A stretch of 64,000 nt of DNA from positions 44,839,810 to 44,903,809 of the forward strand of contig CM037593.1 in NCBI GenBank assembly GCA_021018995.1. Reading direction: 5' to 3'. Numbering within the stretch: the stretch's first letter is position 1; each line of letters opens with the position of its first letter. Below, piece after piece: positions 1-64,000 of this stretch. A program made the position numbers and the translations under genes. Source of the stretch: Chloranthus sessilifolius. Its lineage: Eukaryota; Streptophyta; Magnoliopsida; Chloranthales; Chloranthaceae. Under the pieces are notes generated by a model. That model did not search any database. It saw only the letters and a list, made by a program, of their open reading frames with translations, and was not told where the DNA came from.

Positions 1-429
1 AAGGGTAGTGTTTTACTTGTAATAGATAAAGGGAGGTTGAACATTGCTCTTAATAGACGTTATAACACTATGTGTTGAAATGTTAAAGTTACAGGGGCAT
101 CTCTTATAAGTCTACCTATATAAGTGTGAGGGTAGACCCGCCTTCAATGAGACATGACTTTATTTTATAAACACTTATGAAAACCAGTGTATTAGCATAT
201 GGCCTAAATGTGCTAACTTATTTATTGAACACTAAATATATGAAATATGTGTGTAGAATAGTTCCGATTTATCGTATAAGATCATTAGTTCAAGACCTAG
301 TTTCACTAAAGACCTTGATAAACTTTGAGTTATTTCTACTAAAGTGAAAATTCAAGTCTGTAAGACATTTTCATTTATGCACATATTTTTGACTTTGCTC
401 TGATTTATAACTTTTAAATAGTAGGGGAT
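1..429 (+). other. AT-rich sequence ahead of Copia-like LTR
   Basis: No ORF is seen. The stretch ends in a short purine run (AGTAGGGGAT, 420-429) directly before TGTTGGA, which is what the polypurine tract before a 3' LTR looks like in plant Copia elements. I infer it is the untranslated 3' part of a Copia element that extends left of the window. Confidence 0.35.
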
Positions 430-502
430 TGTTGGATATTTAAAAGTTTATTAAACTTGTCTTTTCCCAAGAGGTGTGTCTTTTCAATTGAGGTGTCTTT
501 CC

Positions 503-600
503 AAAGTGGTGTGTCTTTTCAAAATGAAAGGTTTTTTCAAAGTGGTGTGTCTTTTCAAAATGAAAGGTCTTTCCAAAGTGGTGTGTCTTTTCCAAAGGGA
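503..600 (+). repeat. 36-bp tandem repeat, about 2.5 copies
   Basis: The unit starting AAAGTGGTGTGTCTTTTC recurs at 503, 539 and 575, an exact 36-bp period. It lies in the upstream (U3-like) half of the Copia-like LTR, where tandem units are often regulatory. The ORF at 457-696 over this block is a by-product of the repeat. Confidence 0.8.
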
Positions 601-721
601 TGCATGCTGCACCTTTCCATAGGAAAAGGGTGCATTAACACACCACTTGATTTCTATTTAAGGAATTTAAAATTATTATTTTATATAATACAATAGAGTC
701 TTCTTTCTGCTCTCTTGTTAT

Positions 722-783
722 GTCTTTAAAGGTCTTTATCAGAGTGTCCTTGCAAGGGCACTCTGCTAAAGACCTTTAAAGAC
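722..783 (+). other. 62-nt near-perfect hairpin
   Basis: The left arm 722-746 and right arm 759-783 are reverse complements over 25 nt with one mismatch. The 12-nt loop contains the palindrome CCTTGCAAGG, so pairing could extend almost to the centre. It lies about 35 nt downstream of the TATA-like stretch of the Copia-like LTR, so it would sit at the 5' end of the element transcript if that promoter reading is right. Confidence 0.75.
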
Positions 784-804
784 AATGATTTTAGAGAACC
801 CACG

Positions 805-1388
805 TTGATATCAGGCTTGCTTTTATGGTAACTCTATTTATTTTATTTAAATTTTAAAATTTTGGCATCTTTAGGAAGTTTAAGAGCCGTTATAAAAAAA
901 AAAAAAAAAAGAGGCGTTATAGCAGTCTCACCCCTCGCCTTAGGCTAGGTGGGGTTTTGAAGCGAGACACCTTCAAAGTATATAGAATAGTTGAGCCTTC
1001 TCAATTTCACTGATCCCACAGGGTCCGATTTCAATCGGGATGATCTCTTTGAATGTTTTAAAGAAACAGACTTCATTCCAATAGATTGGGTACCCTTACC
1101 AATTTTATCGGACTTTCTGTCACTAGATCCATTATCCTTCATAAAGATCACATCAACTCCAATGTGTTCCTAACTAATCCAACTGTGGTGGATCCCAGCT
1201 AATCCAAATTCTTTAATCGAAATTTTTTTTAAGGCGATACACTTTCCTAGATGCTCTCATCAAGAAGTCATTCTGAGAGGGGGGCTTCATTCATGTGGAA
1301 CAGTATGATGTCTACAAAAGATATTGTTGCAGTGGGATTGATTTGGAGAGTAGGCAATGACATGATCCAATAATATTTGGACTGAGAA
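805..1388. other. spacer with poly(A) run
   Basis: An A run occurs at about 893-910, followed by degenerate sequence. Short ORFs at 945-1173 overlap on both strands and show no recognisable motif. I see no gene here. Confidence 0.5.
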
Positions 1389-2440
1389 ATGGATCCCCCA
1401 CCCTTTCACATACAAAATTATATCCCAAAAAACAAGGCTCGGGAGGAGGTGGTCTCAACATTAATTCGGCCAAATATGAGAAGTTGGGATGAGGCCAAGA
1501 TCTTCAATATTTTTCTTGAATGTGATGCTGATGCTATTCTTCAAATCTCTCTTCCTAATTCTGATTGCAATGATAGAGTGGCTTGGATGATGAAAAAAAT
1601 GAAAAATTTAAAGTAAACAGGACATACAAAGTAGTTCTGGCTATGAAGATATTAGAATGCAACGAAGCCTCTTCAAGTTTTGCTAAGGCCATTTTTGGAG
1701 GAGGGCTTTATGGGGCACTAATATCCCTCATAAAGTCAACATATTCGGGTGAAAAGCATGTCATAATATTTTACTGGTGAAAGTTGAATTACATAACAAC
1801 AACAATTTCTGTGGAGATGGGTGTGAATCAGTCAGTGGCTTAAGATCAAAGAGATTTCCCTAGAGCAGAAGTGTGCTGGTTTCAATCTTCCTTGAGTGCG
1901 GGTGCTAGTACCCGAGTTTCGAGGACCTTTTCGTTCAAAGAATAGGCGCTAAAATTTTCTCATGCCCTACGGGGAAAGATTAGCTGGATCGTTGTTTATG
2001 ATTGTGTGGGCGATATGGTGTGAAAGAAATCAAATTGCTCATGGGGAGAAAGGCCAAAATCCTTGAGAGGTTACGGCCAAGGCAGAAAAAATCCTTTCGA
2101 ATTACACTCAAGCTTCGAAAAGACTACAAAAGGACGAATCGAGAATCCAAGCGCAAATTTCACGAGATAGATGGACTAAACCATCACCTGAAAAATTTGA
2201 AGTCAATTTTGATGGGGTTTGCCGGCTTGGTGCCAGCTTTCAAATAGGGTAGGGATCGGAATTGTTACTAGAGATCACGAGGGTACGATCATGACAGGAA
2301 AAGCAAAATCCATTGATCATGTAGCAAGTTTTGATCATTGTGAGGCGGTAGCAATATATGAGGCCACGTATTTGCATATCAGTGTGGCTTTCAAAATGTC
2401 ATCTCTTGGAGCTATCCTTTCTTTGTGGTGATATTTGTAT
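1389..2440 (+). pseudogene. LINE remnant: reverse-transcriptase zinc-binding region and RNase H-like C terminus
   Basis: Pieces in all three plus frames follow the order of the C-terminal part of plant L1-type reverse-transcriptase ORFs. At 1389-1616 is the segment that normally reads V-x2-LI-x5-WD ... F-x4-A-x-IL-x-I (VSTLIRPNMRSWDEAKIF and DADAILQISL are visible). At 1595-1790 is the zinc-binding-like part with FGWKACHNILL-type wording. At 1995-2045 is WAIWCERNQIAHG, and at 2170-2430 an RNase H-like part with FEVNFDG, GIVTRDHEGT and an EAVAIYEA helix. The frame changes near 1610, 1740, 2050 and 2240, and stops interrupt it. The upstream endonuclease and polymerase core are absent. It is a dead, 5'-truncated copy. 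Confidence 0.75.
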
Positions 2441-5400
2441 AAGGGAGCCATTACTTGCACACATTTTTCAAGTGATTGCACCGAATTTATAGAAAGACTT
2501 GGTATTTTAGGGGCATGTGATATGTAAAAATGCAATATGGGCCGTCTGATTTGAAATTCATGATCAATAAATCTTTGGTACATAAAATTGGAGCAAAACA
2601 GGATACTCGTCATATGATCTATTATAATCAATTGTTGAAGTATATAATAGCCTTTGACTCCATTTAATCAAATGATGAAAATTATATTTTATTCTAATTT
2701 TTTGCAATTGATATCTTTAAATTATGGTTTTCAAATTAGACAACTTAAATAGTATTTTTATATAGTAGTGGTCGCCAAACTTGCAAGTCTTTCTTTTAAA
2801 TTTAGTGAATTATGTGCAATCACTTAAAAAGTGTGTGCAAGTAATGACTTCCTTTGTAGAATCTTAAGGCCTTTTAGATTTTAGTTGTGCTCGCATATGA
2901 AACGAGCGGGTAATCAGGGTGTGGATACCATAGCAAAATTTTGGCCTGCTGCCTGGGTGTGATGAGATTTGAAAGGAGGCCCCTCCACAAATCCATGATA
3001 GTATTTCCTCTAATATTTTCTACTCATGTCAATGAAATCTCCTTAAGAAAGAAAAAATAATATAAATAAAATAAACTGTCAAGGTGTATCTTCCGTCTCA
3101 AAAGTCCAAACCCGACGAAAGGGTCCATCGTATTCTTATTTAATCCTGTGAGAGCCTTGTACAAACAAGTACCTTGTATAAACGAACATTACCGACAATT
3201 GACGCAATTTTCATCAGTCTGAACCGTTCCGTCTGATGGACATCTCATGGATATTGTATTAATTGAGAATTTATCTTCATCAGACCTTCTAAATTGACCG
3301 ATCAATTTCTTTTTTTTGGATAATCAATTAACAGGTTTTCGAGAGAGACAGATTGGCCGACTATATGCTACTGGAGTAATTTTTGAGTGGACTGGGGCCA
3401 AGAACGCCTATATTGTGACCTGCAAGATCAACGACCCTTCACTGCATGGGTAACCATATCCAGAAGGTCAAATATTTGCATGATTTTCTAGTAGGGTTTG
3501 ATCAGTTTGACCGCCGAGATTACCTTTGTACACATGGTCTGTCAACGGGTCGGATCAAAATTTTTGCTGCCCCGTAAGAAAATCGCATATGCATGCACGA
3601 CCCTAAACTAGACCTGACCTAATAAAAACAACAATTTTGTACATTTTTTCCATACAAAATATCGGGCCAGGTTGACCGACAAGTACCCGAATCGCAAGAT
3701 TTCTCGGTCAACCCGATCCGAAGGTCAGATTGGATGTCTCATGACCAACCGGACCCGACGGGTTAACTTTTTGTGCCCGACCTAGTAAAATATCGGGTTG
3801 GGTTAGGTCAAGTATCGGGTCGACCTGACCCATTGACACCCCATATGATCTGGAGTCCGTTTGAGAATCAGCAAATGAATGGTAAAAAAAAAAATGTGTA
3901 CAAGTGCCCTGATATGATCAGATGGTTGGAATCCACTGATAGACGTGAGTTTTGGATTTGTTCCATCAAAATAACTTTTTGCCATATGGATGGTTCAGAT
4001 CTAAGATTACTTCAATTTCTAAGGTATGAATCGCTTGACGTCCATTAATTTCAGCCGGTTCTTAAAAAGAGTTATTTTATAGTAAATTATACCTCCATAT
4101 ATGGATAGTTCAGATGACACGATGATAAATTTCCTTTCAATGGTGTAAGATTAAAATATATACTTTTAGTGGCATAAGAGCATTTAAATAGGGCAAATTA
4201 TCAAAATGTCTCGTGTGCCTATTTTATTTACCAAAATAATAATATTTATTTTTAATAAAGGAGTGATACGGATAAAATAAAGTTTAACGCCAACCCATTG
4301 AAGCGTGTTTTAGCATTTTAAGCATGTCAACTCAATCCCTTCGAATAAAAAAAAAATTCAAACTACTTTTGTGAGAGGACATCAATATAATAGTATATGC
4401 TTGAGGGCTAGCCCACCTAGCCCACCGACAATGGTTTTCATGCTACGTGACTAACCCACCGCAGTTTATTTCCTGTTCATAATATTGCTCGTGTTCACTG
4501 TTATCGGGAGACATTTTGGTCATTCAAAAAAATAAACTTCTTTATTTTGTGATTATAATATGGGTAATAAAGAATAGCATCTGGGGTTTAAGGAGCCAGT
4601 TTCCCTAAAAAGAATAAAACCGCGTGGAGCGTGATCTAATATTTTATAATAGTAGAGTTCGAACGCATTTCAAAGTTACATAAAATAACAAACAATCTGG
4701 ACCGTCCAATTGTTTGACTTAACATTAGACAGCCATAGCCCAAAACCTGAAGCAGTTGGAAGAAACTGATGTACAAATTACGCATACAGATTAGGTGTGT
4801 TTAAGAAGCTATCGCCATCCGTCTCGGTGATCTAACCACTACTCAACAAAGCTTTTGTTCAGCATAGGTTAAAAAGAAGCAAAATGGGTGCATCTTACAC
4901 TATCAGTCTTGTCGTCTACGATGGGCGATATTAGATTGGGTAGCTTTATTTACACCCACGAAATCTTGAAACGCCTATGTCAAAAATTATTGATTGGTTT
5001 GAATCCAACCATAGAGATCGCTTCTATGGTCTAAGACCATGAGTGTACTATTAAACGATCAATTTTTATTCGATGAGGCACAGATCCCAAGAAATTGACC
5101 CTAAAATTACATGGCACACACCACACTTAAATGCGATTTTAGGATATTTTTTTAAGATTTATGCACATAAATAAAAAATTGACCGTTAGATGGTAGTCAC
5201 ATGATCCCTTATGTTGAAGAATGGAGCGAAAAAATAGTCCCCCGTCTGATTCCGAGGAGTCAATGGTCCTTTTCGCGTAGGTGCCCTCCATAGATCCATA
5301 GTGTACCTCTCTTTATAAAATTTAATTGTTAGAGTCAACGAAATTGAAAACAATATCCAATACTGGGATGGCACATATTAAGAGCGTTGACCCTTGGAGG

Positions 5401-5534
5401 CGCATGTTAGTGGAACCAGCACTCCAGTTTAGCTTATCCAAAGCTGTAGACACGTCATCTTGACCCTGTAGGGAGGTTTAGGGGTAACTAAACTAAACTT
5501 GTAAACTAAGTCTGATTAAAGAATACCCACAGCT
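2441..5534. other. intergenic spacer upstream of the phosphatase gene
   Basis: AT-rich sequence with no supported gene. At 3530-3840 there is a patch of degenerate words such as GACCCGAC and TCGGGTTGGGT on both strands. The same kind of patch recurs in intron 1 of the phosphatase gene at about 7985-8190 and 8660-8885. Short ORFs in this interval show no recognisable motif. Confidence 0.55.
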
Positions 5535-5632
5535 TATATATGAAAATGGAAAGTGGCAAACGTCAGCCTCTTAATGAGGCTTAGATATGAATATATAATG
5601 ACGAAGGGGGTTGTAGAATAAATTCAGAGGAG
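5535..5632 (+). promoter_or_regulatory. putative core promoter and 5' leader of the PP2C gene
   Basis: TATATATG at 5535-5542 is a TATA-box candidate about 95 bp before the start codon. A second AT-rich candidate, ATATATAATG, lies at 5591-5600 but would leave almost no leader. The first is preferred on spacing. Transcript data would be needed to fix the start. Confidence 0.35.
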
Positions 5633-5815
5633 ATGGGAAACTGCATAGGGCATGAAATTAAAGAGGGAGGAGAGGTTAGTGATGAAGAAGTGGTCGTGGT
5701 TGGTGTTGCAGACGAGAGCTTGGGGTTTACCAATGGAGTTAACATGCCGCTTTCTTCTCTTTATTCTAAAAGAGGGACAAAAGACCGAAACCAAGATTCT
5801 GCTATTTTGTGCCAG
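5633..5815 (+). CDS. PP2C exon 1
   Basis: It encodes residues 1-61, from MGNC to the NQD motif. The ATG at 5633 is the first in frame and supplies the acylation-type N terminus. The donor is CAG|GTATCT and the exon ends in phase 0. Confidence 0.88.
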
Positions 5816-8800
5816 GTATCTTAACTATTCTCTCTAAACTGCACACTGGGATGTTTGTTTGTTTATTTATTTATTAAGTTTTGGAGGTGGAAAATGGGGG
5901 CATTATATCGGTACCTCTGTTCTCGCCAACAGATTTATTGAAAGCGCTTAGTATCTGCAAACCCTTGAAAACAATTTCTCCGAATTTCTTGGCGAATAAT
6001 TGCAAAGATGAGGTTTTGTGAATTAATCTTGAATTATTCACGATTTTTTTAATAAATCGTATTTTTTAATTTCTTTTTCTTCTTTTTGTACTTTTTAATT
6101 TTTATTTTCATCTCGAATTTTCTCTGAAATTGCCAAATTTTTGGGGATTTTTCTGAATTGTAACCTTGCCGAATTATTCGAAAATCGACCTAGAAATTAT
6201 CAGTGAAACCAATTGATTGCTTGGAATTAGATGATGGAGCTCGATTTTCACCCAGTCTCTTGAGACCAACCATCAGACAGTGTTTCATTCCATGTAGCAT
6301 AGATCTTGAAGAATGTAGCATAGATGTTGAAAATATGGCCTTAAAATCACATAAAACACATGCATAATGCTCAAAAGTAGTTTTAGGCCTTTGTTTTAGC
6401 ATATAGAATAAAAAATTGACCGTCTAATAATATGATAAGTCTCAAGATCATTGTGAGGAAGATTTGGGTTAGCAATCATCTTTATTGTCTCTCATTTATT
6501 TGTATGCTTCTCGACGTAGAAAGTGCACTTTTTAGCACCATATCGGTGGAAGGTTAAAAGTATATTTTCAATCATTTGAATGATCATAAATAACTTTGCA
6601 CCTCATAAGGTTTGACTATTTTGACTAAACTCGAGCAATGCCACCAGCGTGGGCTCTTTCACTTCATACCAACTCTTTCTTTGCCTTTGTCACCTACATC
6701 ATCTCTCACTGGAACATCTGAGCCATTCGAATTCCATGAAACGTTGACCATGGATGATTATAGGAGCCTCATGAGGAAAAGATCAGGGACAGGATGATTA
6801 AAAATATCTCGCGAGAAAGAGCTAGTACATATCTCAAGTTCTCAGTCGGGCAGCCATGCGAGACTAACCCGCTCACCAAAGTTGATGAGCGGGTCATCAT
6901 TTTTGTCGTACCTCAAGATCTTTGCGGGCATTCCCAGCGATTACGCACCGCTAATTTGGTCAACATCATGACTTGAGTTACTACTCTTAATGGTCAAAGC
7001 GATCCGTTTTATGTTTTAAAGATAAATCAATTCTCTTCAAGGAGAACCTAGGATTCAATCAAACGGCTACTTAGGGTTGGGTTTAGAACTAGTCACTAGG
7101 CTCAGATAAATTGAGCCGGAATGATGCTCTGAATTGGGCCATCCATGTGTTAGGCGCATGGTTCAAAATTTCGGCTGAAATCTTAATTTCGGCCTAAATC
7201 GAAATGTTTTGGGACCCAAACCGAAACAATGACTCAAATGTCCCCAGCTTTTAAGTACTGGGGAAAAATTTAGGTTCCGGTCCCCACCAAAATCTAAACG
7301 AAATCCCATTTTTTGATCCTTGGTTAGGCGGCTAGCACATGTATGATACACCCCTGAAATCATCCTTGTTAGATGATACTAACCATAATTAAAATTGAAA
7401 TAAAATTTTTACCTATTATAATCGCCTAACCAATGTGAATTTTTGCGGACAAGACGATTGGATTTAAACATTGGTTATGTGTCCGAATCCATATTCACCA
7501 AATTGTCCACCTTTTGAAAAATATTATTAAATCGTGAATTTCTGGTCTACTAATAAAGAGAGAATTAATTGGACAACTTTTTGCAAAGATCAAGATTTTT
7601 TTTTTTTAAATTGAATTTCTTCATTACATCGGGTTAATTCATAATTTTTCTCTAAATTGTGAGTTTTTCCAAGAATATATGTATTTTTTTTATATTATTT
7701 AATAATTAAAAAAAAAAAAAATTTGTTCCCCGACTTATTCTCAACCTTTTTCCCAAATTCCAATTTTTTTTTTATATTATATTAGTCTTTCTGAATTATT
7801 CCCAAGCCTTGACTTGGTGATTATGCTTGTGTCCGATAATCACTATCCCAAATTGATATCATGTGAATTATATCAGTAAATTGATGTGGTTTCAGTATTC
7901 AATTTCAAATTATTGCCCACTTGCTTGCACGATGGTCAAATCTTGTCTTTTCCTTTTAACATTATTAGACTGATTAAGGTGCAAATGGGTTCGGCCGACC
8001 CATACCCAAATTGTGATCCAACCCGGTTCGACTGGTTCCAGACTCGAAGAATTGGACTCAATGGAAATTTGGGTCTGGGTTTTGTATTTGTCAATGAAGA
8101 CCCAGATCCAAGTTAGAGTTGGGTTTGGTTCCGTAGAGTTCGACCCAAACCCGGACTTGACCCAAACCCAAACCCAACCCGATCTACAGTTGGAGATAAA
8201 TATCATTTTTTAATATTTATATTGGGGTGCTATTTTTTGGATTATTATGGAACACAATTAAAATAATAAAATTTGTTATTCTAATTGCGGAGTGATTCTA
8301 TAATACCAGTTGTGAATTGTGATTGTATAAGTGTCACTCTCAGGTTTGAATTGAAGTAATTGAAATTGCTTAGTCATTTATTATTTCTTATATAATCCAT
8401 CAATATCATTTTCTTTCCATTATTCTTGGAGACTGAGTTATAATGTCCTCATTTAATTGAATAATTAATATGATATGAATTACATATGCCATTTAAAGTG
8501 AAATTTTAGACCTGAAAGTACCATATGCATATGTGTAGACTCAAGCAATGTACCAATTTCTAGATTTTAGGCTCTCAATTCCTTAGATTAATATTTTTTT
8601 GAAAGGCAACAAACGATTATATATTCATCACTACACACTAAATGATGACTAGAAGGAAAACTGTATAGGTCGGTGGACCCAGTTGTAAACCCGATTAGGA
8701 CCTAAACTAGACCTGACCCTTTTTTTGGTGGGTCTGATCTGGATATGGTTCAACCTAGATTAGGACCCATAATCCAAATGAGGCCATAATTTTTAAATTA

Positions 8801-9297
8801 AACTTGACTACAACCCAACCTTATTCCAAATAGATCGGGTCTGATTCACCCCTGACCCGAACCCAACTTGACCCATTTGCACCCGTAAGATAGATTATCC
8901 CTAAATCCATGTGATAACTGAAACATGCAGGTAGGGGTCATAGTTACCAAGTCGGAATTTTAGAAAAAATGGGCAAGGCTAGGGCTGCAACCGAGCCGGG
9001 CCGAGCCCGAGCTCAGGTCAGCTCTAGCTCGGCTTTACCTTATACCGAGCTGGAGGTCAGCTCTGCTCGAAAACTCCAAGCTCTAGCTCGACTCTTCGAG
9101 CTCGGGCTGAGCTTCTAGCCAAGTATATTTTATTATAAAAAATTTCCTCCTAGTACTTTTTAAATTTTTACTTAATTAAATATTCATTCTATAAGAGAGA
9201 GAGAAGGTGACAAAGCTTCAACAATAAGAGAATAAGTAAGAGTTGAGTACTTGAGTTGCACGAGGCAACCATAGGTAGGAGTAACAGTGGTTACTAT

Positions 9298-9373
<76 letters not shown>

Positions 9374-12300
9374 CATATATATAGTGAAAATTAGGGCAAG
9401 TGAGGGGCAAAAGTTCCCGCAAGGCCTACTTAAGAAGTTGAAATCCAGGAAGAAAATATCAACAAGGAAAAATATTAATATAAAATAAAAGGAAAAAATT
9501 GACAAAATTTGTGAAAAAATTGGAAAACATATGAGAAAAATTTTAAAATATATATATATTTTTTAATTCATAAAAAAGATGTTTAAATAGCAAAATTTGG
9601 AAAAGAAAAAAAGAGTTTTTCTGCAAGAAGAATAACACATTTTAATTGTGCTAGGAACATATATATATATATATTTTAAAATGTGTTCAAAACAAATTTT
9701 CTTTTTAAAAAAAATCCAATTTTGGTAACTAATACATAGCGGGTCTCTTTCCTAGGGTTCAACTCTAGTGAAGCCATATTGGGGTCCTAATTATTAAGAT
9801 CCCATACCAAATGTAACTGGTGATATTTTCTTTTGAAGAGGTTCGGCGTGGAAGATGGAATTTTCTGTGGAGTTTTTGATGGGCATGGTCAAAATGGGCA
9901 CATTGTGAGCAGAACAGTGAGAGATTCTTTGCCTTCTTTACTACTAAGCCAATGGAATGCGATAGATCGAACGGTTGATAACGATTACGGTCATAACAAG
10001 GAAGGGTTAGATGGTAATTTGGATTCTTGCAAGGTGTTTGATGAATGGAAAGACGCTTGTTTTAAAGGTTTCAAGGTGATGGAGAAGGAACTAAAGCTTC
10101 ATGGGAATTTGGATTGCTCTTGTAGTGGGACCACTGCAGTGACCATCATAAAGCAGGTATGTATGAGGGGTGTTTTAGTCATTTTAGTAATTTTCAGGTT
10201 ACAAGAGTTTAGGTGAAAACTGGCCAAGATATATGACCCTTAGATGGGCCCTCCCGAGCCCAAATCTGAGTCATGAATCTAACAGTGCACATTTTGTTGG
10301 ATATTTTAAAAGAGATCCTTTATTTACAATCCAAGATTCTTCCTTCTTGATCTTAGTTTCATGTGCTTAAGTTGTTGTTTGCTACGAATCTGAGGAGAGA
10401 AATCTTTTTTCTCCCAGTTCTTTCATACATTGGATCTTGAGATCTTCGGCATACTATATCACATGGTCAGATTTTTATTCCACATGGCACACATGGGAAA
10501 AGGTGAAAATAATCATGAGCAAGCATCAAACATGCCTTGGGTTACTATTCTAGATGTGTTTCATGTGGAATCAAAATCTGATGGTAATCCCGTAATATCA
10601 GGATCCAATGTGTTGAATATTGGAGTAGAAGATGATCTCCAACCACAAATTCAAAGTAATCAATGGTTTAAGCATGTGAAACTCAGACAACCCATCATAG
10701 ACAAATTCCCCAAACAATATCTCGATTGTGAAACTCGGACAACCCATCATAGACAAATTCCCCAAACAATATCTCTATCAATTCACAAAACATTGACCTT
10801 AAATGACATGGAGAGCTCGCTTTCATAAAATCCAGAGAGAATTAGGCTGCATATGGCATAGTTCTTTGCTAGCCCCTGTCATAATAGAGTTCACATGCTT
10901 TAGTTTATTCTTATAATCTTTTTTAACTCCCTCCAAAAGAGGATTTATATGCTCTAACAGCAATCTCCCTGTTCTCTACTAACTCCCTATTAGAGTAAAT
11001 AAAATATGCTCTGGCAAGGAGTGAGTAGAGAGGAGGGTAGAACTGGTGAACAAGTTAATCTTGCATAAAATCTTATTGCGCAAGGGGTTAATAAGGAGAA
11101 GGGGTACCTACTAAAGAAGGTAGCATGATGTTAGCAAAGAGGATAGAAACCTGCTAAAACAGGTGAACTCTACTATGGCAGGGGCTAATAGAGAGCTATG
11201 CCATACGCAGTCTTACTCTCTAGATTTGCAAAGAAAGGACTCCCCAACACCCGACAAAGTGATGTCAGGGTTAAGGCGAAACTCAAGTTTCTCAATTTCA
11301 ATAGTTGTATCCAAGGTAACAAAATCGATGTCGGACTCGGATATTGGTTTTTCGAGGAGCGATACGACTCGGCCGATACATATCGGCCTTTTTTTTTTCT
11401 TTTAAAAAAAGAAATGCTACGTGTCGGCCAAAACCGAGACGTATTAGCCGATACCTAATACGTATCGGTCGATACGGGCCCTTATCGGCCGATATGGTAT
11501 CCGATACACGAGTTGGGATACCGATACGTATCGGGCTCATACATATCGATTTGTCGAGAAACCGATACGTATTGCCAATACATATCTATATTGGCTGATT
11601 TTTTATACCTTGGCTGTATTTTATCAAAGGGCACATTAAGTTTGAAACTGTACTTTCATCTGGATTTTAACCAATTTGAAAAGGTATTTCTATTTGCGCC
11701 TACCAAATTACTAAGGGTGCCAAGGGAAAAGCCGTTGGCTGATTTGAATTAGATGATGGAGATCCATTGTCATTCATTCCTTCCACACATTTGGCTCTTT
11801 AGATCATATGAATGTTATGATCTACAGTCAGTTTTGGGTTTCCATGTCGCATAGATCCAAAAAGAGTACCTCAAGCATCCCGTGGCACATGTCAAGCTCA
11901 CTCATAACTTTAGAGTCACTTTTTGGGATTTGTGCTATGTGAAAACAAAAATTGATCATCGATATGGTCACCAAAATCATCAAAATTTTTGAAACTTGTG
12001 ATTTTGGGTGTAACGAATTTACTATGATTAACCGGAGAATTTAAAAAAACCATGTGTTTGTAAAAAATACACGAAATTTGCAATTAGTTCCCAACTGTTT
12101 TATTAAATCGTGACATTTTTTATATTTTCAAATATTTAAATTTTTTAATCTTCACTATAAAAATAAGGTGTATCAGCGACACTTGCTGTTAAGGCAGTTT
12201 TTGATAGCAACAAGCGGCAGTTTTTGAAAGTGGCATGACTAATAGCGTCAATTTTCAGATGCCACTAATAATCATATTTTTTATAGTGCTTATTTTTATT

Positions 12301-12758
12301 TTCTCAAAAAAGATTCTTAAATTTTTCCCCAATTCTTTTCTTGAAATCGACAAATTTTGTTGACTTTTTCTAATTTTTAACTTTATTAAATTATTGATGA
12401 ACCGGTGACTATAGTTAGTGCACTACATATGTAATGTAATTCAATTGCGTGTCTAAACTAACCCTTAACTATGACCACAAATTTACACGAACTTGAAGAG
12501 GTTTACTATGTTATTATTATTATTATTATTAAGAGTAGTAATAGTATTACTGTTAAAATTACAATTGTAATTATTTGATGACAGGGTAAAGACATTATTA
12601 TTGCTAATCTTGGTGACTCGAGGGCAGTTTTGGGAACTAAATCAGACAATGGTTCCTTGATGGCTGTTCAGCTAACCACCGATTTGAAGCCTAACCTACC
12701 CCGTGAGTCCTCTTTTTAGTACAAATTATTTTATTCTTCCCAAAATAACCTGGACTTA

Positions 12759-12822
<64 letters not shown>

Positions 12823-14556
12823 CGTTGTGCATTAAACTAGTAACTCGTATGAGCCATCTATATCCACAATTGCGGCAGATTCCGGTTGATATACCGCAAT
12901 AAAGTAATCAATCGATCGGATGGTTCATATCATCCAAGATGTAAGTTGTTGATTGCGTGTGCTCATTGCATAAGCGTTGGTATTAGTACCGACAAAGAGT
13001 GTACACGTGGTGCTCGGGTCAATCTCTCTCTCTCTCTCTCTGCCTCTTTTTAGTACAAATTATTTAGCGCCAAAACAGTGAAAATTCGAAAGCTTAATTT
13101 CACTTATTTGCGTGCTCATAAATATTTTTGCACCTCCTGGTTCTCCGACAATTTTGCCATGAATAGATTGACCCAGGCACCACGTCGGATATCTAATACA
13201 AACTCCATTGCATACAGTATAGGCGTATAGGCCAGGCCCAATAACCCACCAAACCCGGCCCACTACTATAGTACACGAGTACTAATTAAGCTTCTATATT
13301 CATATTGCACACATACTCATGCTTGCATCCATGTAGTTATTAATATTCATCTACACATGCAGAGGAAGCAGAAAGGATAAAGAGCTGTAATGGTCGGATT
13401 TTCGCGCTAAAGGACGAACCCAATGTTCAGCGTGTGTGGTTGCCAATGGATGAGTACCCCGGCCTAGCCATGTCTCGTGCCTTTGGCGATTTTGTTCTCA
13501 AAAACTACGGCGTGATTGGCGTCCCCCAGATATCTCATCATCGCATCACCGACGACGACGAGTTTATTGTTCTCGCAACTGATGGGGTAAGGCCAACATC
13601 ATTTTTTTACCATTCTAAAATTAATTAGCAGAACATTATCGAGATTTTAGATTATTTTTTTCATATGATTTTAATGCCCTTAGTCTAATTTATTAGAAAA
13701 AAAAAAAAAAAGGGTGTCCAACCTCTTTCTCTATGTTGTTCAAAGAAAGAATCAAATAAGTGGCATGGGGACTTTTGTAGCATTCTAGGTTTCATTTTCT
13801 GTGAATTTCAACTTGCTCTATCTGTTCAATTGTGACCTTATAAGGGATTCAAATGTCAAAACGGATGGATATGGGCCACAAGGTCCTAAGCTGATACTTA
13901 TCAGATATATCAGATATGTATTGGAAATTTTCCTAAAATACATTTTTGATGTCCCAGTCACCTTAATTGCATGCATATCCATATTGGTCGATATGAACCA
14001 ATATGTTATGAATATCAGCCAATATCTATACTCATACCGAGTGGGTGAGTAATATCATATCGGGCCACTTAGCCGATATGTATATGACCGATATTTGAAA
14101 TATGCTTATAGTTCAATTGCATCCTTGGCTCCAATTGTAGAAGTAGGTATTAGGTGTGTCCACGTTTCAGCATAATGTACTATGCACACCTTTATGGCAC
14201 ACACTTTGAGATGGGCATACATATTTAGAGCACGTAAATTTATGTGCAAAATCTGTTCTACCCACGATATGCTGTCTTGATTAGTCACTTGACATACTAT
14301 GGTACACATCATTTTGTGACTATAAAATTTTGAATCATTTCGTTTATAGGATTTTGTGGGATATATGCAGGTGTGGGATGTGCTTAGTAACAATCATGTG
14401 ATGTCGATCGTATGGTCAGCAGAGAGCGAAGAAGCAGCGTCAAGAATGGTTGTTGATGCTGCAATTCGAGGATGGAGACACAAATATCCTTGTTCAAAGG
14501 TGGATGACTGCACCGTTGCCTGCCTCTTTCTGCAGGATAGGAAGCATCAACTGTAG
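5633..14556 (+). CDS. protein phosphatase 2C (PPM family), five exons, 342 aa
   Basis: Metal-dependent serine/threonine protein phosphatase. Exons are 5633-5815, 9839-10156, 12585-12702, 13363-13586 and 14371-14556; every junction is GT-AG and the phases 0, 0, 1, 0 join without a break. Visible motifs with residue positions: RGTKDRNQD (D55), FCGVFDGHG (D75, G76), SGTTAV (157-162), IANLGDSRAVLG (D178), LTTDLKP, EAERI, GLAMSRAFGDF (240-250), ATDGVWDVLSN (D280) and VDDCTVACL (D327). All the aspartates that bind the two metal ions in this family are kept. The N terminus MGNC has glycine 2 for myristoylation and cysteine 3 for S-acylation, so membrane attachment is likely. The motif wording fits the plant group with the SGTTAVT and WDVLSN forms (usually called clade E), but the subgroup is my inference. 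The ORF is unbroken, unlike everything around it. Confidence 0.93.
8980..9120. repeat. GC-rich patch of GAGCTCGG-type words
   Basis: Words such as GAGCCGGGCC, AGCTCGGCTT and CGAGCTCGGGCTGAGC occur in both orientations in about 140 bp, inside an otherwise AT-rich intron. The patch is partly self-complementary. It looks like a degraded simple repeat and no coding function is seen. Confidence 0.6.
9301..9383. repeat. compound (CT)n-(TA)n microsatellite
   Basis: CT repeats run from 9301 to about 9352 with one interruption near 9331, followed directly by TA repeats to about 9383. The minus ORF across it (9218-9505) is created by the repeat. Confidence 0.95.
9839..10156 (+). CDS. PP2C exon 2
   Basis: It encodes residues 62-167, including FCGVFDGHG and SGTTAV. 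The acceptor is TTTTGAAG|AGG and the donor CAG|GTATGT. The reading frame fixes the acceptor at 9837-9838 rather than the AG two bases later. Confidence 0.9.
10675..10778 (+). repeat. 52-bp tandem duplication
   Basis: Two near-identical copies, 10675-10726 and 10727-10778, start TGTGAAACTC. They differ mainly by A versus G after ACTC and near their ends, so the duplication looks recent. Confidence 0.85.
10845..11212. mobile_element. Tourist-like MITE (PIF/Harbinger type), 368 bp
   Basis: The ends are inverted repeats. The left reads GGCTGCATATGGCATAG; the right, as reverse complement, reads GACTGCGTATGGCATAG. Similarity continues inward for about 60 bp through AGCCCCTG and TAGAGTTCAC. Both ends are flanked by TTA (10842-10844 and 11213-11215), the 3-bp target duplication expected for PIF/Harbinger. 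There is no transposase, so it would have been moved in trans. Confidence 0.8.
11318..11600. repeat. CCGATAC/GTATCGG word patch
   Basis: The word CCGATAC and its complement GTATCGG (with near variants) occur many times in both orientations, for example around 11355-11385, 11450-11500 and 11515-11580. The patch is strongly self-complementary. A related CGATAT patch is in intron 4. The four overlapping ORFs here are by-products. Confidence 0.7.
12153..12288. mobile_element. 136-bp CACTA-type MITE
   Basis: The block starts CACTATAAAAA and ends TTTTTTATAGTG. It is flanked on both sides by CTT (12150-12152 and 12289-12291), an exact 3-bp target duplication as made by CACTA (En/Spm) transposases. 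Internal words GCAGTTTTTGA and AGTGGCAT/ATGCCACT repeat. It has no coding capacity. Confidence 0.85.
12585..12702 (+). CDS. PP2C exon 3
   Basis: It encodes residues 168-206 plus one base of codon 207, including IANLGDSRAVLG and LTTDLKP. The acceptor is GATGACAG|GGT and the donor CCCC|GTGAGT; phase 1. Confidence 0.9.
12703..13362 (+). other. PP2C intron 3 (660 bp)
   Basis: It carries a long TA microsatellite at 12762-12817 and a short TC tract at about 13025-13041. The minus ORF at 13060-13263 has no recognisable motif. Confidence 0.85.
12762..12817. repeat. (TA)28 microsatellite
   Basis: An uninterrupted run of 56 bases of alternating T and A, inside intron 3. Its length is likely to vary between individuals. 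Confidence 0.97.
13363..13586 (+). CDS. PP2C exon 4
   Basis: It encodes residues 207-281, including EAERI, GLAMSRAFGDF and ATDG. The acceptor is ACATGCAG|AGGAAG and the donor GATGGG|GTAAGG; it ends in phase 0. Confidence 0.9.
13587..14370 (+). other. PP2C intron 4 (784 bp)
   Basis: It contains a CGATAT-word patch at about 13880-14095 and otherwise featureless AT-rich sequence. The acceptor is ATATGCAG|GTG. Confidence 0.85.
13880..14095. repeat. CGATAT/ATATCAG word patch
   Basis: Words such as CAGATAT, CGATATG, CCAATAT and CCGATAT occur repeatedly in both orientations. The pattern resembles a more diverged version of the CCGATAC patch in intron 2. Confidence 0.6.
14371..14556 (+). CDS. PP2C exon 5 with stop
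   Basis: It encodes residues 282-342, with VWDVLSN at its start and VDDCTVACL near its end, and stops at TAG 14554-14556. The last residues are DRKHQL. Confidence 0.9.
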   Translation: MWDVLSNNHVMSIVWSAESEEAASRMVVDAAIRGWRHKYPCSKVDDCTVACLFLQDRKHQL

Positions 14557-17500
14557 CTTCATATTTAAACATGTACAGAGCTTTTGGGTTCTTTCGAAGG
14601 AAGAATTTTTTTGCCTTGTGTGGTTTGTTCTTCACTTCTTTAGAGTTAATTTCCTTGTTCAAATATGATCTAGATTCAAGTGAAGCATTCGAACTCTATG
14701 AATCAAGTGTCACACGACCCGTAATCGCAAGTTGCACTCATCCTCTACAAGTTCTGTCATAATCTAAAATTTTATTCAATCTCAAGGGCTTAGAATCTGG
14801 TGTCACAACCCAGCACGCTTGTTAAGACTATTAAGCGAACATATACACAACCCCGCACGCTTGTTAAGTACCATTGAAAATAGGATTCCGAAATTTATGA
14901 GTACATTTTTTATTAATAACCCAACTGTAAAAGCGGAATATATACATGAACCACCAATAATAATATAACCTCCTAATCATGCATCTAAAATAGTAAATAA
15001 ATTAAGGTTTAATGTAAGGTAAAACTATCCCATTCCTAAACCTATGAAATGTAAGGAAAAAAAAAACAAAAAGTAACAATGTGTCTCTCAAAGAAATAAT
15101 TAAGTCTAGGAAGAATAGAGAACTCTCAATGCTCATAATAATCTACAGCGTCTATGCCCTTATCCAGATGATCTCTAATGTCCTCGCCCTTATAAGTCAT
15201 ATCATGTTCCAATGCATCATCATCAAGGGCAGAATAATCCATGTCTTTACCTGTAACTGTTAGATTTTATGGGATGAGTTTATTCGGTCGTATAAACTCA
15301 GTGAGTTACACAGTCGATCCACCACAATCTACCCAGTGTGATCGTAAGTGCAACTTAGTGAGTGCTTATGATATCAATTCTTAACTATTTCTTAAAAGAT
15401 TTTTAACTAAGCAGTACCATCATCATGTGAATACACATGTCTCAATATATGATATATGAATAAATTACAACATGAGCAAGTACACAAGTGAGGAGATGCA
15501 AGTGATGAACATATTTCGTAACCTCTATTTAGTTTAGTTTTGTCATCTGAACATAAGTGGCATATCTTAGATCTTATCGTAGCTTCATACTCCTACACAA
15601 CGTATTTCGCATCTTACTTATGTTATGTAAACAGTTTGTATCAAAGTCGTCGCTTGAACCTACTACGCAAGGTCCACATGTAGATAATCACCTAACCATC
15701 ATATCATATCGTATCGTAAACCATCATCCAGCTCGATGAGGTTACGCACATATAAATTTGTGTCTCCTTACATTCAGAGAATTATTGTATCGTTATTACG
15801 GTCAGTTTTGGTTGCAGATGGTATACCCTTACGGTGACTCGTAAAATATGACACATGGACAGCTTAATTTCATATTCAACCGACATTCACAGTGTATCTT
15901 ATCGTATTAGTATCTTATTATATCTTACTTACACACTTTTTTATCATTTACATACAACTTAAGTTAGAGTAAGTCATAGTGCGATAAGCTTCACGAAATC
16001 ACTCTTCCCAAGGAACGACTTTCAGAGTAACTTGGATGTACTTCGTGTGACTATCCACACTCTAATAAAGGTATTACATCAGTGCATGGATATCTATATT
16101 TCGAGTTTCACGTAATCGTCTAAATTTGATATTCTCAGCAGATAAATCGTCTAAATTTGATGAGATTGGACTGGTCAATCGAATAATCCCGATTACGAAT
16201 TAGCCGTTGTATGACTCACACATGTGTTGGCCGTCGAATCTTCAATACACAATTCTCAGGATAAACATGATTTGTGTTCAGGTTGATCCAACCTTAAGGA
16301 TATCATCATCGGGATAAAAGGTGTTGGGGACTTCCTTGCTTTTATCCTTGGTTCAATCGTTTGGTCTATTAACTAAATGATCAAAGGTTTGTGTCATGAT
16401 CGTGTCATTGCATTATTATCGGAGTGCTCATACCTCCACAGCATAAAGGTTGACATATCTAATGTGCCTTCCAAGACCTAGATGGTGAGTTGGGCCCATC
16501 CTTCAAATTTGGTTTCGTGATTTCTCAAAAATGCGTGTTTGGCTACATAGGGTATTCGGGCCAATCAGAGCTCCATAGACTAGATGGTCCCACATGGGGA
16601 GGCCCATGAACATTTATTATGACTGGTGATCTTGAAGACCCTTATGGTTAGTGGTATGGGCCTCATGTGCCCCGATTATGGTCCAATTAAGGTAAATAGC
16701 CTTAAATCTAGTTTTGACTATTGGCACCATGTGGCTATTATTCAACCTATACACGTATCTCAAAATCCTTGAATGTTTTTAATCTAAATTTTTTGGTGGA
16801 ACTAGATCATATGAAATGAAAACTTTTCACCTACTGAGATTTTTTAATTAGGACAGAATTTATATAAAATGACAGTCCCAGGGCTCGAATTCCATCAAGG
16901 TTTAAACTAAATTTGAGGCGCACTTTATGGGTTTGAATAAACCAGTTATGGGACGTCAGGTTGGGTGACCATTTAGTGTCTCGAAAAGAAGAGGGTTTCC
17001 ATACAGACCCCTCACTAGTTTGATTGTTTACGAGATAAATAGGAAGCAATGTTACCTCTTTTACTAGTTTCCTAGGGGTCCAGGTTTTTAAAAAATTTTG
17101 AACAATCGATAACTTTGAAAAGTCTTTCAGACTATGTTGTCCGTTGAATAAGAAGAGGACCAAAATTTAGTGGAGATTCTTCTTGGTAATACCTAGCCCA
17201 CTTTGGCCTAAAGACTGAGATTTAAAAGGGTCAAACTAGGCCCTAGACTAGGTTGTCACAAGGATAAAGTGCAGGAAATTCTTTGGTTATGTGCACCACT
17301 TCAGGTAGCACACAGACCGAGGTGAGTTTTTAAAATGGGAATCTGACCATCCATTTGACAGATGGTCAGATTGTTTTTAATATGGTCAATGGGCCTCTGC
17401 CTAGAGGTTTATGATTTTCTTAATCTAATGGGACAAATCGAGCATTTCAGCCAAGATATACACAGTTTATAGAAACATAAAGCAGAAAATATTCCAAGTG

Positions 17501-18063
17501 TAAACAGAAATAAAATACAATTTTTAGGGATAATAAAATTTGTGAAATAAAAGTACGCATATCAAAGTATAACATTGGGTAGATAGTTGATCATATATTA
17601 GGGAGATCATCCTACTAACCCAAATTTGAAAACAACCCAGAACCTTGAGATCTAGGGGGTCAAACACCTCACACCATTTTAACATAAAAGGCACCAGCAA
17701 AATAATCCAAATGTTTAACACATTCACTAATATTGGGATACAAAATAAATATAAAATATTAACTACAAAAATAAAGTGTAACCTTGGATAAATATTGTTT
17801 CCAGAAGTATGGGGCTCTACCTAGTGAACCAAACCCTAAAAAGTCGGGGATCATCGGGATCTATGTCATCAAACTAGTGGTACACACCAATCCATGTCCA
17901 CCCAAAATACTAAATAGGGAAACAGCCATTTCCTTTGATTTTTCAACCCCTAAGAGGGATTTTTTTCCTGAGGGCCGTTTGGGCCATTTGTAGGACACAT
18001 GGTTCTCTACCCCCGGGTCAAAGGGTTTAACCACATAGTCAACCGTTTAACCCTAAGGGTCTT
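14557..18063. other. 3' flank of PP2C and repeat-derived spacer
   Basis: The first 100-200 bp should hold the PP2C 3' untranslated region; no clear poly(A) signal was identified. TGTCACACGACC (14708), TGTCACAACCC (14801) and GGTTGTCACA (17251-17260) look like the TGT...ACA-type ends of chromovirus LTRs, but no matching target duplication was found. The small ORFs (15081-15263, 15557-15739, 16831-17163, 17524-17727) have no recognisable domain. Confidence 0.4.
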
Positions 18064-19501
18064 TGATCGTTTATAATTTGAAACCTTACAAGTGCACAAG
18101 TATGAAGTACTTAGGCGAGTACAAGGGTGTCGAATCACAGGGACTAATCATTTACTCTATACTAAAGCCTTAACTAGAAAGAGGGTTTTATAAAAGTAAA
18201 ATTCTAATTAAGTTATCTAAAAAAGTGATAGCTCTATGAATTACGTTCCGTCTTAACCTATTGAAAGTGCACAATGAAAATCATAGCACTAGCAATAAGA
18301 TCGTTCCCACAAGAAAGGTCGAAAATTCTCTAAAACTTTTATTTGTCTTTAAAGAATAAAGAATGGTTGAATTAAACTAAAGTACAGGAAAATAAATCAA
18401 AATCCTTCCACTTCCAGATCTTGGTTATCAATTAGTCTCCTTCAGTTCTCAGATAGTTATGAAAATTAAAATATCGTTATACTATATCTAAGTCTTCCAG
18501 AATTTTGGTGTCAATCAAAAACAAGAATTCTTTAATATAGATTTATACTAATCTGCAACCTTCCAGAATTTGGGCGTCAATCAACACTAGAAAATTGAAG
18601 ATGGGGAAGAAAATACCATTATACTAATCTTTCAAATTCAAGACTTTAGTCGTCAATTAAAATCAAGAACTATCAAATATTTACAAAGCAATAAAAGAAA
18701 GCAGTAAATCAAAAATAGAAAGTAATAAAAAGATTTTTCATCTCTCAGTCACAGGCGTCAATCGCTTTTGAGAAACTACAGATACTCTACTCTAATCTTC
18801 CAGTCTCCAATCACAATCATCAATTGCTCTCGAGAAACCTTGGATATCTAAACTACACTAAACTAGGTGATCGCTAGGAAACCCAACCTCAATCGTCAAT
18901 TGATGCTGAGAATTCTATCGATAGCTTATTCCTAGTGCTAGACCCTCTTAGTTATAGATCATAAGAGATCTTCGGATTTTTCTTTCGCCAATCTTCTCAG
19001 ATCCATAAGATAGAAAACTTTTATTTTAAGAGTTCTTTCTATTCTGTGCATGGCGGTGCATGTACTCACGTTATCTTCAGCAGTTCGAGTTTTAATATAC
19101 ACAATTGTAAGTACGATTGCATCTCTTCATCTAGTACGATTCCAAGATGTCAAACGATCGTAACTCCTTACCTCGCTATGTCTTCTAGTCTTGAGCGTTT
19201 TCTATTGGATTGTAATTGCGATTCCTTCTTTTCTTTCTTCAGTTTCGCTCTCTCGAGATTACGATTGAATAGTAAGCTTCCTTTTTGGCTTACAAACTAG
19301 TTCTCAACTACAATTGGGATCATATCTTCATGTGATCGTCATTCTTAATGCTTTTAGAGTTCATTTTGGTAAAGATTAGTACTTTGGCTCTATTATGCTC
19401 ACTGATCTAAATATCTGTATATCATCATATCATTAGTAGCAAATTAAGGTCTAGCATTACTAAGTTAAGGGCGATAAAATGATAAATTATGTGACTGATC
19501 A
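18064..19501 (-). repeat. element C 3' LTR (1438 bp)
   Basis: On the plus strand it starts TGATCG (18064) and ends CTGATCA (19501). Read on the minus strand it begins TGATCAGTCACATAA, the same start as solo LTR D at 60690, and alignment by eye continues along most of both. A degenerate TATA region lies at about 18943-18961. Words like CGTCAAT recur about six times between 18500 and 18900. The other copy is outside the window, so LTR divergence cannot be estimated. Confidence 0.8.
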
Positions 19502-19512
19502 CACCCCTAAAC
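19502..19512 (-). promoter_or_regulatory. polypurine tract of element C
   Basis: On the minus strand GTTTAGGGGTG directly precedes the LTR start TGATCAG. It matches in place and wording the tract of element B (GGTTTGGGGGTA). This is where plus-strand DNA synthesis is primed. Confidence 0.75.
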
Positions 19513-21358
19513 TTACGTTTTACTAGTCCCTAGCAAACAAGGAAAGGTAAACTAAGTAACTAAAATGTTACTTTCGTAGAGAGCACGATTGCATTTAATA
19601 GATGCATCAAGCCTTTAAACCCCTAGGTGATCCCTAGTGAAAGAGTTGTGTTTTGAAGGTTTTTAGTGAAGTTACCTACAAACTTCAAAATATTTTAGGT
19701 TTTTTTTTTTTTCAAATTCAAACCTACTGATAGTATACTAATTAGTCAATCATCACATGATTTGTTATAATTTTCAAAATTTTGATTCCATTAGCCATGA
19801 CTTTCTATCCTAACAGTTATCCTTGATTAGAAACTCAATAATTTTAGTTCACATTAAGCATGGAGTGTGTGCGTACCAATAAAAGAATCCATTCATTATA
19901 AATTTTTATAAACTGCAGATTTAGAAAATATTTTCATCCAAAATTCTCACTATTGGCATACTCTCAAAAAGAATATTAAAATTATTGAGTGCTCTTACAA
20001 TGATATATCAGGAATAATTTTAAGGATAATTGAAAAAATAAATCTCATGAAAAAAGATAATCAATTCTATTTCTTATGCTTTCTGATATTTTGTAGTATT
20101 TATTATATACATCTCTATTAGGCTCTTGCTTCTATAAATCATGAATCAAGAAGGACTTTATTCGACTTGTAATGGGGCTATGGGTTAAAAGGTTTCAAAG
20201 AAAGGTAGAAAGTATTCAAAAGTTCTGAGAATTCAGCTTATCTCTTACCTATCTTCTTCATCTTTTTCTTCTTTTCTACTTTAATAAGTGTCCAAAAAGT
20301 TGGATAACTTCTTCCCAACTACAAGAATTTTCGTTTAATAAATCCCTTTTTCTTCATTCTTTTGTCAGATAACTCTTGATTTTCTTTTCAATTTTGGAAG
20401 CTTTTTGCTTCTCTTTTTCATTGCTTTTCATTTTTTTTCTCCCATATTTATAATTTCTTTTTCTATTTCTCTATCAATTGTACCCTTTTTAGCATTCCCC
20501 ATTTTCTGTTCTTGCGTACTCCTTCCACTCTCCTATTTCTCCCTCTATTTTAAATTCTTATAATTACAAGGGTAAAAAGGTTGAAAGCTTTGGGTATTAC
20601 ATATGGTTAAGGGTTTATAAGATATTGGTACAAAGAAATTCAGTTTAAGCTCTAATATAGGTTCAAGAGATAAATTATATTGAGACTTTTGATTTTTGGC
20701 TCAAACGAATAAGAAGATGGCCTTAAATCATTTTCATGATTCACTAGCAAGAATGTCACATTGGTTTGATGCATATTCTAGACAGTTCTAGAATAATAGT
20801 TGGCATAGTCATAGAATATTTGATTCAAAATATAAATACCAATATGAGATTTCATTAATACAGTCAAAAAGTTCAAGAAATTTTAGATTTGAATAGAATA
20901 ACAGTCTCTCTCTCAAAGAAAGGAAATAAGTCCAAATGTTCACTGGTAAACGATTCTGAAACTATAAACTAAATATTACTGTTTAAATCAAAGTAAATTT
21001 TCAAAAATTCAGTTATGATATAGTGTACAAGTGGGCTAAACATGAATCGTAACTGCTTTTATCATTGATGGTTGAACTTCTACTAGGATGATGGTAAAAC
21101 TTTTGGAATCATATTTTGTCTAATTATTACTCTCATGTGATGGTTAACTAAAAAAAAAAAAATTTAAAACAAAACTAACCTAAATATCTAAAACTAAACT
21201 AAAAATAGAACTAATACTAATTAAATCTACTCAGAAACAAATTTTTTTATTTTTATATATATGCCATAAGCAAAAGCAATAAGTAAAAGTAGTATACACA
21301 GAGTGTGTACCCCCAAACTTAAATAGGACAATGTCCGCATTGTCTATAAAAATAGGGG
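19513..21358 (-). other. untranslated 3' tail of element C
   Basis: No ORF of note. The first 200 bp next to the tract (19513-19700) and the far end (21290-21350, CCCCCAAACTTAAA and ACAATGTCC) are alike in wording and order to the tail of element B (42530-42720 and 44140-44190). Element A is inserted immediately after 21358; AGGGG at 21354-21358 is its target duplication. Confidence 0.7.
21354..21358. repeat. target duplication AGGGG, left of element A
   Basis: AGGGG immediately before TGTAGACACC; repeated exactly at 58876-58880 after the 3' LTR. Confidence 0.92.
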
Positions 21359-23854
21359 TGTAGACACCCCTATTTTGCCCTCTCGGAATATACAAATTTG
21401 TTTGGTCAACTTTTGACCTCATAACCCTAATGTGGGAACCATGCACTGAAACAATAGTACATGGCTGAACACAGGCTGAAACAATAGCTCTGTGGCTCAG
21501 ATCCCAACATAGAGACACGATATACTGAAATAATAGTATATAGTCGGAATGCAGACTGAAATAATAGTTTAGCATTTCAGACTAGTGACCAGACCCGGAC
21601 AACCCCGAATTAAACGCCTGAAATCCCGCGCGTAATTCGATTGCATGCTAGATCACAAACGTGCAATCAGTCCCCCTCTCAGACCAAACTTCCTTTCCCA
21701 GACAATCTCAAGACTCGATCACGCGCCTGACATCAGACGCGCGATCGGATTGAGTGCCAGATCACCAGCACGCAATTAGCCTACGCCCGACCTAGCCTCA
21801 CAGTCTTTAACCCCTAAGTTTCCTTGATTGAGCTCCTCTGAAGAAACGCTTAATCGGATTGTGCATGTCCTACTAAGTGCGAAATTAACCCTAACGCTAT
21901 TAGGACTAGGAAATTCGCTGAGCAAGTCAGTCGGTCGCTCATTGAGTTGGTGACCGACTCAAAGCGATTAGGCACTAGGAAACTGACGCGCAATTTGATT
22001 AAACGCCTAAAACAGAGCGCGTAATTGAAGAAAAACCTATAAAAGATTTTTTCTTAAACAACACGGGGGGCTGAGCAATTTTTTGAGAGAGAACGGACTT
22101 TTTTGGGATTCTGAAATCAGAGAACTTCGAGGACAAACCCATAGAACGACTTAGTTATGATTTCGAAATTCAAGTGCCAAATCTTCGAGATTTCTCTCCG
22201 CAGCCCTGACCTTAGGTAAGAATTTAATTTTTTTATTCACGACCATAACTTCTAGTCTCTAGATCTAGGAATTCTATAGGTTTTTTATTTTTAGTTCGAG
22301 ACCGTAATACCCTTTTCAGACCACAATTTTATTTTATATCTGGTTGTAATTCTCCGAATTCAGAACCAATCCTTAATCCGACAGTCTAATTTACCGATCC
22401 TAGGCCTTAATATCGTTCTAAAATCTTAATCTCCACTCCTATCATTAATTTATGGTTCTAGGTCTTAGACTCTAGAACCAGTCCTTAATCATACAGTTTG
22501 AATTTTCTGATTTCGGACCCAAATTCAGTCCTAGAATTTTAGATTTTAATTTTAATTCCTTAGTTTAATATTTTTAAAAATCCTAAACATTAATTTCAGT
22601 TTCCTTAATTCTAGTTCTTAATTTAATTCATGATTATCTCCGAAATCGACTTTGAAAAATCTAAAAATACTATGCTATTATCACAAATCCAATTTATCTT
22701 TAATCTCAACCATCCGATTTGTCCAAGGGAGTTTACAAAGGGTACTCGGGAACGAGGCCAATCCTCCTTAGCATAGCGTGCCCAAACCCCTTTTTTTAAA
22801 GAATTTCAGAATTAATTAATTACTTTTTTTAGTTTTTTGGTATACTTAATTAATAGATTTGTTTTATTTCAGCATAATTAATTAACTAAGTTAATTAGAT
22901 TTTAGTAGGATTGAGCAACTTTTTTAAATTAGAATTTAATTGGTTAATATCTTGCTTTAACTAAAATTTAATATGATTAATTCGCTGCTTTGATTAGATT
23001 CTTAGTATAGCTAATTCATTGCTTTAATTAAAAGTTTAATAAAATTAGTTTGTTTATTTAAATTGGATTTTTAATAGAATCAGTTTATTTGTTTTAATTA
23101 GGTTTTAATAAAATTAATTCATTTGCTTTAAATTAGAGTTTCAGTAGAATTAGTTCTTTATTTCAGTCAGAATTCTAGTAGGACTGTTATACTTGATTTA
23201 ATTAGAATTTCAATACAACTAGTATACTTGCTATGCTTAGAATTTTAGTACACTTAGCATACTCAAATTAATTAAAGTTTCACCAGAAGTACTACATGTG
23301 CACTCTGAGTACAATTAGGAGACCTAATCACAATTAGACTTCTAATGGGAGTAGGAAACCAAAATTAATTGGACTTTTAGTAGTATTAGGACACCTAATT
23401 AATTAAACTTTCAATAAGGATAGGAATAGTAAAAAAATTAATTAGACTCCTGATATAACTGGAATATTAAATTAAATAAACTATAATAGATTACCACCCA
23501 ACCAAACTCACAATAGAATTAAGGAAGTTTAAATTGATTAGAACTATAACCATAAAGGGAAATAAAAGGAAAACTAAACTATCTAAATGATAAGAAAAAG
23601 ACATATTTGCTGACGTTCGTAGGTGGACGATTCAGTATAGAAGTAACCCATACCTACTCTTAAGCGTGATCATTGACGTATTGCAGCGTCGATAAATATC
23701 TGCAGCTGGCGATCGCAATAAACTAGGAACCTTCATAAAAAATCTTTTATTTCTAATCTTCCAAACGCCGCATCGCTAGAGTCTACTTGGACAGAATTGG
23801 AGTCACTGATTCAACGGGGACCGAGTGGAACCCAGAAAAAAGCGCACACCAACA
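21359..23854 (+). repeat. element A 5' LTR (2496 bp)
   Basis: It runs from TGTAGACACC to CACCAACA. CTATAAAAG at about 22038-22046 is the probable TATA box, putting the transcript start near 22070. The U3 part has four copies of CTGAAAYAATAGT at 21445-21570 and patches of CGCGCAATT-like words. The second half (22800-23560) is an AT-rich series of AATTAGATT/TTTAATAG-type words. Overlapping ORFs such as 21231-21575 are not genes. Confidence 0.92.
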
Positions 23855-23875
23855 GACTGGCGATCGCGATGGGAC
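23855..23875 (+). promoter_or_regulatory. primer-binding site region of element A
   Basis: TGGCGATCGCGATGGGA begins two to three bases after the LTR end. TGGCG is the usual start of tRNA-complementary primer sites in Ty3/gypsy elements. The exact tRNA was not determined. Confidence 0.55.
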
Positions 23876-23974
23876 ATTTTTGCCAACTCTTTTTCTAGAT
23901 AGTTATTTTCCATCTTATTTCCCTATTTTTCTTTCCATCGTGTCGTTTAGGTTCCCTTATATATATATATATAT

Positions 23975-25740
23975 ATGAGTCTTCGTCAAAGACTCGAGAT
24001 GTCTGGTATACATAGAGTGAGTTTAGGAGACCCACCATTGTGGGGATATCATGACAATCCCATGTACGGAGAAGAGCCATTTCACAATTCCAGCCCACGA
24101 CAACCTAAGATTATTATGGCTAGTGAACAAGAGAACCCCTTCTCTATCCCACACACCGGGAATAATCATAATGGGAGAGATGGCGGCATTAGACAAAACC
24201 TTACTGCTCAACAAATCGTAGAACTCAGTATCCACAGAATACAAAGAGGAGATGATGACTCCGAAGAATTACTTCGACGATTGGCCGCTGCATACGAAAC
24301 TATTAGGTCACGATAATTTTTAGAAGAACAAGACCGACGAGAGAGGCCACCTCCTACCCTGAGCACGGTGTCAGCCCGCGCCACACCATTTTTCAACGAT
24401 GAATCTTTAGACAAGGTTTGCTTACGGGTTGCTTAAAAAGACAACATCATTAAAATCGAAGATCTCCTTAAAATGCTCGATGAGTACATGGCCAAGAGAG
24501 AGCGCCCCGATCACTCATTCAGGTTTGCCAAATTTTGTCGGGATGTTGAGTTCAATTTACCAATAGGATTTAAGCCACCAAAATTTACCAAATATAATGG
24601 CACGGGAAATCTGAATCATCATTTAGCCCTCTTTTGTAATGATTGCCGACACATACATGATAATCAAGGACTTCTCATTTACTACATCCAACGTTTATTA
24701 GAAGGAGAAGCTTTAGATTGGTTTGCGGGACTCCCACTTTATAAGATAGAAACCTTTGATGAATTAGTCGGTCAATTCCTGGACCAATATAAACACTTGA
24801 TCCAAGAGACGGCCAGTCTCAACGATTTAGTGGCAGCCAAGCAAGGACCCGAGGAAGAATTTGCCGGCTTCATCACTAGATGGAGAAAACTCGCTGCTAG
24901 GACCGGCATCTCAATGAAAGAGAAGGATTCGGTGGACATTATCATCGATAACACTAGAGAACCGTTAAAGAGTGCACTTGTCATAAGTAATTGCCCCGAC
25001 TTCACTGTACTCCACTCCCGGGCATCTTGACTAGCGCGACATATTAAAGGCGGAGACCTTGCTCTATCCATAGTCACATCAAAAGTAGGCTCTTCTAGTG
25101 AATTAAAATCGAAAAATAATAAGAAAGTCTTAGGACTCGAACAGGTTAATACCGTTGTTAATCAAGGACAAAGCTCTGGGAACGAAAATTTCCACCCACG
25201 AAACTTCGAGCAAATCAAAATCAGCAACGATACACGAACCAAAATCAAGGCACTAATCAGTAAAGATATGCAAACCAAAACCAAAGCTAGAATCAGAATC
25301 AGGGCCAGTATCAGAATATAACTCAATATCCCAACACCTATCAGAATCAGAACACGACGCAGAATCAACCGGCCCACGTGCCGACTTATAATAGTGTGCC
25401 CCCACCATAAAACTATAACCCAGCTAGAGGCCCCTACCAGTCGAGGCGGGAACTCTATCCCCCTTTACTGAATACGATTCTGAACATCTTCTGTCTCCTT
25501 AACACTCAGAACCTCCTCCGATTCTCACAAGAAAAACTTCGCCCCTGGCCAGCAAATCTAGACTATAGCAAATACTGTGCCTTCCATCGATACGTCGGAC
25601 ACAACCTAGAAGACTGTTGGGTCCTCAAGGACGTATTCTATGACATGAATGACTAAAGTCAGATCAATTGGCAGGAGATTAGGAATCCTAAACCTAATAA
25701 TAACCAACCTCAACAAAATTTAGGGATCGTTAATAACCCC
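23975..25740 (+). pseudogene. element A gag (broken)
   Basis: Capsid-type protein that would form the particle. From the ATG at 23975 one frame continues with stops at 24314 (TAA), about 24434 (TAA) and 25028 (TGA). The retrotransposon gag domain is clear at 24530-25010, with LEGEALDWFAGLP, FDELVGQFLDQY and FAGFITRWRKLA. A Gln/Asn-rich stretch (25190-25370) has lost frame. A zinc-knuckle-like motif C-x2-H-x4-H-x4-C occurs at 25576-25616 (CAFHRYVGHNLEDC), the form usual in Tat gag. Start codon and spacing, about 120 nt after the LTR, are normal; there is no extra ORF before gag as in Ogre. Confidence 0.85.
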
Positions 25741-26828
25741 ATGCCCAACCACAACCAAGCAACACCGACTCAAGTCACCACCGTGGACCTCTTCGATCGA
25801 TCCTCCTTCCAATCTTCCACCCTAATTATTCGCATTCAACCCTCTGCTACTTTCACCACACCAACGAGATATCCTTCGCCCCCGCATCCATCGACCCTGA
25901 TCACTCGCATCGCCCCACTGAATCCACCTCCTTATCCAAAATTCACTTAGATACGAGTCCATTCCTTTAGGGCTAGGAGACCATTCTTCCGTAGTCACCC
26001 ACTAGAACCTTCAACCCCTCTAAATCCAGAACCAACGCCATTACCGCTCCCTTTATTCGATTCTGAACTCGAGTACGGAGATCACTTTCTCTAAACTACA
26101 ACCCAAATTGCTACATGGATAGAAAGTGTCACCCGAAAAACTCCAAGTCAAGATAACGAAATAACCACCGAGCGTTCACTGAATCTAGAAGAAAGTGAGC
26201 CAGAAGAAGTGAAGAACATCCCGACCCGTGCGAGGCACTGGTCTCCGCTTTCTTAGAAGAGGACGATTACAGACAATACCTACCACCTTGGAGCGGCACC
26301 ATTCAAGTACGCGTTCCGAACTCGAATTTTACTCACTTCACAAATACATCTGCGTCGAGCCGCATTGGGTTCGGTCAACAATCGACTTGCCCGATTCTCA
26401 AATCGGGAACCAATTATCCACCTTTGCCTTTCCCTCGAAATAAGGATTTCACGAATGCACAACCACCAGAGGGAAATATGAGAGAAAGAGAGGTTAACTT
26501 ACCTCCCCCACCTCACATCATCCCTTTACCAATTCCTGCACCTCAACCATTCCAACCACCCACACCTAAGGCCCATCAGCCAGACAAAGAAACTGTGCTC
26601 AAGCCAGGACAAGAATACGACCTTCTGCGGCATCTCCAGAATATCCTAGCTCAGATATCCATACTAGAACTCATCAAAAAATCGCCTGACCATCACTGGT
26701 TGTTGATTAGGACACTTAAAGACATGTAAGTGGATGAGGATACGACCCTAGATGAGCTTCATCAAATCACCTCGGTCATGGCGCAACCTCTAGCACTCAC
26801 TTTTACAGACGCAGACATGCTCAAAGAG
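25741..26828 (+). pseudogene. element A gag-protease linker (broken, proline-rich)
   Basis: Open pieces at 25741-25950 and 26424-26729 are rich in Pro, Thr and Ser. The end of the second (YDLLRHLQNILAQISILEL) matches the conserved segment that precedes the protease in Tat polyproteins. Stops and frame changes separate the pieces. Confidence 0.6.
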
Positions 26829-26859
26829 TCACTCCGCGGGAGTGCAGCCCCATATATCT

Positions 26860-27302
26860 TAAGGTCATAATTAGAGGATTCTTCATACCACATGCACTCG
26901 TTGACACAAGAGCAGGACTTAACATCTGCCCTCTCACCACGTTAAAGACGCTTGAATATATGAAGTAGGATGTCAGGCCCACTCATAACTTATGATGGCT
27001 TACGTCGCTTTGTCAAAGGAACTATCAAGTTACAGGTTCGCCTCAGGCCTGTAACGAAAGACGCTACCTTCCATATTTCTGATTCTGCTAGTACGTATAA
27101 TCTCATTTTAGGAAGAAAATGGCTGAAGTCAATGAAGGCCGTCGCATCCACATACCATAAATGCATCAAATTCTCATACGAGAACTCCATCATCCATATA
27201 TACGCTGATACACCCCTTCGAGAGATGGATACTGATTACGCGGTGAGCATACCGACCTCTCACGATTATGTGTTGAACATAAGTTATATTCAAAAGACTT
27301 GA
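26860..27302 (+). pseudogene. element A aspartic protease (dead)
   Basis: Retropepsin-type protease that would cleave the polyprotein. The active-site segment reads HALVDTRAGLNICPL at about 26893-26938, where D-S/T-G-A/S is expected; the glycine is arginine here. A TAG at about 26967 and a one-base frame change follow. The domain then continues in the open piece 26970-27302, with YDGLRRFVKGTI and the flap-side segment YNLILGRKWL. The order and wording fit Tat proteases. Confidence 0.75.
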
Positions 27303-27455
27303 ACCCCTGATGAGACAACAGTTGCGGAAGTCCGTCCCCCTACCCCTCCTAGTTTTCCCTCAGCGCGTCGAAAAAAATTAATGAGAAGAGAGGCTGGCCC
27401 AGACCTCGCCAAACTCTATGCTATTAACCCTACTGCAACAAAAGGATGAGACCTT

Positions 27456-27812
27456 ATGTACCAACTTGGATATGTTCCCCACACCGAACTCGGTAAAAAT
27501 AAGCAAGGTCATGTAGGACCCACTGTCCCAATACAAATACGTAAGCACATAGGGTTAGGTTACCAGTCGGACGGCCTGCAAGCCGACTTGTCCCCTACTT
27601 CACCAAAATGGTCTCTATATGACCACTTCTCTTATGGGACCACTGAGAAAGCAGATGTGCCAAAGCATAAGGAAGTGTCCTTCACTAGATCCCAAGAAGT
27701 GGAAATTGAGCAAATGACTAAAGCGTTCAATGATTTAACAAATTTAAATCATGATATTGATAAATCGCTCGAAGGAGTCAAGCCCATGTTTGACACTAAG
27801 GAATTTATATAA
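27456..27812 (+). pseudogene. element A G-patch segment after protease
   Basis: The first residues (MYQLGYVPHTELGKNKQG ... GLGYQSDG) fit a G-patch, a glycine-rich nucleic-acid-binding motif found after the protease in Tat elements and in some retroviruses. The ATG is not a real start; this is an open piece of the gag-pol frame. The remainder is a charged linker ending at TAA 27810-27812. Confidence 0.65.
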
Positions 27813-29130
27813 GAGAGGAGCGAAGGACCTCCAGAACTTGACCCACGAGTAGAAGATTGGGAGTCCACCGATGACGATGACTTTCACATAACAGCCTTGC
27901 AAGATGGAGAAGAGCACTTACGCTTAACATGGGAAAGAGATGACCCCCCACAAGAAGATACTAACTCGTATAGCATCCACCTCGGCCTTAGCCTTGAGGG
28001 ATGGGAATGTCCTTGGGACTCCCCTTGTATCGCCTACCCATACCAACCCCGCTGTAGGGCATGCACCAGCTTATTAGAACACTTCACTAGTTGGATCCAA
28101 CACTCTACAAGAGAAGAATCGAATCCCTCCAACCTCATGACCACTGATACAGGTAATGACCTACCAGCTTAGCTACCGACAAAAGAAGCAGAAAATCCCA
28201 ACAGTCATCTGATTGACCTAGGGGGAAGAACCCATACCGCCCTCATAGGATCTGAAGAGGAACATGAACTAGACACTTTTACATCCCCAGATTTGTCGCA
28301 ACTCTAAATATTTTGGAAATCTTTAGAGTAAAAGTGGCAACCTTCCCCGAGTGATGACGAGGACTACTGGATAGATCTCCCTGCACTCAAGTTAGAGGAG
28401 CAAGCTAACCTAGGACTTCAAGCACTATCTGATCAAGAAGATGAATTCGATACTATCTTTAACTCTAACCTGGAAGGATGGGAATGTCCTTGGCAATCCC
28501 CCTACATTCTTCACCATTATTAACCTTGTTGCCAAGCATGTGCGCTCATCTTAATGTATTATGAAGATCAAGGAAAATAACTCACTGCCCTTGAGGATCC
28601 TTTGGGAGATCCCCCTCGGTGGGATGAACAACATTATTACAGCACAAAGGATGATAGTTCAATTGACTACGATCTTCAAAGCTTCTTCGAAGAAGAGACG
28701 ATCAATGTGGCAGAAGAAATCCAAGAGTTAGTGTCACTGTCACCAACGTCACTCATTCAAAAGATCTCATCAGATGAGGACTCCAAAAAAAAAATTGCCA
28801 AATTCACAACATGTCCGCATTTTTTAAAGAATCGCTCGAACGACTCCAGCAGCCGTCTCGCTCCCTCAACTAGAGGAAGAAATTCTCCCGGTGTCTCTTG
28901 AGGTGACTGACCCTATACCATATTTATTATCAAAAATAAAAAAAATAGAAAAAATAAAGAACCCTAAAAATTCAGAAATACAAAATCTAAAAAAATAAGA
29001 AAACCCCAAAAAAGAAAAGGAACTCTTCGTCCCGAGCCAAATTTGTGGCCAACAAGGAGACTTTTCTCCTAAGGTTTCTATCACATTCCCCGCACAAGGA
29101 CTTAAAGCATCCCGGTTAAACAATAAGCCA
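27813..29130 (+). pseudogene. element A protease-RT spacer with a repeated Trp/Cys module
   Basis: Acidic spacer in shifting frames. A module of about 30 residues occurs twice: EGWECPWDSP ... CRAC at 27994-28065 and EGWECPWQSP ... CQAC at 28473-28540. Both keep GWECPW, SP, a tyrosine and a C-x-A-C pair. The modules sit about 480 bp apart with degraded acidic text between. From about 28905 to 29025 the sequence is very A-rich with no open frame, at the place where Ogre elements carry an intron. I do not recognise the module. Confidence 0.55.
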
Positions 29131-30430
29131 GTGATCATACCGGACGAGATACTTCGTGACTTTGAGAGAAGAATCAGTAGTCTTGACCTTCACCTTACCA
29201 AAGATTTCTCAGTCAGAGATTGTGTCGATGAAGGATTACCTCTCGCAAACTCAGATCCCCAATGTAGAAATTTTGCAGTATACGAACTTATCGAGGACGA
29301 AGAAAGAACACCAGTTGTCGAGGAGGCACTCGACTTCCAACGAGTTATCAAGTGCTTCGATGAGCAAACCCAAGTTGCCGCAGAACCCATGGAAGAACTT
29401 AACTTTGGCACTGAAGAGAAACCCAAGAAGCTACTGATTAGCATAATGCTCAACTCTAAGGAACGCCAATAAATTGTACAAGTCTTGCAAGAACACCTCG
29501 ATTCCTTCGCATGGTTCTATGAGGACATGCCCGATCTAGACCCAAGTTTAGTAGAATATCGCCTTGTCTTAGAACCCGATGTAAAGCCTATTAAGAAGAA
29601 ACTCCGCAGGATGCACCCACAAACTGCCCTCCACGTTAAAGAGGAAGTCGACAAGTTACACAAAGCCAAATTTATCCGAGTATTTCTTTACCCTAAGTGG
29701 GTCGCCAACATAGTACCTGTCACTAAGAAAGACAGCAGAGTACGGGTTTATATCAACTTTTGAAACCTCAACCAGGTATGCCCAGAAGATGACGTCCCAC
29801 TTCTACACATTGACACTCTAGTCGACAACACCGCTGGACATGAGATGCTATCCTTTATGGACGGTTTCTCTGGATATAATCAGATCAAATTAGCAGAGTC
29901 CGATCAAGAAAAGACTTCCTTCACCACACCATGAGGAACATACTGTTATGTCGTTATGCCTTTTGGGTTCAAGAACGCAGGAGCCACGTATCAACGCACC
30001 ATGATGGCTATTTTCACGACATAATACATAAGTGTGTAGAAGTCTACGTCGATGAAATATTAGTGAAGTTCCAAACACAAGTAGGGCATGTTGAAGCACT
30101 CCGACTAGTGTTACAAAGAGCTAATAAATATCAGCTAAAGATGAAAAGAAATGTGTTTTCGGAGTCACTTTCAAAAAATTACTTGGTTTCATAGTTAGCA
30201 AGCGAAGGATCGAAGTTGACCCTGCAAAAGTCAGAGCCATCCTCGAGATGCCACCTCCCAATAATATCAAAGAGTTATGAGGCCTGATAGGAAGATTGCA
30301 ATTCATCAGAAGATTTATCTCCCAGCATTCGGACACATGCGATCCTTTCTACAGACTACTTAAAGGAGGAGTTGAGTATAAATGAGATGACCAGTGTCAG
30401 CAAGCCTTTGACAGCATCAGGAAGTACCTC
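29131..30430 (+). pseudogene. element A reverse transcriptase (dead)
   Basis: RNA-dependent DNA polymerase that would copy the element. From 29131 the frame runs through FAWFYEDMPDLDP, VANIVPVTKKDSRVRVYINF, MDGFSGYNQIKL and VMPFGFKNAGATYQ. Stops occur at 29470 (TAA), 29761 (TGA) and about 29932 (TGA where TGG is expected before GTYCY). A one-base loss near 30015 shifts the frame. The catalytic YVDD box reads YVDEIL at about 30042, so one catalytic aspartate is glutamate. It continues after a further shift near 30175 into the thumb. Confidence 0.85.
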
Positions 30431-30860
30431 CTTAATCCGCCAATACTATTGCCACCTGTCTCGGGAAGACCCCTAATTCTATACCTCTCAGAGAATGACA
30501 AAGCCATGGGAGTAATTCTGGGACAATATAAAGAAGGCGGCAAGAGAGAGAGGGCTATCTACTACCTCAGTAGGACGATGGTCGAATACGAACGAAAATA
30601 TACTTCAATGGAGAAGACTTACCTCACATTGGTATGGGCCTCTACCAAATAACGACACTACTTTGGAGCACATAAAATACTAGTACTAGCCTGAATGGAC
30701 CCTCTGAAGTATGTATTCGAAAAGCCTTTGACATCAAGAAAGATCGCTCGCTAGCATATGCTTCTGCAAGAATTCGATATCACTTACATCACGTAGAAGT
30801 TAATCAAAGGACAAGCAATCACTAATTACCTTGCATATCTCTAGCTGCCGAGTGATGAGC
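30431..30860 (+). pseudogene. element A RNase H (first, retroviral-type)
   Basis: RNase H that removes the RNA strand during reverse transcription. The open piece 30449-30652 includes AMGVILGQ, AIYYLSRTM and YTSMEKTYLTLVWA, the usual order after RT in Ty3/gypsy pol. Stops at about 30650 and later break the rest. Confidence 0.75.
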
Positions 30861-31320
30861 TTGTGCATGCGGATTTCCTCGATGAAGACCTATTAACGAT
30901 TCATAACGAAGAGCCCGATAAGACTTCATGGACCCTTTATTTTGACGGTGCTCTAAATCATAAAGGAAAAGGCATCAGGATAGTCCTCCTAAGCCCAAAG
31001 GGAGTTGTCACACCTAAAGTTTTTCAAGTAGATTTTCCTGTCACTAACAATGTCACAGAATACGATGCCTTTATAGCTGGACTACGAGCAGCGCTTGAAT
31101 TAGGTGTTAAACAGTTAAAAACCATCGACGATTCCAAACTAGTAATTTCACAAGTCATAGGTGAATGAAAAACTAAGGAAAGGAGACTAATGACATACCT
31201 AGAAACCGCTCAATATTTAGTAAAAAAATTTGAACAAATCTCTTTCATGCACATCCCTAGATTAGAAAATGAGCTCGCAGATTCCTTAGCCACACTAGCC
31301 TCAGTCATCTAAATACCAAT
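30861..31320 (+). pseudogene. element A second (archaeal-type) RNase H
   Basis: A second RNase H domain is typical of the Tat lineage. Visible: WTLYFDGALNHKGKG, NNVTEYDAFIAGLRAA (EYEAL is usual), IDDSKLVISQVIGE and NELADSLATLAS. The catalytic positions are therefore mostly acidic, with one E-to-D change. A TGA at 31166-31168 and further stops end the open frame. Confidence 0.8.
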
Positions 31321-31669
31321 CGGGCAAAATACCAAGACCTTCATCGAAAAGCTGACAGTACCTGCCCAAGAGGTAGCATGGACCGTCAAGAGAGAATTGC
31401 CCGTCCTCCCCACAGGTGCAAGACCGAAAGAAGTAATCACCCCGAAAAAGCACGTCAAGACAGAAACCGAAGTCGCCATGTTTAGATTTGAAATATCATC
31501 GGCCAACGATGGACAACCATGGTATTTTGACATCTGGAACTTCTTAAAATAACAACATGTCCCTCCATACGCCACGAAGATCGAACGGAATACTATAAGG
31601 AACCGATGCGCTCGATTATGGATACTCAACCAAACATTATACAAAGAGGTCTTCACTAAAGGAGTACTA

Positions 31670-32751
31670 CTACGATGCGTTACGAATGTCGAAGGATAAT
31701 ACATCATCCGAGAAGTACATGCCAGTGCTTGCAGCGCCCACTCCATTAGACAGAGATCGCCGATCAAGTTATACGATAAGGCTACTTCTGGCCGATAATG
31801 ATCAGAGATTGCCACCTCTACGTCCAATCCTGTAAATAATGTCAAGAACACGCTGCACTCATCAAAGCTCCATTAGTTGTATTGAATACTATGACCTCGC
31901 CATGGCCATTTTCGATGTGGGCCTTTGATGTCATTGGGCCTTTCACAGACACTGTTGGAAACACTCACAAACACGCGTTCATTCTTATAGCGACCGAATA
32001 CTATACCAATTGGGGAGAAGCTGAATCCTATGTCAGAATCACCGCTTCAACACTCGTAAAGTTTATTATTCAGAATATCATCACCAGGTTTGGAATACCC
32101 AGGATGTTTGTCACTGACAACGGACCACAGTTCATCGCGGAGAAGACGAATAAGTTATACAAGAAGTACGGAATCGATCTACGCCACTCATCACCGTTCT
32201 ACCCTCAAGGCAATGGACAGGTAGAAGCTATGAACAAAATACTAATTCAAATCCTAAAACACATAGTAGAAATAAGCAATGGAGCCGATTTGCCTGAACG
32301 ACTATCAGAAGCACTCTGGGCCTATAGGACCTCTATTTGTACGGCCACTAGCCAAACTCCCTACCTCCTTACCTATGGGATGGAGGTAGTCCTACCATAT
32401 GAGATACAAGTACCATCTTTATGGATTCAACTCGATGATGAGCTATCCTTGAACGATGGGAGAATTGCCCTACTCATTAATCTAGAGCAGCTCGATGAAA
32501 CACGTCTAAGGGCAGGTGATCACACTCAGGTATATCAGAGGAGATTGGCCAGGGCTTATGATAAGAAAATCCTTGAACGAACCTTTAATATTGGAGAATT
32601 AGTCTTGAAGAAAATTATGCCTTCTAAGCACGCCCATCCGAAAGGAAAACTAAAACCAAACTGGGAAAGCCCTTATGTCATAACTGTCGCATACCCTGGA
32701 AATGTCTACAAACTGACGAAACAAGATGGGGAAGAACTCCCTAGCCCTTGA
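31670..32751 (+). pseudogene. element A integrase
   Basis: Enzyme that joins element DNA to the chromosome. The zinc-binding part at 31670-31880 (EVHASACSAH ... C-x2-C) has stops, including one inside the C-x2-C pair. The core from 31882 to 32751 is open for 289 codons and keeps the D, D, E triad: AFDVIGP, VTDNGPQF and GQVEAMNKIL. It is followed by ALWAYRTS and a C-terminal part with GELVLKK and LKPNWESPYV. This is the best-preserved coding segment of A. A long minus ORF at 31309-31851 is its shadow. Confidence 0.88.
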
Positions 32752-34462
32752 AATGCCATGTACCTTAGAAAATATTACCCTTAGCCTTCTGATCATCGCA
32801 TCCTATGGTTAAATACTTATACTTATCACCCCTGTAGTCGTCACGACCCATTCATTGGTCGTATGCCTTTAATTCTCAGAATATCCCTAAGACCTCCGAT
32901 TTATCACCCACTTTTTTTCACTCGGGCAATCTGATTAAAGGACTAGTGATATATCTAACCTCTTTCAAAAGTATAAGTAACACTCGATCCTTATTTCTCT
33001 TCCCCCATCATTGGTGGAGACGTTAGAGCAAAAAAATATAAAGATGTTAGGTTCAATCAAAACTTATTATTCTTGCGTTAGCAGGATGCTTTCAAAATAC
33101 ATATATAAAAAAAATCAAGTGAGAGCATTACGACGAATGAACAAGTCAATGAGCTCAGGGAAGCATAAGCAGACCGTGAGGACACCCCTGGTAACATTAC
33201 TAGAAGTGTATAAGCAAGCTACGAGGGCGTCCCTGATGTCCCCATACTACTGGAGGTCGTCGTAAGGTGGTAGGAGGATAAACCCCTGCTAACCATAGAA
33301 TATGAGATTTGATGGTGCCGAAACATGACGAAGAGCTCGATCATGGCCCTCTGAGGAAAAGATTGTTACCTACCCCTTTTGGAAAGCATTAGATACAAAC
33401 TACTCCTCGAGTCACTGAGCCTTAACCCCCTCTACTATTTTTATTTTGGACGATAAATCAGAAGCCTTGCAGGATATTCCTAGAAATGAAATCGAAAATT
33501 GATGAATGATGACTGATGCAATCACCCAATATACCTACCATACTTCTCCCCAATAACCATGGGATAGGATGACCACCACCTTAGGATAGACCCCCCCATA
33601 TACACAACTGACCTAATCGTAAAGAGACCTCCTCGGTTCGATGACAACATCGATCAATTTTTCTTTAATACTAACTCACCCAATACCCATGACTGCTTAT
33701 AGACCCAAAGTGCTTATCTCGAAACCCGGAAAAGCTTCACTGCATCTTGACGCTGGGGCATTTTTTTAGATTAGAAGAAGAATCATATCAAAAGCGCCGA
33801 CCTGTCCACGAAGAAGATAAGGAACGATGAAGTTACCATTCGAAAAGTGCTATCGAAGATACAATATTGCTGATCCTACCACGCTCCTACACTGGGGTAT
33901 TTTTATTTTATTGTATTGTTATTATTTCTATTTTTAGCTATTTGTTTTCCCTATTGCATTATTTTCATTTCCAAAAAAAAAAGAAAAAAAAAGAAGAAAA
34001 AAAAAAGAAAAAAAAAGAAAGAAAAAAATAGAGCACATATCTCTCTTTTGCTACCAGACTCCGGCCTGAGACACTTACCCCCTTGACAACTTGCAAGGGG
34101 GAGAACAAAAACTACTGACAGTATTACTCTCACATGTGTAGATATGAAGCAACCTTCAACTATCACCGGGCCAGCTCAGGAAGCATCCAAATCCTAATGA
34201 TAGTCGATGGCACTAAAGCAGTTAAAAAATAAGAGTAGATGCAAGAGGTAACTAAAAGAAAAGGAGCCAATTAGGTAAATCTAAACAAAAAATTTCTCTA
34301 TATATGTCAAATCTTTTCAATTCTTTTTACACTTATCACTGGGGACACCCCCCCTATATATACAACAACACACATGCTATAGATACATAAACACACACAC
34401 ATCACCTACTCCCTATGCTGCCGCTGGGACAGTCGACCACTGCTATCCCCAGTATCATCAGC
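32752..34462. other. element A region between integrase and the antisense gene
   Basis: Untranslated. ACTGGGGTAT-like words occur at about 33888 and ACTGGGGACA at 34338. A purine-rich tract of A with scattered G fills 33975-34030. Short ORFs on both strands are not recognised. If the antisense gene is transcribed, its 3' untranslated region should fall in the upper part of this interval. Confidence 0.55.
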
Positions 34463-35968
34463 TCAGAGGTCCACAGACTGGTCCTCCAAAAATACAATCT
34501 CGGCACTTGGAGTCCTTGGAACCTCTAAACGACGAGGCGCCACCACAGATCCCCCCTCACTCGTCTGGCTAATAGACCGCCTCGATCGAGAACGAGGAGG
34601 ATACCTCGCAAGAACCTCATGAACAATAGGATCCTCACGAGCATCACCCCTGACACGATCATGGGACGTGTGACGAGACTGCCCGGTCGAGGAACCCATA
34701 GCCTTCAAATCTGATCCACCAAGCTGACGAGCTAGTCTATATATCCTTCACTCACTTTGCATCAGATGATACTGCAGCTGATCTAGGGATGCCTGCATCT
34801 CTGCTCACGTCGTCCGATGCGTCGCCTCTAATGCCTCGGTTTGAGTCCTCTGTGTGACCGTCATCTCAATGACTAGGTCCTCCTGACTTTGCGTCTCCCC
34901 AACGACTCATCTCGCCTCAGGAGTGGCGTGCGCTCGCACCACCTCTAGGCGCGCCTCCTCAAGCTGACCAACCTACATAATCGCACCAAGTCAAACGAAA
35001 ACTAATGTATATATGAATAAAATAAGAAACTTTGAAAAGGAAAGGATTATACCAGATCCAACCTCTCCTTCAGGAATCGCCCAACCATCTCAGCAGTCAC
35101 TGGATCAGCAGGAGGCATAGAAGGAATAGCGAATGTAGGCGGCTACAACAAGAATAAACAAATACATCAGAAAAATACTATAATGACAAATAAATCATGA
35201 ACACAATAACTAAAACATACTTGAGTATGGATCGGAACAGACCCTTGAGGGGGGAGCCTCAGGAGCGGAGTTCGGAACAACCTGCACAAAAAAAACAAAT
35301 AAAAAAACTGACGCAAGACATGTTAGAACAAAATGAAGATGAAATAACCTAAAATGGAATTACACCACAAAAAAAAGAGGAAACTATACCTGACTCTCGG
35401 GACGTAGAGAGGCAGCAGTTGCCTCCCTCGTCTGAAGATCCTCGGCAACCCGACGCTAAAATACAACGTAATGTTAGTAAACTATTACGAAAGTGAAACA
35501 ACGACACCCGACAAACTAATGCAATGACACAAACAAGATAAAAGATTGAATGGAACTCACCCAACGATCTAGCTTAGCTCGAAGCTGAACCATTGCTAGA
35601 TCCTCCCGACTAGAGGAAGCGACTGAAGATTGATGAAACACAAGAACGGGACCTCCAACAGCGAGCTCGGCTCTCTACGAATAACAATAAACACATAAGT
35701 TGGCAAGCTCACAATGTTAATAATTAGCAAAACCATATATGTAAAGACACCTACCAATCGGTTAATCTCAGATCGTAAGCTGGCCTCCACCTCTCGACCG
35801 GCCTGCTGCTAACAGCGTAACAACTCGATCATCGTCGCCTGACGAGCAACCTCTCCCTCTCTCTGAGACTGTCTAAAACCAAATAAAACGAGATACCACA
35901 ACCATGTCAGAACAACCAAAAGACTGAGTCCGCATAATATAAAAAACAAAAAACATAAATTAACCCAC

Positions 35969-36660
35969 CAGGAGCCGTCGAGTCTTCGCTAGCCGAGCCC
36001 CCAACTCCTCCTCCACTGCCCTAGCCTGAGCAACTGAGGAGGCTAAAGACTGCAGCATCTCCTCATCCAGATGAGGATCACACCCCATCAGCTCTATTTC
36101 CCTATGGAGAGCGTCTAAAGCCCCCCGCATGCTCACGGTGAGATGGCCCTGCTCCAATGCGGCCAACCTCTCCCTTAAAGCCGACGCCGACTCCGGCCCA
36201 CCGATCGCGAAAGATCCACTCCCATGGAAGGGACGTCTGCCTCATCAAGCGCCCCCATAATCCTGGAGAGGCGCCCGTCACCCAACGCACTAAACAACCG
36301 CACTTACTCCTGGGCGTCTGCCTCATCAAGCGCCTCCGTAATCCTGGTCCCCCCAGCTCTAAAATTCGCTACCTGAAGCGCCATCCGCTCCGTAAAATTA
36401 TGGCCAGGAGGGCCGGCCATCCTCTTTGCCACACTGTGGCGAATCTCTGGAGGGACTCCCTGAGCGAGCCCCAGTTGCCGTACCACTGGAGATGTGTGGA
36501 TCCTCTCCACCCTCTCAAAACAATGGACCCATATGTCCACATCAAAGAAGGGCCGGCTAAACTAAATCACCGACACGTCCGCATCCTCCTCGTCCGCATA
36601 CGACCTCCAAATCACCAACAACAAAGCAAGCAAGCCGACCCCACAACGAAGGCTCAGATC
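35969..36660 (-). pseudogene. antisense gene exon 4: PMD C-terminal part and first coiled coil
   Basis: Acceptor TCTTTTAG|GATCTG, donor CTCCTG|GTGGGT. It includes WRSYADEED, then CFERVERIHTSPVVRQLGL, the segment that closes PMDs. A near-duplicate of about 35 nt (CTGCCTCATCAAGCGCC, plus-strand wording) occurs at 36238 and 36319. After a TAA (36304-36306) and a frame change the exon continues as a heptad-rich stretch, ALDALHREIELMG ... AVEEELGARLAKTRRLL. The 180-codon plus ORF at 36157-36699 is a shadow. Confidence 0.7.
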
Positions 36661-36934
36661 CTAAAAGACCGAAATGAAATAAAAAAAACACACACATGAC
36701 GATCTATACCTGCCCCACGTGCATATCCTCAAAGAGATCGTGCGCCCTCCCCACGTGCATCCGCGAGAACATGAATGTCACCTCCAACGGAACTCCTGGA
36801 CGAAGAAAAGCGAAATGATCATACGCCCAGAACTAAAAAAGAAGAACAACATAAAAGAAACACTGAGATCATCACTACAACTAAAAAAATTAATCAAACT
36901 AAAGACACAATGATAGCAATTAACTAAAACTCAC

Positions 36935-37657
36935 CTGGATGAATAGAAGGAAACCTCCAATCGACACGACGCCCTGCCCTCGACGGTAAAGCTGCTCATT
37001 GAGATGCGCCAATGCTGCCACACCCTATGTGTAGGAAGGGACTCGATCCAAGTCCCCAAGTACCATAAAAAATAACCTGATGACGCATCCTCAAGTCGAA
37101 GAAGAGAAGAGTACTGCACCAAGGAAGTGCATCAAGAATGCTCAGAGCACCCTATTCGCAACCAACCCCGGCTCCACCACGAGCTCCCAACCCGCTACTA
37201 CCGCACAACGCGCCTCATAAGTCGCCTTCGCCTCCGAATGGCGCCTCGGGGGGACGAAGCCACTCGCAAACGTATTGAAATACCAAGTGACTCGAACTAC
37301 ACCTGGCCCCGAGCTGCTCGACCTATACGGCACACCCAAAATATCTTCGCACACCTCCAAGTAATGTCCTGCCATCTGCCCCATAATTGGCTCACCCTCG
37401 AAACGAATACCGGTAATGCGGACCCAGTCCTCTGGATTCGGCAACATCATACCAACTGGAAAGAGGAGCGCCTGGTGCTCCTCCCTCCACCTCTCCAAGA
37501 TTGCCGCGATCAAGCCACGATCAACCTGAAAGGGCTCCAGCTCTAGGATTAGTCCGAAATCGAAAGACACCAACCGCGCCCGTTGAAACTCTGGCAAGGC
37601 ACGGTACCAAGTATGAGGCTCGGTCCATGTCGAGCTGATAGCCACCTGCGGGGGCTC
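36935..37657 (-). pseudogene. antisense gene exon 2: core of the plant mobile domain
   Basis: Acceptor TTCAATAG|GAG, donor ATCCAG|GTGAGT, 723 nt in phase 0. Visible PMD wording: DRGLIAAILERWREEH, FPVGMMLPNPEDW, ITGIRFEGEPIMG, then FLMHFLGAVLF and GVAALAHLNEQLYRRG ... IGGFLLFIQ. Stops: TGA at 37142-37144, and TGA and TAG further on; the TAG stands where SYTWG is normal. The plus ORF 37127-37546 is a shadow. Confidence 0.8.
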
Positions 37658-38455
37658 CTATTGAACGAAATACAAACAATAACAGTAAGACTAAGTAAGA
37701 CTAACACATACCTATGATGAAAGATAAATAAATTTAGAACTAAAAAAATAAGTTAAATATGCCCCAAACATAATAGCAAGTTGCAACAAACACACAGACT
37801 ATGATAAGGGCAACTGAATAGAAACATGACCTATCTCTAGATACTGTCATGATGCATGAGTGAACACACAATCAATCATTAATGCAGGTTTGACATAAAT
37901 TAGAAGGGTTTCCAGAGCCTAATAAGCCTATTTCATAACCTAAGTGGCTAAGAAAATGGAAGAACTCTTGCTCATGAATGCTTACCCGGCCTTGAGCAAA
38001 GAAATCCTCCAGCGGGAAGTGTCTGCGATCTCGATGATCCTCAGCCACACCCTCAGCTCTCTCACCCTCAGCTCTCTCACCCTCGACCCTCTCACCCTCG
38101 TCCTCAGTGACTCCCTGCTCAATCTAGAGCGCCTCCTCCCTGACCCCCGACTAGTCAACCTCTAATACCTCCTCTCTGACCACCTCCCCAACATCCACCT
38201 CCCTGACAACGTCGATCCGAGCCTCGAAAGTCTCACCCATCTCCGCCCCTAACATTCTCTATAACTCAAAAACAGTAATGTCGTGCCTACCACCACCCTT
38301 AAACTCTATCCTAAAATGAGGAGGTCAAAAAACTGAAGAGAATGGAAAGAACAGCGCCTGAAACGGACGATCAGATCACGAAATATCATAAAAACATGAA
38401 AACTAGAGCACAAAGAAGCAAGAAAACAGAGAATCGAAAATGAAAAGTTTTAAAC

Positions 38456-38464
38456 TATTTATAA
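38456..38464 (-). promoter_or_regulatory. TATA box of the antisense gene
   Basis: On the minus strand TTATAAATA lies about 200 nt before the ATG at 38255, leaving a pyrimidine-rich leader of about 170 nt. Position and sequence fit a plant core promoter. Confidence 0.6.
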
Positions 38465-38471
38465 GACCCGC

Positions 38472-38663
38472 CAAAATCGCACGCCCGAATTCAGGCGCTT
38501 AAACCAATCACGCACCACAATCACGGTGCTTAATTATGATTACACGACTAGCCCTAAGCTCGTAAACCAAAATCGCGCGCCCGAATCCAGGCGCTTAAAC
38601 CAATCACGCACTATAATCACGACGCTTAATTAGGATTACACGACTAGCCCTAAGAGCATAAAC
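38472..38663 (-). repeat. two copies of a 96-bp tandem repeat upstream of the antisense gene
   Basis: Copies 38472-38567 and 38568-38663 start CAAAATCGC and contain AGGCGCTTAAACCAATCACG and ACACGACTAGCCCTAAG. They differ at about ten positions. They end 8 bp before the TATA box of the antisense gene, so they look like a duplicated proximal promoter block. Confidence 0.85.
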
Positions 38664-40511
38664 CAATCGTCTCCCACTCAAACTAACCGAACCATCTGAT
38701 TGCGCGTACCCTATTAATCGCGTAATCACCTCAAGCGTCCACACAGTGGCACGCGAATGCCAATGGCCACCCGTACAGCGACCAGCCACAGCCTTAATCA
38801 CGGGCCCAGTATCCTGCATTTAAATCGATCAAACGATCGAAAACTAGCGCTTAAATATCATCTGACGCTCTGAACGCGCATCCACCCTCTAGTGCAATAT
38901 TAATTTACACGCTCGGAGTGAAGCGCACAATTCCTCATAAACACAAAGCAAAAAATACCCAAGACAACGCGTTCACAGGCCTAAAATAAGTAATCTCCGA
39001 CACTAATTATTAGACAAAACTATGCCCTTGTTAAGGCCGATCCAAAGCATTCAGATTTAAAGAAATATGCACTCCGATAACTAAAAGAAAATGTTCCAAA
39101 CTACGACCAAAATCACAAAAAATGCCCCGACACCGTTTACACACCCCAACCAAAACTGACTAAAAGAAAATGCACCAAACCAAAAACAAAACCGAAACAA
39201 ATATCCCCAACATCACCTAAACACTCCAACTAATACCAAGACTAAAGAAAAAAAAAATGCCCCCCATCATCCATTCACTTGAAACTGAACCAAAAAAAAT
39301 TGCTCCAAGAATACCCCAGATCAGAATAAATAAATAAGAGCAAATCAAATCTAGATAAATAAGCATCACACTCAAAACAAATTTAAGCAAGCTACCAAAT
39401 AAACCAAAATTTATTAAATTGCCACAAATGAAAAGAAAAAATATAATCACTTCATAAATGAATAAATAATTATAAAATACACCGAAGGCATACCCTATGA
39501 ATATACAACTCAAAATAAGAAACCAAAAATCCGCACATTCTGGCAGTGCACGAATCCGAATTTATTTGGAAAAATAAAAATCCCATCCTCCTCTCTTCCC
39601 TTAGCATGACAGCAATTCGACCGCTACCTTAAATTACCAATCCCGTCCATTCTCAATAACCCATGCAATAAGCACAACTATTCGGGTCCAACACCCGGGA
39701 TACAAAATAGAGAGAAAGAAAAGACATTAATAAAAAAAAATGCCCTAAACCACAAAGAAAATGCCCCAAAACTTCTAATTCTAAAACTTGAAATGAAATT
39801 CTCAAAACAAGAACCCAAAGCTTTTAGTTCACACTTATATAAACTATGCCCCCTGAATTACCAAATGACAAGTGTCACACCTTTAAACCCTTCCAATCTA
39901 ATTAAATCTAAACCAAACACATACCCCCTGAAAGACCACAATCCATGACAACTCAGATAAACCAACAATCACACAACACTTAACCCCCTAAGGAACATCA
40001 ATCTCCCCAAGTCTAGATAAACCAATAGGATTTAAACATTTAACATCCATCCAGAACCTTTGAAAACTCACACCTTTTAAGTCTCATGTTGAATTAAACA
40101 AAAGACCAAAACTCAAGTTGAATTGAACCTTAAACCAAACAAAACTTTAAACAAAAAAGCCTTTCTAAAATAAGACCCTAACTTGTTTAGGACAAAAAAA
40201 ATGCCCTTAATAAAACAAACGGAAACAAGTAGACCCTCTAAACCAAGCTCAATAGAGCAAATTAACCCCAGGATAAGCCTTGAATAAATTAGAAATGAAT
40301 CTTAAAAAGTAAAACCAAAACTAAGTCAAACAAATCAGATAAATCCAACTAATCCGCTAAAAAACTCAAATGAATAAACAAATAAAAGAAATGCCACTTT
40401 ATTCATAACTCAGAAGTTTTATAAGTATCACCGGTGGCATATCTTCTGAATTTACAACCTAAAATGAAAACCTAAAACTTTAACCTACAACCCAAAACAA
40501 AGATTGGGCTC
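38664..40511. other. element A tail, part 1 (before the insertion of B)
   Basis: A/C-rich, no gene seen. Words such as AAAATGCCCC and AAACCAAAACT recur from about 39040 to 40500. The target duplication of element B is GGCTC at 40507-40511. Confidence 0.6.
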
Positions 40512-42518
40512 TGTTGGTGTGTTTGTCTTCCCTCAAATTAGGGTCTAAATTCGCCAATAAAACTAGGCAGAACACACTCGCACAAACCTACAAGTAATTA
40601 GGGTCTGTTGTAGAAAGTTTTACAAAGATGGTGAGTAAGGGGATGTCCACAGAGAGGTTGGTTTAAAAATATGATAAATCTCCAGATCTGTATGAGATCT
40701 GGCACCCTAACTAATGCTACGTTAGCTAAAAGACAGGGGAGAGGTTTAAAATGGATTGTTACTTAAACTAAGCTAAAATTAAACATAGACTAGCTTGGAT
40801 CGAGTTTGGGAACTTAGATCTTGCAGGGGAAAAGAGTAAAGAAAATAGAAAATGGAGAAGAGTAGCTTGGAGATTGGTCTTCACTGAAATTAGATTTAAT
40901 TAATCATGCTACAGAGGTTCAGAGTACACATTTCCCTCAACTGGCTATAAGCACAGCTGCAGGGTAGAAAGCTCCACTTCAAATCGTAGGATCCACCTGG
41001 TCTTAAGGCTATGATCTATCCACTTTAATGGTCACAGACCATCCTATAGACTTTATCGAATCCATGGATTTGCAGTAGAAGAATCCAATTGGAGCCTGAG
41101 CTTGGACTAATCTTAAGGTTATGATCTGTCCACTTTAATGGTCAAAGACCATCCTAGGGATCTCCTCCAAAGCTAAAGCATCAATTAGAACAATTAAAAC
41201 TACTACAGATGCTATAATTCCCAGGTCACAGACTCAAGGAATCACAGGAGTATCAGATCCAGGGAGATCGGGTGGTATCCAAGAGGCCTACCAGTTAAGT
41301 AGATGAGTTGATCTACAGACTCCTCTACAAAAATTCGATTGATCACCAAATGAAACCAAAGGAAATTTAGATCTAATTAAAGCATTAAAAATAGTATTTA
41401 CATTGCAATCAAAATCACTCTACAATGGAAATACTCTCAGATCTGTAGTCTGTGCAGCTGGGAACCCACAATAGCAATCTTAACCTTACCCAATTACTGA
41501 TCTAACCTCTCTCCTCGCTACTCTAGGGGAATTAGCCAACCATTGTTGGGCTAAAGGAGGGAAAATAGAACTGCTCTGCAAGCGCTAGTCTCCATAATTT
41601 GGCTTAGATCTCTATATATAGCTTTCTCTATTTTTCCCGTCAAAAATCCCTTTTAGAAGGTTCTCAGAGTTTGTTAGAGTTCTGTTAGAGCACGTGGGTC
41701 GGTTAGGATTTCCTAGGGCATCTTCTGGAACCGTTGTGCCGATCACCAAGTGCCTCGGGTTGCGTGCAGCAGGTCACCAAATCATAACATGTGCACAGCT
41801 AAATTTCTGAGAAGTTTTGCACACGGTTTTGATAGGTTAGGAAGCTTTCGACAGGTTCAAATAGAGCTTTTTAGACCTTTTGCTAGGTTCTCAGATCTCT
41901 TTGATAGGTTCCGATCTGCATGCAATTGTCTCTATAGGGTTGCTTTCACTCCTATCGAAAGGCTCAAGCACCCTTCGATAGGTTCTGTTCCAGCGTCTTC
42001 ATCTCGATAGGTTCAGGAAACCATTCGATAGGTTCCCTTTATACCTCAGGCAAGTTTTCGATAGGATGATTTCTTCCTTCTTTTCAGCTGCTCGATAGGT
42101 TCTTGGATCCTATCGAACTCCTCAATTCACACGAATCCATCCTTCTTCTGCCTTCAGATCCTATCAAAACCTTCTCAACTGCACGAATTCCTTCTTTCTT
42201 TGCTTTCAGCTCCTATCGAAGTCTTCAGGTGACCATTCAATAAGATGTTTTCAGCCTGTTTTCACTTCTTTCACCTTGCCCTACTGTAGCCAGGCACTCT
42301 AAGGGTCCAGTGATGTGTTACCCTCTGGTGTGCTGTTGCTGGGTTTGTCCTGTGCTAGGAGATGGCCCCTTTTTGGGAATTCTTGAGTGGTTTTTTGTAT
42401 TAGTGTCCTCTTTTATTGCTGTCTACAAAATGTACTCGACAGAGGCTTATTAGTGTGCTCACAGGTCTATCAATGGTCAGGTTAAAGGGTGAAAAGTGAC
42501 ATTTTTCACCACTTAACA
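40512..42518 (-). repeat. element B 3' LTR (2007 bp)
   Basis: On the plus strand it runs from TGTTGGTGTG to CACTTAACA. The TATA box on the minus strand is CTATATATAG at about 41612-41622. Eight exact copies of CGATAGG or its complement lie at about 41950-42222. Compared with the 5' LTR it lacks a block of about 27 bp near 41608 and a 19-bp duplication. Confidence 0.93.
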
Positions 42519-42530
42519 TACCCCCAAACC
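42519..42530 (-). promoter_or_regulatory. polypurine tract of element B
   Basis: On the minus strand GGTTTGGGGGTA directly precedes the LTR start TGTTAAG. This is the expected priming site for plus-strand synthesis. Confidence 0.8.
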
Positions 42531-44459
42531 TAAGCTTTGCTAGTCCCTGAGCAAAGGAGAATTAAAAGGAAAAAAAAATGCCACTTTCGTAGGGAGCACA
42601 GATGCATTTAACATATGCACCAAGCCTTTTAAACCCCTAGGTGATCCCCAGTGGAGGAGTGAAGTCTCCTGAGGGTTTTCAGTGAAGATACCCACAAACT
42701 TCTCCAATGAGGTTAGTTAATAGTAGTGCAATTTATCAAATAGAGTTTCAGTAAAATAGAATAAATTCACACTGTGTCTTTTCAATTTATTAGAGGAATT
42801 TTTACAGAAAAAGTCAGTTCCAAACTTGAAAGTCTGCTGCAATCTTTCACCATCACTCAGCTCCTATCAAGGCATTGCTCAAAAGAATTAAGGCATGGCT
42901 CACCTTTCACTTGAGAATTCTATTTTGATACTACCCCCACCAAATTTGGATTTCAGACCCAAGTCTCACCGGGGCTGTCACTCTCAATAAAATTAGAAGG
43001 GTGCATCATTTCATACAGCTCAAGAGCAGTTTCAGCCCTCAAATAGGATTGCAAGCATGAGCATAGGCATTGCTTTAGTTTTTGAAATTTTCTAACTCTT
43101 TTCACCATAGATTAAACAGATCCTTATCTCCACATGACAGCTCAATCCATTTCAGATCAGTAAGGTCTTATTATTGGGTTGTAATGTGGCTTAGGGATGA
43201 GGTTTGTAAAAGAAAGAAAAGGGTAGAATGGAATTCAGAATTGAGAAATCAGTAAAGGTAAGGAGGTGATTTGTAACTCAACCTTTTTCATCTCAGCATA
43301 GATCCATCTTCTTTTTGAATTTTTAGAGCCAAAGTGGCCAGCTTTTCTCCTCTTTCAAAATATCCAATGAAGTGACTTCTCTTTCTCATTCTTTTGTTTG
43401 CTTTTCTGTTTTTCTTTTCTTTTTGTATGCTTTTTGCACTTTTTCTCCATTTTTTTTTTATATGGGCTGGAATGCCACAATACCACCAAATGTGCTTCTT
43501 TCTTTTTCAACCAATCATCGAACCTTGCTCCTCTAACCACACTTCTCCTTTTTCCTGATTTCTCAGATCAAGAGTAAACTGAAATAGGTTAGGGCTTTTG
43601 GGTTCAAATTTTCTAATTTTTATCGAAGAAAAGTTGAGATTTTAAAGGCTCAAATGGTGTGTATCAAGGGCAGTTCAAAGGTGGGAAAATTTTAGGCTCA
43701 AACTGTCCAAGGGATGGCCTTACTTCATGTCTTCAATGTCATGAATGTTGTTAAGCTGTTTCAACTTGGAATTGCCTAACTTCTAGTGATTAAAATTAGA
43801 GCCCATCAATCCTTAGAGCAGAAAAAATTGTCAAGACACTCTTCAAAGAAAATTTTTCAGGCTCAAATCTCACTGGGTATGGCCTTCCATCAAATTTTTC
43901 AGGGGTGTATCTTCTCAATCTTCTCTCATTTCAGGTTTACTATACATCAAAATTATCTTTCACAAATTGTTGACATTTACCTCATGAAGTCTGTTGGACT
44001 ACAGCTTATTTCAGTTTCAAACAATTTTTTTTTTTTTATTTCCTCATTTTACAAAAATTCAAGTGAGAATTTACTCTAATTAATTCCAACCACTCCTTTT
44101 TAGCCTAGCTACACTAAAATTAACTAATTTATTGGCATACATGCCATACCCCCAAACCTAAACTAAACAGTGTCCTCATTGTTTACAGCATGGGGGTGTA
44201 GCAGTTTATTAACGGGCAAAAACCAAAGCAAGGAGACAACTAAAAGAAAAAAATAGTTTATTAACAGAGGTTAAATAGAGCATAAATAGAGCATTTTATT
44301 ACAATGGTCAAGCACAAGGATACGAAAAGTAGGCCGGTGGACAAAATATCCTAGGCAAACGAAAAAGCCTCCCCCTGGCTCAGGGATATCCGCAGCCTGC
44401 ATTAGGTGGAAGAGGAACTGTAAGCCAAGAGGGGAGGAAGAAAAGGAAAAAGAACAGGA
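42531..44459 (-). other. untranslated 3' tail of element B
   Basis: No gene seen. The 200 bp next to the tract contain TTTCGTAGGGAGCACA and AAACCCCTAGGTGATCCC, nearly the same as in element C at 19560-19640. The far end (44141-44195) repeats the pattern CCCCCAAACCTAAAC and AGTGTCCTCATTG, also shared with C. ORFs at 43355-43540 and 43786-44079 are low-complexity. Confidence 0.6.
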
Positions 44460-44759
44460 TCAGGGGGCAAGGGGAGGGGTGGCAGAGGAGGATGGTTGCG
44501 GAGAAGCCGGTGGCTCGGTCTTCAACCTCTTCTTCTCCCTTTTGTCTTTTTTCTTTTCCTCCTTAGCGAGGATCGACTGTACCTCCTCATATTCATCCCA
44601 GAGGAATTGCAACGGATCTGGTTCCTTGGACGGTAGTGGCTCCAGCCTGAAGAGGTAGAGTTGAGTAGGAGTGAACGTGGGCTTGTCATCTGCCATGGTT
44701 ATGAGGAGGAGTGCAGAGGGTAGACGGAGAGGAATGGGGCGAAGTCGAGCCATCTGCAT
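44460..44759 (-). CDS. small ORF in the env position of element B (99 aa, unknown)
   Basis: It is open for 99 codons, or 78 from the internal ATG that starts MADDKPTFTPTQLYLF. It has an acidic middle, a Lys/Glu run (KEEKKKDKREKKRLK) and a Pro/Ser-rich end. No signal peptide or membrane segment is apparent, so there is no sign of an envelope protein. It lies about 930 nt after integrase, where Athila elements carry an additional ORF. It may be the remnant of that ORF. Confidence 0.4.
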   Translation of the reverse strand: MQMARLRPIPLRLPSALLLITMADDKPTFTPTQLYLFRLEPLPSKEPDPLQFLWDEYEEVQSILAKEEKKKDKREKKRLKTEPPASPQPSSSATPPLAP

Positions 44760-45690
44760 CTATTTAAGGTGGATGTATGAGGGAATATGAAGTAGTGCAT
44801 TCAATATCGCCGCCGTCGAGGAGAAGGAATGAATGGTTAATTCGACCAATCAGCATGGGGAACGAAATTGTGCATTAACTGGCAGCCTATATTTAGCGTG
44901 GGGAGTTACGCCGTGGGGCAGAAACCCTCGGGGTGTAGAGTTTAAAGACCGTGCTGTGCGCAGTTGTTCATGGTACATGTGGAGTAAAATTTCCGTGCAT
45001 CGCAGGTGTACAACAAGCATGGAAGGAGTGAGGGGGCGATTTCGATAGGATGAGTGTAAAATGTTGATAGGTTAAGGCTTTATATCGAAGTCGCACAAGT
45101 ATGGGGCTGGCAATTGAATGCTCTCGATAGGTTCAACCCATCCTGTCGAAAAGAATAAACATTGCATTCGATAGGCTGGGATGGCCGCTTGCGATAGGTC
45201 GGTATCCTGTCGAACGGAGGGTAGATAAAACATGCACTTCGTTAGGATGCGGATGGGTGGAAACAACCTCTCGATAAGTTGGGTAGTACATTTGTTACTC
45301 TTGTTGAGAGGTTCCAAGCAAAAGTCCAAAACCTATCGCAAAGTTGTTCTCACCTTTCGAGAGGTCTCAACAGCTATCTAAATCCTCACCAATCCTATCG
45401 ACATCAGCAGCGGACCTAGCGAAAAGTCTAAATGACCTATCAAGAGGTTCGATGAGCTCAATAACATGGCCTGTGTGTGCAGAGCATTTAGCCTTAGCAC
45501 CCAGCAACTCATCTGCTGAGCTACCAGTCAGCTAATTGGCCTCTGACCTTGTGCCTATGATTCTTAGACTGCGGGCGATATTGAGACGAAGCTTGATCTT
45601 GACATGGCCATTTTATTGCAAAAAATATTGTGGGAAAGAATCGAGGTATAAATCAAATATAATACATATGATACAAATCGAAGTCAGGTA
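44760..45690 (-). other. element B interval between integrase and small ORF, rich in CGATAGG words
   Basis: Between 45040 and 45440 there are six exact copies of CGATAGG or its complement and several near copies, the same word that fills the LTR. No coding sequence is supported. Confidence 0.6.
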
Positions 45691-46905
45691 TTAACCTGGA
45701 GGATCCTGAAGATCAATGGTCTCTTCAGGCTCACAAATATTGTCAATGCAAAGTTTCAGCCTCTGCCCATTGACCTTAAGGGTTCTGCCATCTGTAGGAT
45801 GCATGACTTCGACAACTCCGGATGGAGAAACATGTACCACTGTGAAAGGTCCATCCCATCTAGACTGCAACTTTCCTGGAAAGAATTTCATTCTGGAATT
45901 GAACAACCATACCTTGTCATTTGGCTTGAAATCTTTGCCTAGCAAATGTCTATCATGGAAGGCTTTGGTCCTCTCCTTGTAACTTCGGGCATTTACATAA
46001 GCTTCTAATCGCAATTCATCCAGCTTGGATAACTGGAGTTTCCTGTGAATACCAGTTGAGTGTAAGTCAGAATTTACTGCTTTAATGGCCCAATATGCTT
46101 TGTGTTGCACTTCAACAAGCAGATGACATGCCTTGCCATATACTAGTCTGAATGGAGACATGCCTATGGGGATTTTATAGGCTGTTCTATAAGCCCATAA
46201 GGCATCCGTCAATTTGCTGGACCAATCCCTTCTGTCAGTTCTCACAGTCTTCTTGAGAATATGTTTGATTTCCCTATTGGAAATCTCTACTTGCCCACTA
46301 GTTTGTGGGTGGTAGGGAGTGGCTACTCTATGGGTAACAGAGTATCTTTCCATCAGTTTGTCAAAATATTTATTATAGAAGTGGCTTCCCCCATCACTAA
46401 TAATAGCTTTAGGAAAGCCAAATCTTGAGAAGATGTTGTCTTTCAGGAATTGAATGACGACTTTGTGATCATTTGTCCTTGTAGCTATGGCCTCTACCCA
46501 TTTGGATACGTAATCCACAGCTACAAGGATGAAATTGTATCCAGCAGAAGGGGGAAAAGGTCCCATAAAGTTGATTCCCCAAATATCAAATAGTTCAACA
46601 AAGAGTATAGGCTGCAAGGGCATAGAGTTTCTCCTTGTAATACTGCCCATTTGCTAGCATCGATGACAAGCTTTACAGTGCTGCCGGACATCTTTGAACA
46701 GGATAGGCCAGTAGAAACCACTTTGAAGAACCTTGGCCGCAGTCTTGTTACCACTGAAGTGGCCCCCGCAAGCCTGTTCATGGCACATGGTTAGGATGTT
46801 TTGAAAATTAGTTTCAGGTACACAATGTCTGATCACCAAGTCTACACAATGCTTAAAAAGGTAAGGATCCTCCCACATGTAATATCGAATCTGTGCAAAG
46901 AACAA
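45691..46905 (-). pseudogene. element B integrase
   Basis: The zinc-binding part is at 46654-46905, with H-x-H ... C-x2-C as MCHEQACGGHFSG and CKACHRC. A single TAG (46651-46653) in place of a glutamine-type codon separates it from the core at 45691-46650, same frame. The core keeps [27 protein letters not shown] and [14 protein letters not shown]. The C terminus has [10 protein letters not shown] and SRWDGPFTV. Apart from that stop it looks complete. Confidence 0.9.
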
Positions 46906-47730
46906 ATTTTTGTCATCCTTGGTTCAATGTGGAGGGATCCTACCCACAGCAAGGTAATTGACAATATTGGCAAACCAGGGCATACTTATCTGTACAGTCA
47001 GAAGCTACTCATCTGGGAAGGAGTCATTGATGGGTAAGCTTTCTGTGTCAGTTGCTGGGATCCTTGACAGATGATCAGCCACCACGTTCTCAACTCCCTT
47101 CTTGTCCTTAATCTCTAAATTAAATCCCTGCAAGAGAAGAATCCATCTGATTAGTCGTGCTTTAGCTTCCTTTTTGGACAAGAGGTATTTCAAAGCTGAG
47201 TGGTCAGTGAACACAATAATTTTTTATTCCAGCACATAAGACCTGAATTTTTCTAAAGCAAAGACAATAGCTAATAGCTCTTTCTCAGTTGTAGTATAAT
47301 TCAATTGAGCATCAACCATTGATTTACTGGCATATGCTACCACAGAAGGTGCCTTATCTTTTCTTTGACCCAACACTGCCCCAATGGTAAAATCTGATGC
47401 ATCACACATCAGCTCAAATGGCAGAGAAAAATCAGGGGATTGCAAGATGGGAGCTATGATCAAACAAGTCTTTAACAGTTCAAAAGCATCTCGACATTCA
47501 TCATTAAAGTCAAAAGGAACATCCTGGCACAACAGGTGACAAAGAGGTTTGGAGATTTTGCTGAAGTCCTTGATGAACCTCCTGTAGAATCCAGCATGAC
47601 CCAGAAATGACCTAACTTGTTTGACAGTTTTCGGAGGGGGCAAATGAGCAATTAAATCGTTCTTAGCTTGATCAACCTCGATTCCTTTGTGAGAGACAAC
47701 ATGTCCTAGAATAGTGCCTTGAGTCACCAT
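46906..47730 (-). pseudogene. element B RNase H and RT-integrase linker
   Basis: RNase H text runs in one frame from about 47730 to 47005: CDASDFTIGAVLGQ, VVAYASKSM, TTTEKELLAIVFALEKFRSY, a TAA at about 47221, then [11 protein letters not shown] and [11 protein letters not shown]. Two further stops lie before the integrase zinc finger. Wording is typical of Athila pol. Confidence 0.85.
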
Positions 47731-48701
47731 GAAGTGACTTTTCTCCCAACTCAGAACTAGGTTGGTCTCCTCACACCTTTACAGTACGGAGCTGAGGTGG
47801 TGTAGGCATTGGCTAAAATCATCTCCATAAATGGAGAAATCATCCATAAAGATCTCCAAAAATATATCAATCATGTCAGAGAAGATAGCATACATGAATC
47901 TTTGGAACGTGGTAGGTGCATTACACAACCCAAATGGCATCCTTCTGTATGCAAAGGTTCCAAATGGGCAAGTGAATGTGGTTTTTTCTTGGTCCTGGGG
48001 GTATATAGGGATCTGATTGTACCCTGAATATCCATCAAGAAAACAATAATAGGCCTTGCCTGCCAGTTTGTCCAAAATTCGGTCTATGAAGGGCAGTGGG
48101 ACGTGATCCTTACTAGTCTTTTCATTGAGTTTTCGGTAATCTATGCATACCCTCCAACCAGTGGTCTGTCTGGTTGGGATCAGCTCACCTGAATCTGCTT
48201 CAACAACTGTAATGCCATATTTCTTAGGTACTACCTGGGTAGGTGCTACCCATTGTGAATCTAAGATGGGATAAATTATTCCAGCATCTAGGAGTTTGAT
48301 TACCTCCTTCATCACAACCTCCTGCATATGTGGGTTGATTTTTCTCTGCATCTCTCTGGAAGGTTTGGATCCTTCCTCGAGATGAATTTTATGCACACAA
48401 CAGGATTGATTCCCCTAAGGTCTGCAATGGTCCATCCTATTGCCTTCTTATGCTTTTTTAGTACACAAAGTAGTTCTTTTTCCTGCTCAAGAGTGAGGGA
48501 AAAAGAGATTATCACAGGTAATTTAATGTTGTCTCCTAAAAAGGCATATTTCAAAGATTTTAGGAGTTGGTTTAACTCCACCTCTGGGGGACTGATGGGG
48601 GAGGGCAATAGGGGTGCCTTAGAGGGGGGTGGTAGAGGTAACAAAGTAGTTTTCCATGGATGGTGCTGTGCTGGTGCCACTTCAGAAGAGACGAGTTTCA
48701 C
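47731..48701 (-). pseudogene. element B reverse transcriptase
   Basis: The N-terminal part at 48312-48701 and the polymerase at 47779-48396 are in different frames, so a small insertion or deletion lies near 48390. Motifs: EVIKLLDAGIIYPI, GWRVCIDYRKLNEKT, FLDGYSGYNQIPI, FAYRRMPFGLCNAPTTFQ and the catalytic box FMDDFSIYGDDF with both aspartates. A TAA at about 47776 separates it from the connection to RNase H. The FMDD form is the usual Athila version. Confidence 0.9.
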
Positions 48702-48761
48702 ATGTTCAATCTCAGAGGTGAGGACCTTCTCTACCTCTGTTTCCTTCCATACTTCAGCTAG

Positions 48762-49760
48762 CTAATTAAACCATTCCTTATCATGTGGCAGCATATTCAC
48801 ATTTTCCTGGACAACCTCATCTATTACATCAAGAGAAAAGCAGTCCTCATCGGGATGAGGTTGATTTGCTGCGTTGTACACATTCAATTTGACCTTCATA
48901 TTTCCAAATGATACTTCCATGATTCCAGACCTGCATTGAATATAAGCATTAGCTGTGACCAAAATGGTTATGTCTAGAATCACAAGTATGGAAGTGGCAC
49001 TCCTACCTGGTTCCATATCTAGCACCAAAAAGTAAGCAGGATAGAAGAATTTGTTAACTCCAACCAAAACATCCTCGATTATCCCCACAGGTTTCCTTTC
49101 AGATCTGTCAGCCAGCTGGAGGACCACATGTGTGGGCTTTAATTTGCCTAAGCCCAGCTTCTCATATACTGAATATGGAAGCAAATTTACACTGGCTCCC
49201 AGATCTAAAAAGGCTTTGTTAATGGTATGATCCCCAATGATGCAGGGGATAGTGGGGAGGCCAGAGTCTTGAAGTTTGGGGGGAGTTGCAATAGACAGGA
49301 CTTGCTTAACTTTTTCTGTTAAAAATACCTTCTTGGATAGGTGTATCCTAGACTGTTTTTTATGGGTGCACAGGTCTTTTAAGAACTTGGCGTAGGCTGG
49401 GACTTGTTTAATGGCATCAAGTAGGGGCAAATTGATTTTTACTTGCTTGAAAGTCTCCATCATTTCCTCGATTTTTTCTTGCCCTTTATCAAAAGGGGAG
49501 GGTGCTTGCAGTGCTTTAGGAAATGATAAATGTGGGGTTGCTCCCTCATTTGTAGCCTTGGCCAATTGATCATCTTTCTTTTTTAATTTTTTCTTTTCTT
49601 GAGGATCCTCATTATCCTCTTTATTGATAGCCGGTTTCTCCTTCAAGCCCACCACTGGTGGTCCTTGTTGTGTTTTTGTAGAAATCACTTCATTTTCTTC
49701 CTCCAAGCTCCTCACAGGCTTACAACCCACTTGGTTATCCACTAGCTTACCACTTCTCAA
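48762..49760 (-). pseudogene. element B gag C-terminal linker and aspartic protease
   Basis: Open for 332 codons. It begins MRSGKLVDN, the conserved junction after gag in Athila, then a Lys/Glu-rich linker. The protease follows with IGDHTINKAFLDLGASVNLLP, keeping the D-L-G-A-S active site usual for Athila, and LQLADRSERKPVGIIEDV. It ends at a TAG (48762-48764); the text continues in the same frame into the RT region, so this is a nonsense change within the polyprotein. Confidence 0.85.
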
Positions 49761-51252
49761 AGTTGTAACAATTTGGCTTCCTCATAGGTGGAGGAGACTT
49801 CACCCACTACAAACTGTCTTCGTGGGTTGTCATGTGGTTGCCTAGGCAACCTTCCTCCCTCTCTCCTAATCAGAGCATCAAATAGCTGACCAAGTTGGTC
49901 CTCTATCTTTTTGATGCTTTGATTGTGAGGGTGCACAGTTTGGGTTAGGGAGTTCAAATTCTATAGTGAAGACAGAGCTTGTTCCTCAAAGGAAGATGCT
50001 CTCACAGTTGGAGGAGGTGCAGATTGCTGTATAGGCGGAGCTACAGGTTGGGCCATGGGTTACTGATACTGAGGCCTTGGGGCATAACCTTCTCGATAGG
50101 GGTGAGCATTTCTCTAGGGCATGGGCTGCTGGGGCTGCTGCTGCTAACTGGGGTAGGCATCTTGCCTCCACCTCAGATTGGGGTGGTTCCTCCATTGATA
50201 CGTAGCAGTAGGCTGCTGCCCATAAGACTGAGCTGCAGCCACATGCTCTGTTAGAAAATTAGAAAATTGGCCAGCAGATGGGCATTCTTCAGGGGGTGAG
50301 CAGGGGACTGGCATATGGCACATGCCTCCTCCACCCTAGCAGCCACAAGTGACTGCATTGCTCCCATCAGCCTATCAAATTTCAGGGCTAAACTGTCCAC
50401 TTTTCTTTCCAAATCACTTGGTACACTCACTTCATATATCTTCCCTCTTGAAGTACTCTCCTTCAACAATCTGGGAGGCTCTAGATCTCTAGCCAAGATT
50501 TCCCTTTGCATAGAGTTCTCACTAATGATATCAAAGAGTTCCCATGCCTCCTCAGCAGTTTTGTGGAGGTAGATGCCACCACAGGAAGCATCTACCATGT
50601 CCTTGCTCTTAGAATCAATTCCCTGATAAAAGCTCTGAACCAATTGCCATTCAGGGATTTGATGGTGGGGGCATTTCTTTAGGAGTTCCTTGAATCTCTC
50701 CCAAGCTTGGTGAAAATCCTCGGTTGAGTCTTGGGCAAATGAGATGATGCCCTTCCTCAACTGGCGTGTTTTTGACATTGGGAAGAACTTGGCCAGAAAT
50801 TGACATTGGAGATCACTCTAGGACTGAATGTTGTTGGGTGGAAGCATGGACAACTAGGTCCTGGCTCTGTCCTTTAATGAAAAAGGAAAGAGTCTCATCC
50901 TGGTGGCCTCCTCCCCAAAACCTGTGATATTAAATGTAGTGTGCAGTCCTAAGAACTCATCAATGTGCTTGTAGGGGTCTTCTTTAGTCAGGCCATGAAA
51001 TGAGGGCAGCATTTGAATTATGGATGATTTTATCTCATACATTCCCTGAGCAGCTGGGAATTGAATACAGAAGGGGGAATTGTAAACCCCTGATGTATTA
51101 AATTCCTTAAGAGTTCTAGGCTGCTGTTGCTCACCCATTTCTACAGAGTCACTTGCAACAGATGTGGGTATAGTTGGTCTGGATTTGAGAAGTCTTTCAA
51201 CCTCTGGATTTAATGGAATAATCTGAGGTTGGAGAGTTCTCCTACCAAGCAT
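49757..51252 (-). pseudogene. element B gag
   Basis: Starts MLGRRTLQPQ at 51252. The capsid region is FPAAQGMYEIKSSIIQMLPS, HIDEFLGL and, after two TAG codons where tryptophan is expected (near 50852 and 50818), FFPMSKTRQLRKGI and WERFKELLKKCPHHQIPEWQ. A degenerate zinc knuckle (CAICQSPAH) lacks its last cysteine. After a frame change near 50260 the Gln/Pro-rich end follows with WRNHPNLRWRQ and IKKIEDQLGQL. The spacing from the primer site is about 300 nt. Confidence 0.87.
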
Positions 51253-51554
51253 ACAACACTCAAAATTTGAATGCAGAACAGATTCTCAACACCACAAGTT
51301 GGATCAACCAAATTTTCTCACTATTCAAACAACAATATCAACAGATCTTAAAAATAACAGAGGAGTAGAGGGATGCAAACTACAGAGCAGTCACCAGCAC
51401 GATTCTTCTCTCATTGGCAGCCTTAGATATGATGAAATACACAAAAAATACTGAAAAACAACAAAACTTACAAATGCAGTTAGTAAAATCAAACAAACAT
51501 CTATTAATTTCTACCAATCTATGATCAAAACTTAGATCTATCAATTTTTAAACA
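51253..51554 (-). other. element B leader between primer site and gag
   Basis: No ORF; A-rich on the plus strand. This is the untranslated leader, where packaging signals would lie. Confidence 0.6.
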
Positions 51555-51582
51555 CACCTCCCCGGCAGCTGCGCCAAAAACT
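51555..51582 (-). promoter_or_regulatory. primer-binding site of element B
   Basis: On the minus strand TTTGGCGCAGCTGCCGGGGA lies next to the 5' LTR. It is close to the TGGCGCCGTTGCCGGGGA form used by Athila elements (aspartate tRNA in the usual description), with small changes. Confidence 0.8.
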
Positions 51583-53641
51583 TGTTGGTGTGTTTGCCTT
51601 CCCTCAAATTAGGGTCTAAATTCGCCAATCAAACTAGGCAGAACACACTCGCACAAACCTGCAAGTAATTAGGGTCTGTTGTAGCAAGTTTTACAAAGAT
51701 GGTGAGTAAGGGGATGTCCACAGGGAGGTTGGTTTAAAAATATGATAAATCTCCAGATCTGTATGAGATCTGGCACCCTAACTAATGCTACGTTAGCTAA
51801 AAGACAGGGGAGAGGTTTAAAATTGATTGTCACTTAAACTAAGCTAAATTTAAACATAGACTAACTTGGATCAAGTTTGGAAACTTGGATCAAGTTTGGA
51901 AACTTAGATCTTGCAGGGAAAAAGAGTAAAGAAAGCAGAAAATGGAGAAGAGTAGCTTGGAGATTGGTCTTCACTAAAATCAGATTTAATTAATCATGTT
52001 ATAGAGGTTCAGAGTACACATTTCCCTCAACTGGCTATAAACACAGCTGCAGGGTAGAAAGCTCCACTTCAAATAGCAGGATCCACCTGGTCTTAAGGCT
52101 ATGATCTGTCCACTTTAATGGTCACAGACCATCCTATAGACTTTATCAAATCCATGGATTTGCAGCAGATGAATCCAATTGGAGCCTGAGCTTGGACTAA
52201 TCTTAAGGTTATGATCTGTCCACTTTAATGGTCACAGACCATCCTAGGGATCTCCTCCAAAGCTAAAGCATCAATTAGAATAATTAAAACCACTATAGAT
52301 GCTGCAATTTCTAGGTCACAGACTCAAGGAATCACAGGAGTATCAGATCCAGGGAGATCGGGTGGTATCCAAGAGGCCTACCAGTTAAGTGAGTGAGCTA
52401 ATCTACAGACTCCTCTACACAAATCCAATCGATCACCAAATGAAACCAAAGGAACTTTAGATCAAATTAAAACATTAAAAATAACATTTACATTACAATC
52501 AAAATCACTCTACAATGGAAATACTCTCAGATCTGTAGTCTGTGCAGCTGGGAACCCACAATAGCAATCTTAACCTTACCCAATTACAGATCTAACCTCT
52601 CTCCTTGCTACTCCAGGGGAATTAGCCAACCATTGTTGGGCTAAAGGAGGGAAAATAGAATTGCTCTGCAAGCGCTAATCTCCATAATTTGGCTCAGATC
52701 TCGATCTCTCCCCAATTGTAATTGGGGGTCTCTATATATAGCTTTCTCCTCTATTTTTCTTGCCAAAAATCCCTTCTAGAAGGTCCTCAGAGTTTGTTAG
52801 AGTTCTGTTAGAGCACGTGGGTCGGTTAGGATTTCCTAGGGCATCTTCTAGAACCGTCGTGTCGGTCACCAAGTGCCTCTAGTTGCGTGCAGCAGGTCAC
52901 CAAATCACAGCGTGTGCACAGCTAAATTTCTGAGAAGTTCTACACACAATTTCGACAGGTTAGGAAGCTTTCGACAGGTTCAAACAGAGCTTTTTGGTCA
53001 TTTCGCTAGGTTCTCAGATCTCTTCGATAGGTTCTGATCTGCATGCAATTGTTTTGATAGGGTTGCTTTCACTCCTATCGAAAGGCTTAAGCACCCTTCG
53101 ATAGGTTCTGTTCCAGCGTCTTCATCTCGATAGGTTCAAGAAACCATTCGATAGGTTCCCTTTATACCTCAAGCAAGTTTTCGATAGGATGATTTCTTCC
53201 TTCCTTTCAGCTGCTCGATAGGTTCTTGGATCCTATCGAACTCCTCAATCCACACGAATCCATCCTTCTTCTGCCTTCAGATCCTATCGAAACCTTCTCA
53301 ACTACACGAATTCCTTCTTTCTTTGCTTTCAACTCCTATCGAAGTCTTCAGGTGACCATTCGATAGGATGTTTTCATCTTGTTTTCACTTCCTTCGCTTT
53401 GCCCTGCTGTAGCCACGCGCTCTAAGGGTCCAGTGATGTGTTACCCTCTGGTGTGTTGTTGCTGGGTTTGTCCTGTGCTGAGAGATGGTCCCTTTTTGGG
53501 CATTCTTGAGTGGTTTTCTGCATTAGTGTCCTCTTTTATTGTTGTCTACAAAATGTACTCGATAGAGGCTTATTAGTGTGCTCACAGGTCTATCAATGGT
53601 CAAGTTAAAGGGTGAAAAGTGGCATTTTTCACCACTTAATA
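51583..53641 (-). repeat. element B 5' LTR (2059 bp)
   Basis: On the plus strand it runs from TGTTGGTGTG to CACTTAATA. The last three bases are ACA in the other LTR, so one C-to-T change altered the terminal dinucleotide on this side. It has a 19-bp duplication (GGATCAAGTTTGGAAACTT) at about 51870-51905 and an additional block near 52708-52730. The TATA box is at about 52730-52741. Confidence 0.93.
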
Positions 53642-54474
53642 GGTTCGAAACTGAGACGAAGCGAGGAGCATATTCTACTTTGGAGCGCCCAATCGGAGAC
53701 TTCAAGGAGCATTGGTTGGGAAACACATCCCCCTGCTTTTTACTCATTCTCTTTCCCTATCTTCACCTCCTCCACCGCCGCCACCTCAACGCTCCCTTCA
53801 CTTCTCCCAAAAAAGGATCGATGTGAAGACTAGCGCTCTCATTCCCAATACTACATATTCTCAAAATAATGTCGTTCATGAGAATCACCTCAGGACGAAG
53901 ATCAAGCGAAATAATGAACATAGGATGATACGACATCTCAATCGAACGATTAAGTCGCCCGATATCACTAAAACACGAATTCTAGAATGCAAGATGTATA
54001 GAAAAGGTCAAAACTCGAGACTAAACTAGAGAATGAAAAACGAGTAAAAGCTCTTTTGCTTATAGAGTACGGACTTAATCACGTGCCAGAGCGCGTGCGC
54101 TTAATTAGATCATGCGCTATGCACACTACACACAATTCAAAACATGCGCTCTAACCCAAGCGCTCAATGAAATCATCGTCTGCACCAACGGTGCGACGCT
54201 CTGATCACGCACAGCGTATAGACCGCACAACCTAATCAAACGGCCAACCCCAACCGCGCAATACGAAAGGTCACCCATACACTAACTTGGTGATGCCTCG
54301 ATCACACGCTATATTTATGGCGCATAATCTAATTGCACACACACTTACATATGTGTAAACAACCCCTCAAGCCTGCGATCGCATGCTCGAAAATAGGCAC
54401 GCAATCGGATTGAGCGACCTAAAACAGGCACGCAATACCTGACCTTAGACAAAATCTACACCCTCATACCTTTA

Positions 54475-55045
54475 TATCCCATCGCAGTCAAGATCCTTTT
54501 ATCACATCGCAGTCAAGATTCTTTTGTCCCATCGCGTAGCCTCACAGGCTATTCTACCAAAAAAAAGAGAAGACTTACTCACCAGCCCCATCGCAATAAA
54601 TTAACCATACCCTCAAGACCCATCGCGAAAAGCCAATAACGACACAATCACAACATGATTTCTTTTATAACCCAAGATCTGCCAAAGAAAGACATCAACG
54701 TCCCATCACACAAATATCCTACCAGCGTCCCACCGCTAACTACGCTCAGTCGACATCCTATCACAAGCATCATAACCTGAAAAAAGAAAAAAGAAAGATC
54801 AGACAGCACATGACGGAAAGAGGGAAAGCTTGATCGTGACCCATCGCTAAGGCAAAGGACTCTCTCTCTCTCTCCCGAATTGATCCCCACGCCCCACCAG
54901 GACTCACCCAACACACAGTCAAAGAAAGGGAGAATCTCCAGGTCCTATCGCGACATCATTTATCCCAGGACATCACATCACAACCACCAAGTCCTGCAAT
55001 GGCAGACCTGAAGAGAAGAAATCTCTAAAGTCCCATCGCGACACT
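54475..55045 (+). repeat. dispersed CCCATCGC words in element A tail
   Basis: CATCGC, mostly as CCCATCGCG or CCCATCGCA, occurs at about 54480, 54506, 54531, 54590, 54622, 54841 and 55035, with near copies such as CCTATCGCG (54943) and CCCATCACA between. Spacing is irregular, so it is not a simple tandem array. Confidence 0.65.
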
Positions 55046-55594
55046 AAGTCACCATCGGACCACAGAAGTTGCACTCCATTCAGGTAAGTATCACCCCTAG
55101 ATAAGTATTACCCACCTTTTTTATTTTTACTTGATAATTCTCGTAAATATATAGTTAGCTATGATTAAGTCAAATATTTTCAAAATCCGTCTCTCTCGAC
55201 TCGCGAATCACTATAGTCCTCTCATAAGAGACAATAATCAGTACTCGCCGAGAAGGTTAGACGAAGTATCCGGCATGCCAAGTGTCGTCTTGATAACGGT
55301 CAAGTCCACAAATCTTGTACCGATGGATATGCTCAACGACATCTCGGAAGCCACGTTTTTCGCTGTTTTACCACTGAATTAATCTTAACTTAAAATCCCT
55401 AAAATTTTAAATTTTCAAAACTCTCAAATTTTCAAAATCCCCTTACAAATAAAAAAAATAGAGAAGAAAAGAGGAACAAAGTAATAAGATAAAACCCAAC
55501 TCACCTTTCTTTAAATACCAAAAAAAAATTGATTAAGCGCCCCATTACCCGCATATAATAAATTATACTTAAACTTGACCTCTAACTCCTACGA

Positions 55595-55875
55595 ATCCTG
55601 AACTCGCAATCAAGTGCATATCCCACTACGCAGAATTAGATCGAGCGCACACTGCGCAGAATCATTTGTTCAGACACATTAGGACTAGAATATCTAATTT
55701 ACCGACCCTTGAACTCGAAATCAAGCGCATATCCCATTGCGCAGAATTGGATCAAGCGCACACACCATTGCACAGAATTGTTTGTTCAAATACATTGGGA
55801 TTAGAATTCCCAACTTAAAGGTCGACTCCAGATGAATCAAGCACACATGCCACTGCGCAGAATTCAATTGAGCAC
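55595..55875 (+). repeat. tandem repeat of about 120-125 bp, two copies and a part
   Basis: Copies contain AACTCGCAATCAAGTGCATA / AACTCGAAATCAAGCGCATA, TGCGCAGAATT and TTTGTTCAAATACATT. A third partial copy at 55830-55875 has CCACTGCGCAGAATTCAATT. Located in the tail of element A about 500 bp before its polypurine tract. Confidence 0.75.
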
Positions 55876-56373
55876 ACCTCACAAGACCCCCACCTCAATT
55901 ATTAGCCTAAACCAGCCATTCCCCTGAAAAATTGAACATTGAGTATATTTAATCTAAGAATTTACAAACGCATATTGGAAAAGAAATGCCTGACGCGCAT
56001 TGGTGTGAGCAATGACGCTCCCGGTCTGACATGATTTGCAAAAACCTTTGATATTACATGATACTTCATTTTATTATTATCGGTCCCTAAACCTTGTTTT
56101 GAACATTTGATTGACGTCCTGATACCTTGATTGCGTAAAATCCCTCTGTTGGCCTACGCCATGCGTCATGCACCCACATACCCGAAATGTGCCCTTCGAC
56201 AACTATCATTTGCTCTTCAAATGATCTATTTTAGTTTACACTGATAGGTAAGAAAGCCAAGCATGTCATGTCAGCATCACTAATTCATATTTGTGATTTC
56301 TCAAGAGAAACGAGAAGACACCTCGAATGAGGGGTGTCTACTTCTTCGACGTGTTCTTACTTCGCAAGAGCAC

Positions 56374-56389
56374 ACCGAAGAGGGGCATC
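56374..56389 (+). promoter_or_regulatory. polypurine tract of element A
   Basis: CCGAAGAGGGGCATC directly precedes the 3' LTR start TGTAGACACC. Two or three pyrimidines close to the junction make it imperfect. Confidence 0.65.
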
Positions 56390-58875
56390 TGTAGACACCT
56401 CCATTTTTCCCTCTTGGAATATATAAATTTATTCGGTTAACCTTTGACCTCATAACCCTAACATAAGAACCATGCACTGAAATAATAGTACATGGCTGAA
56501 TACAGGCTGAAACAATAGCTCTGTGGCTCAGATCCTGACATAGAGACACTATATACTGAAATAATAGTATATAGTCAGAATGCAAGCTGAAACAATAGTT
56601 TAGCATTTTAGACTAGAGACCAAATCTAGGCAACCTCAAATTAAGCGCCTAAAACCTCACGTGTAATTCGATTGCATGCTAGACCACAAACGCGCAATCA
56701 GTCCCCCTCTTAGACCAAACTTCCTTTCCCATACCATCTCGAGACTCGATTACGCGCCTAAAATTAGACGCGCAATTGGATTGAGCACCAGATCACCAGC
56801 ACGCAATTGGCCTGCGGCTGACCTAGCCTCACAGTCCTTAACCCCTAAGTTTCCTTGATTGAGCGCCTCTGAAGAAACGCTTAATCGGATTGCGCACGTC
56901 CTACCAAGTGCGCAATTAACCCTAACGCTATCAGGACTAGGAAACTCGCTGAGCAAGTCAGCCGATCGCTCACTGAGTCGGTGACCGACTGAAATCGATT
57001 AAGCACCAAGAAACTGACACGCAATTTGATTAAACACCTGAAACAGGGCGCGTAATTGAAGAAAAACCTATAAAAGATTTTTTTCTTAAAGAACACGGGG
57101 GGCTAAGCAATTTTTTGAGAGAGAATGGACTTTTTTGGGATTCCGAAACCAGAGAACTCCGAGGACAAACCCATAGAACAACTTAGTCATGATTTTGAAA
57201 TTCAATCGTCGAATCTTCGAAATTTCTCTCCGCAGCCCCGACCCTAGGTAAGAATTTAATTTTTTTATTCACGACCATAACTTCTAGTCTCTAGATCTAG
57301 GAATTCTATAGGTTTTTTTATTTTTAGTTTGAGACCGTAATACCCTTTTCAGACCGCAAATTTTTTTTATATCTGGTTTTAATTCTCCGAATTCAGAATC
57401 AGTCCTTAATTTACCGATCCTAGGCCTTAATGCCGTTCTAAAATCTTAATATCCAGTCCTATCATTAATTTATGGTTCTAGGTCTTAGACTCAAGAACTA
57501 GTCCTTAATCATACGGTCTGAATTTTTTGATTTCGAACCCGAATTCAGTCATAGAATTTTAGATTTTAATTTTAATTCCTTAGTTTAATATTTCTAAAAA
57601 TCCTAAACATTAATTTCAATTTCCGTAATTCTAGTTCTTAATTTAATTCATGATTATTACTCCGAAATCGACTCTGAAAAATCCAAAAATACAATGTTAT
57701 CATCACAAATCCAATTTATCTTTAATCTCAACCATCCGATTTACCCAAGGGAGCTTACGGAGGATACTCGGGAACAAGGCCAATCCTCCTTAGCATAGCA
57801 GGCCCAAACCCCTTTTTTTAAAGAATTTTAGAAATAATTAATTACTTTTTTTAGCTTTATTGTATAATTAATTAATAGATATATTTTATTTCAACATAAT
57901 TAATTAATTAAGTTAATTAGATTTTAGTAGGATTGAGCAACTTCTTTAAATCAGAATTTAATTGGTTAATATCTTGCTTTAACTAGAATTTAATATGATT
58001 AATTCGTTGCCTTGATTAGATTCTTAGTATAGCTAATTCATTGCTTTAATTAGAAGTTTAATAAAATTAGTTTATTTGTTTCAATTGGATTTTTAATAGA
58101 ATCAGTTTATTTGTTTCAATTAGATTTTAATAAAATTAATTCATTTGCTTTAAATCAGGGTTTTAGTAGAATTAGTTCTCTATTTCAATTAGAATTCTAG
58201 TAGGACTGTTATACTTGATTTAATTAGAATTTCAATATAATTAGTATACTTGCTTTGCTTAGAATTCTAGTACAATTAGCATACTCAAATTAATTAAAGT
58301 TTCACCAGAACTACTACATGTGCACTCTTAGTACAATTACGAGACCTGATCACAATTTGACTTCTAATGGGACTAGGAAACCAAAATTAATCGAACTTTT
58401 AGTAGTATTAGGACACCTAATTAATTAAACTTTCAGTAAGGATAGGAATAGTAAAAAAATTAATTAGACTCCTGATAGAACTGAAATATTAAATTAAATA
58501 AACTACAATAGATTACCACCCAACCAAACTCACAATAGAATTAAGGAAGTCTAAACTGACTAGAACTATAACCATAAAGGGAAATAAAAGGAAAACTAAA
58601 CTATCTAAATTATAAGAAAAAGACATAGCTGTTGACGTTCGCAGGTGGACGATTCAGTATAGAAGTAACCCATACCCGTTCTTAAGCATGATTATTGACG
58701 TATTGCAGCGTCGATAAATATTTGCAGCTGGCGATCGCAACAAACTAGGAACCTTCTGAGAGAACCCTTTATTTCTAATCTTTCAAACGCCGCATCGCTA
58801 GAGTCCACTTGGACAGAATTGGAGTCACTGAATCAATGGGCACCGAGAGGAACCCGAAAAAACCACGCACCAACA
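56390..58875 (+). repeat. element A 3' LTR (2486 bp)
   Basis: It matches the 5' LTR end to end, from TGTAGACACC to CACCAACA. The TATA box CTATAAAAG is at about 57069. The first 240 bp differ at roughly one base in eight; later parts are closer. It is followed by the target duplication AGGGG (58876-58880). Confidence 0.92.
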
Positions 58876-58880
58876 AGGGG
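58876..58880. repeat. target duplication AGGGG, right of element A
   Basis: Exact copy of 21354-21358. Confidence 0.92.
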
Positions 58881-59138
58881 ATACTCAAAATTATTACAAA
58901 ATTGTAAATCATACCTGTGAGGCTTCAATATATGGAAATTAACCTTCACTCACTTGGTCATGAGGGGTATGGCACAATCGCGACTGATGGAGTTGCTGGA
59001 AAGGCTAGAAGGAGAGTGGAGCTGCTTGAAAATTCTTCCTCAGAGTCAGACACAATGTCTATAGAGCTTGTGTCGGTTCTTTCTTCTTCAGGAGTAGGGT
59101 CATCGTATAGCTTAGGTCCAACTTCCTTGTAGAGATCA

Positions 59139-62100
59139 TCAACACTCTTTCTCGGCCATCAATGCATTATAATTTTCATTCAAAGCCTTTAGCTCCTCTT
59201 CAACTTTTTCTCTTGCTTTCAAATCTTCCTTCAGTTTACAAATAATAATAAACTTTTCTTTACCCTCGTTCCTCAACTTTTCTGCTTTCGCTTTTAATCT
59301 GTCTATTGTAATGATGTTGTTGTCAGTGATGGATTGTATTTGTTTCTTCTGACTCTCATAGATCTGAACTAAGGAATCTTTGTCTTCGATAACTTTCCTT
59401 CTGCTATTGTAAGCTGATGAGTCTTTTCATCTAGCTGGACGTTGAGCGTATGCTGATATTCAAGGTGAGCAATTTCCCTCTCATTAGGATTTGCGAGTAA
59501 ACATTTGACCTTATCTTTCAAATGTGTTATCTCCTTGTTATCCTTCTTCTGGCTCTCCTTGATCTATAGTCATTCCTCCCACATGCTACTTTGGTACCAT
59601 AGTTGTGATATTTGATCATGAAGTGGAGCAGTAGCTTCTTGGACCTTCTTTGTTGTCACAACTTTCCAGTGTGATTGGTGGTCCCTCCCGGCCCTTTTCC
59701 TAAGGTTGTCTTCTATTTCTGCTCTTTCCCTGGTTGTAGGTAGGACATTGAAGAATCAAATTTTCACTCTATTAATCTCTTCAAACATTCCCTTGACCAG
59801 CTCTGATACAGGCATTAACTGTGGAGCATGTGTAAGTTTCCATTTTTCCACTTCTAGCAATCTCCTTTCCCATTCAGTCTGTTTTTTCGAGGATGTGGGG
59901 ACTGATGTGGTAGTGATGCAAGGAGATGTTTCTTCATTCAATAGTTCTGTGAAGCCCCCTCTTGGAATTTCAAACTAGGTCCTACTTTCGCAGTATGAAT
60001 AATAGGAGTCTGCTATGTAGTTGATGTAATCATGGGTGGAGGAGTAGACTCAACAAGGATAGTAACAGGGCTAGAAGCAGTCACCTTAGGAGTATGTTGT
60101 TCAACAGGTAGAGGGAGAGTTTCCTCTACTTCAGAATTAACTAGCAGTATTTCTGCCACAGGTGAAGGTGGCATGGTAGGTCTAGTAGGTGAGTCCAGGG
60201 TTGCATCATAGACATCGATGTGATCTTGTGCAAGCTCTGACACAATCATCATCTCAGGCTCAACAGATGAGGGGCAAGTTGGGGAACTAGGCCAATGTTC
60301 TTCTTGTGGATGAGTAGAAGTACTCACTCCTTCATTTACCACTGACTCAAGAGGAGCAATAGTATCATCAACATTTTCGATTCCAAGTGTGTCCTAGTCT
60401 TCAGCAACAACTTAATTGATTGTTGGAGGAGTGGAAGATGCACTGCCTGTAGAAAGAGTGAGCCATCTTCTTTATATTTATTGGATTCAAAGTCCTTTTG
60501 TAGGCCACAACAGTGAGATCTTCATTTCTCTTTTTAATGACTTTTTCATTCAGTTTCAACTGATATCCCAAATTCATGAGAATGTTGGTGATCAGACTCC
60601 CAAAAGGAAGGTCCAATTTATACTTCTCATATTTTGATATGTTTAATTTCTTCCTTACAACGTCCATTACCTCCAAGAGGTAAGATGGTTGATCAGTCAC
60701 ATAAGTTACCAATTTATCACCGTTAACTTAATGATGCTAGGCCATAGTTTGCTACTAATAAGTTATTGATTTGCAGATATTAAGGAAAAGCAGCAAAATA
60801 GAGTCAAAGTGTTAATATTTATCAAAATGAACTCATAAAGCAGTAAAAAGATGATTGAGCATCTTCGCCTGAAGAAGAAATGAAAAATCATGTTTTACGA
60901 TTTTGCGGAGTAAAGCACTAAAGAAAAGGAGAAATCGTAATTTACGATTCCCTAAAGAGAAGCCGTTAAAAGTAAAGCGATACAAAGGAAGCAAAGAATC
61001 GTACTGAGGAATCGTCTTGAGAATGAACACTATGAGAATTGATTTACGATTTTTCAGAGAAAGTTATATATAAGAACAGAAACTTCTCAGAACTGCTGCT
61101 GATCATGTGAAGAACACCGCCATGCATATTTTTGGAAGGACTCTTAAATTAGAAGTCTAGCTAACCACGGATCTGAGAGATTGATGAAGAAGATTTTAGG
61201 AAGGACTCTGTTGCTGAAAATTAGAGAACATTCTGGAAGTATATTAACTAGTCAAAGCAAGGAAGAATAAAATTAAGAATTAGAGTTATATTACGATTCT
61301 TTTAGTTTTTAGTAGTTTCTTTTATTAGAATTAGATCTTTTGTAAACCAACCCCTTATGATCTATAAATAAGAGGGTTTGGTGTAAGAATAAGGATCGAA
61401 GAATTTCAGCATCAATTGACGCCTAAGGTTGAATTTTTTTCGATAAGTAGTATAAAATAGTTAGAGTAGTTTAGATATCCAAGGTTCTTCGATCACAATT
61501 GACGACTGGGATTGAGAGCTGAAGATTAGAGTAGATATCTGTAGTTTCTCAAAAGCAATTGATGACTGTAGCTGAGGGGTGAAGGATATAATTTTAGTTG
61601 TGTTCTAGTTTAGAATTTATTGCTTTGTAAATATCTCCAAGTTTTGATTTGAATTGACGACTCAAGTTAGAATTTGTAGATTAGTATAATAATTTTTATT
61701 TTACCATCTTCAATTTTCTAGAGTTTGATTGACGCCCAATGCTAGAAGAATTGATATATGGTGTAACAGTACTGTTTAATTTTATAAATATCTGATAACT
61801 AAAGATTGTGATTGACGACTATAATCTGAAGAAGGAGGATTAGGATTTATTTTTATGCACTTTAGATTTAAAAATAATTTTTTATTGATATTTCTCCAGT
61901 AGTTTAGGAACTTAAAAGATAAATATAAGTTTTCTGAAATAAAAAATTAAGAAAGATATCTATCTTCGTGGGAGCGATCTTATCACTAGTGCTATAATTT
62001 CTATTATACGCTTGCAATAGGTGATGACTTAATTAGATACACATAGTAAGCTGATCAATGGTACATCGAACTAGATATGATTGGCCATTTGATACAGGGC

Positions 62101-62900
62101 CTTGACAAAGAGAACTCTTCTTTCTGTACTGTGACAAGTGGGATGGATAGTCTTATAGATCAAGACATCCATGAAATGAAGTGACAAACTGTGCTTCTCC
62201 AAGTCTTTCTGCATAAATTTTAACTCATCCTTTTGAGGCCGCCCTAAGAGTTCTGTGGCCATCTGAACAAAATCTGGTAAGACAGGAGGAGGTAATCTTA
62301 ACATATTGACTTATAGAGTATCGTGGGACATGTTTGGTCTCTCTAAAGGCGCACTAAGAACACCAACGCTATTTCTTGTCAACTGAATAGTCAGCCCCTC
62401 TACAATTGTAGAGAGCATTGGGGTTTGACCTTTGCTGCTATTAGTCATCTTTTTATAAAACAACTTCACCAATCTAGGGTGGACTAGTGTCGTTCCCGAC
62501 ACTAGGAAATAGCTGAGCCCTGCATCCTTGAAGTATTTGATCGCGGCTCTACTAATATCCATAATTTCTCAAAAGGCAACATCCACTGCAACCTCAGCCC
62601 CCATAATATGATGTTTCATTGTGGATGGGGGCTACTCTAACAATTTTTCGATGGATGCAGGCCTCTTGCCCTTATCCACTTGTGTGCTCTCCCTAGTGGC
62701 AGACACGGTCTCTTCTTCAATTTCCATTCTTCCTTCGGGTAAGTCCTTAAGAATAACCCCAGAAGACTTGGACTTTTTGGGCGGGGCAGTCACAGCAGCA
62801 TGTATATTATGTCTATGGACTGGAGAATGGTCAAACATATTACCTTCTCCGTCGTCTTCTTCCCTTCGCTTCACAGTTTTGGATCTATAATGTGTTCTTT
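59139..62900 (-). pseudogene. element C env-position ORF: putative plant transposon protein-type domain, Pro-rich linker, coiled coil (broken, interrupted by D)
   Basis: Read on the minus strand in changing frames. 62632-62890: basic start (KRTHYRSK, KKSKSS) before ILKDLPEGRM. 62071-62562: ISRAAIKYFKDAG, LVHPRLVKLFYKKM, IVEGLTIQLTRNSVG, LPPPVLPDFVQMA and LHFMDVLIYKTIHPT. Solo LTR D then interrupts. 60401-60712: VVRKKLNISKYEKYKLDLPFGSLITNILMNLGY. This order resembles the domain described as putative plant transposon protein. 60013-60342 is a Pro/Thr/Ser-rich linker, 59756-59941 a short conserved-looking piece, and 59139-59430 a Lys/Glu-rich coiled coil (KAKAEKLRNEGKEKF, LKAREKVEEELKAL) ending at a TGA. 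Frames differ between pieces, so it is decayed. The domain name is from memory of its wording. Confidence 0.5.
60690..62057 (+). mobile_element. solo LTR D (1368 bp), same family as element C, opposite orientation
   Basis: It starts TGATCAGTCACATAA and ends AGCTGATCA. It is flanked by the exact 5-bp duplication ATGGT (60685-60689 and 62058-62062). No internal sequence remains, so it arose by recombination between two LTRs of an inserted element. It has a TATA box CTATAAATA at 61362-61370. It aligns by eye to the reverse complement of the C LTR, with clear divergence, and has the same ATTGACG words at similar spacing. Confidence 0.9.
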
Positions 62901-63559
62901 TTCCTGTAACAATAATAGAAAATCGATTAGTGCTCCAGGATATCTATAGTTTATGCCCTTACGATTGTGAATCGAGGGTTTTAGGAAAAATCTAACCAAT
63001 TCTGAAATCATTACCTTGTGTGCTTGTTATTGATCAAACCCTAATCTCGAGATAGAAGATGAAACGTTGTTAGGGTGTTTAAAGAAAAGAAAACACAAGG
63101 CAGTTGTAAAAAAAACAGTTGGATTTATCACCAGAGATTTAGAAAATGGAGGGAAAAGAAGAAGGATTAGTTGGAGAGTTCAAAAATGGGGCCGGCTTAT
63201 TCTCTCTCGAATAGGTAGGCCCTAATTTCAGTGGTGACCTGCTGAACCAATCATCACATTCGTGCGTAACCTAGAATCATGGGTTACGATTCTAGTTTTT
63301 CGGCCTTTGTAAGACCGAGCTCTTATACGAATCCAATCGTAATCGTTGTGATTAGACCATCAAATTTGATACCCAAACGTTCATAAATCCATACGATCAC
63401 TCAGAATGATGTACAGTGAAACATACGTTACGATTGGTCATGTTTTGCCATGATTGAGATCGTAAAGTACTTGTTCAACACTACTTAAAATAGAAAACTT
63501 TATACAAATATTTTAAAAGTTTTTTGCTATGGATGAGTCGGTAGCTCGACGGATCCTTG
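62901..63559 (-). other. element C interval between gag remnant and env-position ORF
   Basis: Without pol sequence. On the minus strand it reads like a gene leader: pyrimidine-rich text near 63130-63190, TTAGGGTTTGATC at about 63034-63046, a possible donor CAAG|GTAATG at about 63015 and a good acceptor TATTGTTACAG|GAAAAAG at about 62905, which would open the frame of the following ORF. It may be a splice leader for a subgenomic message. Confidence 0.45.
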
Positions 63560-64000
63560 AGGATTTTCAATTTTGATTTATTGGGGTGGATGTCTCCCCC
63601 AGGAACACTTGTCCTCTCTGGTTACTAACTGACTGCCCTGGTAATTGACCACTTTTTCTCTTTGCTATGAGAAGTGAGTTGGCCAAGCTGGCCTTCCAAC
63701 TTCGTGATGGACTGAGTATGTGAGTGTAGTACTTATGAGAATTGAACAAGCTAAGATAGGTCTTTCGAATATTGATGCGACTGCTGTTGCAAGTCCCGAA
63801 GGATCTGAACAACAATAGCATCAGGTCCGTTGCTCTATCATCCAAATTGTGGTTGCACAATCAGCATTTGTCGTCTTTGGTGGAAAACTTGTGTAGGGGG
63901 ATATCTTGGCTGCACAACTATTGGTGCATGTTGCGTGCCACTTGTCAAACCATAATTGAATCCTAGGTGGTTTCTCCATGACGGGTTAATGCATTCCCGT
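63560..64000 (-). pseudogene. element C gag C-terminal remnant (runs off the window)
   Basis: On the minus strand from the window edge: NPSWRNHLGFNYG, QHAPIVVQPRYPPTQ, then after a stop and frame changes SHTQSITKLEGQLGQL and GQLPGQSVSNQRGQVFLG. This is the wording and order at the end of Athila gag, as in element B (WRNHPNL ... IKKIEDQLGQL ... GRLPRQP). Several stops are present. Confidence 0.7.

Follow-up and report, generated by a model that had tools for sequence, protein, structure and literature searches.

A decayed antisense plant mobile domain gene with nine predicted introns in a Tat-type retrotransposon of Chloranthus sessilifolius

How does a gene that appears to be divided into ten exons come to reside inside a retrotransposon, on the strand opposite to gag-pol, and what might such a gene encode? 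We addressed this question for a locus within a 64,000-nucleotide stretch of Chloranthus sessilifolius DNA (hereafter the window), for which an initial annotation, made from the letters alone, had proposed an antisense gene specifying a plant mobile domain (PMD), a chain of short coiled-coil exons and an Arg/Ser-rich tail. The predicted gene occupies the minus strand from 38255 to 34463, between an integrase and a nested insertion. (Note that, here and below, statements about published systems refer to the available excerpts of the papers cited.)

The carrier is a single long Ty3/gypsy element that spans 21359–58875 and measures about 24.4 kb once the nested retrotransposon is subtracted. Self-comparison placed its long terminal repeats (LTRs), both on the plus strand, at 21359–23854 (5′ LTR) and 56390–58875 (3′ LTR), with 91.2% identity between them; the LTRs start with TG and finish with CA, and AGGGG flanks the element outside both, as a 5-bp duplication. 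The sequence that follows the 5′ LTR looks compatible with a tRNA-Arg primer site. Pfam profile matches located gag-pol, with stops and frame slips present, at 24437–32751 on the plus strand, in the order gag, reverse transcriptase (RT), RNase H, second RNase H and integrase. The matches to Retrotrans_gag (31.1 bits), RT_RNaseH_2 (65.3 bits) and the integrase profile rve (37.4 bits) all exceeded their cut-offs, as did that of RVT_3, the second, archaeal-type RNase H by which Tat elements are recognized (29.8 bits against a cut-off of 21.6), which lies between RT_RNaseH and integrase, whereas RVT_1, with a cut-off of 29.6 bits, reached 18.5, and the RT is broken. A second RNase H between the first one and integrase is a mark of Ogre or Retand, in the Tat group (PMC6317226); with its PMD gene and its large size the element shows further traits of the Ogre subclade, and Retand shares with Ogre and with this element the position of the second RNase H. 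Judged from pol domain order and LTRs, the carrier is thus one Tat-type Ty3/gypsy element, and the antisense gene lies, as had been proposed, inside such an element; it is placed between the LTRs, past the RT, both RNase H domains and the integrase.

The second LTR retrotransposon (40512–53641, minus strand) is a nested insertion that lies within the outer element, on the upstream side of the antisense gene, and is separate from that gene. Its LTRs, found by self-comparison at 40512–42516 and 51583–53639, are 92.0% alike, and its gag, RT, RNase H and integrase matches are all on the minus strand; with its LTR ends moved two bases outward, the flanks resemble a 5-bp duplication that has one mismatch. 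The plus strand of the outer element carries, between its gag and RT, a weak match to the G-patch domain at 27450–27812 (E = 0.021, 15.2 bits, cut-off 22); this is one of the extra domains that plant Gypsy elements frequently have (PMC9289625).

The exon model of the antisense gene, all on the minus strand, opens with an acidic exon 1 (37986–38255, 90 codons, two stops). Exon 2 (36935–37657, 241 codons, three stops) carries the first half of the PMD and matches PF10536 with E = 8.7e-19 when stops are read as X; exon 3 (36710–36832, 41 codons) carries the middle, with no Pfam match when taken alone and a collinear place in the joined match; and exon 4 (35969–36615, with an alternative start at 36660; two stops and one frame slip) carries the end of the PMD and the start of a polar tail. 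That tail continues through exon 5 (35755–35868, 38 codons, one stop), exon 6 (35561–35674, 38 codons, with an ASSSREDL motif common to the taro protein P0001), exon 7 (35390–35455, 22 codons), the proline-rich exon 8 (35221–35281, 61 nt, one frame slip), exon 9 (35053–35142, 30 codons) and exon 10 (34463–34972, 169 codons and the final stop, three premature stops), which ends in an Arg/Ser-rich stretch and has no Pfam match. Within exon 1, a 15-bp tandem repeat of 3.5 copies at 38048–38099 gives rise to an acidic repeat in the protein.

Several features of the DNA are consistent with this division. All nine donors are GT, eight of the ten exons have a length divisible by three (the exceptions are exons 4 and 8, each with a frame slip), and all nine introns are in phase 0 once those two slips are allowed for. 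The predicted introns are 50% T and 12% C, and the exons are 35% G. A two-state hidden Markov model (HMM), supplied with neither splice-site nor frame information, returned eight T-rich blocks, the ends of which fall within 7 nt of model introns in 11 of 16 cases and within 30 nt in all 16; introns 7 and 8 were merged in this segmentation because it did not separate the 61-nt exon 8. Blind recovery of the T-rich introns, together with the donors and the common phase, upholds the ten-exon structure first proposed. The proposal of matching GT–AG borders holds for the donors throughout; for the acceptors it depends on where exon 4 begins. With a start at 36660, the third intron measures 49 nt and AG is found at nine of nine acceptors, whereas with a start at 36615 this intron measures 94 nt and ends in TTG, leaving AG at eight of nine. 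We tentatively favour the latter, so that exon 4 would begin where this copy has no AG rather than at the nearest AG: the start at 36615 gives the higher Pfam score, the T-rich block extends to 36609, and the taro protein P0001 lacks exactly the 15 residues that separate the two starts. Two further taro proteins leave the choice undecided, P0002 lacking the whole stretch and P0003 having nine residues there.

The product belongs to the PMD family (PF10536), its profile match lying above the curated cut-off of 34.9 bits, and a profile search has thereby confirmed the domain that had been read from short motifs. An uninterrupted open reading frame in exon 2 (37142–37657, minus strand) suffices by itself (E = 3.3e-10, 40.1 bits). 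When exons 2, 3 and 4 were joined, with X at stops, the match rose to 105.6 bits with exon 4 from 36660 and to 108.8 bits with exon 4 from 36615, and the match covered positions 7–314 of the 347 in the profile; without splicing, that DNA gave 71.6 bits and a match over positions 7–168. Collinearity of the PMD over exons 2–4 thus provides evidence for splicing that is independent of the border motifs. At the joint between exons 2 and 3, two of the three taro relatives continue ungapped, and the third lacks that stretch. Transposase_28 (PF04195), by which the antisense open reading frame of Retand is recognized, gave no match at E up to 1 when exons 1–10 were scanned in pieces. These findings establish, at the level of the predicted gene, a PMD protein of about 900 codons (901 in the ten exons, in line with the initial estimate) that would be encoded antisense, with nine T-rich phase-0 introns, between pol and the 3′ LTR.

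Whether the tail forms a coiled coil is less clear. From the second half of exon 4 to exon 10 the predicted tail is polar, and the description of short polar exons behind the PMD with an Arg/Ser-rich end in exon 10 stands. As for the coiled coil itself, the tail matched the coiled-coil family KASH_CCD with E = 0.0026 and 18.2 bits, far below the cut-off of 43.3, which speaks mildly for that part of the description, whereas a crude test for heptads, in which 372 of 500 shuffles did as well, was negative and speaks against it; by both measures taken together, a coiled coil in the tail exons is a weakly supported prediction. An origin of the short exons by tandem exon duplication was also considered; among 15 pairs compared, the best two were equalled by 11 and 16 of 300 shuffles, which is unconvincing.

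Upstream of exon 1, the minus strand carries a TATA-box-like TATAAATA (38456–38463), the sole TATAAA on that strand between 39200 and 38200. It begins at 38463, 208 nt ahead of the ATG with which the model opens, and lies immediately downstream of two 96-bp tandem repeats (38471–38666, minus strand) that are 90% alike and could serve as a control region. The earlier suggestion that the gene has a promoter of its own is therefore plausible on the strength of these putative elements. The start codon is uncertain because two further ATGs stand in the leader, at 38397 and 38389, between the TATA box and the ATG of the model. Farther out, the window contains six copies of AAAATGCCC, a count reached in none of 100 shuffles: five share one orientation and lie on the upstream side of the antisense gene, at 39119–40206, and the sixth, inverted, lies on its downstream side, at 33756–33764.

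The copy in the window is a pseudogene: across the 901 codons of its exons there are 11 in-frame stops, plus two frame slips, so that a reading of the gene as intact fails. When the exons were joined and the slips were not followed, frame 0 held 22 stops in 906 codons, and one reverse frame held fewer (18 in 906). We gauged the time since insertion from the LTR pair, which differs by 157 transitions and 45 transversions in 2482 aligned sites (K2P 0.087); at substitution rates of 1.3e-8 or 7e-9, this divergence corresponds to some 3.4 or 6.2 million years. C/T differences between the LTRs are commonest in CHG (25 of 145) and CG (19 of 140) contexts, compared with 49 of 637 in CHH, a pattern that looks as in a methylated element. 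With these context-specific rates, 9.8 stops (95% range 5–16) would be expected had the gene been intact at insertion, as against the 11 observed; a cruder setting that treats all transitions as deamination gives 8.0 (3–14), and a uniform rate gives 3.1 (0–6), which would leave an excess. With the context-specific rates, the stop load fits a gene that was intact when the element inserted.

A comparison with the rest of the element points the same way. Along the path that minimizes stops plus slips, determined without alignment, the antisense gene carries 13 in 905 codons, and the outer element carries 6 in 568 in gag, 12 in 900 in 26199–28900 and 18 in 1251 in pol; four non-coding stretches of the two elements, read on both strands, range from 22 in 668 to 49 in 832. 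By the same measure, the antisense gene read unspliced carries 19 stops and 7 slips, and the joined exons cost 15, whereas none of their 100 shuffles came below 18. All in all, decay appears to have gone about as far in the antisense gene as in gag-pol.

Three relatives came to light, all of them proteins of taro (Colocasia esculenta), here called P0001–P0003. Among the best 8000 candidates by shared words, they were found at E up to 0.01 in a protein search and again at E up to 1e-4 with an alignment as query, and the PMD region alone found none at E up to 0.1; since only the candidates sharing most words were scored, the absence of other relatives says little. The PMDs of P0001–P0003 are 32–33% identical to that of the window gene over 37–42% of the query. 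Like the window gene, the taro proteins combine a PMD with a long polar tail and a Ser/Arg/Gly-rich end, but the tails can barely be aligned, the match being marginal (E = 0.079) apart from the ASSSREDL motif. A search of PDB by sequence gave five matches, all with E of 0.11 or above, and among viral contigs none of 31 pattern matches was a relative by tblastn.

Much of what is seen here has precedents. Neumann et al. 2019 (PMC6317226) found PMDs in 57% of Ogre elements, where they likewise form an extra gene (pfam10536) in Tat-type elements; the prediction of those extra open reading frames called for a single frame with a minimum of 250 codons, and the available excerpts of the survey mention no introns in extra genes, whereas the window gene has nine predicted introns. 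Ikeda et al. 2017 (PMC5418596) distinguish the clades PMD-A1 and PMD-A2, which only Gypsy elements encode and which are found across angiosperms. The window PMD, too, is encoded by a Gypsy element; exon structure and orientation are not described in the excerpts, as against ten exons in antisense here. The host clades PMD-B and PMD-C are defined by a position outside transposable elements, and the window gene lies between the LTRs of one element. The extra genes of Grande (gene23), RIRE2 and Retand (PMC7264820, PMC11963269) are antisense, lie in the interval between pol and the 3′ LTR and have tandem repeats nearby, as in the window, and gene23 of Grande has its own promoter, as the window gene putatively has. 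Their products are often Transposase_28 or Smc-like, and no PMD and no introns are mentioned, the word intron appearing nowhere in either text. Retand, in particular, has the same pol domain order but Transposase_28 instead of a PMD, which counts against the reading of the window gene as an accessory gene of a Tat lineage. MAIN and MAIL1, which act with PP7L (PMC7156037), share the PMD family with the window gene, but they are host genes that silence elements, whereas the window gene lies inside an element and would have a long polar tail. PMD extra genes in Ogre, Gypsy-only PMD clades, antisense extra genes and the promoter of Grande gene23 are therefore already in print, and the gene is less unusual than the initial annotation had supposed; what appears to be new is the nine-intron antisense version of the Tat-element PMD gene, no intron-bearing antisense PMD gene being described in the open-licence literature as far as its available excerpts go.

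Taken together, these observations make it probable that the antisense unit is a decayed copy of an accessory gene of a Tat-type Ty3/gypsy lineage, the orientation of which would account for its introns. The gene would be transcribed from its own TATA promoter and its mRNA spliced by the host, whereas genomic RNA driven from the LTR would be the complement of the gene, in which the spliceosome would see no introns. Because the genomic RNA would carry only the complement of the splice sites, every new insertion would inherit the introns; this step, which the initial annotation had reasoned out, is what the strand of the gene and the known rules of splicing lead one to expect. As to what the gene does for the element, the likeliest role, which we put forward tentatively, is that its protein would be nuclear and that its PMD would benefit the element by acting on the chromatin of the host or on silencing complexes such as that of MAIN/MAIL1/PP7L. 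In a fuller scenario, such an antisense gene, with nine introns and a promoter of its own, would have been retained over long times by a Tat lineage as a transcription unit like those of the host; its introns, invisible in the sense genomic RNA, would persist through retrotransposition, and its PMD protein would counter host silencing of the MAIN/MAIL1 kind. We consider this scenario unlikely as a whole.

The two origins first envisaged, an accessory gene of the lineage and a captured host gene, fare differently. That one element recently captured a host PMD gene as intron-bearing genomic DNA and carries it as a passenger would agree with the introns, which indicate that entry was not by way of a spliced, sense-oriented copy, and host PMD genes exist (PMC5418596). 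The restriction of clades PMD-A1 and PMD-A2 to Gypsy elements and the frequency of PMDs among Ogre elements argue for the lineage origin instead, and the taro relatives, all three from one plant and 83–86% alike, look like members of a repeated family; capture of a host gene is accordingly improbable. A delivery of the gene by a DNA transposon that inserted in the element, for example a PMD-bearing MULE, is highly improbable. PMDs are known in MULEs (PMC5418596), and an 18-nt inverted pair (33755–33772 and 39111–39128) brackets the gene, two such pairs being observed as compared with none in 30 dinucleotide shuffles; yet no target duplication stands beside the pair, no transposase was found in the parts scanned, and the core of the pair is AAAATGCCC, whose six copies, five of them clustered in one orientation, mark it as a local repeat and not an end pair.

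It might also be that the antisense RNA, rather than a protein, is what matters, pairing with genomic RNA to tune or trigger silencing. Such a role has been discussed in the literature for antisense extra genes, 175 loci at PMD genes of the tea plant produce small RNAs, and the copy in the window can make no full protein. A role of this kind, though, needs no reading frame, whereas the PMD resembles the taro proteins at the amino-acid level and the stop load corresponds to decay since insertion only, which implies that the frame was kept until then; we regard an RNA-only role as distinctly improbable.

The predicted structure bears on how such genes are counted. In plant retrotransposons, two surveys of extra genes sought single frames, of at least 250 codons (PMC6317226) or at least 600 bp, and a 2025 review describes introns as generally absent from plant LTR elements (PMC12786077). 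Surveys of this design would overlook or fragment an antisense gene whose exons can measure as little as 61 nt, so that accessory genes with introns may be under-counted. Moreover, PMDs carried by elements have been proposed as a source of, or a counter to, the host silencers MAIN and MAIL1, and splice-aware models of element-borne PMDs would make that proposal testable.

Elsewhere in the window, a search of Rfam at gathering thresholds gave no match and no tRNA genes were found. Open reading frames are present on the plus strand at 9824–10828, with no Pfam match at E up to 0.5; their translation looks like a PP2C-type phosphatase. The outer element itself is flanked by inverted similar stretches, 18560–18965 with 61354–61748 (76%) and 19342–19501 with 60690–60849 (79%), which are perhaps parts of another repeat family.
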